64,000 nucleotides of DNA, taken from Bolinopsis microptera (lineage: Eukaryota > Ctenophora > Tentaculata > Lobata > Bolinopsidae). A program made the translations under genes and the position numbers. Below are positions 1 through 64,000 of this stretch, piece by piece. Position 1 is the stretch's first letter; each line of letters starts with the position of its first letter. The DNA lies in contig NC_087082.1 in the NCBI RefSeq assembly GCF_026151205.1, forward strand, positions 20,484,494 to 20,548,493. Direction: 5' to 3'. Under the pieces are notes generated by a model. It had not been told where the DNA came from. It did no database searches and was given only the letters and a program-made list of their open reading frames with translations.

Positions 1-450
1 GACCCTGACCCTGACCCTGACCCTGACCCTGACCCTGACCCTGACCCTGACCCTGACCCTGACCCTGACCCTGACCCTGACCCTGACCCTGACCCTGACC
101 CTGACCCTGACCCTGACCCTGACCCTGACCCTGACCCTGACCCTGACCCTGACCCTGACCCTGACCCTGACCCTGACCCTGACCCTGACCCTGACCCTGA
201 CCCTGACCCTGACCCTGACCCTGACCCTGACCCTGACCCTGACCCTGACCCTGACCCTGACCCTGACCCTGACCCTGACCCTGACCCTGACCCTGACCCT
301 GACCCTGACCCTGACCCTGACCCTGACCCTGACCCTGACCCTGACCCTGACCCTGACCCTGACCCTGACCCTGACCCTGACCCTGACCCTGACCCTGACC
401 CTGACCCTGACCCTGACCCTGACCCTGACCCTGACCCTGACCCTGACCCT
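1..450. repeat. Telomere-like array (CCCTGA)n, G strand TCAGGG
   Basis: Seventy-five uninterrupted copies of a hexamer written GACCCT here. At the left end of a contig the top strand of a chromosome end should be C-rich, and it is: in telomeric phase the unit is CCCTGA, so the strand running to the end would be TCAGGG. This differs by one base from the TTAGGG repeat used by most animals. No canonical TTAGGG copy occurs in the array. It is either a true variant telomere, a subtelomeric variant block, or a consensus error; the sequence alone cannot decide. Confidence 0.8.
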
Positions 451-455
451 GGTCA

Positions 456-560
456 GGAATAGCACGTGATTTAAGGAATAGCACGTGATTTAAGGAATAG
501 CACGTGATTTAAGGAATAGCACGTGATTTAAGGAATAGCACGTGATTTAAGGAATAGCAG
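456..560. repeat. 19-bp tandem repeat with CACGTG box
   Basis: Five perfect copies of a 19-bp unit (456-550), then a partial sixth, directly abutting the hexamer array. Each copy contains the palindrome CACGTG (E-box core) followed by ATTTAA. It looks like a subtelomeric minisatellite. Function unknown. Confidence 0.85.
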
Positions 561-3149
561 AATTAGTTTGGACATGAGTCATGGGTTTACATACTACATA
601 GGTCCTTGTTTTGAGTACAATCTACAATACACCTTCTCTCAACCTCTATGTCTATGCGCTCTTTACCTTCCTTTATCAGTTTATACCTGCTCTGTATAAT
701 AAAATGTTATAACAAGGGACTCTCTCTTGCGAGCCATCAAGATACGAGGAAAGGAGGAATCTTTTTTCGATTCATTAGCTCATTAGTAACACGGAAACGA
801 TGCACACTTAAAATGTTATCGGGTGAGGACTCGGGACAAGCGAAGCATGCTTTGTAATTGGCTGGCCGGCTAACACTTTGCTTTAACAGGCTTAGTTGAG
901 TCACGTGATAACTTTGGGAACTAATACCAAAGACACAGTGAGCAGGATGATGCCATTAGGGTTACTGGTCGCTCTGTTTTGTGATAGAAAATTCTAGAAG
1001 CTTTACTACTCATACGCATTGAGTATGGTTTTATGAGCTCTCAGTCTTCAACTCTTAAGCAAGCCCAGTCAAAACATTTGTAATATAATGTCTTTCCTCT
1101 TTTTCCCCACCACATTAAGTATTATCCCGTCCTGAGAAACTTTGCTAAGTCATGACGGTTTTATCCGTCCTTAGTTAACACAATATACTAAATTACAGAA
1201 ATATGTCGCATTCGAATCCTAAGGTGATATTATAATGAGCGCATAGAGATTAATCACTATCCTTATTTGGCTTTATAGTTTTCATCAGAACTCTCAAATA
1301 CCTGTGATTATCTTTTGATTTATGATTGATCGTGTTTTACTGCTATGTTTGCAATAGTGGTACCAGTTATAAATATTATAGTGAAACATCGGTATGATGA
1401 AACCAAACTGTTTATTACTGTTTGTTATTACCATTTTGCTGACACCACTATCTCGACTGAAATTTGTGATAGAGCCGAACCATTTTTTGAATTTTAATGC
1501 AACCTTTTTTGTTGCCTGTATATTAGGAACCGACCGGATATCCGGCTGAATCCGGTTCCGGCCGGATATCCGGCTTCAATATCCGGTCCGGTTTCAGAAA
1601 ATTTTGCCGGAATTTTGCCGGATATTTCTTTAAAAAAATGTATTTATAAAATCTTGAAATGCATATTTTTCGTCACATTTTAACGCGAATCTTTAAAAAA
1701 TCAAATGTTTTGACTAGGTGCGGAATTCAAAAAGCCGAAAGAATAATAATAATTCATAATAATGAACAGGGTAGCATGAAACGTGGAGAAAAGTGGTTTC
1801 CAGAAAAAGTTTTGACTTAGAAAATTTTCGGTCCAAGTCTTTCTCGATACGTACCTCCCGCTTCCGAGCTTGTGTTGCAAAGGGGAGGCCTGCCTTCCGA
1901 GATCGCATTACTAGGGGGAAGCTTCAAGTCCAAAACTATGTACTATAGAGGAGAACCGAACCTTATTACGAACAGTAGTTCTAGTAACGCTCTTTATCAC
2001 ATTTTATTATTATTATCATGATCCAGTTTTGGCTCCGAGTCAACTATTGTGCAGACAGCAGACTGCTGTCTAGTAAAAACGATCCAGTGATAAAATATGC
2101 CTGCATGCTAAAAAGGTACAATTGTGCCCTGAATCGGGAACTATTGTGCTTTGATATTCAGACACGCATGACAAAAAGAGAACAACTGTGTCTCACACGT
2201 GCAATCGCGGGGAGGCCGACTTAGGGGACCCCCGATTATCAGGGTCAGATCATGTCACCAATTACGGCAATTAGTGACGTATACTTATAATCGGACAGGA
2301 TCTCAACAGCTACTTGACTCTGATGGATACATCTACTTTCGGAAGAAGGACAAGGATTCAGCCCTCACAGATGCCTGGCGGTGCTGCAAGCAGAAACTTT
2401 CTATGAAGTATCCCTGTCTGGGCTATCTCTCCCTCTCAGACAATTCTCTCAATTCTCTCTGCTGTAGCGACCGATTTCATTCTCGGTATCATTTTGCATT
2501 TGAGAACCGTTATTCCAACTGATATCATTTCCTTTTGTTCGCGAAAAGGAGACACTGGCAACGGTCCACTCTACCCAATTATGGGTTTTGGTAAAATATA
2601 TAATAATAAGCTACAGCAGTACAACATGCAAGTTTAATTACTCATAATTAATGCACGTGCGACGAGCGGGCTACGGACATGACTTTAAATTTCTTATTAC
2701 TTTATTATTATAGTCATAGAGAGATAAAAACAATGCATGTGCAAAGCGAGCATGTGTTGCAGACCTCTACGATCTGGAAGGGTCCATCAACAGTTATTAC
2801 TGTAATCACTGCCTTGTGCCTAACTCAAGCTGTGGTGCGTGGGCAGCTGTTCTTAACTCTTAACTTAAGATCTTTTTTTTTATCTAGACACTTATTTTAC
2901 TTCGGTGTATTCCAACAGCCACAATGTTACACAAGTGCAACCAGCCAATTACAGGAAGCCGAAGGATCTTTTTGGCCAGTGACGGTTAAGGTAGTGTGTA
3001 CCATACTTTCTTCGTCCGAGACTTTGCTGCAATGTGCAGCTCCTCATTTAACCCTCACACCCGATTTCTCGAGTATTCGGCTGAGTAGACCGGGGGGCTG
3101 CATAGACCACTCATGATCCTTAGCTGAACGTCGACGACGCTCACCCCAC
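561..3149. other. Subtelomeric non-coding stretch
   Basis: About 2.6 kb without a supportable gene. Short open frames here (for example at 2,199-2,522 and 2,679-3,116) have no recognisable domain, splice context or codon bias. Around 1,540-1,625 there are clustered, partly palindromic CCGGATATCCGG-type motifs that resemble the end of a DNA transposon, but no second end was found. A short (GT)n run lies near 3,386-3,402. Confidence 0.5.
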
Positions 3150-3228
3150 GACCAGGCAGTCAGTGGGTTTCGAACTCGCAACCTAACGATTGTAAGACAG
3201 GCGTTCTAACCAACTGCGCTACCTGGCC
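3150..3228 (-). repeat. tRNA-like relic (tRNA-derived SINE head)
   Basis: On the minus strand an acceptor-like helix pairs GGCCAGG with CCTGGTC. It encloses an A-box-like segment (TAGCGCAGTTGGTTAGA) and a good B box (GAGTTCGAAACC). The anticodon-loop region reads CTTACAA, as in valine tRNAs (UAC), but the anticodon and T stems pair badly and there are extra bases before the 3' acceptor strand. I read it as a decayed tRNA or the head of a tRNA-derived SINE rather than a working tRNA gene. Confidence 0.55.
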
Positions 3229-3483
3229 GCTAAAACCCTTAGGAAATTCATTCGCCAATAATAAATTATGTGTAGGCCGTGAATGAATGGGAAAAGCGAG
3301 CGAGCAATGTTTAGTCCGCTAATTAATAATAACAGTGATTATACTTAATACTTATACATATCTTCAGTAATAACCTCAATAAATCTGTGTGTGTGTGTGT
3401 GGGAAATTTACAATTAAATTCTACTGATGGATCACATAACTAATTATACGTCACTTATTGGTGACACTCGGCTAGTATATATG

Positions 3484-4596
3484 AAACATTTGTCATGGAG
3501 TTGTGGAGGGGAGTTATGTGCCCTCGCCGGGCTAAAGTAGTGGATGACCTTGCTGTACGGCAAGTTTTAAAAAAGGACTTAAACTACAAAGGTTCCCCTA
3601 AAAACTCCCAAAACCGCACCCGTGGCAAATTTTATTATTTCAACCCCTTGATTTTTAAAAAACCGATTCCCCTAAATTTTTAAGAGAGCTCCCCTGGCAT
3701 TACGAAACTCGAGAGCTGTGGGAAAACTGAAGGGGAAAAGGAAACAACAAAAGAGCTTTTTCTCAAAAACAAGGATATAACTTTTGAAATCGGCTAGTAT
3801 ATATGAAACAAATTTTTCATGGAGTTTTTGGAGGGGGTTAAGTGGGCCCCGCCGGCTAAAGTATGGGTGACCAAGCTGAAAGGCAAGTTAAACCCAAAGG
3901 GTCAAAACTACTAGGTTTTCCCTACAGACCAAAACCCGCACCCCGGCAATATTTCATTAAAATGCCAAACCTCTTGGGTTTATGATCGATCACCGAGGGG
4001 CCCCCAAAATTTGGGGGGGCCCTAAGTCTGCAGCCCAATTTCCCCTTTCCCCCAAGGGGGCTGATAGGAATGCCAGTTTTCAAAATCATTTCTGATAAAA
4101 AACTTTTTACTCCCGATTTTTTTATTTTTTTATTTTCTTGTTTTAAAACTGGAAAAACGTACTGCTTGTTTATTTGATATTTGACCTATTGAAAATCCCC
4201 TGCTAGGGCCCAAACAGGAAAAATCATCCGGGTGGGTTTTATTAATTTGGGAGAACTTATCGGTAAATACAAAATATGGCTTTTAGGTTAAAAAACAAAG
4301 TTGATAAAGACAAAAACCCCAAAAAAAAGGGGTAAAATTTAAAATTTTTTCCCGGGAAGCCCGGGAGCCTAAACCGGGGGTTTCCCCCCCGGCAAAATCC
4401 CGGGGAACCGGATAATAGATTGATATCCGGTAAAAAACCGGTTTTTTTTTCCCGGGAGCCAAAAGCCCTTCCGGGCGGTTCCTCCCGTATAAACCCGGGA
4501 ATATTTGTTGTTTCGGTTTTCTAATTCCTAACATCAAATCATAACATTAGGGGAAAATGCTCAAGGGAAATTTTAAAAAAATTTGGGGGGGGGGGT

Positions 4597-4638
<42 letters not shown>

Positions 4639-5122
4639 GGGGGGGGGGGGGGGGGGTTTTAGCCGGAGTGTAGTTTTTTTTGGGAGCAGGGGGAAAAATT
4701 TTTTTGGGGGACACGGACGGACATTTGGGGGTGGACCCGGACCCCGGGGCCCCTTTGGGGGACTCGACGGACATTGGTCACATTACGGGGCATTGGTTTT
4801 AAAATTAGCAAGGGCAAACATTTTGAAGGGAATTTTTTTGCAACTTCTAAATTTTTAAAATTTTTGTACAAAAAAAAACAAATTATTAAAACACACAAAA
4901 ACTATAAAAAGCTTTTAAATTTTTATAAACAAAAAAATTAAAAGGGGCCCAGGAAAAAGGGCCCGGGGAGGAGGAAAGGGGGACTGGGGGGGGAGGAGGG
5001 GCCGGGGAGCAAAGGGGGACGTAAAGGACTGTGAGGGGGGACTGAGGACGAGGAGGAAAGGGGTAAGGGGGGAGGACGGGAGGGGAGGAGGAAGAGGACT
5101 GGGGGGGATCAGGGAAAACCCA
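3484..5122. other. Low-quality, homopolymer-inflated segment with a local duplication
   Basis: Bases 3,469-3,600 are repeated imperfectly at about 3,793-3,925. The second copy differs mainly by expanded or contracted homopolymers and dropped bases. Beyond it the sequence fills with G and C runs, including an almost pure G run at about 4,583-4,656 and a GGA-rich stretch at 4,960-5,105. The Gly- and Pro-rich open frames here are by-products of these runs. No gene is supported. The pattern looks like uncorrected read sequence at an assembly join. Confidence 0.7.
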
Positions 5123-8100
5123 ACACTAGTTATTAACAATACCCTCTCAGTAGAATCATGGTAATATGGTATACTAGGTTAACTAACAATACGCCCTCTC
5201 AGTAGAATCTTGGTAACCATGGTTACAAACTAGTTAACTAACAATATTTCTCACTAGAATTATGGTAACATGGTAACATAGGTTAACTAACAATGACCTA
5301 TCACTAGATCATGGAACCATGTAAACTAGTTAATAACAATACTCTCAGTAGATTATGGTAACCATGGTAACACTAGGTTAACTAACAATACCCTCTCTGT
5401 AGAATCATGGTAACTATGGTATCCTAGGTTAACTAACAATACTCTCACTAGAATATGGTAACATGGTAACATAGGTTAAACTAACAATACCCTTCAGTAG
5501 AATCATGGTAACCATGGTAAACACTAGGTAAACTAAAATACCTCTCAGTGATATGGTAACATGGTAACACTAGGTTATCTAACAATACCTCTAGTAGAAT
5601 CATGGAACCATGGGTAACACTAGGTTAACTAACAATACCATCCTGTGAATATGGTATAACCATGGTAACACTAGGTTTAACTAACAATTCCATTCAGTAG
5701 AATAATGGTAAACCTGGTAACACTAGGTTAACTAAAAATAACTTCAGTTTAGAATAATGGTAACATGGTAACACTAGGTTAAACTAGCAATACCCTCTCT
5801 TTAGAATCATGTAAACATGGTAAACTAGGTTAACTAACAATACCTTCATAGATCATTGGTAACCATGGTACACTAGGTTAACTAACAATACTCTCATAAA
5901 TATGGTAACTATGGTACCACTAGGTTTAATAACAATAACTTCACTAGAATCATGGTTCCATGGTAACACTAGGTTAACTAACAATACCTCTCAGTGAATC
6001 AGTAAAACCATGGTAAACTAGGTTAACTAACATACCCTCCACTAGATTATGGTAACAATGGTAACACTAGGTTAAATAACAATACCCTCTCCTGAATCAT
6101 GGTATTCTATGGTAAACACTTGGTTATAACTAATCCTCTCATTGAATATGGTAACCATGGTAAACTAGGTTAACTAACAAATTCGTTCATAGAATCATGG
6201 TAACCATGGTAACTCTAGGGTAAACTAACTAATAAACCTCGCACTAGAATCATGGTAAACCATGTAACACTAGGTTAACGAACTATATTTCTCATTGAAT
6301 AATGGTAACCATGGTAACACGAGGTTAACTAATCAATACACTCTCAGTTTAGTAATCATGGTAACTAGGTAACCTAGGTTATCTAACAACCCTCTCACTA
6401 GAATATTGGTAACCATGGTAACCTAGGTTACTACATACTCTCACTAGAATCTGGTAACCATGGTATACATAGGTTATAACCATTCCTCTCAGTAGATTCA
6501 TGGTACTATGGTAACACTAGAGTTAAACTAACAATACCTTCATATGAATCATGGTAACCTTGGTAAAAACCCCCCCACTAGGTTAACGTACAATACCCTC
6601 TCATAGAATCATGGTAAACCATGGTACACTAGGTTAACTAACAATACACTCTAACTAGAATAGGTTAACCTTGGTCGGAACACTAGGTTAACTAAAAATT
6701 ACTCTCAGTAGAATCATGGTAAACATGGTAAATAGGTTAACTAACAATACCTCTCAGTAGATCATGGTAACCATGGGTACATAGGTTAAACTAACAATTA
6801 CCCTTCGTCGAATATGGTAACATGGTAACATTGGTTAACTAACAAAACCTCTCAGTGAATATGGTAACATGGTAACATAGGTTAACTACAATACTCTCTG
6901 TAGAATCATGGTAAACATGGTAACACTAGGTTAACTAACATACCCTCTCGTAGAATATGGTAACTATGGTTCACTAGGTTAACTAAACAATACCCTTCAG
7001 TTGAATCTTGGTAACTAGGGTAAACACTAGGTTTAACTAACAATTACCTTCACTAGAATCATGGTAACATGGTATAATGGTTAATAACAATACCCTTCAG
7101 TGACAGGTAACCATGGTAAATAGGTTAATAAATACCTTAGTAGAATCATGGTAAACCTATGGTAACACTAGTTAACTAAACATACCCTTCATAGAAATCA
7201 TGGTAACCATGGTAAACACTAGGTTAATAAACAATCCCTTCAGTAGACTATGGTACCCATGTAACACTAGGTTAACTAAACAATACCTTCAGTAGTATCA
7301 TGTAACATGGTAAACCACTAGGTTAACTAGCAAGACCCTCTCAGTAGAAATCTTGGTAACATGGTTACACTAGTTTAATAAACAATAACCTATCACTAGT
7401 TTATGGTAACATGGTTAACACTAGGTTAATAACAATACCTTCATAAAACAATCATGGATAACCATGGTAAACATAGGTTAACTAACATACCTCTTAGGAA
7501 TATGTGTAACTGGTTACATAGGTTAACTAAACAATACCCTTAGTAGATCATGGTAACATAGGTAACATAGGTTAACTAACAATACCTTCTGTAGAATCTT
7601 GGTATCCATGGTAACATAGGTTAACTACAATACCCTCTCACTAGAATCATGGTAACCATGGTATCACTGGTTAACTAACTATACCCTTAGTAGAATCATG
7701 GTAACATGGTAACCATAGGTTAATAACAATACCTTCACTAGAATCATGGTAAACATGGTAACAACTAGGTTAACTAACAATACCTCTCAGTGAATCAGGT
7801 AACATTGGTGGTAACACTAGGTTAAACAATATTTCTCTACTAGAATCATGGTAACATGGTAACATAGGTTAACTAAACAATACCTCTCAGTAGATCATGG
7901 TAATAAAAAAAAAAAAAAAAAAAAAAAAAAACAATGGTAACATAGGTTATACTAACATATAACCTCTAGTAGATTCATGAAACTTGGTAACATAGGTTAT
8001 CTAACAATACCTCTCACTGAATATGGTAACCATGTAACACTAGGTTAACTAAAATCCTCTCAGTAGAATTGGTAACATGGTAACACTAGGTGTAACTAAA

Positions 8101-11100
8101 ATACCCTCTCAATTGAATTATGGTAACCATGGTAACACTAGGTTAACTAACAATATTCTCTCACTTGATCATGGTTTCATTGTACATAGGTTAATAACAA
8201 TACCTTCTGGAATCATTGGTAACCATGGTAAACACCTTTGGTTAAACTCACAATACCCTCTCGTAGAATTATGGTAAACATGGTTAACCAACTAGGTTAA
8301 TAACAATACCTCTCAGTAGATATTATGGAAACATGGTACACTAGGTTAACTAACAATCCCTCTCAGTAGAATCAAGGTACTATGGTAAAACTAGGTTAAC
8401 TAAAACAATACCCCTTCAGTAGGATTTATGGTAACTATGGTTTGGTAACACTAGGTTTTAACTAAACATACCCTCTCACTAGATCATGGTAACCATGGTA
8501 ACACTAGGTTAACTAACAATATTCTCTCATAGAACATGGAACCATGGTAACACTAGGTTAACTAACAATACCCTCTCACTAGAATCATGGTAACCATGTA
8601 AACTAGGTTAATAACAATAGTCTCCTCATCGAATCCATGGTAACATGGTTGATAACACTAGGTAACTATAAATAACCTATCAGTAGAATCTTGGTAAATG
8701 GTAAATAGGTTAAACTAACAATACCTCTCATAGAATCATGGTAACCATTGGTAACACTAGGTTAACTAAAATTTCTCTCACTAGATTCATGGGAACATGG
8801 GAAAACTAGGTTAACTAAAATACCCCTACCTAGAATATGGGTATCATGTAACACTAGGTTAACTAACCATCCCTTCTTAGATCTGGGTAACCCATGGTAA
8901 CACTAGGTTAACGAACATACCTCTCAGGCGAATAATGGTAACCATGTAACACTATGTTTAATTAAACAATACCCTCTCCCTGGCTCATGGTAATATGGTA
9001 ACACTAGGTTAACTAACAAATACCTTCAGTAGAATCATGGTAATATGGTAACACTAGGTTAATAAACAATACCTTCACTTGATCATGGTTAACCTGGAAC
9101 ATAGGTTACTAACAATATTCTCTCAGTAGAATCATGGTAAATGGTAACACTATGTTTATTAACAATACCCCTTCATAGATCATGGTTAACCATGGTAACA
9201 TAGGTTAACTAAAATATTTTCACTAGAATATGGTAACATGGTAACACTTAGGTTAAGTACAATTCTCTCAGTTGATCATGGTAACATGGTACATATAGGT
9301 TAACTAACCAATATTCTCTCCACTAGAATCATGGTAATTTGGTAACACTAGGGTAAACTAACAATACCTTCATCTCGAAAATGGTAACCATGGTAACCAT
9401 AGGTTTAATTAACAAATACCTCTCATAGAATTGGTAACATGGTAAACTAGGTTAACTAACAATACCCTCTCAGTGAAATCATGGTAACCATGGTAACACT
9501 AGGTTAATAACATACCCTCTTCAGTGAATCATAGTAAACCATGGTAACACTAGGTTACTAGCCAATACCCTTCACTAGAATCATGGTAACCATGGTAACA
9601 CTAGGTTAACTAAACAATACCCTCTCACTAGAATCATGGTAACCATGGTAACACTAGGTTAACTAAAATACTCTCAGTAGAATCATGGTAAACAGGTTAC
9701 ACTAGGTTAACTAACATACTCTCAGTAGAATCATGGTAACCTTGGTACACTAGGTTAACTAAAATACCTCTCAGTAGATATGGTAACCATGTACACTAGG
9801 TTAACTAACAAATACCCTCTAATGAATCGGTATAAAAAAAAAAACTAAAAAAAAAAACCATGTTACACTAGGTAACTAACTATACCCTCTCAGTAGAATA
9901 TGGTAACATGGGTTAACACTAGGTTACGAGCAATACCCATCTCACTAGAATCTGGTAACTTGGTAACACGAGTTAACTAACATTACCCTCTCACTAGAAT
10001 CATGGTAATTAGTGGGAACACTAGGTAACTAACAAATACCCTTCTCTAGAATATGGTTACCATGGTAACATTAGTTAAAACAATTACCTTCAGTAGAATA
10101 TGGGAACTTGGTAACACTAGGTTACTAAAATACTCTAGTAGAATCATGGTAACATGGTAACATAGTTTAATAACAGTACCCTCTCAGTAGAATCACTGGT
10201 AACCATGGTAACACTAGGTTAATAACAATACCCTCTACTGAATATGGTAACTATGGTAAACACTAGGTTAACTATCATATACCCTCTCACTAGATTCATG
10301 GTAAATACCATGGTAACATAGGTTAACGAACAATATTCAGTAGATAGAATCATGGTAACCATGGTAACACTAGGTTAATAAACAATACCCTCTCATCGAA
10401 TCATGGTAACATGTTAACACTAGGGTTAACTAACAATATTCTTACTAGCAATCATGGTACGTGGTAACACTAGGTTAACGAACAATTCCCTCTCACTAGA
10501 ATATGGTAACATGGTAACATAGGTAAACTAAACAATACCCTATCAGTAGTAGCTGTACCATGGTAACATAGGTTTAACTAACAATCCCTTCACTCTGAAT
10601 TGGGTTTACCATGTAACACTAGGTTAACATCAATACCTCTCAGTTAGACTCATGGTAACCATGTAAACTAGGTTACTAAACAATACCCTCTCACTAGAAT
10701 CATGGTAACATGGTAAACTAGGTTAACTAAATACCCTTCTCGTAGAATATGGTAGACCATGGGTAACACTTGGTTAACTAACAATACCTTTCATAGAATC
10801 ATGGGTAACTATGGTAAATAGGGTTAACTAACAATACCTTCACTCGAAATGGTATCCATTAGGTTAACACTTGTTATCTAAACAATACCTTCACTAGAAT
10901 CATGGTAACTATGGTAAAAACTAGGGTAACTACAATACCTCTCAATAGAATCATGGTATCTATGGTAACACTTAGGTTAACTTACATACCTCTCAGTTAG
11001 AATATGGTAACCATGGTAACCCTAGGTTAATAACAATACCTATCACTAGATCTGGTACACCATGGTACACTAGGTTAAACTAACAATACCCTTTCAGTAG

Positions 11101-14024
11101 AATCATGGTAATGGTAACACTAGTTAACTAACAATTCCCTTCATAGGTATCATGGGAACCATGGTAACATAGGTTAACTAAACAATTACCCTCTCACTAG
11201 AATCATGGTAACATGGTAACACTAGGTTAAATAAACAATACCCTCTCACTAGAATATGGTAACCATGGTAACATAGGTTAAATCTACAATCCTCTCATAG
11301 AATCATGGTAACCATTGGTTACACTAGGTTAACTACAATTACCCTTTCAGTTGAATATGGTAAACATGGTAACATGGTATATAACAATTCCTTCACTGAA
11401 TCATGGTATCCATGGTAAGAACAATAGGTTAACTAACAATACCTTCATTGAATATGTGTTACCATGGTAACACTAGGTTAAATAACAATACCCCTCTCAT
11501 AGATCTTGGTAACCTGGTAACACTAGGTTAAATAACAATTCCTTACTAGAATCATGGTAAATATGGTAAACATAGGTTATCTAACAATTACCCTCTCACT
11601 GAAATCATGGTACCATGGTAACACTAGGTTAACTAACAATACCTCTAACTGAATCAAGGTAACATGGTACATAGGTTAACTAACAATACCCTTCACTAGA
11701 ATATGGTAACATGGTAACACTAGGTTAACTAACAATACCCTGCTCGTAGAATCATGGTAAACTGGTAACACTAGGTTAAGACTAACAATACCTCTCAGTA
11801 GGAATCATGGTAACCATGGTAACACTAGTTTACATAGCAATACCCTTCATATTGAATTTGTAACATGGTAAACATAGGTTAATACAATACCTCTCACTAG
11901 AATCATGGTACCATGGTAACATAGGTTAACTAACATACCCTCTCACTAGATTTCATGGTAACCATGGTAACACTAGGTAACTCGCAATACCTTCAGTAGA
12001 ATCATGGTAAACTATGGTAACACTAGGTTATAACAATACTCTCACTAGAATCATATGGTAACCTTGGGTAAATAGGTGAATAACAATACCTCTCACTAGA
12101 ATCATGGTAACCATGGTAACACTAGGTTATCTAAAATACCTTCACTAGAATCATGGTATCCCATGGTAACACTAGGTTAACTACAATACCCTTCAGTAGA
12201 TATCAATGGTAACCTGGTAACATAGGTTAACTACAATCCTTCACTAGAATCATGGTAAAATGGTAAACACTAGGTTAATAACAATACCTCTCACTAGAAT
12301 GATGGTTACATGGTAACACTAGTAATAACAATACTTCAGTTGAATCACTGGTAACATGGTAACCTAGGTGTAAAATAAACAAATACCCTTCATAGAACAT
12401 GGTAAACCATGGTAACACTAGGTTAATAAAATACCCTCTCACTAGAATCATGGTAACTTATGGTAAAAACACTAGGTTAATAACATACCTCTCGTAGATC
12501 ATTGTAAACATGGTAACTAGGTAATAGAATACCTCTCATAGAATATGGTAACATGGTAACACTAGGTTAATAACAATATTCTCTCATGACTCATGGTAAC
12601 CATGGTTAACACTAGGTTAAAGATCAATACCTTCAGTAGAATCATGGTAAAATATGGTAAGCATAGGTTAACTAACAATATTCTTCTTAGATTATGGTAA
12701 CCATGGAAAACACTAGGTTAACTAACATATTCTATAACTAGAATCTTGGTAAACATGGTAACACTAGGTTACATAACAATACCCTCTCAGTTAGGAATCA
12801 TGGTAACTATTTTGTATACAATAGGTTAACTATCAATATTTCTTTCACTAGAATATGGGTAACCATGGTACACACTAGGTAAACTAAAATGCCCTCTCAT
12901 AGATTCTGGGTAATCTCCCTGGAAAACATTGGTTAACATAACAATACCTCTCACTAGAATCATGGTAACTATGGTAAACTAGGTTAACTAAACAATTACC
13001 TTCAGAGAATCATGGTAACCCTTGGTAAACACTAGGTTTAAACTAACAATACCTTCATAGAATCATGGTAAACACTATGGTACACTAGGTTACAAACAAA
13101 TACTTCATGATCATTGGTAACCATGTACACTCGGTTTATAGGCAATACCCTCTCACTGAATCATGGTAAACTTGGTTAACACTAGGTTAACTACAATACC
13201 ATCTCACGAGATCATGGTAACTATTGTAACACTTAGGTTAACTAAACACTTCCTTCCTAGAATCATAGGTAACCATGTAACACTAGGTTAACTACAATAC
13301 CCTCTCACTAGAAATATGGTAACCATGGTAAAACACTATGGTTAATAACATTTACCCTCTCAGTAGAATCTGGTGACATGGTAACACTAGGTTTAACTAA
13401 CAATACTTCAGTAGAAACATGGTAACCATGGTAAATCACTAGGTTATCTAACAATTACCTCTCAGTTGAATCATGGTATCTATGGTAACATTGGTTAACT
13501 AAAATACCTCTCAGTAGAATCATGGTAATTTTGGTAACACTAGGGGGTTAATAACTATACCTCTTAGTAGAATCATGGTAAACTATGGGTAACATAGGTA
13601 ACTAACAATACATTCACTAGAATCCATGGTAACCATGGTAAACCTAGGTAACTAACAATACACTGTCAGTTGATATGGTAACCAATGGTAACACTAGGTT
13701 AACTAACAATACTATCAGTAGAAGCATGGTAACTCTTGTATCATAGGTTAACTAAACTATACCCTCTCCACTAGAATCATGGGAACCATGGTAACAATAG
13801 GTTAACTAACAATATTCTTACTAGAATCATGGTAACCATGTAACTGGTTAACTAACAATTACCCTCTCACTAGAATATGGTAACCATTGGTAACATAGGT
13901 TAACTAACAATTTTCGCTCACTAGGAATCATGGTAACCATGGTAACATAGGTTAATAACAATACTCTCTCAGTAGAATATGTAACCTGGTAACACTGGTT
14001 AACTAACAATACCCTTCACTAGAA
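5123..14024. repeat. ~52-bp satellite array, about 8.9 kb
   Basis: Well over a hundred copies of one unit. The best-preserved copies (e.g. around 9,590-9,660) are 52 bp and carry, in order, TAACTAACAATACCC, TCTCACTAGAATC, ATGGTAACCATGGTAAC and ACTAGGT. The ATGGTAACCATGGTAAC core is nearly palindromic. Neighbouring copies differ mostly by single-base drops or doublings, so apparent unit length wavers around 47-53. Two A-rich runs interrupt it (about 7,904-7,931 and 9,834-9,858). No coding content. The right edge is sharp, at the start of the duplicated gene segment. Confidence 0.9.
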
Positions 14025-14366
14025 ATCGTTTAAATTGTATTATTGTAACTGTCTTTGTGAAAGTAACTAGTATACAGGCCCCGTGAACGAATATTTAATA
14101 TTATGTTATATCTTTATAATATGTGTATTTCAAAACGTCTTTACTGCACCAGCTCAAGGAATAAAAATGTTTATCCGAAAATATTGAAAGAGATTGCAAA
14201 ATGTTTATAAATATTAATAAAATTGTCAGTAAAAACATTGTTATTGATATTCAGCACGAACTGCGTTTTCACAACATTCTTTCATGTGGTTGGGCCTAGT
14301 CGAACAAAAATATATTTGATACATATCTAAAATGTGACAATATTTTTCATCAGTTTTTGTTTTCAG

Positions 14367-17300
14367 ACAGCAACCGTCTCTTTGTCGAACTTCTCAGACT
14401 ACAAAGCAAATGTCATATGCAAGAAGCTTGGTTACAATTATGCCGAGGATTGGTTTGCCTTAAATAACGAGTACTTTTGGGGAGCGATAGAAACCTGGTA
14501 AGGAACGCTTTATTTATCTATTTATAACTTTTTTAATGCTTAATGACAAATTTTGTTAAACCATGTTAAACCATGTTAAACCATGTTAAACCATGTTAAA
14601 CCATGTTAAACCATGTTAAACCATGTGCTTCTGTGAAAGCGGGGAAGCTTATGACTTAATTTTTATTAGAATTGATTATTTGATCAATGAACAGTGACTA
14701 AGTATTAAATTAACGAGCAAATTTCGATTTTGCGGCTTTGATAAAAATTGTCTGATTTTTATTTCATGTTCCGGTTTATTGATCACACAACTTTTCACTT
14801 TGCTCAATCCCGCTTCTCAAGATGCACCAAAATACGGCCTCTTTTACTCCTAAGCATTTAATTTCAATATCAACTTCAACTTGAGGACTGCTTCAACAAA
14901 AAATGTCTTTTAAAAGTTTAAACATAAACCGAATTATAATTGTGCAAGTCCACATAATGTTATCATAAATTAAATTCCAAACACAGGATCACTGTAATAT
15001 ATGATGCACCAGAAAGATATCAAGAAAGCCTGAACAATATCGATTACAATGAAAATACAGCTATGAGAAATTTGCTAGATCATGCTAGAGTGATGACAAA
15101 TTTTTCCTGTGATGAAACTAAAAGTGATTTTGATTTCGATAGCTGTTCTTATTTCTTGGAGAGGAGACATTTCGGTACGGGTAATAAATATACTAAATAT
15201 ACATTGGGACTTCTTTGCAATATACAGCCTGGTAAGTCCTCAACATGTCATATTTAAGTATTTATCTTAGCATATTTCTTTTTATTTGTTGTGTCTAATA
15301 ATTAATAATATAGAATATTAAAGAATATAAAAATGAACATTTGGAACTTATTTTCAGTTTATTCTTATTTTCACCTTTAGCGGCTGAAAAGGATTTACGC
15401 TGCACAGTGCACACTGGTTTTGAAGCAACATTGATATTCTTATTTCTTTAAAATTTATTCCAGGAGCGTGTAACATTGCCGAAACTAACGGATATTTCAA
15501 AAATGTTTGTCAACAAGACGAAAATTTTGAAATCATCGAATGCATTGATTCCTCAAAATATTACGTATATCTTCCACGTAAGCGACCGAAATCAGCAAAC
15601 TACCGCTACCCTGAAGTAACAAAGCTCTGTTCTGACGATCCTCGCGTTTATCAAGGTTGTATAGATGACGAGAAAAACGCCCTATCACTGATGTTACGAT
15701 CAGGAGACAATTCGAAATCTTTTTGTAACAGAAATTTTACGAAACAGATTGGGGTAGTAACACCTAATGTTTTCACCCTTATCCTTGATGATCCATTGAA
15801 TATGGGTTTTAGTATGACTAATTTTACTACATGTAATGGATTATGTGAAGTTCATGGTTGTCTTGATGAAGCGTTGTGTAATGGTTATCGTTATGGTACA
15901 TTTTGTGAGAGTATCACAAGTAATATGTCATATGTGAGCGCGCAACAAATATGCGATAGCAGAATTGATTGCGAAAGTGGTGAGGATGAAATTGGTTGTA
16001 ACGAGTACAATCATCATATGATAGATCTCTATACTGGTAGGAATGGTTTATTTAACATAAAACCTCGAGGAAATGAAGCCATCAATTATTTGGATTACAA
16101 AGATAACCTTGCCCAGAAAAAACTGTATGAAGATGTCAAAAAGAGCAAACAATGCCTTCCAACAATTAGGAATCCAATATCGAATTCAAAATGGAATCCA
16201 GAATCATCGTTCTCATACCGGAGGCTTTCTAATTTTACAAGATGTTCTGCGCTACTTATTTATAAATCGTTCTATATTGATCCATCAAGTATTAAATTGA
16301 AGCAAATTGATGGTGAGCCGTATGTGCCATACTGCAAATTCTACATGGACCAAACCAATTGTACGGACCCAATGAGAGGAGTAGTGTCGTGTAAGATTGA
16401 CGGCTACCCATCTACAGTGTCTAAATTTGCCACCTGCGTTCAGAACCCAGGTTTGTGCGATGATGGATTCGACAGCCTATGCTTGACAACCAGTCGAACT
16501 TGTAATGTCCATAAGCATCGATTCTGCAATGGAATTTCGGACTGTTCCGATAAAAGTGATGAAACATCCAAGATCTGTGACAGAATGACTTTGTCTACAT
16601 GTTCCCGCCGATATCTTCACGACACAAAACTTCCCATACCCATCTCTTGGCTGATGGACGGAAGTAAAGACTGTCTAAAAGGAGAAGACGAAACAGAAAT
16701 CTGGCCAACATGTGGAATCGGCAGATTGTCTCGTTATGTGCCTGACAGCAGTAAATGTGAAGATGTTTACATATGCAGCCCAAGATCGTACCATTATGTA
16801 ATGTTCCAAGATCTGTGTAACGGTTATGACATTTGCGATCATGCAAGAGTTTGCGGTCAGACTAGATCATCCGAACATGTTTTCACAAACCCCATCGCCA
16901 TTGGAACAAGAAATCAATTGGAATTTCTTATACATTGTGTTGCCGGAGTGAGTACAAGTTTAGGTCACTATATATCACAATGCGTCAAAGAAGATTTCTT
17001 GCCAGTCTCAATTTTTGGACTCGACGGTTTACCAAAAATAGTTTTACCAGAGACCATGGTAGACTGCACAAACGTATATGGAAGAGTGTACGTTTATCTT
17101 AGTTGCTTGAAAAAATGCAAAGAGCAGCCTGTTTGTCCATTGCGACCACTTAACTATGACTCATGTAAGATTGATAATCAATACGTGGACAGGATTTTTA
17201 CAATGCCAATAGAGAATAAGAATCGCCTGACATTTTTAAATAAAAATAAGAAAAGTGGACGGTATCAAAATAACATATTTCTCTGCAACAACGATAGATG

Positions 17301-19065
17301 TGTCGATTATGACAAAGTTTGCAATTTGGTAGACGATTGTGGCGATAGCTCAGATGAAGATACATGTATTAACAACTTTTTATGCATATCTTCAAAACGC
17401 TTCATTGGACAGAGCCAGAAATGTGATGGGAAAATAGATTGTCCTGACTACACCGACGAGTGCAATGAGGACTGTAGAACAACAATTATTTCAAAACTCT
17501 CTCTAAAGGTTTTCAGTTGGGTCGTTGGTTGTGCAGCAGTTATCCTAAACTCTGTCAAACTTTTTAAGAATTTTAGACACCTGGCAACCAGACATTTTAC
17601 GTCTGCATTGAACAATAAAGCTCTGACAACTGTCATTCATATTGGGGATCTAATAACGGGACTGTACCTGTTAACCATTACTATTTTAGACTCAGTCATC
17701 TTTGCGGAATCATACTGTAAAGAAAGATATAATTGGTTATCCAGTGATGGGTGTGCTTTCTTGGGAGTGTTCAGTTCATTCGGTGGTCAAATATCCCTCT
17801 TTTCAATGACAGTTCTTAGCATATTTAGGGCTATCGGTATCATCAAAGTCCAAAAACTGACATCCAAAAATGCAGCTGCAAAAATGTTCATCTTCATCGC
17901 GATAATGTCAATTGCATCATTTTGTCTATCCTATATCCCCTTAATGGTCCGATATGAGGATATCTTTGTCAATGGCATGACATATAATCCAAACATTACA
18001 ATATTTCCAGCATTTGTGACCAAAGACATGCACATTAACAAGATAAGCAAGTATTATGGAAGACTCGTTGACTCTGCAGTGTACACTTGGGCAAAAATCG
18101 ATAGTTTGATAAGCCCAATGTTTTCAAACCAATATGGAGGCATAGGGAGACGCAAAGTTCACTTTTATGGCAATGATGGCGTTTGTCTGTTCAAATACTT
18201 TGTATCAAGAGAAGACCTACAAAGAGTTTATGTATGGTCAAATCTAACCCTGTATTTTGTGTGTTTCACCATCATATTTATCTGCTACAGCAAGGTTTTG
18301 TTCTTTACAAAGAGCTCAAAACAACGAGCTAGAATGTGCAATCACAAAGCCCAAAATAGACGCTCAAGAGATAAAGAGGAATCCAATCTTCAAATAGCCC
18401 TCATAATTGCGACAGATTTCTTTTGTTGGGTCCCTTTTATATCGGTGTGTATGTTGCATTCTTTTGAATTAATGGATGCTACAGCCTTGTATCCAATATC
18501 TTCGATCGTGATTCTACCAATAAATTCTGTTATAAATCCCATTCTATATCATGATTACATAATCGTGACAATCAAGTTGATGGTAAAGAAAATTAGATAT
18601 TGGGTATCTCTATTTTACATGTCTTATATAAGACGATGTTTACTATCGATAAACAAATTCGCTAGAACTATAAGAAAGAAAAGAGATGTGGAAAGAAACG
18701 TCGCCATGACTCCGCAATCCGCTTTCAATGCAAATGAGCTGTCAGGACAAAATGAAGAAATCAGAACTTGTAATAATAACAAAACTGTCAACAAGGAAGA
18801 TTCTACTTTTTTGCACAAAAATGATGATACTATGGACTTGGATTCTGCTTCAAAATCAGATATCACAAAAAAGAATTCCGCCACATTGAATAAAACAGAA
18901 ACTGAATATTCTAAAATTTTCCTAACAGGAAAAGTTTTCGCGAGCAAATTCAGTATTACGCAAACGATATTGACAACCATTCCTGAAGAATGCGAAACAT
19001 CTCAAAACGAGGATTTTAATTCAAAAAATATCTTGGAAAAAGATAAAGGAAAAAGGAAAGGCTAG
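14367..19065 (+). pseudogene. LDLa/SRCR seven-transmembrane receptor, 5'-truncated copy A
   Basis: Four exons fit with conserved phases: 14367-14497, 14987-15231, 15464-19065, with donors GTAAGG and GTAAGT and acceptors ending CAG. The first two encode the second part of an SRCR domain (NVICKKLGY motif). The third is open through to a TAG stop; its longest stretch from 15,691 is 1,124 residues. It encodes LDLa-like modules (CDSRIDCESGEDEIGC, CNGISDCSDKSDETSKIC, CNLVDDCGDSSDEDTC, CDGKIDCPDYTDEC), then seven helices ending in NPILY, then a Ser/Lys-rich tail. Family knowledge: the helix-2/3 region (DLITGLYLL, GCAFLGVFSS) resembles LGR/GRL101-type receptors. The exons that supply signal peptide, two LDLa, TSP1 and the SRCR start in copy B are absent; upstream there is only satellite and the contig end. 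It is probably a truncated copy, though its frame is undamaged. I list three exons; any fourth upstream exon is missing. Confidence 0.75.
14555..14624. repeat. 10-bp intronic minisatellite (GTTAAACCAT)7
   Basis: Seven perfect tandem copies of GTTAAACCAT within the intron after exon 14367-14497. The same place in copy B (near 39,595) has only one diverged copy, so the array expanded in copy A after duplication, or contracted in B. Confidence 0.9.
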
Positions 19066-20390
19066 ATTTTTGTTTAACTGAAATTTTTGTTTAGCTGAAA
19101 AAGAATGGTATTGTTGGCGTGGAATATACTTGATTGTTAAAGGATTGAACAGATATGATTATGAAGAGACAATTACTATTTTAGAGAACCGTGAACTTCA
19201 TTTCAGCAGGCATAAGTCAAGACACTGGTGTAAATATCCCAGGCCCGGCTATGCCAAGTGAAAATCTATATTAAATCACGGAACTTTCAATTTCCAGTAT
19301 TAGCCACAATAATCCAGATGAAACTTACAGTTTTCTCCTAACCAGTTAGATCACAGAAACAGTCCTTTTAGAAACGTAAAATTAACTGGCTCCAAAACAC
19401 GCTGACAGAATTTAGATATTATAAAGAAATTTCCTGGGCAACAGGGCCAGCCCCTGTTGCCACTTCCGAGCACAAATCCACTGAAAGTTTTTAACACAAT
19501 TATATTATAAGGCTTCGAAAGTCTGGGATCCATGAATTCCCGGGTTCCGCGGGGTAAAAATTAATTGATTCAGTTGCTTCTGGACAATTCTTGTTTAGCC
19601 CTGTAACATTGCCCTGTTACAGTTTTGGTTATCCAGCCGTATCCCTGGCTGGAGCCAAAACTTATAAAATTCGAAAATCCTCCCCTTACCAACTTTATGG
19701 TTTATTGACCCAGATTATCCAATGCTGGCAATAAACCTCAAAGTCAAACTTAACACATCATCACCAACACTTTTCCATTCATAGGGTGATCCACATTATT
19801 GTTTATTTTGTTTGACGATGCTTGTTTATTTATTTAACTCCTGCTATTTTACGTTGCATTTATCCAAGTCTTTTATTAGTAAAAAAGGTCAATCCTAAAT
19901 TAACGATCATTTTATATCCATAATAAAGTAATAAGCAACGAACAAATCTTAAGCACCTCCTAAGCCTTACCATATACGCATTAAGTCTATAGTCCTGGCG
20001 GGACATCCCGTGACCCAGCTAGCTGCACGAGCTTTAAGATAGGCCACATAAATCATAATTGCTAACCGGGCAAATTATTAGTTTATTGGCTGTCATCCTG
20101 GCATGAGGACCAGTCACCAGTAGCCATAATATAAATTCTATCCGCCACAAGCTCATGCCTTGTATCGGTCATCCTCTTATTCATCATGATCCAATCCTGA
20201 TCTCCTCCTCTTCACCAACTGAACTCTACATCAGGTTATGTACCCTTTCTTTATTATATATCCACGCCTAATCAGCTCTAAGAGAATGCTTTTAAGCAAA
20301 CTAAATACCTTGGTCAAAAATAACCCAAGCTCTTAAAAGGCAGCCCTTACAACTGGGTATCGGGTGTAGAACTAACCCTTTACATTTTAG
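19066..20390. other. 3' flank of receptor copy A and 5' flank of the small gene
   Basis: Non-coding. It matches copy B at 44,985-45,704, 47,670-48,112, 49,175-49,227 and 52,798-53,257 once B's insertions are removed. The part from about 19,917 is also present in copy C (62,221 onward), so it belongs to the small-gene repeat unit as well. Confidence 0.75.
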
Positions 20391-20900
20391 CTTTGAACTC
20401 AAAAAAATATTTATTTCCCATTTCATCTATCACCGCGAAGATTGACAAAACCTCACCACTCCACTTAACTACCTCTCACTGGTTCGAGCAACCACAGGAG
20501 AACTTGTATCAGATTGACGGAAACTTCGACACCATCTCCCCTCCTAACAGTATCGAGTCTGTCCCCTCCCTGGAGGATCTCTACAGCTTCTTCAAGACCT
20601 CAGTCCTCAGCAAGCCAGCGGAGGAGGAGGTGGCGGGGTTGGTAGTGGGAAACCTGAACCAATCTGTGAGAGAGGACGTGAAGAAGGAGCTGGACTGCGA
20701 GATTAAACAAGAACGTCTGGACGAGTCTGAGGAGATTATGATTGAGAAGATTGTAAGTTTTTGCCCTGAGAGTTCTTCCTAAATATATTTTGTTTCATGT
20801 TCATATTCGTTCTAATTGCTATTGATCGAAGAAAGATAATTGAAATAACAAATATTTTCAGAAGCAAGATCTCCTGAAGTCTCTATTTTACTGCGGCTAA
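20391..20900 (+). CDS. Small acidic protein exons (copy A of a three-copy family)
   Basis: An exon opens after a TTTTAG acceptor (20,390) and runs to 20,752, followed by donor GTAAGT. It reads without stops: SHWFEQPQENLYQIDGNFD, then a Pro/Ser/Glu-rich acidic segment ending EIMIEKI. No in-frame ATG is present, so a 5' exon is probably missing or outside the unit. A second short exon, 20862-20900, follows a TTTTCAG acceptor and encodes KQDLLKSLFYCG then TAA, in phase. In copy B an alternative downstream exon (60,866-61,648) is also phase-compatible. No family recognised. The domain looks disordered. Copies B and C show the unit is repeated, so it may be the 5' part of a mobile or multicopy gene. 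Confidence 0.5.
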
Positions 20901-21620
20901 TCTCGAGTTTACCTTTTCACTTTTGTTGGATCTTTCTTAAAGAAGGACATTGAACAGCGACGTGGATTTTGAATAAATAATTTTGTACCGGGGGACAAAT
21001 GAGACATTTTAATTGTGAAGGATGATTACAGCTCAAAAGACAAGTTTTTAAATTAAATTTATATGCAAAGTTCCAAAAAAACCTCCGGGAAATGTTAAAA
21101 ACAATTGTTTGATCGTATTAATCAGAGGCTGCTTTATTAGTTGGTATTTTGGTGACTATTCAGATTATAGTTATAAATTCTTGTATGAGGCCGGTATGGG
21201 AATATACCCTCATTTCTTCAACAGTTATAATATTCGACCGTTTTGTTCAGATTCAATGTATTTCTTATCGTTCATGTCCCATAATGCGGACTAGTTTTAT
21301 GAATTGGGTCGTATCAGACTCCCTAAAAATTGAATAAAGTTGATGAAACATGCGATATTTTAAATGTTTTGTTTGCGCTTTATGTTAATTAAGATGCTAA
21401 ATGTTTCTATATTTTAGATTAAAATTAGATTAGTTTTGAGTGATGTTGACTCTTTATAAAAACTATTTTATTGGACATTTATAGTATTTACACTTTTCAG
21501 ACGCAGAAATAATTTAAGTTGTTGTGTACGGAATGAGATCAAATTATATTGTTTTGACTTTGAATCTGAAAAGCTAAGCATGACTTTCTGTTAACCTTCA
21601 TTACGTCCAAATCTAACCAT

Positions 21621-23640
21621 CATAGCCAGAGTTATGGTCATTTTTCAAGACAAATTTTGAGGCAAATTTTACGTGTAAATTATCCATTTTTCATTCATGA
21701 TCACTCATAATTTGAACAATTTACCTTGGATTGAATTGAACTCTTCAGTATTCGATAATTAAGACAATTATTTTAAGAACAGAGTAGTTTTAAAGCTAAA
21801 CATTCGCAATTTGTCTTTACAGGAGTCTTGGGGGAATAATAAAAATGAAATTTAAACGTTTTGGCGGCGCATGAAGCCCACGGCGTTCGCTGGGGTGCTA
21901 ACGTTTTCTACAGCTAAGGAACTAATGAGATTTTTTCCCGATCCTTGACTCAAAGTGCCGAAGGCACAAAAGAGTCAAGGACAAGGGTTAGCGAACGAGG
22001 TTTTTTTGTATATGGTAGCTTTGCGACCGTGGGAACGTGCGTGCGTGCGTACATACGTGCCCTCAGCTCGCGCACTGTTATCGCCCACGTGACTACCTGC
22101 GCAAAGTTATTTTGCGCAATAATCTGAATTAAATAATTGTTGGCGCGCGGCTCGCTGAACGGACCAAGTACATTACTAATTTCACCATGTACATATCCCA
22201 CTAGGCACTAATTGATAGCATACTATTATTATTTTGAGTTACTAATACTATTTTGTCACAAAAATAACGTAAACCATTGATTTAAAGCTACCGCCGCTCC
22301 TGTCTCTTGATTGCTGATGATGATCAGGAACACATGACGTATCATCACGACAATTATTGGTCACTCGAAATCGACCCGTTAGGAATGCAATGTAGGTGTG
22401 ATGGTTGTTTCTGCGTATTTATTAGGTACCTGTTACTAATTAATCAACGGGATCATAATGTTGATTGTATCGATAAAACATGGATTTTAAGGCATAAAGA
22501 AGCATTGTTGAGTCCTGAAACCAAGTTTAATCAATTTCTCGTGCAATTTTAGGTCAGGAATGGTCATCAAAATAAATTTATAACAATGTCGATATTTTGG
22601 TAAATTTCTAGCTTTCTGCCAGAAAATAAATTTTCGGTTTCTATAGGGGTTAATTAGGTATAAACTACAGTACAGCTGTACTTACACCCACATTCACAAG
22701 CATGCAAGCTCACCTGGTCCAATGAGCGGGAAATGGAGAACAAGGTCTGGTGACGTCATAGTCACGTGACCTCAGGCTCATAATCACGTGACCTCAGACC
22801 CAATCAATTGGGTTCTGGCCTGGTCAGCCCCCTGTCACCCGATCTTGAGGTGACGTACGACACCTCGTTAACCCAATCAATGTCTGCAGAAGGCTGCAAA
22901 TTTTCACATGCCAAATCCCTCAGATTCTTAAAGAGTTGTACGAGATGACGATACATAGAGGCCGCAGAATTATGAGGACTACCAGATCTTGGTGGAACCT
23001 AAGCGATCCATGATATCACGACAGGACCTAACTATTTTGCACAGATCCGTGTCGGGTGTCAGGTTGCATAAACAATAAGTATATGTTTACATAGAAATAT
23101 ACACGATTTTCAAATTCAATATGGGATTATATTAACTTGGTGGCGCTCGGCTTGTCACTTCGCCATATCTGCATGCTTATAAACAGTAAAAACTGGGGTC
23201 CCCAGGTTGTATGGAATATGATAAAATACGCCATCACGGATCGGGAAATTGAGCGGCTATCCACAAAAAAAAGCGGCCGCATTTCTTGTTATACAATAAT
23301 AACAAGCTTTTGTCAACAATAAGTTCTGTCAAATTGATGTTTTGATTTTTAACAGTCCAATCATCTTAATTGATATTACCTTTTATATTGTTTCCGTTTA
23401 AGGTGTGATTGATTATGATAACATTTACTAGTTTTGTACTCGTTAAAATATTGAAGCATTTACTCTACAGCCGAATGATTAAATTTTACCCAATCCGATA
23501 CAGTTGATCCCGATTTGCTGGAAATTCCAGGAGAAATGTTTGAGAAAAGTTTATTTGGAATTTAAACTAGACTATAGAAAAATGTAGCACTTATGGGTGT
23601 AATGAAAATTTCACATTAAGTCGCCATATCGTTAAATCGT
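21621..23640. other. Non-coding stretch left of the gypsy element
   Basis: No gene supported. It contains a perfect hairpin near 21,941-21,981 (CCTTGACTC ... GAGTCAAGG) and two near-identical 14-mers TCACGTGACCTCAG around 22,761 and 22,784. Bases 22,138-22,215 match 37,382-37,475. A stretch at about 23,085-23,292 shares ends with 38,741-38,807, including GCGGCCGCATTTCTTGTTATA. The last two are dispersed repeats. Short open frames here lack support. At 21,895 a remnant resembling the acceptor region of the 60,866 exon (CAGCTAAGGAA) is followed by unrelated sequence, so copy A has lost that exon. Confidence 0.5.
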
Positions 23641-23651
23641 GCCAGCCCCAG

Positions 23652-23742
23652 TCGCCCAGAGCACCTTGCTCTGCGCCAGGCCCAGAGCACCTTGCTCTGG
23701 GCCTGGCGCAGAGCACCTTGCTCTGGGCCTGGCGCAGAGCAA
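23652..23742. repeat. Palindromic GC-rich tandem repeat
   Basis: About three and a half copies of a ~26-28-bp unit built on CAGAGCACCTTGCTCTG, itself an imperfect palindrome, joined by GGCCTGGCG. A short GC-rich island in AT-rich DNA, directly left of the gypsy target site. Confidence 0.8.
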
Positions 23743-23772
23743 GGTAATTCACGCCTTTTAATTTTTGGTGTT

Positions 23773-23907
23773 TGTTATATATTCTAGTAATTTATTGTAT
23801 GATTAACCGATATACTATTCAGGATGACTACCTGGGTTTTGGTTTTGGTTTTGGTTTAGCTTTTAGCTTTTAGTCTTGCGTTTACCTTGTCACAACGATT
23901 CATAACA
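23773..23907 (+). repeat. 5' LTR of gypsy-type element
   Basis: 135 bp, starting TGTTATATA and ending CATAACA, with 6-bp inverted ends. It appears identical by eye to 28597-28731. It is preceded by GTGTT (23768-23772), which recurs right after the 3' LTR: a 5-bp target duplication. It contains a GGTTTT triplication and a TTTTAGC pair. Confidence 0.93.
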
Positions 23908-26900
23908 ATGGCGACGAGTCTGGTTTCGAACTTACGCTTATCCAAGGAAACTGATTGTGTCAGAGAGTGGCTGGAAATCTTTGAAAACGCTGCTTCTGTC
24001 TTCATTTTCGCACATGCAGACAAGTTACCAGATGACGCAACCGAAAAAACTGCTAAAAAAGCAGAACTCATGAGAACACTGTTAACAGTCAATCTGGGGC
24101 CTGACGCGTTGAAGAAGTTGCGTGCATTTACATTTCCTGCTGAAATTAAAGACACTGACTACGCTACCCTGAGAAAAACTCTTGTTGATCGGTTATCACC
24201 CAAAACAAACATTGTAGCTCAACAGCAGAAGTTTATGACTTTAAATCAGATTGCTGGTGAATCCTTATGTACTTTTATGTCACGATTGAAGGAAGCTGCT
24301 AATGTTTGTCAGTTCGGTGATTTGTTTGATTTAATGGTGCGTACACGTTTTGTGGCTGGACTATCCTCTGATAGGATACGTGCTGAACTCATATCAGAAT
24401 CTGCTACCAATGACACGTCTGCCAGCCTGTTCGATAAAGCTCAGACGAAGGAGAACGCTCTGCAAAGTTCAATGTCAGTCACAACACACTATGTTCAAAA
24501 ACCCGGGAAGTTTCAAAAACCTCAAAACTCTAAGTTCCAGCAGAAGGCCGACCTTAGCATTGTTTGTTCACGTTGTACTGTTCGTGGTCACGTTGCGAAA
24601 AACTGCAAAGTTCGTTGCAGAAACTGTCGCAAACCCGGACATATCGCGAAGAACTGTCGTTCAGCTAAGAAGCAATCCCATTGTGTTGAAGGGATTGGTG
24701 ATCATGATGATGGCAACGCTTGCGCTGCTGATTATGGGTACACACACCAAGAGTTGGAGAACACGTTGTACTGCGTGGAGACGGCTGATCCTGTCCAGAT
24801 TCCAGTACAGACTCCTGTTCCCGATGGTACTCTTCCTGCATCAGTTGTTAGTAATTTATCCAGTTGTATTGATTGTAATCAGAAACCATTTCTTAAAGTT
24901 AAGATTAATGATAAGATTTTGAAAATGGAGTTAGATACTGGTTCATCTTTAAGCTGTATAAGTAAGTCTGATTTTGCTAGACTAGGACTAACTGATTGCC
25001 AGATTGTTCCATGTTCCCAGAAATTGCGAGTAGCTAATTTTAATTGTGAAAGCATTGACTGCAAGGCCCTTGTAAACGTTGAATTTAGAGGCAAGAAATG
25101 GATTTTACCACTATATGTTGTCGATTGTCGGTTTCCCACACTCCTAGGTCGAGAGTGGATCATCCAGATGTTTGGTAAAGACTGGTTGGATCATATGATA
25201 GGACTTGTTGATGTTGAGCAATCTTACGCTGTCTCCAAGCTTCAGAGAGATGAATTTGTTAGTGAGATACTCCGCAGTCCTGTGTTCGATCCTGGTGTTG
25301 GAACTGTTAAAGGATTCGAAGCTTGTCTACAATTTAAGCCTGATGCGAGAGCAAAGTTTTGCAAGGCAAGGCAGGTCCCATTTGCCATCGTAGACAAGGT
25401 TGGGAAAGCCATAGACGAGTTAGTGAAGAATGGACAGCTGATTCCAACAGAGCACTCAGACTGGGCTTCACCCATAGTTCCTGTCATGAAAGCGGATGGT
25501 ACGATTCGCATATGTGGTGACTACAAGACTACCGTAAATCCTAATCTTGACACAGCTATTTACCCACTTCCTACGATAGAAGATTGCTTGAGTAAGATTG
25601 TCGGAGGTAAACTGTTTACTAAGCTGGATATCAGAGCCGCTTATAATAGTTTGAAGTTGAGAGAATGTGACCAAAAGATTGTGACTTTGAACACACACAA
25701 AGGATTGTTCAGTCCTACTTCTCTACCATTCGGTATTTCATCTGCCGGACCGATATTTGAACGCAAGATTGATGATACCTTGAGAAAGACAGAGAACACA
25801 GCATGGCGTGTTGACGACATTCTAATAACTGGACCTGATGATGAGAGTCACATGAAGAACGTGAGAACGGTGATTACAGCACTAGAGAATGAAGGCTACA
25901 AATGCCGGCTAGACAAATGTGTTTTCATGGAGCCTAAGGTGACATTTCTTGGCCATGAAGTATCTGCTGACGGGATAAGACCGCTGAGTTCGAAAGTTGA
26001 AACCATAGTGAGAGCACCGTATCCTACTACTAGAGCGGAGATGATATCATTTCTTGGTGGTGCACAGTACTATTCACGTTTTATTCCCAACATGTCAACA
26101 GTTGTTGAACCACTTAACCGTTTAAGACCCGCTGACAGTATTTTCCACTTTGGAGATAGAGAAAAGAGAGCTTTTGATGAGTTAAAAGCGCTGTTATCGT
26201 CTGACTTGGTTCTAACAGTCTACAACCCTGAGCTGGAGTTAAAGCTTGACACGGACGCTTCATCCGTTGGTTTAGGAGCTGTTATGTCACATATTGATGA
26301 AAATGGGACAGAGCGACCGATCGAGTATATATCTCGAACTCTGACGAAATCTGAGAGAAACTATTCCATGATAGAAAAAGAAGCATTGGCAATAGTTTGG
26401 GCGACTAAGAGACTGCACCGTTATCTTTTTGGACGACCGTTTACCCTAGTTACAGACCACAAGCCGCTGGAATCTATCTTTCACCCTAGTCGTGGGATTC
26501 CTAGCATGGTGGCAGGTCGTTTACAACGATGGTCATTGTTCCTTAGCGGTTACACTTACAAGATCCAGTTTCGACCCACTGGTAAACATTGTAATGCTGA
26601 TCTATGTTCCCGTTTTCCACTGCCTTTAGACACATCGGCAGAGACGAGAGAGTTTGATGACGAGTTAACAGAGGAGTTTGAAATGAAACCTCTAGATACT
26701 GTTTTCAGCGTGCACTACTTCGGTGATGACAAACCTTTGATTGACGCTGAGTTAATAGCTAGTCACACGAGAAGAGACAAGACACTTAGTCGAGTGTTAC
26801 AGTTTGTTAAAGACGGCTGGAACGAGAAACCCTCTGTTGATGTCGAGCTGAAACCGTTTTACACACGTCGAAACGAGTTGTCAGTAGACCAGAACTGTAT

Positions 26901-28227
26901 TGTCTGGGGATCTCGAGTTGTTATTCCAGAGAGTATGAGAAAGAGCGTGCTTTCAATGCTTCATGCAACACACATGGGCATTTCACAAACCAAAGCACTA
27001 GCGAGAGGCTATGTTTATTGGCCAAACATGGATGCTGAGATCGAGAAAATGGTTAAAATATGTGAACCATGTCAACTAAACCAGAAGAAACCCGCTAGAT
27101 CTACACCACACCCATGGGCTAAAACTATGGAGGCTTGGGAGCGGATTCATCTAGATTTCTGTGGACCCTTTCTTGGATCTATGTGGCTGATAGTTATCTG
27201 TTCGTATTCAAAATGGTTAGAAGTTGTTAGAATGACGAACATTACAAGTAAGAGAGTGATTCAAGAGTTACGAGACATCTTTAGCCGTTGGGGACTACCC
27301 AAGATACTAGTATCAGACAATGGATCGAGTTTAACTTCAGAAGAGTTTAAAGTATTCACGAACAATAACCAGATTCGACACATGCTTATTCCTGCTTACT
27401 CACCTGCAAGTAATGGACAAGCAGAAGTTGCAGTCGGACTGTTTAAAAGAGCTATGAAACGGATGATCTTGAAAAACCCTGACGTTATGTGTAACCTGGC
27501 TGATTGGCTGCTTAACTACCGCAACACACCACACACCACTACCGGAGTAGAGCCTGCAGTTGCGATGATGAAACGACGGACGAGAAACGCCTTGAGTTTT
27601 CTACACCCGAGTTCGAGTAGTAAGTTTGCCAAAGTTGCTTTAAACGATCAGAACACGATTGCTGAATCGAGACTTCGTGATATGAAGATTGATGACACTA
27701 TATCGTTCTATGATGAGAACAAGAAGTGCTGGAGAAACGGTGTTATCGAGGGTAAGGAAGGTACCAAAGTGCTACTGATCAAGACACCTGATGGAGTCTA
27801 CCGCAAGCATTTGGACCAGGTAATCAAGAGATCTGTTGTGTCAGAACCGTTGCAACAAACAGATCCGGATACACCACGAGTTGAGCTGGAGATAAGAGAT
27901 GAGCAGAGCTCTACAGCTATTGAGGGTGATTTCAAGAAGACAGCTAGCTTACCTGAGAGTACAGAGCCGGAAACTTCGATTATAGTTGGTAATAATCCAA
28001 ATCTACCCGCTGAGCCTGACCATAAGGCAGCCGTTGAACCTATAATCACTGCACAACCTGTACTTAAACCACGTGAGCTTGCCATAGAAATTAACCGTAG
28101 CACTATGAAACCTAATATTGTTAGAGAGCATGAATTGCAACAACCTAATTTGCTTCTGCCAGCAAACTTTGCACGTGATAGTAAACCACCAGACAGGCTA
28201 AGTTACCGCAAACTGGGAGGAACATAA
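23908..28227 (+). CDS. Gag-Pol polyprotein of the gypsy element
   Basis: About 1,439 residues from ATG 23,908, the first base after the 5' LTR; an in-frame TTG at 23,887 lies inside the LTR and is not a credible start. Order seen: Gag; two CX2CX4HX4C zinc knuckles near residues 219-253 (CSRCTVRGHVAKNC, CRNCRKPGHIAKNC); aspartic protease with LDTGSS near 343; reverse transcriptase with LDIRAAYNS and LPFGISSAG and the catalytic box WRVDDIL near 634; RNase H (LDTDASSVGLG near 779, TDHKPLE); integrase with an HHCC finger (HATHMGI ... CEPCQ near 1,017-1,060) and D, D, E at roughly 1,081, 1,134 and 1,171 (HLDFCGPF, SDNGSS, NGQAEV). No frameshift separates gag and pol. Oddity: the usual YxDD box has Arg in place of Tyr (RVDD). 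The polypeptide would copy and integrate the element. Confidence 0.93.
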   Translation: MATSLVSNLRLSKETDCVREWLEIFENAASVFIFAHADKLPDDATEKTAKKAELMRTLLTVNLGPDALKKLRAFTFPAEIKDTDYATLRKTLVDRLSPKTNIVAQQQKFMTLNQIAGESLCTFMSRLKEAANVCQFGDLFDLMVRTRFVAGLSSDRIRAELISESATNDTSASLFDKAQTKENALQSSMSVTTHYVQKPGKFQKPQNSKFQQKADLSIVCSRCTVRGHVAKNCKVRCRNCRKPGHIAKNCRSAKKQSHCVEGIGDHDDGNACAADYGYTHQELENTLYCVETADPVQIPVQTPVPDGTLPASVVSNLSSCIDCNQKPFLKVKINDKILKMELDTGSSLSCISKSDFARLGLTDCQIVPCSQKLRVANFNCESIDCKALVNVEFRGKKWILPLYVVDCRFPTLLGREWIIQMFGKDWLDHMIGLVDVEQSYAVSKLQRDEFVSEILRSPVFDPGVGTVKGFEACLQFKPDARAKFCKARQVPFAIVDKVGKAIDELVKNGQLIPTEHSDWASPIVPVMKADGTIRICGDYKTTVNPNLDTAIYPLPTIEDCLSKIVGGKLFTKLDIRAAYNSLKLRECDQKIVTLNTHKGLFSPTSLPFGISSAGPIFERKIDDTLRKTENTAWRVDDILITGPDDESHMKNVRTVITALENEGYKCRLDKCVFMEPKVTFLGHEVSADGIRPLSSKVETIVRAPYPTTRAEMISFLGGAQYYSRFIPNMSTVVEPLNRLRPADSIFHFGDREKRAFDELKALLSSDLVLTVYNPELELKLDTDASSVGLGAVMSHIDENGTERPIEYISRTLTKSERNYSMIEKEALAIVWATKRLHRYLFGRPFTLVTDHKPLESIFHPSRGIPSMVAGRLQRWSLFLSGYTYKIQFRPTGKHCNADLCSRFPLPLDTSAETREFDDELTEEFEMKPLDTVFSVHYFGDDKPLIDAELIASHTRRDKTLSRVLQFVKDGWNEKPSVDVELKPFYTRRNELSVDQNCIVWGSRVVIPESMRKSVLSMLHATHMGISQTKALARGYVYWPNMDAEIEKMVKICEPCQLNQKKPARSTPHPWAKTMEAWERIHLDFCGPFLGSMWLIVICSYSKWLEVVRMTNITSKRVIQELRDIFSRWGLPKILVSDNGSSLTSEEFKVFTNNNQIRHMLIPAYSPASNGQAEVAVGLFKRAMKRMILKNPDVMCNLADWLLNYRNTPHTTTGVEPAVAMMKRRTRNALSFLHPSSSSKFAKVALNDQNTIAESRLRDMKIDDTISFYDENKKCWRNGVIEGKEGTKVLLIKTPDGVYRKHLDQVIKRSVVSEPLQQTDPDTPRVELEIRDEQSSTAIEGDFKKTASLPESTEPETSIIVGNNPNLPAEPDHKAAVEPIITAQPVLKPRELAIEINRSTMKPNIVREHELQQPNLLLPANFARDSKPPDRLSYRKLGGT

Positions 28228-28596
28228 AACACGTTTCATTATCACATTTTATGACAGTTGTTTTATTTTGAATGTGTAAATCTAACCACACATTAATCCA
28301 GTTAAATTATCCAGATCAAACGTAAAATCATTAAAGATTCCCTGTCACGTTTAAGTTTTGAAGAATAACACGTTATTTTTTGTTTTAAACGGAATGCGCT
28401 AAGTTTTAAATCGTGTAGCGAGCGCAACACGTTTCAACATTTTCACGTGAGTTCACTTCACACTTTTGTAGATTTCATTTTGACCACGTTTTCAAACATT
28501 TTAAATTTTGTACGATTGATTTATATCACATTTTTTTACGAATTCAGTTAAATTATTAAACCTATATTGTTTTTAACACTTTTTAGTTGAACGGGA
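28228..28596 (+). other. 3' untranslated part of the gypsy element
   Basis: AT-rich non-coding stretch between the gag-pol stop and the 3' LTR. Just before the LTR is a short purine run (GAACGGGA), the best candidate for a polypurine tract, although it is shorter than usual. Confidence 0.6.
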
Positions 28597-28731
28597 TGTT
28601 ATATATTCTAGTAATTTATTGTATGATTAACCGATATACTATTCAGGATGACTACCTGGGTTTTGGTTTTGGTTTTGGTTTAGCTTTTAGCTTTTAGTCT
28701 TGCGTTTACCTTGTCACAACGATTCATAACA
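28597..28731 (+). repeat. 3' LTR of gypsy-type element
   Basis: 135 bp, matching 23773-23907 base for base as far as I can read. Followed directly by GTGTT, the second copy of the target duplication. Confidence 0.93.
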
Positions 28732-28879
28732 GTGTTAAATCTAGAAAGTTCCCCTGGAGATTTAATTCGATTTCGTTAATCTAATTTAGTTCAATAGATT
28801 GAAATGTAACAATTATAATATCATGATTGGTGAGCTGCTGATTAGCAGTATAATATTTGAAAACAAAAAGTGATTATGA
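28732..28879. repeat. Left copy of 157-bp direct repeat flanking the LINE
   Basis: Together with 23759-23772, which lies on the other side of the gypsy element, this segment equals 32633-32789: TAATTTTTGGTGTT followed by AAATCTAGAAAGTTCCCC through to TGATTATGA. Only a few substitutions are visible (e.g. TTGAAATG versus TTGATATG; TTAGCAG versus TTAACAG). Confidence 0.9.
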
Positions 28880-31217
28880 CAACAACACTGATAAATTTGC
28901 TGAAGTCTTGGGTAATAAACTAGATAATGAACCAATTATAGATTTTACCAACTTTCATGATATCTTTAAAAACAGCATTGACGAAACCTGCAAACTAGCT
29001 GTACCCAAAACCACTAAACGCACTATCCAGAACAACCCCTGGATTACTGGCGGGATTATAGCCTCAGTAAACCACTGCCATGGACTGTATGATGCCTGGG
29101 CGAAAGTCAGGAAAGTTAAGTGTAAACAAGGCGAAACTGACACAAAAGGGGGCACATGCCTGTGTTCTATCTGCTGTAATAAAAGAAACCGTTATGATGA
29201 CTACAAAGAATATAGAAAGGCTCTAAAAAAGGTTCGTAAAAAGGCTGTATCTGAATATTATTCTGACAAGTTTCTTGAAACTCAGGGAAACTCCAAGAAA
29301 ACCTGGGAACTTATAAATAAAATTCGTGGCAAACAGAAACGTGATATCAGACCTATATTTACCATAGACAATGAAAAGATAACTAATCGCAGAGTTATAG
29401 CGAATGAATTCAATAAGTATTTTGTATCCCTAGCATCTAACCTTAATGCAGCCTACACAGAACTAGGAGAGATACAAATAAATCAGCTTCCAAGTTTCTG
29501 TGACCTCTTACCTAAATCGAATACAGCTAATATATATCTACATGACTGCTCACCTGAAGAGGTGGCTAAGATCATATCGGAACTTCAGAATGGCAAGGCT
29601 AGTGATATACCAGTACATATAGTAAAGGCAGTATCAGGCATAATTAGCCCACTACTATCGGTTTTGTATAACGAATGTATGCAACAGGGAGTTTTTCCAG
29701 ACGACCTAAAAGTAGGTAAAATAAGTCCAATATATAAGAAAGAAAATGCTGAGCTTCTTGAAAATTACAGGCCTATCTCAACCTTAGCGATATTTGGTAA
29801 AATACTTGAGAAAATCATATTCTCCAGGCTTTACAGTTTCTTTCAGTCACAAGGATTATTATATGAAAATCAATATGGCTTCAGAAAAAATCATTCGACA
29901 AGCCATGCACTTAACTTCTCTGTCGACTACATTGAAAAATCACTAAGAGATAAAAATCATGTACTAGGCATCTTCATTGATTTAAGTAAAGCTTTTGATA
30001 CAATCTGTCATGATAAACTGCTTAAAAAACTGAATGATTATGGAATTCGAGGGACTGCAAATAAATTAATAGCCAGTTATCTCTCTAATAGACAGCAATA
30101 TGTTTCAGTACTTGGAGAAGAATCCGAAAAACTGTCTGTTATATTTGGTGTGCCTCAGGGGTCAGTATTAGGTCCCTTGCTTTTCATTATCTACATCAAT
30201 GAAATATATAGAGTATCAGACCTAGGCAAGTTTATACTTTTTGCCGATGACACCAACATATTTGTTGTAGATAAATGTATAAAAACACTTTACTGCAAGG
30301 CTAACAAAATTCTTAAACTTGTTCATCAGTATATGAAGAGTAACTTGCTGCATATCAACACAAAGAAATGTTGTTATATCCACTTTAAACCGAACTGTAG
30401 AAATGAACCAGATTCCAACACCAATGAATTAGAACTGACACTGAATAATATAATAATTAAAAAGGTAGAGGAAACTAAGTTTCTTGGAGTCATTATTGAC
30501 CAAAAACTGAACTGGGATGCTCACTTAAGAGCGTTAAATCGTAAATTGAAATGTGAGATTGGTAGACTATGTGGAATTAGACGCTGTGTACCTAAAAAAC
30601 TATATAAGGACCTGTACCACACCCTTTTTGAATCACACCTATGTTATGGAATATCTGTTTGGGGAGGTGTATCAAATAATAAACTAGAAGCCATATTTAA
30701 AACACAAAAGAAATGCATAAGAATTCTCTTTGGTGATAATGATGCGTACTTCAATAAGTTCAAAACATGTGCCAGAGTAAGGCCTATCACTAGGGATAAG
30801 ACCGGTAAAGTTATCAAGCAGATGTTAGGCAAAGATTTCTTTGAACTAGAACACAGTAAACCAATCTGTAACGAGTATAATTTCCTGACTGTCCACAATC
30901 TTCATAAGTTGCACTGTTTACTGGAAATGTTTAAAATTAATAAGTTCCAATCACCAGTCTCAATGTTCTCTTTATTCAACAGGTCACCAAGACGAGACAA
31001 CTACTTCATCCCACCCACTCCATCCTCACTATTCATCTACCAATCAACCAGTATTTGGAATCACTGCCGTAAGTCAACGAGTGAAATAGACTTCTCCACT
31101 CCTATCAGTATATTCAAGAATAATATTAAGAAAGCTTTGTTAGAACTACAATCTAAATATGACAGACAACTATGGTGCAGTTACAACTTTGATGCAAATG
31201 AATTATCATTGAAATAG
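28880..31217 (+). CDS. LINE reverse transcriptase, 5'-truncated
   Basis: About 778 residues continue from the truncation junction; the apparent TTG start at 28,857 lies in flanking DNA. Visible reverse-transcriptase motifs: NYRPISTLAIFGKILEK, YGFRKNHST, FIDLSKAFDTICHDKLL, GVPQGSVLGPLLFIIYINE, and the catalytic FADDTNIF. These are the usual order for non-LTR elements. A C-terminal Cys/His-poor segment follows. The N-terminal endonuclease is lost, so it is not autonomous. The frame has no internal stops, so the insertion is not old. Confidence 0.88.
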
Positions 31218-32632
31218 GTTAATTAAGTAAACTTAATCATATGAGTAAACCACGGTGTTATTGCAAAGAACCACGACAAGGGTATCAGACCTATATTAAT
31301 CTAAGAGACGAAACAAAACGAATCATCATACAACAAATTTTAAAATCCTGCGGCACAGGATCCTGTTGTTTTCCTACTCTGCCTCTCCCAAACCCCTCTC
31401 TCCTTCTCCTTTCTTCAGGTTTATTCTTCAATTTTTTAAATTAGATAGCAGATATATTTTCTTTCGAACGCGAATGTAGTAATGGCATTATACATTATTT
31501 GGTATCCTATGTATGTTGTGTTTAGTGTTTGCTAACTAGGTATGTGCTATATATTTTGGAGAATTTTGAGGCTCACGACGTCTCGTCCCATGGGTTGAGT
31601 TGTAAGCTGAGTATATGTTCAAATCGCCTTACTTCGTATGGTGAAACATCGACAGGTATGCCTTAACCTTTGGGACGAGTGTTTGCCCACCGGGGATCCA
31701 AAAATTTGATCACCATGAACATTACTTTGACACGTGAACTTATCAAACGACTGTAATGATTCCATTAAATTTTCTTAGTACATTTAGCTAGTTTATAGTA
31801 GATACACACGATCACAGAATAGAAGAGCACAATTGGGCTCTTTGTTCTGCGACCGTGTTTCCTCGGTGGGCCGACAGGTTTTTGTTGTGTAGTAGTGCTG
31901 GGGAAAAACACGCTTTAAATATCAATGAATGTAAATATTGTTAATTGACATTAGTGCCACAGTTTCTGTGGTAAAAACAAATTTATGGTTAAACATTATA
32001 TATCGTAGAAGGGCATGATTTACGCACATCACCAAGCATCTGGATGGATAATTAACACACAAGGATAAATTGACCTTTAAACATGACCACCAGCAATATC
32101 ATATAACCATAGCTCCGAAATAAATAAATTGCTCTACATAGAAACATCTGGCCTGATCTTATCACATTGTGGTCCCCAGGGGTTCGGTAAAGCCCTTACA
32201 GGCAACTGGGTCCTTTTACCAGCCACAATTAAACTAGTCATGCCAGTACTGTCATAAACTGTAACCAACTATTTAAAAATAAGATATCTTTTGCTAGAAT
32301 TTTAAATTGTAAGCCATAGAGCAATCTTCTCAATTTTAAAATTTAAAAATAACATTTTACCCTAACTATGATGTGGTGGCATTTCATACTTAACTAAAAT
32401 TCAACTTTGAAAGTCAATAGATTATTAGTCACAACAAAATTATAGTTTAAGACATCCATTTTGCATTGTGTTTCCAATATTAGAATTTATGATATGTATT
32501 GATTGAATAATTGGTAATAAATTTAACTTTTGTTTTAAAAAAACTTTTGTTTTAAAAAAAAACAACACAACATTCAATGGCGAACCTAGCAAGCTAGGAT
32601 CGAGGGGCCGATCTCCTTTTCTTTTGCGATAA
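31218..32632 (+). other. 3' region of the LINE
   Basis: No gene supported. AT-rich, with a duplicated ACTTTTGTTTTAAAAAAA motif near 32,525-32,563 close to the end, then GCGATAATAA at the junction with the right direct repeat. I assign it to the LINE because it lies between the two direct repeats; part of it could be another insert. Confidence 0.55.
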
Positions 32633-32789
32633 TAATTTTTGGTGTTAAATCTAGAAAGTTCCCCTGGAGATTTAATTCGATTTCGTTAATCTAATTTAGT
32701 TCAATAGATTGATATGTAACAATTATAATATCATGATTGGTGAGCTGCTGATTAACAGTATAATATTTGAAAACAAAAAGTGATTATGA
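32633..32789. repeat. Right copy of 157-bp direct repeat flanking the LINE
   Basis: 157 bp, uninterrupted. It represents the target sequence without the gypsy insertion and is the partner of 23759-23772 plus 28737-28879. Confidence 0.9.
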
Positions 32790-34050
32790 GATTATTATCA
32801 ATATTCAATAACATGTTTACAATTAATTATGATTTTCGTTATTTTTGACATCTTACCTGAAAACTAAGTTCCAAAATAATTTCGTACCTGATTTCCAAAC
32901 TTAAATACCTAATAGTATTAGTAACTGCATCAGTTGTCAAAAAGTCCAAAGAAAGAAATGGAAATATCTTAGCATGAGTATTAATATGTTTAGTCCGTTT
33001 GATCAAACGTAGTACTATTCTCCAACTCCTGAAACTGTGTGACTGTACTGCAAGATGAGCCCCAGGAGGGAAATTAGGGACTTTGTAGATTTTGATTAAT
33101 TCACTGTGCATACGTGATTTCTTTTTAACCAGAACCACTGGTATTTTTAACATCTTCCCACGATGCACGCTGTCGAAAGACCAGTGACTTAGTGGAAATT
33201 GAGGGATCGTTCCTTTGATGGTAGCACAGTAGGTTATCGGATAACTTATCCTACTCTACTTCTAGATTGTGTAGGCTGACCGTAGTACTGTTATCGAACT
33301 TCCCTACTAGTCGAACTACCGTCCATGTATCAACATAGTTCAGGGCTTGTCGAACTTTTGTTTAGTATGTGTCAAACTATTTAGTATTTGTCAAACTTTC
33401 TTTTGTGTCGAGCTACAATACTTCTTTTTATAGTTAACAACTGTGTCGTTTGTACACAAAAGAACTCATTACTTGTTGGAGTTCGAAGCTTGACTTGCCA
33501 ATCAAATATATATAAATATACTTTCTCATGATTGCAACTCTTAGCTTCGATCGAATAACTCATCATCTTGGAGAGCCTTACGTTAATAACCAGCCGATGG
33601 TGATATACATATTTTGTATCACTTATTATCACAAACTGCTTTTAAGATTTTGTGAGTTCTAGGAGCATACAATTGTATTTGTAACAAAAATTGCGCCCGT
33701 TTTCTCAGAGGGAGACGGACGCGAAGATTTCCATTCACTGCCCATACTCATAATCAGATCAGTTATAAAGTTATAACTTCATCATAGACTTTGACTGATA
33801 GTTAAACCCCGATTTACTGTACCCATATTTACGGTCGTACCCAGTACCTTTAGTTCTACCCTTTCCCCAACATTTTTAAATTAGGTCTAACGCAATCCTT
33901 GGAAATACGAGTTATATCAAAAATGGGTCACCTCCTTGTCTCCTTGATGTCAAGCAAGCTTGTCCGTTGTCCGGCTTGTCACTTCCCCTAATATAATAAC
34001 CCCTTATTATACTGTGCATATTTTATGATTTAATATTTAACTTTAGATTA
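32790..34050. other. Upstream region of the full receptor gene
   Basis: No gene found. The minus-strand frames 32,839-33,168 and 33,381-33,632 have no recognisable content. A TTTAACTTTAG just before ATG 34,051 could be a 3' splice site for a 5' UTR exon, so the true promoter may lie further left; no convincing core promoter was identified. Confidence 0.4.
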
Positions 34051-35781
34051 ATGAATTTTATACTTGTTGGTGCTCTCGTGTGTTGGCTGTTTCATTTGAC
34101 ATACGAAACAGGTGAGCGTTCGTTTTTAATTTTATCCACATGTTTTAAATCATGTATCTAATTCTAAAATTCTTTTATTAAATCGATCTGTTTTGTTTAA
34201 GCAGTAGTAATCATTAACTATCTATGGCTCAGAAAAAGAAAATGATTTTCCCTTAAATTAAAAAGGCTGCATGGTACTTTAGCCATGCTGATTGCCGCTC
34301 CTCTTTGTCATATCACTTCAACTTCATTTAAGATAATGAACACAAGACTTATTTTGTAAATTGTATTGATATGAAATTCACCGGCAAATATTTGTACTTC
34401 TGGGTCAAGTCATATAAAATCTATGTATGATAAATATGCATAAATCTCTCGAAAACTGTGTACATTAATTTTGCCTTGTTATTCAATCAGTTTGTGCGAA
34501 TGGCAGAGAACCATGTTCAGATGGTGACGGTTGTATCCTAACAAAATGGTTGTGTGACGGAGAAGAAGACTGTAATGACGGATCGGACGAGGATGATTGT
34601 GACGGTTTGTTTGAACTTAATCTTTGTTTGACTGTGCCAAACCATGTTTGACCAACAAACTAGGGCCAGTGACCGAACTTTCCTTTTTTTTTTTCAAATT
34701 TTGGCTCAATTCTTTCAAATAAACTAATCAGAGTCAATATAAATACAATTGCATTATCACTGGCCCTATAGTACTAGTAGAAGGCCTTACAATTCTCTGC
34801 TACACATTAACAGATTTGGCGACATTACCATTGCACTTGACATAATATGGTATATAAAAGTATAAAGATGTAACACATTAAAGGCCCTCTGGCCTTAATG
34901 TCTTATAATGATTGAATAATTATGGAAACAGTTCAGCGAAACTCAGAGTCCAACAATTGTGTTAACCCGACTTAATTTAGCTTTGGTTTTCAATCAGTGT
35001 GTGTGGGAGATGGTTTGACAAAATGTAGAGATGGCAACGGTAAATGTGTCCGAGACGCTATCTATTGCGACGGAAATGTAGACTGCGCCGATGCATCGGA
35101 CGAGGATGGATGTGAAGGTTTGTTTAAACAGTTAAACGTAATCTTTGTTCCACTTTGCCCCCAACCGTGTGCTAAAATACACGAAATATTTACATCAAGT
35201 GAGACAGTCAGGCCAAGTTAAATTACGTAATCAATGCATGAGGTCAATTTAACTATAGGATCAACAGGGATAGTAAGTGGAAATAAATGGAAAGAGCCAG
35301 AAACAAACAAAACCGGAAAACAATTTCAACCAGAATACCCCAACTACATAATATGTAGTTGTTCTAAAAAAGGTGTTTGATTTGAAAATGGCGCGAGTGA
35401 TGGTCAACGAATTTCATAAGAATAAATTTGGGCTAGACAGACTTGGTCTATGGGCAGACCGGAAGAATGTTCGATTGAACCAAGTGCTAGTTCTTAATAA
35501 TCATTTAAGTATGTAGTTAGTTGAACCACATATTCGACAAACATATTATTATTATACTTTTTCTGGTCATATACTATACATGACTGTTTCAGGTCTTGAA
35601 AGATTTTCTTGGGGTGATTTCTATAGCTGGTCAAATTGTTCAGCAGAATGTGGAGGAGGCACTAGATCCAGATATAGGACGTGTACAAATAAAATTACCA
35701 ATTTAGATGTTTTTGGTGAAAGGTCATATTGTAAAGGGAATAGCACCGAATACCAAATCTGCTACGCAAAGAAATGCCCAG
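34051..35781 (+). CDS. N-terminal exons of mosaic receptor: signal peptide, LDLa, LDLa, TSP1
   Basis: Four exons: 34051-34111 ([20 protein letters not shown], a signal peptide), 34491-34604 and 34998-35117 (one LDLa module each, ending [11 protein letters not shown] and [11 protein letters not shown]), and 35593-35781 (thrombospondin type-1 repeat with [19 protein letters not shown]). Every junction is phase 1, the classic signature of shuffled extracellular modules. Both LDLa exons use the same unusual donor GTTTGT; the TSP1 exon uses GTAAGT. LDLa modules bind calcium and often ligands; TSP1 repeats bind matrix or glycans (family knowledge). The next compatible exon is at 38,908, after an intron invaded by a LINE fragment, so I infer these exons belong to the 38,908-44,984 receptor. 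A separate short secreted protein is the alternative. Confidence 0.7.
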
Positions 35782-37500
35782 GTAAGTGTAACAAAACAAT
35801 GATTTTAATTTGGCAATAAGTTTTACCAACATTGTTTTTGCAAATATATAATACTAGTGTAATCACTGCTGCAGTTAAAATACTATAATACCTTGTCTTC
35901 TGAGTGCTGAGCGCGATAATTCCCGACAGCTTGCTGGAGGGAACGCGCGGGCACGAAATATTATTTGTTTTGAAACTTGCCGCCAGTCAGTCTGAGTCTA
36001 TGCTGATAATACCTTCGCTTCCCTTGCGGGATATATCTGCAAATTATCAGCTCTCGGTGTCCCCGAGTTTTAGTGGATATAATTCCCGGAACACTGGCGT
36101 TCTATATATTAGACACTATATTGTATCATGCGCACGTATCACATTACACCCCTTCCAATCGGAACCGGAATGTATTATAAAGAGTAGGAGTATTTACCCG
36201 CTGTACCACGACTATTACACCTCATCACCCCCGTCTTGAGCCGCCTTCCATTTTTATTTAAATTGTTTTAGAATTAACCCTTTTTAACTCCGCACCACAC
36301 CCGCCTATTATATTTGAAAACACGCATAACATTTTCGTATGAAAGTATGAATAGAACTTTCTCTGCAGTCCAAATAGACCGCTTTAAGTGCGATCCCCCT
36401 AATAAGCTTAATGCTTATAGTATTATCTTGTGGCTAACCTTATTATGATTCATGTACCAACGCTACATAAAATGTAGTAATGGGAAAGAGACTGAGAGAG
36501 CGAGGAGGGAGAAAAAGACATAAAGCCATTTTATGTCACATTTGTGGTGGCGGTGCAAAACCATCTAATCAATTAAACCGACCACCGACCAATTTGAAAA
36601 ACCTTATTTATTTGGCTTTGTCAAAGTTTTGTTGAAAATATACCGAAAAAACCAGTCCCGTAACTCTTACCGTTTTCTCGATTAAGCCGCTCGGTAATTA
36701 TACGCGCACACACAGTACAGACACGTACACACACACAGACACATACTCTGAGATTATTGTTTAAGATACTAGTGTAACCCGGCCTTTGGTCGGGATTTCA
36801 CTGCTGCAGTTAAAAAGTGAAAAGGGTAGGAGTATTTAACCGAGGGAAGCAGTAACACATGAAATGCACATAATCGCATAATCAGTTCTTTCTCGTGGAT
36901 AATGAAGTCATTATTAACAGAGGCGGCTATTGAGGGCGTCCAGGCGTCCGTGGACGCCCATCTGGTGGCTGGTGCTTAAAAATAGAAATAGTGATTAGTA
37001 ATAGTGTTCGGAAATATCTTATCGCAATATAAAGCTCTTTAACTTTAAGTTTATTCACCCAAACATTCGAATGAAAGCGCACGCATGATCTTTGTGAAAT
37101 TTTGTGATGTTGGTTGTCCAATCTTACGTTTGGACGACTAAGCCTAGCCGCGCAGTTTTAACACATAGTTAATTGTAAAATGTAAACGGTACAAAGCACA
37201 TCAAGTGCATCCCACTACAGGTAATTTGTATGATTTGCTCGTCCAGGACACCTTGCAATTTGAACTATCGACTGTTATGATACTGCGTTGTAGGTTTACA
37301 ACCTACCAGGAGCGCGCCGAGTTGGACTCGTCGACGGTCCTAATATATGGAACAAATATTTTACGAGTATCACCTGTTAATTGTTGGCGCACGGTGCTGA
37401 ACTGACCAAGTACATTGTTAATTTCACCATGTACGTATCCCATGGGATACGTACCACTAGGCGTACTAATTGATATATAAATATAAACAAAAGCTCTAAG
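35782..37500. other. Large intron, no gene seen
   Basis: Intron between the TSP1 exon and the SRCR exon. It holds no supportable coding sequence. Bases 37,382-37,475 match 22,138-22,215 (a dispersed repeat ending near CCCATGGGATACG). There is a short CA-rich run near 36,725-36,745. Confidence 0.5.
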
Positions 37501-38741
37501 AAACAGATAGTAAACAAAGTAAACATTTCTGTCCCCTAATCTTTCTCAAACAAAAGTCATGCAATTTGCATACTTCTCCATTTAACTCTATTCTGAGCGA
37601 TTAAAGTTAAATTGTTTAAATCACATAAATTATTTAACGATAATTTTCGAACACTAAGGTCGTGTAGAATCAGTGAGAAAAGGTTTGACTGCGGTCTTCC
37701 ACGCCGCCCTTGAAGCTGTAAGGTGTTAACAGCAAAAACAAGCGACGAATAGGCTGGACCATCTGTAGGCCCACGCAGTACATGTCCGAGCATCCTCCAC
37801 CGACTACGAGCCACTTTAGCTGACAATGGTTCGCTATTGCAGCGTTTATACAAGTTCTTGTTGGAAATGATGTGAGGGTATTTGTAATTCAAAATTGATC
37901 GCAGATGACGTCTGTGAGCAATATCTAGTTTTTCCAATACTGATTTAGGGGCAGCCCAGCAAGATGAATTGTACATTAAAACGGATACTACCAGAGCCTC
38001 ATACAACAGAAGCCTCTTGCTCAGAGGGATCTTATGGTTCCAAGCTTTCTTGTATTTGTTAAACGCGGCATATCCCAGACATATCCTTCTAGAGATGTCC
38101 TCCTTACTACAAAGCATGGAGCCAAGCGTGATACTCTTTCTCCAGAGCTCGTTCCCTGCAATTGGCTTACCCTGATCGTCTTTAGCTCCCTTTTCAGCTA
38201 AGTACACATGAGTGAAATCAGTTTTGTCTTCGTTAACGAAGAGATTCCAATCTTTAAGGACTTCTGTTGCAATAGGCAACAGCTCCCTCAAATTGTCCTC
38301 ATCTTCATCATTGAAGTCGATATCATCAGCATACTCACTGTCAAGTGGAAGACCGATATCGGTGATAGGTGGGTTAGGCCTATTCATTGCAGTTTCAAGC
38401 CTGTTACGGAGGTCACGCAAGGCACCCGCTAAGACAAGTGTGAACAAACATCCAGACAGACAGTCACCTTGGAATGCACCGAGAAAACTCTGGAATTCAG
38501 CGGACAGTGTACCGTTGATATTGACTTTGAGCTTGGTGTTGGAAAGCAAAAGTCTTACCAAACGGACTTCGTCATCATCACAGCCACACTCAACAAGAAG
38601 ATCGAGGATGGTAGATCGTCGTATAGTGTCAAAGGCACTAGACATATCGATCCCCATACGATGGTATTCCCACCTCTTCCTCTGGACAACTGATAACATC
38701 ACACGCTGGCACCATACAATGTCAGCACATGATTGTGGTTA
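37501..38741 (-). mobile_element. 5'-truncated LINE fragment inside the receptor intron
   Basis: A minus-strand non-LTR reverse transcriptase fragment. The readable frame runs from about 38,741 to 37,557 with RT motif A (GIDMSSAFDTI), the region FLGAFQGDCLSGCLFTL, the catalytic EYADDIDF, and a C-terminal RSRWRMLGHVLR segment. Motifs N-terminal to A and the endonuclease are missing, so it is 5'-truncated. It lies antisense to the host gene within an intron. No clear target duplication was recognised. It is a different family from the LINEs at 28,880 and 49,241. Confidence 0.85.
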
Positions 38742-38907
38742 CATAGAAATATACACGATTTTTGAGCGGCCATCCACAATAGAAAAGCGGCCGCATTTCT
38801 TGTTATACTGCATCTCTTTCGTTCTCTTAGAGTTAGTAAATAAGGGTTTTTAAAAGATCTGAATGTCTTCGACCAAATTTCATCTAAAGCATTGCTTACT
38901 ATTACAG

Positions 38908-41900
38908 ATGAAGTTCAATTTGCTCTTTACGGGACGGATGGTAAACCGAGCAACGGAAGCGCTGGAGTAGTTTTGGTTAAAGTGCTTAACCGGGTCTGGC
39001 TACTAATGTTTTATATTGTATTACATTTATTGTAACTGTCTTTGTGAAAGTAACTACTAAACTAGTATAAAGGCCCCGTGAACGAATATTTAATATTATG
39101 TTACATCTTTATAATATGTGTATTTCAAAACGTTTGTAACTGCACCAGCTCAAGGAATAAAAAAGTTATCTGAAAATATTGAAGGAGATTGCAAAATGTT
39201 TATAAATATTTACAAACATTTTGCAATCTCTATCAATATTTTCAGATAAAATTTGTATTCCTTGAAATGGTGCAGTAACACCAAACACACCTTTTGAAAT
39301 ACACATATTATAAAGAAAACCACTTGTATGTGGTTGCCCTAGTCGAAGAAAAATATATTTGAAACATATCTAAAATGTGGCAATATTTTTCATCAGTTTT
39401 TGTTTTCAGACAGCAACCGTCTCTCTGTCGAACTTCTCAGACTACAAAGCAAATGTCATATGCAAGAACCTTGGGTATGATTATGCCGAGGATTGGTTTG
39501 ATTTAGACAACGAGTACTTTTGGGGAGCGATACAAACCTGGTAAGGAACGATTTATTTATAACTGTTTTAGTGCTTAATGACAAATTTTGTGGCGATGTT
39601 AAACAATGTGCTTCTGTGAAAGCGGGAAAACTTTTGGCTTAAGGGGGCCGGGGGGGTCTTCATCAAAATTTTCTCGAAATTGATTTTATAGTTGTTTCTG
39701 ATAGAGGGGAGTAATATCTATCAACTGCTTTTGGTCCCATGGAAAAATATTGTTCCTAGCCGAAATTATCGCGCGATTGAAAATCGCTCGCGCAATACAA
39801 TTTCCATGGGACCAAAAGCAGCTGATAGATATCACTCCCCTCTATCAGAAACAACTATAAAATCAATTTCGAGATAATTTTGATGAGGACCCCCCCCCCC
39901 CCCCCGCCGGCCCCACATCCAGAAAGTTTTATATTTCCTCCCAGATGTGTCTTTTTCTAAATTCTGTGGCTTTTTTCTGTGGCCCGCTCGCTTTGCTCTC
40001 AAATTTTTAACACTGGACCAATTCACGAGCAGGGACGTAGCCAGGATTTTTCTTTGGGGGGGCTGTCGGCGAGCGAAGCGAGCCGACGCGTCCAATCCAG
40101 CTGCGCAGCGAGTGAAGCAAGCTGTGGAAGGGGTCTGGGGGCACAGCCCTCAGCGGGGTCCAGGGGCGGAGCCCCTTGACAAATTTTTGCGAAATAGGGT
40201 TTTTTAGACGACATTTGGCATTAAAGAAATTTGTAGGACAGCAATAAACTGGGATTGAAAAGAATCAAGTACTCACGTAAATTTGGTAACTTCACAACAG
40301 CAATCTGCATTCTCCAATCAGAATATTTCACTGTGTTCCAAAACTGACAGGATGTTCCTCTTTGATTTTTATACAATCGAAACATTTTCTTCAAAAATTT
40401 CCTCAATTAATTTGTCTTTATTCCAAAAAAATATTTCGAAATTTAGGAGTAACTTCTCAAAAATTTCCTCTTTTTCCTCCCGTTTTTTCCTCCCGAAAAA
40501 AATTTCCTCCCAGGCTGCCTGGCAAGATGGCGTGTTTCTAGATGTGGGCCGCCGGCCCCCTTAATTTTTATTAGAATTGATTATTTGATCAATGAATAGA
40601 GACTTTGTAATTGTATTAAATTAACGAAAAAATTTTGATTTTGCGGCTTGGATCAAATTTTTCTGATTTTTATTTCATATTGCGGTTTATTGATCAAATG
40701 CAAAACCTTTCATTTTGCTCAATCCCGCTTCTCAAGATGGTCCAAAATACGGCCTCTTTTACTCCTAAGCATTTAATTTCAATATCAACTTTAACTTGAG
40801 GACTGCTCAAACAAAAAAATCTCTTTTAAAAGTTTAAACATTAACCAAATTATAATTGTGCAAGTCCATATAATGTTCTCATAAATTAAATTCCAAACAC
40901 AGGATCACTGTATTAGATGATGCACCAGAACGATACCAAGAAATCCTGAACAATATCGATAACAATGATAATACAGCTATGAGAAATCTGCTAGATCATG
41001 CTAGAGTGATGACAAATTTTTCTTGTGATAAAACTAAAAGTGATTTTGATTTCGATAGCTGTTCTTATTCCTTGGAGAGAAGACATTTCCGTACGGGTAA
41101 TAAATATAATAACTACACACTGGGACTTCTTTGCAATATACAGCCTGGTAAGTCCTCAACATGTCATATTTAAGTATTTCTCTTAGCATATTTCTTTTCA
41201 TTTGTTGTGTCTAATAATTAATAATATAGACCATTAAAGAATATTAAAATGGACATTTGGCACTTCTTTTCAGTTTATTCTTATTTTCACCATTAACGGC
41301 TGAAAAGGATTTACGCTGCACAGTGCACACTGGTTTTGAAGCAACATTAATATTGTTATTTCTTAAAAAATTATTTCAGGAGCGTGTACCGTTGCCGAAA
41401 CTAACGGATTTTTCAAAAATGTTTGTCAACAAGATGACAATTTTAAAATTATCGAATGCATCGATTCCTCAAAATATTACGTATATCTTCCACGTAAGCA
41501 ACCGAAATCAGGAAACTTCCTCCGCTCTGATGTAACAAAGCTCTGTTCTGACGATCCTCGTTTTTATCAAGGTTGTATACACCACCAGCCCAGCACTACA
41601 CTCATAGAGTTGCTATCAGGAGACAATTCGAAATCTTTTTGTAACAGACATTTTACGGAACAGATTGGGGTAGTAACACCTAAGGTTTTCACCCTAACTA
41701 TAGAATATGAAACACCTAATATGGATTTTAGTATGACTAATTCTACAACATGTAATGGATTATGTGAAGTTCATGGTTGTCTTGATGAAGCGTTGTGTAA
41801 TGGTTATCGTTATGGTATATTTTGTGAGAGTATCACAAGTAATATGACATATGTAAGCTCGCAAAAAATATGCGATAGCAGACTTGATTGCGAAAGTGGT

Positions 41901-44900
41901 GAGGATGAAATTGGTTGTAACGAGTACAATCATCATTTGATAGATCTCTATACTGGTAGGAATGGTTTATTTAACATAAAACCTCGAGGATATGACGCCA
42001 TCAATTATTTAGATTACAAACATAACTTGGCCCATAAGGAGTTGTATGAAGATGTCAAAAAGAGCAAACAATGCATTTCAACATGGAATCCAATATCGAA
42101 TCCAAAATTGAATCGAGAATCATCGCATGTATTGTTCCCATACCGGAGGCTATCTAATTTTACAAGATGTTCTGCGCTAATTATTTATAAATCGTTCTAT
42201 TTTGTTCAATCAAGTAACAGAATGAAGCAAGTTGAAGGTGAGCCGTATGTGCCATACTGCAAATTCTACATGGACCAAACCAATTGTACGGACCCAATGA
42301 GAGGAGTAGTGTCGTGCATGATTGACGGATACCCATCTACGATGTCTAAATTTGCCACCTGCGTTCAGAACCCAGGTTTGTGCGATGATGGGTTTGACAG
42401 CCTATGCTTGACAACCAGTCACTCTTGTACTGTCCATAAGCATCGATTTTGCAATGGAATTTCGGACTGTTCCGATAAAAGTGATGAAACATCCAAGATC
42501 TGTGACAGAATGACTTTGTCTACATGTTCCCGCCGATATCTTCACGACACAAAACTTCCCATACCCATCTCTTGGCTGATGGACGGAAGTAAAGACTGTC
42601 TAAAAGGAGAAGACGAAACAGAAATCTGGCCAACATGTGGTATCGGCAGATTGTCTCGTTATGTGCCTGACAGCAGTAAATGTGAAGATGTTTACATCTG
42701 CAGCCCTAGATCGTACCATTATGTAATGTTCCAAGATCTGTGTAACGGTTATGACATTTGTGATCATGCAAGAGTTTGCGGTCAGACTAGATCATCCGAA
42801 CATGTTTTCACAAACCCCATCGCCATTGGAACAAGAAATCCATTGGAATTTCTCATACATTGTGTTGCCGGAGTGAGTACAAGTTTAGGTCACTATCTAT
42901 CACAATGCGTCAAAGAAGATTTCTTGCCAGTCTCAATTTTTGGACTCGACGGTATACCAAAGATTGTTTTACCAAAGACCATGGTACACTGCACAAACGT
43001 ATATGGAAGAGTGTACGTTTATCTTAGTTGCATGAAAAAATGCAAAGAGCAGCCTGTTTGTCCATTGCGACCACTTAACTATGACTCATGTAAGATTGAT
43101 AATCAATACGAGGACAGGATTTTTACAATAGAGAATAAGAATCGCCTGACCTTTTTAAATAAAAATAAGAAAAGTGGACGGTATCAAAATAACATATTTC
43201 TCTGCAACAACGATAGATGTGTCGATTATGACAAAGTTTGCAATTTGGTAGACGATTGTGGCGATAGCTCAGATGAAGATACATGTATTAACAACTTTTT
43301 ATGCATATCTTCAAAACGCTTCATTGGACGGGGCCAGAAATGTGATGGGAAAATAGATTGTGCTGACTACACCGACGAGTGCAATGAGGACTGTAGAACA
43401 ACAATTATTTCAAAACTCTCTCTAAAGGTTTTCAGTTGGGTTGTTGGTTGTGCAGCAGTTATCTTAAACTCTGTCAAACTTTTGAAGAATTTTAGACACC
43501 TGGCAACCAAACATTTTACGTCTGCATTGAACAATAAAGCTCTAACAACTGTCATTCATATTGGGGATCTAATAACGGGACTGTACCTGTTAACTATTGC
43601 TATTTTAGACTCAGTCATCTTTGCGGAATCATACTGTAAAGAAAGATTTAATTGGTTATCCAGTGATGGGTGTGCTTTCTTGGGAGTGTTCAGTACATTC
43701 GGTGGTCAAATATCTCTCTTTTCAATGACAGTTCTCAGCATATTTAGGGCTATCGGTATCATCAAAGTCCAAAAAATTACATCCAAACATGCAGCTGCAA
43801 AAATGGTCATCATCATCGCAATAATGTCAATTGCATCATTTTGTCTAGCCTATATCCCCTTAATGGTCCGATATGAGGATATCTTTGTCAATGGAATGAC
43901 ATATAATCCAAACATTACAATATTTCCAGCATTTGTGACCAAAGACATGCACATTAACAAAATAAGCAAGTATTATGGAAGACTCGTTGACTCTGCAGTG
44001 TACACTTGGGCAAAAATCGATAGTTTGATAAGCCCAATGTTTTCAAACCAATATGGAGGCATAGGGAGACGCAAAGTTCACTTTTATGGCAATGATGGCG
44101 TTTGTCTGTTCAAATACTTTGTATCAGGAGAAGACCCACAAAAAGTTTATGTATGGTCAAATCTAACCCTGAATTTTGTGTGTTTCACCATCATATTTAT
44201 CTGCTACAGCAAGGTTTTGTTCTTTACAAAAAGCTCAAAACAACGAGCTAGAATGTGCAATCAAAAAGCCCAAAATAGACGCTCAAGAGATAAAGAGGAA
44301 TCCCATCTTCAAATAGCCCTCATAATTGCGACAGATTTCCTTTGTTGGGTCCCTTTTATATCGGTGTGTATGTTGCATTCTTTTGAATTAATGGATGCTA
44401 CAGCCTTGTATCCAATATCTTCGATCGTGATTCTACCAATAAATTCTGTTATAAATCCCATTCTATATCATGATTACATAATCGTGACAATCAAGTTGAT
44501 GGTAAATAAAATTAGATATTGGGTATCTATATTTTACATGTCTTATATAAGACGATGTTTACTATCGATAAACAAATTCGCTAGAACTAGAAGAAAGAAA
44601 AGAGATGTGGAAAGAAACGTCGCCATGACTCCGCAATCTGCTTTTAATGCAAATGAGCTGTCAGGACAAGATGAAGAAATCAGAACGTGTAATAATAACA
44701 AAACTGTCAACAAGGAAGATTCTACTTTTTTGCACAAAAATGATGATACTATGGACTTGGATTCTGCTTCAAAATCAGATATCACAAAAAAGAATTCCGC
44801 CACATTGAATAAAACAGAAACTGAATATTCTAAAATGTTCCTAACAGGAAAAGTTTTCGCGGGCAAATTCAGTATTACGCAAACGATATTGACAACCATT

Positions 44901-44984
44901 CCTGAAGAATGCGAAACATCTCAAAACGAGGATTTTAATTCAAAAAATATCTTGGAAAAAGATAAAGGAAAAAGAAAAGGCTAG
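38908..44984 (+). CDS. SRCR/LDLa seven-transmembrane receptor, copy B (main part)
   Basis: Exons 38908-38981 (or to 38993; both keep phase), 39410-39540, 40903-41147 and 41380-44984. Joined to 34051-35781 they give an uninterrupted frame of about 1,512-1,516 residues. The first three exons form an SRCR domain (NGSAGVVLVK ... NVICKKLGY ... LGLLCNIQ). The last exon carries several LDLa-like modules (acidic CxxxxDCxxxxDE signatures), degenerate Cys-rich spacers, seven hydrophobic helices, NPILY at the end of helix 7 (about residue 1,336) and a ~175-residue Ser/Thr/Lys-rich tail. Helices 2-3 resemble LGR/GRL101 receptors, but there are no leucine-rich repeats. The helix-3 motif is SIFRAI: Arg kept, acidic neighbour lost. 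It would sit in the plasma membrane as an LDLa-bearing GPCR; the ligand is unknown. It is 1,124 residues and open over the region shared with copy A. Confidence 0.82.
39105..39317. repeat. ~100-bp inverted repeat (foldback) in intron
   Basis: 39,105-39,205 (TTTATAATATGTGTATTTC ... GCAAAATGTTT) is followed almost at once by its reverse complement to 39,317. Copy A (14,110-14,215) has only the left arm and then a different continuation, so the second arm was added in B or replaced B's original sequence. Confidence 0.85.
39643..40560. mobile_element. Non-autonomous TTAA-target DNA element (composite foldback)
   Basis: 918 bp flanked by TTAA on both sides (39639-39642, 40561-40564). Copy A has an uninterrupted site (GACTTAATTTTT near 14,652), showing an insertion with a TTAA duplication, as in piggyBac-type elements (family knowledge). 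The ends share GGGGGCCGG. The left 275 bp form an almost perfect hairpin (39,643-39,765 against 39,790-39,915). A second repeat-like block at 40,030-40,195 (GGGACGTAGCCAGGATTTTT) is nested inside. No transposase is encoded. Confidence 0.8.
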
Positions 44985-45704
44985 ATTTTTGTTTAACTGA
45001 AATTGTTGTTTAGCTGAAAAATAATGGTATCGTCGTCGTCAGTGGCGTAACGTTGCCTGTTGGCGCCCCCCTGCCGAAAAAAGCGCCCCCTGTTGGCGCC
45101 CCCTCCCCTTTTGGTGCCCCTCCCTAAAATTGAACAAATTAGGTGATTTTAAAGAATACGCCGGTAAAATCTCTAAAAAAATGTGTATCTAGAGCAAAAC
45201 GCGCAGTTTTGCTAGTACTTTAGTTAAGTTTTCGAAATTGTCCCACATTCAAACGACGATTTGGCGCCCCCCTAAGACGGCGCCCCCCTGCACAGCGGGG
45301 TCAGCAGGGCCTTTCGTTACGCCACTGGTCGTCGTGGAATATACTTGATCGTTAAAGGATTGAACAGATATGATTATGAAGAGACAATTACTATTTTAGA
45401 GAACCGTGAACTTCATTTCAGCAGGCATAAGTTAAGACACTGGTATAAATATCCCAGGCCCGGCTATGCCAAGTGAAAAAATATATTAAATCACGGCACT
45501 TTCCAGTATTAGCCACAATAATCCAGATGAAACTTACAGTTTTCCCCTAACCAGTTAGATCACAGAAACAGCCCTTTTAGAAACGGAAATTAACTGGCTC
45601 CAAAACACGCTGACAGAAATTTTAGATATTATAAAGAAATTTCCTGGGCAACAGGGCCAGCCCCTGTTGCCACTTCCGAGCACAAATCCACTGAAAGTTT
45701 TTAA
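44985..45704. other. 3' flank of receptor copy B
   Basis: Non-coding homologue of 19,066-19,490, split by the hAT MITE at 45,040. Apart from that insertion it matches copy A closely, with scattered substitutions and short indels. Confidence 0.8.
45040..45327. mobile_element. hAT-type MITE
   Basis: 288 bp. Ends CAGTGGCGTAACG and its exact reverse complement CGTTACGCCACTG. An 8-bp target duplication, GTCGTCGT, lies at 45032-45039 and 45328-45335. Both features are hAT hallmarks. Subterminal GGCGCCCCC repeats stand out from the AT-rich flanks. Copy A has the empty site at about 19,110. No coding capacity. Confidence 0.92.
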
Positions 45705-47669
45705 AGGACCAGTTAACTGAAAAAAAAGTTATATTATCCTCATATTTTGACAGATTGTGACAAATAGCAAACTAAGCAACGAGTCAAAATTCCTAAATCT
45801 TTAACTGCTCTCTAACGCGTGTAAATAGCGTTTGTATTATTTTGGCGATGACGTCATAAAGTCCCTTGCGCGCGCAGAGGAGCTCGTGAGACTGTATTTT
45901 ACAGGTAGAAAATGGACATAATACAATGTTTTTCCCCGAATAACTCGAAAAGTAAGTAATTTAGGGTACATGTTGCTTCATAAGTTGTATATAAACATGG
46001 CCATTTTGCACAATTTGCACACATTCAAAAACCTTTAGGGCCTTCATAGCCCAATTTACCAGATCCCCATAGTTTTGCATGATTTCTGGAACCGAAAATC
46101 AGTTTTTCGCCAATAACTGAAAAAGTGAGCACTTAAAGGCATATTTTTGTTCGTTAGTCATATATAAATATGCTAATTGCGGTTCTTTTGCACCCTGTCT
46201 AAAGACTCTATCACGATCCTATCGAAAATAGGCTCAGCACCACGCCCAAAATGGTTTTTGGCGAATTTCTCGAAAAGTGAGGATTTTAGGCCATGTGTTG
46301 CTCAATAACTCCTATATAAACATGCATATGCGGCTTCGTTTAAGCCTATTTTGAAGTCTCTACGACCTTCAGAAGCAAGGGGTCGGTTACGTTATATTCA
46401 TACCTTCGGGAAGGTCTGTGCAAAGTTTCGTGAGCATTTGAACATTTGCAGGTTCATTTCCATAAATGTCCATAAATGACTGGACTACACAACTTTAGAG
46501 TTAACTTTAGAGAAACTAAAGAAGTCATTTATTTCAAATTAAGCTGTTAGTGTCCATGATCAACCTGTGGCGACAATGTTTTACGTGAAATGTAAAAATC
46601 AGGAGTAATATAAAAAGTGTATTTTTAGATTAAAGTGCTAGCTCATAGTTTTAGAATTGTATAGATTAACGTTGGTCGTTTAGCCATCTAACAATCGATC
46701 GTGCCGTAATATATGGCCAGAGAATAATAGGGTCTTGGAAATTCTATAGTTGTTCAGTGGGTCGATGACTGAACACGTTTGCACTTGGTATTTCAACTTA
46801 CCAGTAGTTTATTTATGTTATGTACCGATGATAATGCAATTAGGATAACAACTAGGTAAGCCGTAAGTCTAATTCAAAAGACACCGCACACCGTACACTC
46901 CAATCAGTATTACTATTTGGTAGACCGGGTATTTTGGCGGGAATTCTGTTCCCACGGCACTGTTCTGATAGAAGCTACTTCTACTAATGGTCCCAGAGGA
47001 ACGGCCGTAAAGTAGCCAGACTTCTTGTCTCCTGTACTGGCTGACACATGCGGATTAAAGTTAGAAATTTCGCTATGCTATAAATATAATTGCTCTCGGA
47101 ATTGAACAAACTACTTATCTAGATCCTTTCTAAATTCGTTAGAGTTTCATGGACTGGGGAAAAATAATCGGTACAGTCTCCCTGCTTGTATAATTAAGCA
47201 ATGAAAACAATCCAAAATTATCACATATGACATAAGTTGTAATAGCAGAAACTTTCTAACCGTACATTCACCCGCCACTGTTCAAGAACCTATATCACTG
47301 TTTAAAATCATAACGTGAGCACTGTACATCCAATCAGCTATTCCTTTAGTTAGGATAATAGCCAAAACTATAAGGATTTTGGAGAACTAGGGTAATAGTC
47401 ATAATTATAAAATTTGAGTGAGTTACTGAGTGAGTTACACTTGTTTTATTGACGATGGTAAACATTTTTAATGTATTACGCTATGCAAGCGCGCACTGAG
47501 GGTCGAGGGACTTAATGACGTCACGAGGCCACAGCTTATTATTGCAATAACACGCGTTACACGTACGCTAGAGAGTTGGTTCTTTCGGCGATACGATTCT
47601 TTACCAGTTTGTCACAGCTGATTTAAATCTTAGCCAAATTGGAGACTACAAATTTTTCAGTTAACTTCT
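45705..47669. mobile_element. Non-autonomous TTAA-target DNA element, 1.97 kb
   Basis: Flanked by TTAA (45701-45704 and 47670-47673). Copy A carries the empty site TTTTTAACACAATT near 19,485. The ends carry related inverted repeats centred on AGTTAACTGAAAAA, offset by about four bases. The element holds three imperfect internal copies of a ~145-bp unit (about 45,936, 46,108 and 46,260), each beginning near AATAACTCGAAAAGT or a variant and containing TATATAAACATG. No open frame of note was found. Confidence 0.75.
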
Positions 47670-48184
47670 TTAACACAATTATATTATAAGGCTTCGAAAG
47701 TCTGGGATCCATGAATCCCGGGGTTCCGCGGGGTAAAAATTAATTGATTCAGTTGCTTCCGGACAATTCTTGTTTAGCCCTGTAACATTGCCCTGTTACA
47801 GTTTTGGTAATCCAGCCGTATCCCTGGCTGGAGCCAAAACTTATAAAATTCGAAAATCCTCCCCTTACCAACTTTATGGTTTATTGACCCAGATTATACA
47901 ATGCTGGCAATAAACCTCAAACTAGTTAACACATCATCACCACCACTTTTCCATTCATAGGGTGATCCACATTATTGTTTATTTTGTTTGACGATGCTTG
48001 TTTATGTATTTAGCCCCTGCCATTTTACGTTGCATTTATCCGAGTCTTTTATTAGTACAAAAGGTCAATCATAAATTAACGATCATTTTATATCCGTAAT
48101 AAAGTAATAAGCTTCGAGATGGCCAGGCCTACTCTCATGCTGTCTATATGTGATGATTAATTCTGAAAAACTAGGGACAACTGG

Positions 48185-48256
48185 GGAATGATCCCAGAAC
48201 CTCGAGATTTCGCGTCTCTTGCTCTACCAATTGAGCTACTGACCCTGATTCTCAGA
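48185..48256 (-). repeat. tRNA-like cloverleaf in repeat unit 1
   Basis: Minus-strand copy of the 72-base cloverleaf described at 48897-48968. It lies in the middle of the 345-bp unit rather than at its head. Confidence 0.6.
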
Positions 48257-48529
48257 GCGAAATCACCACTCATATACAGCACAATTTCATGCTTTGTGTG
48301 GAATATCATTTATCAGTTATTTAGAATATATATTCGCATTTATCCACACTATATTTACATTACACGTACAACGTGATATCGTTATCAGTGCAGTGTGTAC
48401 AACACCAACTACACCGATCAATTGCCAATCTGCGAAACATTTAATTATTATTATCACTTCGAGATGGCCAGGCCTACTCTCATGCTGTCTATATGTGATG
48501 ATTAATTCTGAAAAACTAGGGACAACTGG

Positions 48530-48601
48530 GGAATGATCCCAGAACCTCGAGATTTCGCGTCTCTTGCTCTACCAATTGAGCTACTGACCCTGATTCTCAG
48601 A
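48530..48601 (-). repeat. tRNA-like cloverleaf in repeat unit 2
   Basis: Second direct copy on the minus strand, 345 bp from the first, apparently identical in sequence. Confidence 0.6.
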
Positions 48602-48896
48602 GCGAAATCACCACTCATATACAGCACAATTTCATGCTTTGTGTGGAATATCATTTATCAGTTATTTAGAATATATATTCGCATTTATCCACACTATATT
48701 TACATTACACGTACAACGTGATATCGTTATCAGTGCAGTGTGTACAACACCAACTACACCGATCAATTGCCAATCTGCGAAACATTTTGGATGTGTGGAT
48801 AAATGCGAATATATATTCTAAATAACTGATAAATGATATTCCACACAAAGCATGAAATTGTGCTGTATATGAGTGGTGATTTCGCTCTGAGAATCA

Positions 48897-48968
48897 GGGT
48901 CAGTAGCTCAATTGGTAGAGCAAGAGACGCGAAATCTCGAGGTTCTGGGATCATTCCCCAGTTGTCCC
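48897..48968 (+). repeat. tRNA-like cloverleaf, inverted copy
   Basis: 72 bases fold fully: acceptor GGGTCAG/TTGTCCC with one T-T mismatch, D stem GCTC/GAGC around AATTGGTA, a five-position anticodon stem with one mismatch, seven-base loop CGCGAAA, five-base variable region, and T stem CTGGG/CCCAG. By numbering the anticodon is CGA (serine UCG), but position 33 is G instead of U, the T loop is ATCATTC rather than TTCRANY, and there is no long serine-type variable arm. It is more likely a tRNA-derived repeat than a working tRNA. Confidence 0.6.
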
Positions 48969-49282
48969 TAGTTTTTCAGAATTAATCATCACATATAGAC
49001 AGCATGAGAGTAGGCCTGGCCATCTCGAAGTGATAATAATAATTAAATGTTTCGCAGATTGGCAATTGATCGGTGTAGTTGGTGTTGTACACACTGCACT
49101 GATAACGATATCACGTTGTACGTGTAATGTAAATATAGTGTGGATAAATGCGAATATATATTCTAAATAACTGATAAAGTAATAAGCAACGAACAAATCT
49201 TAAGCACCTCCTAAGCTATACGGACGGCCTTATCATATACATACATACATTAGCAGGAGACCTTACATGGTAAGGTCTCCTC

Positions 49283-51595
49283 CTAGTCGTTGGAGTGGCC
49301 TGCATCACACACATCGCGTTGGCGGCGTAACATATGTCTCCACTGTACTCGGTTGGTAGCCAAAGGTTCTGTTGTGTTGTTGTCGATGTTTTCAACACCT
49401 GTAAACTTAGCAGCATCTTCGAGTACGCAGGACTTCCAGTTCTTACGGGGTCTGCCCCTTAACCTCTTTCCATAATTTGGCTTCCAGTTCAACAGAAACC
49501 TCGGTAGTCTAGAGTCTGGCATTCTAACTACATGTCCATACCAACGTAGCCTGGCAGCACTGATGAAAGTCTCAACAGACTTGATGCCAGCCCTCCTAAG
49601 AACTTCTTCGTTGGTCACATGAAAGAACCATTTAATCCTAAGGATCCTTCTCAAGGAGGTTTGATGGAAAACCTCGAAGCGTTTCATCTGCTTTTTGGTG
49701 GTGTTCCAGACTTCAGCTCCATACAACAAGATGGTGAGGACAGCAGCCCTATATATCCTGATCTTGGTTGGAGTCTTTATAGTTCTGCTATTCCAAATGT
49801 TCCAGAGCTGATGAAAGGCGCCATTAACCTTCTGGATACGGACATCCAGGTCTCTGTTGATTGTCCCATCCACACTGATAGTTGCACCAAGGTAGACAAA
49901 GTTGCTAACCTGCTCGACGGGTTCACCCTCAACCGACAGCTCAATACAATCATCCTTGATGAAAGGTCGCTGGGAGGCGCACTTGCTTACAGCCATGCAT
50001 TGGGTCTTCTTTGCATTTATTCTGAGCCCAGCGTAGGAGCTGTAATGAACTAATTGATCAGTTGACTCCTGTAGGCCTTCCCCTGAGTTGTCCATAATAG
50101 CCATGTCATCAGCATAATCGGTGTCCAGAATGACCTTTTCCTCGACCGTCTTCATCTCTTTCTGCAGCACTGCGCCTTGACTGATGATCTTGTTGGTCTC
50201 AGCCAGAAATGCAGAAAAGTTTAGGCAGAAATTAAAGACAGGAGGTGCTTGAATGTCACCCTGACCTGTGCCTGAGTTAACATCAAACCAGTCTGTCAGC
50301 TCTCCATTAACCCTCACGGCACTCATGGTACTCCCAAAAAATGACTGAAATATTCTGACATATTTTTCAGGCAGCCCATAGTGTCTCATACTGCACCAAA
50401 TAAAGTCCCTTCTGATAGAATCGAACGCTGCCTTGAAATCAAAATTAATGTAAAGAGGAATGTTAAACTCAAGACAGTTATGAATAATAGTTCGGAGAGA
50501 ATAAATCTGATCAATACATGAGCGGTTCTGTCTAAATCCGCACTGATTCTCCCTGAGAAGACACTCCATACCAGCATGTAACCGCTTAAGAAGAATCATC
50601 TGAAAAAGCTTGGATGCTGTAGACCTTAAGGTGATCCCTCTGTTGTTCCCGCAGACTGAAGTGTCTCCTTTCTCCCCAATAACAATGATCACACCCTTTA
50701 ACCAATCTTCAGGAACAGTCTCTTCTTCCCACACTTTCTTGAATAGACACTCTAGTTGATCAACTAGAGCACTCGCACCATACTTCAGTTGCTCGTTAGT
50801 TATCCCGTCCACTCCTGGGCTTTTGTTGTTCTTAAGCTTTGTCAGGGAATAACTAATCTCGTCTCTGGTGGGTGGTCCATCCGAACAAGAGAGAGAGTTA
50901 AAGTAGGGTTGGGGTGGTACTGTATCAAGGTCGGCAAGGTCGACACTTGATAATGGAGGGTTCAGAAGTTCAGTAAAGTGCTCCTTCCACCTATCCCTCT
51001 GCTGTTGGGGATCCGTGATCTTCCTACCGTCCTTGTCCCGGACACAAGATGCTTGAGGCTTCTTGTTCTTACCAGAGATCTTCTTGATCTTTGCCCATAC
51101 CTCACGCTGCTGACCTTTGCTCGCTGCTTCCTCAAGATCAGTAGCTACTCTAACTGCCCAGTTATTGTCGTCTAGCTTGCTGCTTTTCTTGACTAACTTA
51201 TTAAGTTTAGAATACTCTGACCTGTTAGCGTCCGAGTTTGGGTCTTTGCGCTTAAACTGTGCCCGCTGAATCAATAAATCCTTGGTCTTCCGTGACAGGT
51301 GTTGCTCCTTTGCCTTCCGGGGTCTTTTGCCTAGTACCTCCAGTGAGACATCAGTGACGGTCTGACTTAGATTACGCCACATATCCTCGAGGTCGACCTC
51401 ACTATCCAGATTTGCAAATCGGTTTTGAAGAGCCACATTGTACTCTGTAACCGTAGTACTATCCCTCAGGCGCTCAATGGCAGGCACTTTGGGCCTGTTG
51501 GCGTTGATCTTTATCACTGACTGAAGTTTGATTTTCAGCAGTCCTAGAACCAGATAATGAGATAATGATCGGAGCCGATGTCTGCCCCGCGACAT
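49283..51595 (-). CDS. LINE reverse transcriptase
   Basis: About 770 residues, overlapping the end of the endonuclease frame by 52 bases. Motifs: KLKNNKSPGVDGITNEQLK, NNRGITLRSTASKLFQ, CGFRQNRSCIDQIYSLR, INFDFKAAFDSIRRDF, SGTGQGDIQAPPVFNF, and the catalytic DTDYADDMAI. The C-terminus has RLRWYGHVVRMPD and a basic GRPRKNW segment, common in this broad LINE group. The RT frame itself is open. A one-base shift at the junction likely uncoupled it from the endonuclease. Confidence 0.9.
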   Translation of the reverse strand: MSRGRHRLRSLSHYLVLGLLKIKLQSVIKINANRPKVPAIERLRDSTTVTEYNVALQNRFANLDSEVDLEDMWRNLSQTVTDVSLEVLGKRPRKAKEQHLSRKTKDLLIQRAQFKRKDPNSDANRSEYSKLNKLVKKSSKLDDNNWAVRVATDLEEAASKGQQREVWAKIKKISGKNKKPQASCVRDKDGRKITDPQQQRDRWKEHFTELLNPPLSSVDLADLDTVPPQPYFNSLSCSDGPPTRDEISYSLTKLKNNKSPGVDGITNEQLKYGASALVDQLECLFKKVWEEETVPEDWLKGVIIVIGEKGDTSVCGNNRGITLRSTASKLFQMILLKRLHAGMECLLRENQCGFRQNRSCIDQIYSLRTIIHNCLEFNIPLYINFDFKAAFDSIRRDFIWCSMRHYGLPEKYVRIFQSFFGSTMSAVRVNGELTDWFDVNSGTGQGDIQAPPVFNFCLNFSAFLAETNKIISQGAVLQKEMKTVEEKVILDTDYADDMAIMDNSGEGLQESTDQLVHYSSYAGLRINAKKTQCMAVSKCASQRPFIKDDCIELSVEGEPVEQVSNFVYLGATISVDGTINRDLDVRIQKVNGAFHQLWNIWNSRTIKTPTKIRIYRAAVLTILLYGAEVWNTTKKQMKRFEVFHQTSLRRILRIKWFFHVTNEEVLRRAGIKSVETFISAARLRWYGHVVRMPDSRLPRFLLNWKPNYGKRLRGRPRKNWKSCVLEDAAKFTGVENIDNNTTEPLATNRVQWRHMLRRQRDVCDAGHSND

Positions 51596-52545
51596 ACCCT
51601 AACATCAAAAAGTGACTGACGAAACCGCTTTCTTATGCAGATATGATCTATCTGATTGACGGTGAGCCCGTTGGGGGACCGCCATGTTCCCTTGTGAATG
51701 TTCTTGTGCTCGAAGAGAGTTCCCCCGATGACAAGCTGGTTCGTCGCACAGAAATCCACAAGTCTTGTCCCGTTGTCATTTGATGAGCTATGGAGTGATT
51801 CCCCACCGATGACCGCTTCACTTCCATATCTGCCTGATGTTACTTTTGCATTAAAATCGCCGAGCAGTAACTTGATATCGTGACGAGGTAGCCCATCAAA
51901 TGTATCTGTGAGTGTCCTATAGAACTTATCTTTCTCACTCTCCTCTGCACCCTCAGTTGGAGCATAGGCCACAACAACAGAGATGTTGATTTGCTTACTA
52001 TGCAGCCTAGCAGTTAAAACCCGCTCCGATGTGGGAGTGAACGATATCAGGGAGTTTCTGATTCGTTTTGAAAGACTGAGACCGACTCCCTGTCTCTTGA
52101 TCCCGTCGACTCTACCGGAATGGATGAGTAGACTGCCATTGTCCAGTAGAGTGGTGCCAGATCCAGGCATGTGAGTCTCGGTGATCCCCAAAAGATCCAA
52201 TCTGTACTGATCAATGTTTTGACTAAGTTAGTAGAGCTGTGTAGATGAGCTGACAAGAGATAGAACGTTCCATGTTCCAAAACGTAAAAACTGTTTGCAA
52301 TAATTTACTGGATTGGATTTGTTGGAAGCAGGGTCAACATGGATGATCTGTTGACTAATAAATCTGGTCGGATGACGAGTACCCCCTCTTCTCATCAGGC
52401 GACTGGGGTCCCGTAGGCTTTGCCCAGCCTCCGTCATGCTGGAACCATCCGTCCTTGAATTGGAAGTAGCACTCCGTCCATTTGATGTGTGTGTTGTTTC
52501 AGTAGCGTTGTTATTTGAGGTGGAAGGGATGCTGGCCCTTCGCAC
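51544..52545 (-). pseudogene. LINE N-terminus and APE endonuclease, frameshifted
   Basis: Reading leftward, the frame 52545-52228 reaches RFGTWNVLSL, the first APE-endonuclease motif. A frame change near 52,220 leads to 52200-51544 with GITETHMPGSG, VVVAYAPTEGAEE, LLLGDFNAKV and the terminal GSDHYLI. These are the Mg-binding and catalytic blocks of APE-like LINE nucleases. At least two frame breaks (near 52,220 and at 51,544-51,595) separate it from the upstream part and from the RT frame. It would nick target DNA to prime reverse transcription. Confidence 0.85.
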
Positions 52546-52809
52546 CCGATGAACCGCATGCAGTCCTAACGAGACAGATGTCCCGGTTATATTTTTCGAC
52601 CTGTACTGGTCTATAGCTGCAGTGTTCTGTTACCGTTCACCTGTTTTAACTGGAATCACCCAGAACAGGCTACTAAGCTTAACAGTGGCACCTCGAGAAG
52701 GGTTTGGCTCTTCACCACGCACTACGGATCTTGGGCTCGGAGAGGTTGTGTAAGACACTTCACGAGCCCCTGGAGTTTGAAAAACCCCTTAAAAACCCCT
52801 TATCATATA

Positions 52810-53506
52810 CGCATTAAGTCTATAGTCCTGGCAGGACATTGAATCCCGTGACCCAGCTAGCTGCACGAGCTTTAAGATAGGCCACATAAATCATAAGCTA
52901 ACCGGGCAAAAAATTAGTTTATTGGCAGTCATCCTGGCATGAGGACCAGTAGCCATAATATAAATTGTATCCGCCACAAGCTCGTGCCTTGTATCGGTCA
53001 TCCTCTTATTCATCATGATCCAATCCTGATCTCCTCCTCTTCACCAACTCAACTCTACATCAGGTTATGTACCCTTTATTTATTTTATATCCACGCCTAA
53101 TCAGCTCTAACTCTAAGAGAATGCTTTTAAGCAAACTAAATACCTTGGTCAATGATAATCACGTCACCTAGCATTTTAGCTAACTTATAACCCAAGCTCT
53201 TAAAAGGCAGCCCTTACAACTGGGTATCGGGTGTAGAAATATCCCTTTACATTTTAGCTTTGAACTCAAAAAAACATTTATTTCCCATTTCATCTATCAC
53301 CGCGAAGATTGACAAAACCTCACCACTCCACTACCTCTCACTGGTTCGAGCAACCGCAGGAGAACTTTTATCAGATTGACAGAAAATCCGACACCATCTC
53401 CCCTCCTAACAGTATCGAGTCTGTCCACTCCCTGGAGGATCTATACAGCTTCTTCGAGACCTCAGTCCTCAGCAAGCCAGCGGAGGAGGAGGTGGCAGGG
53501 TTGGTG
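52810..53506. repeat. Copy B of the small-gene 5' unit
   Basis: Homologue of 19,975-20,643 and of 62,285-62,970. It resumes directly after the LINE's target duplication. Confidence 0.85.
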
Positions 53507-53712
53507 GTGGGAAACAGAGGCACATATTAGGTGCGATGGGTGCGGGATCGCACAATTTACCGTTTTCCGCACATTTCCGCATAATTTATTGTTTTCCGCA
53601 CACTTCCGCACATTTTGTTATTTTCTGCATATTTCCGCATAATCTAGCATTTTCCGCGTAATTTCGCATAATTTTGAAACTTTCGAGTGTAAAAACCAAA
53701 ATATGTTAAAAG

Positions 53713-54056
53713 TCGGGCCCTTTTAGGACCGTGACTCAGGCCCTTTTAGGACCGTGACTCAGGCGCTTTCAGGACCGTGACCCAGGCCCTTTTGGAACTC
53801 ATACCTAGGCCACGTGACCCAGTTACCACGTGACCCAGGCCCTTTCGGGACCCTGACCCAGGCCCTTTCGGGACCGTGACCCAGGCCCTTTCGGGACCCT
53901 GACCCAGGCCCTTTCGGGACCGCGACCCAGGCCCTTTTGGAACTCATGCCTAGGCCACGTGACCCGGTTACCACGTGACCCAGGCCCTTTCGGGACCATG
54001 ACCCAGGCCCTTTCGGGACCGTTACCCAGGCCCTTTCGGGACCGTGACCCAGGCCG
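53713..54056. repeat. ~23-bp minisatellite inside the hAT element
   Basis: A tandem repeat built on GACCCAGGCCCTTTCGGGAC, with a longer variant (TTTTGGAACTCAT ... CCACGTGACCC) that recurs about every 140 bp, giving a higher-order pattern. The open frame it creates on the minus strand is not a gene. Confidence 0.88.
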
Positions 54057-54360
54057 TTATGGAACCCTCGTCGTTACCGTACTTGGATCATACCTGCATC
54101 CCTTTTTATCGGGTAGTGAGCTCTATTCGTTGTAGCGTTGGCTTTATAGTGGGCTTAATGGATCTGGGATCTAATGGTTTACAAGTACTGACGATCAATG
54201 CCAACAAGCGTGTCACATATTTGCGATCACGCATGGAATCTGATCGACTCTATCAAGAGGCGTCTTCAAATAACTGTCTCCTGATCTCTACCAGATCAAG
54301 TCACTGTTCTCAGATAACTGAATCTCAATATAGGTTCAATCATGGTCTTAGTAAAGAACT

Positions 54361-55644
54361 CTTAGTTGTAGTGAACGTACGGAACGTTCACTAAAAATAG
54401 TTTGTGAACGCGTTCGCTAAAAGATTTTAACGTTCGGAACATAAGGAACGTTAATTGCTATTATGAAATTAAAATGCCGGACATAGCCCAATTATCCGGC
54501 AAAGTACCAGCGTTTCCATTGCCATTCTCATGTCAATTTGCTAAAACCAGGGGAAACTCGGTTTGCCACCCAGTTTATTATGTTAGAGAGACTGAAGGGT
54601 TCCAAGGATACTTTGATTAAGACTTATATTGATCCAACCCTTACTGAGTCTGTTAGCAATAAAAGTAATGGATACAAGAATTTGTTTGAGTGCGCTAAAG
54701 ATTTAGTGTTTGACCCCCATTTCTGGATAGAAGTCGACTATTTATGCTCAATTCTCGAGCCGATAATAGTCTTGCTTAGATTTTCAGACAATAGTCTTAA
54801 GATTCCTGTTGGTTTCATCGGTGTAATTTATTGCAAATATTATCTGTTCACCTTAAAGTTAAAGTTAGCAAATTTTGCTTTCCGCAATAGAAACCATAAA
54901 AGTGATATGGTTAGTCTTGCCAACAAAAGGTGGCTCGAGCTCCATTCCCCCTACATTCAATAAGGTTTTGTGTTCACCCGGCTTATCAGGGATATGATCA
55001 GCACACAAATCAGGATGTCTGGAAGGAGTTTCTAGATGTCATGGACGGGTCATGGACACGTGGTGTGACGGCGCAACAAAGAAGAAGATACTTTCGCGTC
55101 GCAGTACACGTTCTACCGAGAGAAAAGAGGCTTATTCTCTACTGACGCTGCCTCAAGTTTTAGCCAAGATTCTGACGATCCAGTCTCTTGGTGGAGCAAC
55201 TTCGGTTGCGAGGTACCCGAACTACAGAGTTTTGCAATGAAAGCGCTGTCGCAATCGACATCAGCCTCACCCTGTGAGACGAATTGGAGCTTGTACGACT
55301 GGGTGATAAACAAAAAAGAAACCGCCTCACAGTTGACAAGCAGCAAGACCTTATTATTTATTGTTAACGCAAGTCTGCGTCTTATGAACAATTCACGAAT
55401 TAAGGAGCAATAATTTCATTACTTATACTATTTGCTATACTAGTGACTTATTTTTATTGATTATTGTTTATTTACTGTCTAATTCCGACAACATGGTTTT
55501 ATCTCATTGTATCCATCTAAAGTTAAAAACTATCGGAAAAATTATCAAAATATTGACCAACGTTCACTAACGTTCACAAACGTTCACTACAAAATGATTG
55601 GAACGAACGTTCAGTACGACAAAGTTCAGCGTTCACTACAACTT
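54361..55644 (+). mobile_element. Nested hAT-like element with transposase remnant
   Basis: Starts near CTTAGTTGTAGTGAACG and ends with the near-complement CGTTCACTACAACTT. AAGAACT at 54354-54360 and 55645-55651 is the likely target duplication (7-8 bp). Internal ACGTTCACTA motifs lie near both ends. It inserted into the outer element at 53,515-55,900. The boundaries are inferred from imperfect inverted ends. Confidence 0.65.
54538..55412 (+). pseudogene. hAT transposase, frameshifted C-terminal part
   Basis: Three frames in succession carry parts of a hAT transposase: GETRFATQFIMLERLKGS and a ILEPIIVLLRFSD segment (54,538-54,963), then HPAYQGYD (about 54,975 on), then the C-terminal dimerisation region with DPVSWWSNFGCEVPELQ and KKRNRLTVDKQQDLI (about 55,170-55,400). 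Stops and shifts between them and the lack of an N-terminal zinc finger make it a relic. Confidence 0.75.
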
Positions 55645-56782
55645 AAGAACTACACCCTCAGTAACACATAAACAGACCTATTTTTGATAAGAGCGGCGGT
55701 TATACGTTTAGAATTTCCAAAGTCCTTCAGAAAATGCAAAAGAAAACCGCACAATTCCCCAACAAATTTCGAAAAAATCGTCGCACATTTGCCGCATAAT
55801 TGGTAAAAATTTACCGCACATTACCGCACATTTTACCTTTATAGTCGGGTGCGGTACCGCATAATTTCGATATTTTTACCGCACCTAATATGTGCCTCTG
55901 GTGGGAAACCTGAACCAATCTCTGAGAGAGGATGTGAAGAAGGAGCTGGACTGCGAGATTAAACAAGAACTTCTGGACGAGTCTGAGGAGATTATGATTG
56001 AGAAGATTGTAAGTTTTTGCCCTGAGAGTTCTTCCTAAATATATTTTGTTTGATGTTCATATTCTTTCTAATTGCTATTGATCGAATAAAGATAATTGAA
56101 ATAACAAATATTTTCAGAAGCAAGATCTCCTGAAGTCTCTATTTTACTGCGGCTGATCTCGAATTTACCTTTTGTTGGATCTTTCTTAAAGATGGACATT
56201 GAACATCGTCGTGGATTGTGAATTGATAATTTTGTACCGGGGGACAAATGAGACATTTTAATTGTGAAGGATGATAACAGCTCAAAGGAAAAGTTTTTAA
56301 AAGTAAATTTATATGCAAAGTGCTAAAAAACCTCCGGGAAATGTCAAAAACAATTGTTTGATCGTATTAATCAGAGGTTGCTTTATTAGTTGGTGTTTTG
56401 GTGACTATTCAGATTATAGTTATAAATTCCTGTATGAGGCCGGTATATTCCCTCATTTCTTCAACAGTTATAAAATTTGACCGTTTTGTTCAGGTTCAAT
56501 TTATTTCTTATCGTTCATGTCCCATAATGCGAACTAGTTTTATGAATTGGGTCGTATCAGACTCCCTTGGTAGTGAAATAGAATAAAGTTGATGAAACAT
56601 GCGATATTTTAAATGTTTTGTTTGCGATTTATGTTAATTAAGATCATGCTAAGCGTTTCTTTATTTTAGATTAAAATTAGATTAGTTTTGTGTGATGTTG
56701 ACTCTTTATAAAGACTATATTATTTGACATTTAGAAGGACATATTATCAAAAACAAAGAAGAGTGCTATTGATCTTGGTATA

Positions 56783-59254
56783 ATGGAGGCATCAAGGGAC
56801 ATCTCAAAGTTACGTGGCATTGAAAACCAGATGCTTACACAAGCTGCAGATACCTTATCAGATCAACAGATGCTACAACTAAGACGAAGTATAGACAGAA
56901 CACAATCACATATCAGATCAAAACTGTCATATAAACACTCAAACAAATTAACTCATCATGGCAAAGTACCGTCCTCTCCACAACATCCTACCATAATCAA
57001 GAGAGCAAAACGTTCCAAGGGACAGCAAGCCTATAAACAGAGATCCAGGAAAGCTTATAAACAACGAAGGCAGTCAGCTAAGAAGGAACGGCTTTCAGAA
57101 AGACTCAGGACAATTGACGAGTCAAATATGGTACTTAATTTCTCGGATATACCTCTACCAACAGAGGCAAAACTCTACCTTGCCAAGGGTACGGGTTTCG
57201 TCACACCAAGAAAACCAGACAGAGACAGACTTAATTATGATGTCAGGGAATTTGTTAGAAACATAGCATGGAGGGCCAATCACAACAAAAACAGGGAGGA
57301 ATGTGACGATTACCATACCAATCAGCAAGAAGACTTCCCTAGATCACTTTACATCAAACGAACAGGATGGTCCCAAAATTTAGAACCAGGGATTGAAGAG
57401 TTGAAAACTGAGCTGAAACAATTTGTGGACCAACTCGAACTCAGTACACCACCATCCAATCTCACTACAGTTGAAATCAGAGGACAGAATTGGTGCAGGA
57501 GTATGGTTAGACTGGGGAAACTTATTTTCACGAAAGCAGATAAAGGGGGTAGTGTGTTAGTTATGAATCCTAGAGATGTGGACACGGCTATCAGTTCAGA
57601 ACTCAGTAAATCAGATAGTTACAACAAACTAGCTACAGACCCTAACGACCAAAAACTTCAACAGCAGAGGTCCATGATTGAGGGATTAATCAGCGGAGGC
57701 TCTTTTAACAGCAAAATTTTTGAAACCATTACTGGATACACGGAACGGGGTGGAAAACTTAGGAAAACATGTTTTAAGACAACAACTGGTATTCCTTATC
57801 CTCTATTCAAAATTCACAAACTAGAAGCGGAACAAATCAGAGACAAAAAGATCCCTCCCTCAAGATTGGTACACGCTCTAACACAGTCCCCCACAACGAG
57901 GCTGGAGAAATACATAGCCGATCACTTCGGACAGGTTTCACGGAACTACTCAAACGATGAATATATAAAAGACACCAGTGATTTTCTACGTCAAATCAAA
58001 GACCTTGTTTTAGATGAAAGGGACCTTTTATTCACGATGGATGTGAAAGCTCTATATCCTAGTATGAGGCAGGATATCGTCCGACAGTCGGTTAATGCAG
58101 CACTAGAAGAAGATACAACGCTCGCCCCAAACATCAAATCAGGCATGATGAAAAGTATCAACTTATGTCTACAGAACTCGACACTAGAGTACAGAGGAGA
58201 GTTTTTCAGAGCCATCAAAGGTGTTCCAACAGGCGGTTCGATCTCAAGACCCTTAGCAGATACATTTCTGAAATTTTTGAAGATTTTCCTAAAAGAGAAC
58301 ATCGACAACTGGGACTTACTTGTTAAACTCTGGAAACGTTACATCGACGATATTTTTGGTATATGGTCAGGGACAGAAGAAGAGTTCTACGATTTTGTCA
58401 AACTACTCAATAGTAAAGCTGCAGCATACGGGATAGAATTCACTGAGGAAATAGGCAGGGAACTCAGCTTCCTGGATGTTTTAGTTAAAACAAGGCAGTC
58501 AGAGAATGGGACTTTCGGTATAGCGACATCATTATACCAGAAACCAACAGATAACAGATCATTTTTACAAAGAAATAGCTACCACCCTCCTCATGTATTC
58601 AAAAGCGTCCCGTATTCACAACTACTACGAGCAAGAACCATATGCTCAGACGAGAAAGCATTTGATAAAGCAGCTAAAGACATAATTTCGGACCTGAAGA
58701 AAAGTGGCTATGATGAGCAGGAACTTAAGGTTGTCCTAGAAAAGGTGAATTTGGTAGATAGGAATGAACGTCTGAAACCTAAGAAAACGGATGTAGAGAA
58801 AAAGGAGGAAACCTTTACTAATTTGATACTATCTGCCCAATACTGCAAAGAACTAAAAGACCTCAGAATGTTCCTAGAATCTAAGAAACAGACTATCGAA
58901 CACCTAATTGGTGAGAACGTATCCATCACTATCGCAAATAGAAGAGGCAGTAACATAAGTGACCAACTCTTCAAACGAAGAAAATTCGCCACTACACCAG
59001 CAGAATACGTGGAACAGTCTAGAAGAGACAACAACACCTCATCACAAGCATGTAAAAGACCAAGATGCCTGACTTGCAAACTCACGGAAAACAACGCTGA
59101 TGGGAAATTTATTGTTAGCAATCAGATATGTGAACTAGATATGAGTTTAAATTGTAGTGATGAGAATGTTATATACGTAGCTCAATGTAAGTTATGTTAT
59201 GTTCGAGTGGCTTCTATTTTGGCCAGACATGGCAACCCCTCAATATACGCATGA
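56783..59254 (+). pseudogene. Penelope-like reverse transcriptase
   Basis: 823 residues from ATG 56,783. A Lys/Arg-rich N-terminus leads to the RT core: KADKGGSVLVMN, FTMDVKALYPSM, IKGVPTGGSIS and the catalytic WKRYIDDIFGIW, then SLYQKPTDNRSFL, typical of Penelope-like RTs. A Cys pair region (CKRPRCLTCKL) and NVIYVAQCKLC follow, which should lead into the GIY-YIG nuclease. A one-base shift near 59,190-59,215 sends the frame to a premature stop. The RT is otherwise intact. Such elements prime from a nicked chromosome end or target (family knowledge). Confidence 0.9.
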
Positions 59255-59481
59255 ATAACCACAGAGCAGCTTTTAAACCAGAACATTATAATAAGTCATC
59301 ATTAGCTCTGCACATTCACGATGTGCATTATGAAATGTTAGATGATAACCTTTCTAGTTTTAACTTTGGGATTATCCGTAAATGCAATAGAGATGACCTG
59401 AACATGTATGAGGATATGTTTATCAAGAGATTTAAAGCCAGGATAATTGGTTTAAATAGGAGCAAGGTCAGTGGCAATTAA
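59194..59481 (+). pseudogene. GIY-YIG endonuclease part, out of frame
   Basis: Overlaps the end of the RT frame in another frame. FYFGQTWQPLNIRMNNHR is the YIG half plus the conserved Arg/His helix of GIY-YIG nucleases, with Phe in place of the middle residue. The GIY half (NVIYVAQC) is in the preceding frame. EDMFIKRF near the end includes the conserved acidic position. Together they would form the element's nuclease if not separated by the shift. Confidence 0.85.
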
Positions 59482-60487
59482 TGTTATCTTTGGTTCAGGT
59501 CACACCTCACGTTCTTTCACTGGGTGTAAGGCTATATTTTCCGCTTCCTAGTTCTCACTTTTGTACACCGAGTTTACACTTTGTGTTTTTTGTTTTTTTT
59601 GTTTTTTTTTCTGCCCCATGAGTTTGTAACTTTACTATCAGTTAAACAAAAATTCAGTTAAACAAAAATTCAATTTTATGCCATTTATAATTTATTACAG
59701 AGTAAACAAGTTTACAATAAATCAATTTGATATTTAAAGGAATCCTAATTCAATGTGTAGTATGGTTGTCACTCTTTAAATAGATTAGATATAGGTTGAC
59801 GGGGCAAAGGAGTGTTCGTGCTGTTCGCTATTGCTCACACCAAACGGCAACCTAGTAAAATTTTTGTATGGACACAGGTCTCCATCACGATACAAAATTA
59901 GGATTGTAGAATTTATTGTATAACTTTTAGTGCAGTGGAGGAAGCGGTGTGGTGCATTAATAGAGTGACAGCCTACTGATTTAGAGTTGTTTTTACGTGA
60001 GCATAATGGGTATATTTTTGGACCTAAAGGCTTTACTATGGCAACTTTAAAATTGGTTCTTTTAATCATTTATTAAATATCACTTAAAAAATATATAAAT
60101 CTGAAATCTGTTCACACTGTGAACCAGTCCTATAAAAAAACCTCTTAAATCAAATATTTAAAACGTCTCAATAATGGAAGTAGTCATAAAATTAAGAAAT
60201 TTACCAAATTCTTAATATCTACCTTAAGAGAAAAATACCTACCTAAGTCAATGTCTACCTGTAATATACTAAATATTAGGTTAAATACATAGGTGGTGGA
60301 GTCAGCACACATTTACCAAAATCAAAAATTTTTAATAGGAGGAACCTGTGGGCCGAGAAGTGAGAACACTGGATTACATTTGTTGAAGGGGATTGTTTTC
60401 AAATGACTATGGATTTGCAGATTAATTAACCGTATGTTTACTAATATGACATATTCTTCTGATATCAGTTTATTAAATTTTTGACTT
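59482..60487 (+). other. 3' region of the Penelope-like element
   Basis: Non-coding. It includes a T-rich run (59,581-59,611) and a minus-strand frame at 59,785-60,069 that has no recognisable domain. No other gene seen. Confidence 0.6.
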
Positions 60488-60548
60488 CTGCTAGGTGACA
60501 CTCCTGTGGATGGCCCTCAAAGGCCGAAACTAGTTGAGTCTTCAGCAG
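60488..60548 (+). ncRNA. Hammerhead-ribozyme-like motif
   Basis: Elements of a type I hammerhead in order: outer stem CTGCT (60488-60492) with AGCAG (60544-60548), core CTGTGGA (60504-60510), stem II GGCC-CTCAAA-GGCC (60512-60525), GAAA (60526-60529), and GTC at the expected cleavage site (60538-60540). The core should be CTGANGA, so A6 is replaced by T, and there is one extra T before stem II. Hammerheads are known in Penelope-like elements. This copy may be inactive. Confidence 0.55.
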
Positions 60549-60865
60549 ATCACCCTGGAATACGTCGTATCATTTGTTTGATGACACTTAACTATCTTGT
60601 GATCCTTTACTGCTTTATTCCGGGGCGATTGTGGCTACAAAACTCGATATTGGCTTGTTTTTCCACCTCAACGTCAGCGAAAGCTCTAACAATTTGACAT
60701 TTATAGTATTTACACTTTTCAGACGCAGAAATAATTTAAGTTGTTGTGTACGGAATGAGATCAAATTATATTGTTTTTTTTTTCAATAGCAAGACTTTCA
60801 ATCTGAAAAGGTAAACATGACTTTCTGTTAACCTTCATTACGTCCAAATCTAACGTTCTCTATAG

Positions 60866-61648
60866 CTAAGGAAGTGGACCTTCAAGATATCCCGTCCTGG
60901 AGCGGACCACCATGCCAGGTGGATGTCTAAAGCAATCTACATCCTGAAGTTGGCGCTCATTGGTCATCAACTGAACCAATCGAAACTCTCCTGGCAGAAG
61001 AAGGAGAAAGTCCGTACCCTAGCTCCTTGGATAGTATTCTGCTACATGCAGTTCTGGTTCTCTTCTCCCTCCCTAGAAGATGCAGCCGTTAACGACCTCA
61101 AGATGTTCACCTCTCTACAGAGGTTTAGCAAAGTTCCTGGAAGACTTTCGAAGAAAATCGTGAAGAAGACGAGCGAAATCATCCAGCGACACACCTGGTA
61201 CCTATCAGAAGAGTTGATTCCTATTGCACTCTTCTCAGATAAAGTCCCGGACGAGAAGAAAGAAATCCTTGCCGCTAAGATAGGAAAACTACCGTCCCGA
61301 TCTTTACCTATCCAGAAACCGAAGCTGCCCACTATCAATGAGAAGTCTTGCCTTGGTGACTTCGTGGGACCCCGCTCCATCCTCATCTTCCAGCTACTTG
61401 GGGAGTCTCACACCTTCCTATCAAAAGATGAGTGGTGGCTTCTACCTCAATACGACGACATGAAGCGGGGTCTCCGGAATCTTGTCCCCCTGAACGACTC
61501 CTGCGAGCGGGCTCTAGCGCTAGCCACTCGACTCAACGGGGCAATCACAAGGGACGAGGACTCATGGCAGGAGCTGGTGAGGGTGGTGGCTTCGCATCAC
61601 GAGAAGTTCCCGATCAAGACCAAAGAAGATCTGAAGAAGTTTTTGTAG
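60866..61648 (+). CDS. 3' exon of unknown multicopy gene (PGADHHARWM motif)
   Basis: Begins after a CTATAG acceptor in phase 0, which fits the donor at 56,012, and runs open to TAG: LRKWTFKISRPGADHHARWM, then a mostly helical ~240 residues with WSWQKKEKV-like, FVGPRSILIFQLLG and a C-terminal NDSCERALALATRLNG. The annotated ATG at 60,923 is internal if the acceptor is used. I recall similar HHARWM and ND-CERAL proteins as large uncharacterised families in arthropods and cnidarians, but I assign no function. GC content is higher than the flanks. Its 5' exons in B are broken by the hAT nest; copy A lacks this exon. The alternative is a single-exon gene starting at 60,923. Confidence 0.65.
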   Translation, partial: LRKWTFKISRPGADHHARWMSKAIYILKLALIGHQLNQSKLSWQKKEKVRTLAPWIVFCYMQFWFSSPSLEDAAVNDLKMFTSLQRFSKVPGRLSKKIVKKTSEIIQRHTWYLSEELIPIALFSDKVPDEKKEILAAKIGKLPSRSLPIQKPKLPTINEKSCLGDFVGPRSILIFQLLGESHTFLSKDEWWLLPQYDDMKRGLRNLVPLNDSCERALALATRLNGAITRDEDSWQELVRVVASHHEKFPIKTKEDLKKFL

Positions 61649-62214
61649 TTTAAATAGATGTTTTTAAGTAGTATTACAATTATGTATGATTTAATTTTCA
61701 TAACTTTTAACAATAAAATTAATGTACAAATTTGTTAAAAAAATATGGGTGTGGCACATAGGGCGTGGTCACAGGAATTTTAAACCATGTTTAAACGAAA
61801 TGCTTGGGTCACATTTATATTCGAGTAGAAAGTCTCAAAGCTCTAAATCAATCCAATCATTTAAAAATCTGCGATTTTCGTGTTTTTATGTGTATAAGAA
61901 ATAGGGGCGTGGTCCACGGCCAGGGCGTGGTCACAGAGTTTTGAAAATATGTTTAAACGAAATTCCATCATCACATTTATATTAGAGTAGAAAGTCTCAA
62001 AGCACAGAAATGACGCTTTCATGTTAAAAAATGCGATTTTCCCTATTTTACCTGTATAAGAAACGCTATAAAAATGGGCGTGGCATGTGTGGACCATATC
62101 CGGAACACTAGAGTCAAAAAAAATTTTTTGGTCGTTCCTGACCCTATAGAGCAACTAATAAAATATGATTTCTAATTATTTGAACAACTTTTGGTAAAAT
62201 GAACCACTTTATTA
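61649..62214. repeat. ~170-bp imperfect tandem repeat with GGGCGTGG boxes
   Basis: About two copies (near 61,745-61,915 and 61,916-62,085) sharing GGGCGTGGTCACAG, ATGTTTAAACGAAAT, TCACATTTATATT, GAGTAGAAAGTCTCAAAGC and GTATAAGAAA, then a partial third. No coding support. Confidence 0.8.
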
Positions 62215-62970
62215 CGGATATAAAATTTATATCCGTAATAAAGTAATAAGCAACGAACAAATCTTAAGCACCTCCTAAGCCTTACCATATACGCATTAAA
62301 TTTATAGTCCTGGCAGGACATTGAATCCCTGGACCCAGCTAGCTGCACGAGCTTAAGATAGGCCACATAAATCATAAGCTAACCAGGCAAATTATTAGTT
62401 TATTGGCGGTCATCCTGGCATGAGGACCAGTCACCAGTAGCCATAATATAAATTCTATCCGCCACAAGCTCGTGCCTTGTATCGGTCATCCTCTTATTCA
62501 TCATGATCCAATCCTGATCTCCTCCTCTTCACCAACTGAACTCTACATCAGGTTATGTACCCTTTCTTTATTTTATATCCACGCCTAATCAGCTCAAAGA
62601 GAATGCTTTTAAGCAAACTAAATACCTTGGTCAATGATCATCACGTCACCTAGCATTTTAGCTAACTTATAACCCAAGCTCTTAAAAGGCAGCCCTTACA
62701 ACTGGGTATCGGGTGTAGAACTATCCCTTTACATTTAAGCTTCGAACTCAAAAAAACATTTATTTCCCATTTCATCTATCACCGCGAAGATTGACAAAAC
62801 CTCACCACTCCACTACCTCTCACTGGTTCGAGCAACCGCAGGAGAACTTTTATCAGATTGACAGAAACTTCGACACCATCTCCCCTCCTAACAGTATCAA
62901 TGAAATATCGAGTCTGTCCCCTCCCTGGAGGATCTATACAGCTTCTTCGAGACCTCAGTCCTCAGCAAGC
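62215..62970 (+). pseudogene. Copy C of the small-gene 5' unit, truncated
   Basis: Matches copy A from about 19,917 to 20,610 and copy B. The exon part (62,739-62,970) again reads SHWFEQPQENFYQIDRNFD. An 11-base insertion near 62,899 shifts the frame, and homology ends abruptly at CAGCAAG (62,964-62,970). The usual TTTTAG acceptor reads TTTAAG here. Confidence 0.75.
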
Positions 62971-64000
62971 ACCATCTGAACTGCAATTTAATTGCAGTGC
63001 CCAATGCAGTTATACTATATGATATATGCAGCTGAAGGGCGAAATGGGCCAACCTGTTTTGCCTCATCTGGCCCTTTCGTTTCGGTGACTAGGGAATCTA
63101 GTATTTCCCACGCAGTTTTGAATATTTGATTGGAACCAGCTTTGTTTTACAGTTAATTTGTACTCAGTATTATACCATACATATAAGAATAGTTATATAC
63201 CTAAATCTGCTATATAAAACCATAATAACTCTAAAAATGCTACACTGCACAAAAATATGGACCTGGAAGTAAGACTTAATTACTTTACAGATCTTTAATA
63301 CAAAATCAAAACAAAATTCTAGAAGACTGACATTCTTGTTTTGAAAGACGAATGTGCTTTAGAAGCTTAACAAAAAATTAAAATCTAGCGAGCCCACGAA
63401 TCCATAAATCCAAACAAAACTCTGTCTTACACAGGCACCCAATTCAGCCCCCCCCCCCCCCTTTTTTTTTTTAATTTTTGGGTGACTCAATCAGCTTAAA
63501 TCCAAAAATTGCAACTGAACACCAGGTTATATCACAACTGTACCGAAATCGTAAAAACGAACAACTGAACCCAACGATCGGATTGTCAGTTTCTCCTTCT
63601 TCGCAGGGGACAGTGGTCATTATCACTATAGGATAGGATCATACCATTGTAATTTTAGAGCGTTGAGCCCAGTGCTTTCCCGAAAATATTAAGAAGTGGA
63701 GAAAAACGTTAAACTTCGTTTTCCTGCCGCATTTGTGAATCGTGTATTTTTGTTTGGTATGAAGGCGATAATCTGGCAATAAACTAGTTAGACGGCATCA
63801 ACAGCTCATTTGATCACAATACTAAACGCCGACGGCAGAAGCTTTGTTTTTGACTACAAGGCCTTGTAATGATTCTCCTTAAACCTGATTTGGCAATGGA
63901 AGCCCTGAACGTGGCTATGACAGAATGTCGAACAGGAAAGGATGGAGATTCAAACAAAGGATCCTTGCCCTCGAGACCTCAGCATCAGGAGCTTCTTTGG
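62971..64000. other. Unassigned sequence at the right edge
   Basis: No gene, repeat or element end recognised. A C13/T11 homopolymer pair lies near 63,450-63,473. The last ~130 bases (63,870-64,000) have a more coding-like composition and could begin an exon that continues beyond the window. Confidence 0.4.

Follow-up and report, generated by a model that had tools for sequence, protein, structure and literature searches.

Organization of the locus

The window, the whole 64,000-nucleotide stretch of Bolinopsis microptera DNA analysed here, contains a locus at 34,051-44,984 whose sequence reads as a single gene encoding a large, modular receptor. In agreement with the initial annotation, which had proposed eight exons with compatible phases and about 1,512 residues, the splice model stays in frame through eight exons, yielding a single open reading frame of 1,516 residues and a stop codon, and every intron is bounded by GT and AG. 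The order of modules is a leader, two LDLa modules, a TSP1 module, an SRCR-like unit, a cysteine-rich region with further LDLa modules, a class A seven-transmembrane (7TM) core and a cytoplasmic tail:

34051..34111, + strand: exon 1, start codon and hydrophobic, signal-peptide-like leader (gene model, hydropathy)
34491..34604, + strand: exon 2, LDLa module 1, phase 1-1 (gene model, Pfam, paralogues)
34998..35117, + strand: exon 3, LDLa module 2, phase 1-1 (gene model, Pfam, paralogues)
35593..35781, + strand: exon 4, TSP1 module, phase 1-1 (Pfam TSP_1, paralogues)
35782..38907, + strand: intron 4, 3.1 kb
37557..38738, - strand: reverse-transcriptase open reading frame in intron 4, 393 aa (RVT_1, 51.4 bits)
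38908..38993, + strand: exon 5, beginning of the SRCR-like unit, phase 1-0 (model, Pfam, splice comparison, custom profile)
39410..39540, + strand: exon 6, SRCR-like core with ICKNLGY, phase 0-2
40903..41147, + strand: exon 7, end of the SRCR-like unit, phase 2-1
41380..44984, + strand: exon 8 (about 1,201 aa), encoding the cysteine-rich region, additional LDLa, the class A 7TM core and the cytoplasmic tail

The hydrophobic segment of the leader spans residues 3-21 by hydropathy, and a comparable first exon is present at two other loci of the family (L013 and L015). Splice borders are concordant across loci wherever they are readable. Within the 7TM core, the loop between helices 4 and 5 is about 95 residues long.

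A second, partial receptor copy lies upstream, next to a satellite array:

5122..14023, no strand: 51-bp satellite array, adjoining the start of the second-copy homology (14040)
14367..19065, + strand: second receptor copy, exons 6 (from 14367), 7 (14988-15230) and 8 (15463-19065) (tblastn)

The second copy is 91% identical to the first over exon 8 and has an open reading frame of 1,213 aa; a tblastn search of the 64-kb window found no match to its exons 1-5, and the satellite array is a possible reason for their absence. A (GACCCT)n run at the start of the window was considered as a telomere and rejected, being absent from all five contig ends inspected.

Domain content and the class of the 7TM core

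In a Pfam scan of the whole protein, LDLa scored 91.3 bits over seven stretches (cut-off 24.1), TSP_1 35.4 bits (cut-off 21.6) and 7tm_1 54.8 bits (cut-off 30.5), the last placing the receptor in class A. The same scan gave no LRR family at E <=1 (above about 0.1, HMMER's filters remove the majority of matches) and no GPS, GAIN or 7tm_2 at E <=1, so that the protein does not qualify as an Adhesion GPCR. In a hydropathy analysis, for which windows that overlapped were merged by eye, the leader and seven membrane segments are evident. Structure prediction for 1,070 residues of exon 8, from an alignment of only the two window copies, gave no usable model (mean pLDDT 26.9, pTM 0.20).

The SRCR assignment is less direct. 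SRCR is not listed in the whole-protein scan, and exons 5-7 of the window are absent from the 150 SRCR places scored, of 344 candidates, in a genome profile search. Searched alone, exons 5-7 gave SRCR at 22.9 bits (E 1.1e-4), below the Pfam cut-off of 26.1 and thus outside the SRCR superfamily as Pfam draws it. A custom SRCR-like profile, made from eight hand-picked stretches that lie upstream of related receptors, with a single locus supplying three, scored 37.9 bits in total and 28.4 for the best single stretch. The unit has four cysteines by our own count. The module order first proposed is upheld, with LDLa, TSP1 and 7TM above Pfam cut-offs and the SRCR domain present as a divergent SRCR-like unit under the cut-off. 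LDLa, TSP1 and SRCR-like modules are familiar from adhesion and immune proteins.

The best eight PDB relatives of the core are relaxin receptor 1 (E 2.3e-10), the LH/CG receptor (two), the TSH receptor (four) and one unnamed entry, with rhodopsins ranking after them. Among PDB sequences the core is thus most similar to LGRs, and the LRR ectodomain of LGRs was not detected; the PDB and Pfam comparisons together uphold the earlier view of an LGR-like core without LRRs. Three distant members of the family described below agree with this, with 7tm_1 at 41.8, 43.3 and 53.3 bits (cut-off 30.5), no LRR family in Pfam at E <=0.1 (two members) or <=0.01 (the third), and no GPS or GAIN listed by Pfam.

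Class A receptors typically have a D/E-R-Y/W motif at the end of helix 3 and NPxxY in helix 7. The helix-3 Arg, which we take to be position 3.50, is kept in all 13 alignment rows, and NPxxY is present in 12 of them (NPLIN in the remaining row). Ahead of the Arg, 13/13 rows have F, Y, A, V or T where the acidic residue is expected, so the D/E-R-Y/W motif is incomplete throughout, suggesting that G-protein coupling might be unusual.

Recurrence of the exon order in paralogues

The full order LDLa-LDLa-TSP1-exon 5-exon 6-exon 7-exon 8 on a single strand was found at nine loci, of which contig C11 carries four, C3 two and C1, C6 and C13 one each. This count excludes the first of two tandem arrays at L013, which has exons 1-7 and no exon 8 in the stretch examined. 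When rows were tested for neighbours on the same strand, TSP1 was followed by exon 5 in 11/13 rows and by exon 6 likewise in 11/13; exon 5 was followed by exon 6 in 11/12, exon 6 by exon 7 in 14/14 and exon 7 by exon 8 in 14/17. The first LDLa exon was followed by the second in 8/15 rows, and the second by TSP1 in 10/12. Opposite-strand neighbours numbered zero in all seven exon pairs of the rows tested. Of the 14 TSP1 rows with a match beginning at query residue 97-100, 13 were used, the exception being C13:2544802 (38% identical); later-starting TSP1 rows were omitted, including two C1:4.00 rows that are each followed by exon 5 in L013, as were two merged LDLa rows on C1:21.4. For exon 8, the 16 rows at >=52% identity were used. 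An exon order that recurs in paralogues on other contigs is more than chance, and the single gene of the initial annotation is supported by comparison, through the same order and strand in nine loci and compatible exon phases.

A large receptor family

The family comprises at least 187 distinct loci, fragments included, as the union of two probe searches in each of which all 150 scored candidates matched (out of 374 and 383 candidates). Its loci occur on contigs C1-C13, partly in tandem groups such as the seven places at C7:10.05-10.36 Mb. Among the 150 SRCR places scored of 344 candidates, all over the cut-off, some lie no more than 15 kb upstream and in the same orientation for at least six of the 187 receptors, a low count that weighs against the mosaic as a general feature; one receptor has them downstream in the same orientation (there upstream of its tandem neighbour), and none has them within 15 kb on the opposite strand. 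In one distant member (L038), five SRCR and three TSP1 open reading frames above the cut-off precede a 1,074-aa LDLa-7TM exon; in another locus (L035), an SRCR-like stretch, spotted by eye and not listed by Pfam, shares an open frame with the 7TM core. Judging by these sequences, SRCR belongs to the wider family and is found upstream of distant members as well.

A pattern scan of the 8 kb upstream of loci L017-L021 found no TSP1 or LDLa, so that the complete mosaic is not general in the family, and found the SRCR pattern in four of the five (missing in L021). In a last-exon tree of 22 proteins, the 11 rows labelled LDLa-LDLa-TSP1-SRCR fall on one side of a branch (99/99). These labels were assigned by hand: outer modules were seen for 9/11 (for L006 just LDLa 2 and TSP1 close by), the labels of L003 and L005 follow from kinship, and the program warns of long branches meeting in this tree. 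A genome search for TSP_1 (150 scored of 746 candidates) returned mostly long TSP1 arrays and one match in L038, and C-type lectin modules gave 25 matches in the genome (51/51 candidates scored).

By sequence the genome looks ctenophore. The three nearest solved relatives of another locus, L037, are ML032222a chains, ML being a prefix of Mnemiopsis names; for L036, kainate receptor 2 chains rank first and ML032222a lower. Searched with the ML032222a domain, the genome gives best places of 75% and 72% identity (C7:3.24 Mb), so it is probably distinct from Mnemiopsis leidyi, although gaps or gene loss might be misleading here. Contigs C1-C13 each carry matches past 13 Mb, C16, C81 and C230 just at low coordinates, and ctenophores are reported to have thirteen chromosomes (PMC11797021, PMC11184263).

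Constraint on different parts of the receptor

The 7TM core and the membrane-near LDLa are under more constraint than the outer part in most pairs. Comparing the window copy with the C6, C3 and C1 members, dN/dS was 0.33, 0.23 and 0.18 for the 7TM core and 0.14, 0.14 and 0.12 for the membrane-near LDLa (the C1 value for LDLa having a saturated dS of 1.26). Pooled pN/pS over five C11 copies was 0.22 for the LDLa, 0.51 for the 7TM core and 0.85 for exon 8 residues 5-130. The 7TM core is less constrained in recent pairs (dN/dS 0.27-0.72). In older pairs, dN/dS for residues 5-130 is down to 0.57 in one case and 0.28 in another, where dS is saturated, so over long times the outer part is constrained as well. 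None of the tests run showed positive selection.

Proposed mode of action and alternatives

Most likely, the family radiated within its own lineage as a set of receptors that share an LGR-type-C-like core and in which other modules appear to have taken the place of LRRs in ligand binding. The explanation that best joins the observations, and which we consider reasonably probable, is a modular type C LGR-like receptor whose mosaic outer modules would bind and whose core would signal. Such a receptor would work like a type C LGR (RXFP or GRL101), with LDLa, TSP1 and SRCR-like modules binding in place of the absent LRR part. A macromolecular extracellular ligand (microbial, prey, matrix or cell-surface) may bind the outer, faster-changing modules; the conserved membrane-near LDLa and the long conserved helix 4-5 loop could relay binding to the 7TM core, which might couple to G proteins via the kept Arg 3.50 and NPxxY. 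Phase-1 module exons, local duplication and intron recombination would then place new outer parts on a constant core.

To our knowledge, SRCR and TSP1 modules are atypical of chemoreceptors, which we count against a chemosensory or prey-sensing, non-immune family. Even so, the size of the family, its spread over C1-C13 and its tandem groups favour that role, in which the outer modules would still bind, and we regard it as a serious if minority possibility. It is also consistent with reports that a GRL101-like receptor is enriched in starfish sensory tentacles (PMC6267866), that ctenophore GPCR clades radiated independently and that GPCR copy number differs between Mnemiopsis species (PMC13231562).

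Slightly less favoured is a pathogen- or self-recognition family with direct G-protein output. The outer part of exon 8 does change faster than the core in most pairs, and in the cited study with Vibrio 8/12 responding SRCR genes go up on re-exposure. The Fig. 3c legend of that study has TSP1 and LDL among its domains; 7TM is not in that legend and appears with GPS under panel d, for lectins. A snail schistosome-resistance region has clustered GRL101-like receptors with LDL and lectin-like domains, yet the validated and top variants reported there lie in a neighbouring RING-IAP gene and not in a GRL101 gene (PMC12297450). The family is tied to immunity only through its domain content, and an immune role is possible.

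The nearest solved relatives (RXFP1, LHCGR and TSHR) would suit a receptor for secreted peptide hormones like RXFP1/2, whose ligand would be insulin/relaxin-like or of the cystine-knot type and whose additional modules would be accessories. We think this unlikely, given that LRRs are the hormone-binding part in RXFP1, LHCGR and TSHR and were not found by Pfam in the window protein or in three distant members. An insulin-like ligand is argued for GRL101 in PMC8286064, which also gives one orthologue per LGR type in ambulacrarians, against at least 187 loci here.

Two further alternatives concern the window copy itself. That it is decaying or silent while the family works is more doubtful still: a retroelement sits within intron 4, a truncated sister copy and a satellite share the window, and the exon 5 donor (gtctgg) looks unusual and weak, but 1,516 codons are free of stops and this donor is GT in phase 0 in all nine other loci compared (gtctgg, gtttgg, gtttga, gtaaga or gttaga; three loci were read three bases past the printed border). 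Finally, a secreted LDLa-LDLa-TSP1 product (34,051 to 35,819) beside a separate SRCR-LDLa-7TM gene (38,908-44,984) could account for the reverse transcriptase in the 3.1-kb gap, the stop that unspliced exon 4 reaches after 12 residues (open reading frame 35517-35819), the second copy lacking exons 1-5, and the 99.3% identity to the nearest copy, L007, over 38,880-41,562 against just 82% in the exon 4 region, but is highly improbable, since nine loci on five contigs keep order and strand, exon phases are compatible, opposite-strand neighbours are absent in the rows tested, and the exon 4-5 gap is 0.3-0.4 kb in seven arrays (two in L013 and one each in L007, L010, L011, L015 and L016), with L014 at about 1.4 kb and L012 at 4.6 kb.

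If the modular LGR-like reading is true, LGR-like signalling cores are separable from LRR hormone binding and can be fitted with other binding parts, and these receptors are candidates for sensing microbes, prey or kin in a lineage reported to be without canonical Toll-like receptors. A large part of all ctenophore GPCRs may belong to this family; for Mnemiopsis, a different species, a set of 538 full-length GPCRs was used (PMC9525235), and our loci include fragments.

Comparison with known receptors

The closest known systems are RXFP1 and RXFP2 (type C LGRs), which share the class A core most similar by sequence and LDLa in the ectodomain; the loop-2 cysteine stretch is YYGTNGVC in RXFP1 and FYGNDGVC in the window receptor. 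Unlike both, the window receptor has no detected LRR, several LDLa, TSP1 and SRCR-like modules and no acidic residue before the helix-3 Arg, and it has about 65 more residues than RXFP1 between helix 4 and the cysteine stretch.

Lymnaea GRL101 (LGR type C2) has six LRR and twelve LDLa (PMC8286064). The window receptor, which we liken to it by description and not by sequence, similarly has many LDLa ahead of an LGR-like 7TM core, so that two features of the GRL101 type (several LDLa, 7TM) are present and the third, LRR, was not detected, while TSP1 and SRCR-like modules are added. The GRL101-like receptors of the Biomphalaria SudRes2 region are likewise clustered paralogues with an extra recognition module beside LDL and 7TM; as described, however, they carry LRRs and a C-type lectin-like module and no TSP1 or SRCR, in a cluster of 12 genes as compared with at least 187 loci in the ctenophore family (PMC12297450). 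Within ctenophores, Mnemiopsis CKHR is also LGR-like, but is reported with 20 LRRs (PMC4079206), whereas none were found in the window receptor.

SRCR modules are found on the N-terminus of amphioxus and sponge GPCRs, but these published SRCR-bearing GPCRs are Adhesion receptors (PMC2246102, PMC4302439), in contrast to a class A ctenophore family with SRCR, whose window member is 7tm_1 without GPS or GAIN. A literature survey, mostly at the level of listings, found no published combination of LDLa, TSP1 and SRCR with an LGR-like 7TM core. The new ectodomain class suggested initially is better termed an ectodomain variant of a known receptor kind.

Gene structure and domains of the receptor

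The features discussed here are the following:
34051-44984, + strand: eight-exon receptor gene (exon 1, leader; exons 2 and 3, LDLa; exon 4, TSP1; exons 5-7, SRCR-like; exon 8, cysteine-rich region, LDLa and 7TM)
35782-38907: intron 4 of this gene
14367-19065, + strand: second receptor copy, exons 6-8

After splice-site adjustment, the eight exons join into one frame of 1,516 residues with no internal stop, where the initial annotation had proposed one frame of about 1,512. The LDLa, TSP1 and 7TM modules that it named are each found by Pfam above the cut-off (LDLa, 91.3 bits over seven stretches; TSP_1, 35.4 bits; 7tm_1, 54.8 bits), and the leucine-rich repeats that it reported missing are indeed not seen: at E values up to 1, the Pfam listing of the protein has no family of leucine-rich repeats, and neither GPS nor GAIN. 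By hydropathy, residues 3-21 are a hydrophobic leader; once overlapping windows are merged, seven membrane segments fall within residues 999-1,340, and helices 4 and 5 lie ~95 residues apart.

The proposed SRCR domain is probably a divergent one. SRCR is absent from the Pfam listing of the whole protein, and exons 5-7 scanned alone fall short of the 26.1-bit cut-off, at 22.9 bits. However, eight SRCR-like stretches located upstream of related receptors were built into a custom profile, which matches these exons with 37.9 bits (best stretch 28.4), and a single BLASTP comparison pairs them with the SRCR-like stretch of L019, a distant relative in the same genome (E 1e-7, 15 of 40 residues identical). 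Based on these two results, we read the unit, in which four cysteines were counted by eye, as a divergent SRCR.

One gene or two

It is conceivable that the window copy yields a short secreted product ending after exon 4, because an unspliced exon 4 would run into a stop after 12 further residues. The order of exons 2 to 8 recurs elsewhere in the genome. The last exon of the window gene has many matches, 99% to 40% identical (39 scored of 746 candidates). When exons 1-7 were used as a genome probe (126 scored of 1,174 candidates), together with tblastn on upstream stretches, two LDLa exons, TSP1 and exons 5 to 8 were found in that order, complete and on one strand, at nine loci among the matches listed, the window gene included.

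Loci with the complete exon order (probe and tblastn)
C11: 20.52 (window gene), 18.44, 18.46 and 5.03 Mb; four loci
C3: 16.34 and 2.18 Mb; two loci
C13, C6 and C1: one locus each

On C3 and C1, the second LDLa and TSP1 are in some cases weakly matched (tblastn, E 1e-4 to 0.09), and exon 8 of the C11:18.46 Mb locus holds a stop codon. In a neighbour test on rows selected from the probe matches, some having been dropped, same-strand partners followed within the set distance for TSP1-exon 5 (11/13 rows), TSP1-exon 6 (11/13), exon 5-exon 6 (11/12), exon 6-exon 7 (14/14), exon 7-exon 8 (14/17), LDLa2-TSP1 (10/12) and LDLa1-LDLa2 (8/15), with no opposite-strand neighbour within that distance for any of the seven pairings. 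Splice borders and phases agree wherever the printed match extends to the border; several rows end before it. Because order, strand, neighbours, borders and phases recur across paralogues, the possibility that the two halves are separate genes, which the initial annotation had named as its own refutation, is unlikely, though for the window copy itself it keeps a small probability.

A large receptor family

Two family probes of 118 and 119 residues, drawn from the long loop plus helix 5, were run against the genome (264.65 Mb), and both match in 150/150 scored candidates (of 374 and 383). Their union gives at least 187 distinct loci on contigs C1-C13, a lower bound that includes fragments and some loci with stops and is not the number of intact genes. 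Of 344 candidate SRCR places, 150 were scored, all above the cut-off; among these, a place within 15 kb on the same strand lies upstream of 6/187 receptors and downstream of 1/187, with none on the opposite strand (0/187); most receptors have no adjoining place among those scored.

At L038 (C7:16.55 Mb), five SRCR and three TSP1 open frames above the cut-off precede a 1,074-residue LDLa-7TM exon; candidate phase-1 acceptors, among other candidates, stand at the start of 7/9 frames (one of the seven placed after correction for a shifted frame), and the other 2/9 have none. L039 has one SRCR place above the cut-off, and further ones by eye, upstream of a 1,167-residue frame with a receptor match, while L035 holds an SRCR-like stretch, not listed by Pfam, and a 7TM core within a single open frame. 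A pattern scan of 8 kb upstream of L017-L021 finds SRCR in 4/5 (not L021), and TSP1 and LDLa in 0/5 each. Therefore, an SRCR-like unit, a cysteine-rich/LDLa region and a 7TM domain seem to form the family core; the LDLa-LDLa-TSP1 head seems, from the tree, to be a feature of one clade.

Several further arrangements were observed. L013 (C1:4002300-4011299) carries two tandem exon 1-7 arrays ~5 kb apart with near-identical peptides, and within this stretch tblastn finds exon 8 after the second only. Seven receptor places at C7:10.05-10.36 Mb have loop-2 regions 99-100% identical, and thus reflect either very recent duplication or assembly redundancy. Matches at C13:8504623 and C13:12383893 lie within open frames of 2,315 and 2,049 residues, possibly with more modules in one exon; many others measure 1,000-1,250.

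Constraint and possible exchange between receptor halves

Using Nei-Gojobori style counts, we compared the window copy with the C6, C3 and C1 members. The dN/dS of the 7TM core is 0.33, 0.23 and 0.18, respectively (C1 dS 0.82), that of the membrane-adjoining LDLa 0.14, 0.14 and 0.12 (C1 dS 1.26, saturated), and that of exon 8 residues 5-130 0.97, 0.57 and 0.28 (C1 dS 2.02, saturated); recent pairs give 0.27 to 0.72 for the core. Uncorrected pN/pS pooled over all, non-independent, pairs of five C11 copies is 0.22 for LDLa, 0.51 for 7TM, 0.63 for exon 8 residues 131-600 and 0.85 for residues 5-130. Judging from these regional values, the core is under stronger constraint than the outer part. Single values above 1 (e.g., 2.18, 16 versus 2 changes) come from too few changes to be read as positive selection.

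Window positions 38,880-41,562 are 99.3% identical to the nearest relative, L007 (C11:18.44 Mb), while the exon 4 region (35,570-35,846) is only 82% identical, which places an identity seam within intron 4. This seam, seen in one pair, suggests that the outer and inner receptor halves can recombine or convert separately. Intron 4 spans 3.1 kb and contains a reverse transcriptase. Elsewhere the matching interval measures 0.3-0.4 kb (seven arrays), ~1.4 kb (L014) or 4.6 kb (L012). The second receptor copy is 91% identical to the window gene over exon 8, has no recognisable exons 1-5 within the window, and is adjoined by a 51-bp satellite array extending to the start of its homology.

Other features of the window

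Retroelement open frames occupy 23860-31217 and 49283-52227, one of 1,455 residues with protease, reverse transcriptase, RNase H and integrase domains, the others with separate reverse transcriptase and endonuclease. Three tRNA-Ser(CGA) genes (48112-49178) are embedded in direct and inverted repeats whose copies match perfectly; the repeat unit is 345 bp long, and the 386-nt inverted arms are 100% complementary. The window opens with a perfect (GACCCT)75 run (1-450), which lies ~0.34 Mb from the C11 end and has no counterpart at any of five contig ends examined. Open frames at 56735-59254 and 60866-61648 (839 and 260 residues) have no Pfam match at E 1e-4.

Proposed mechanism and relation to known receptors

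Alongside the module order, core similarity, family size and constraint pattern, which the sequences support, we propose that the outer modules would bind a macromolecular ligand, that the LDLa and loop 2 would relay the signal to the 7TM core, and that the core would couple to G proteins. The ligand may be microbial, prey, self or a peptide, readings that are not exclusive. Several papers bear on this mechanism, though only in an indirect way (PMC11797021, PMC12297450, PMC6267866, PMC13231562, PMC8286064, PMC2246102, PMC4302439, PMC4079206, PMC9525235, PMC8242945, PMC6208332, PMC12716839, PMC11184263). Two of them report 13 chromosomes in ctenophores (PMC11797021, PMC11184263), and match coordinates suggest thirteen large contigs in the genome analysed. 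Its iGluR L037 has Mnemiopsis ML032222a chains as nearest relatives, two places at C7:3.24 Mb share 75% and 72% identity with the two halves of ML032222a, and L036 has kainate receptor 2 as top match; we regard the genome as that of a ctenophore, probably other than Mnemiopsis leidyi. The open-licence literature searched yielded no class A receptor combining LDLa, TSP1 and SRCR, and an earlier description is possible.

The LGR-like nature of the seven-helix core, also anticipated by the initial annotation, agrees with its nearest solved structures by phmmer: relaxin receptor 1 (RXFP1; E 2.3e-10), followed by the LH/CG and TSH receptors. Every row of a 13-row alignment keeps the arginine that ends helix 3 and lacks the acidic residue preceding it; NPxxY is retained in 12/13 rows. 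We file the protein, on sequence grounds, as a class A receptor whose core resembles that of LGRs and in which leucine-rich repeats, the defining LGR feature, were looked for and not detected. The long helix 4-5 loop is well conserved across family members, and its FYGNDGVC in the window protein aligns with YYGTNGVC of RXFP1.
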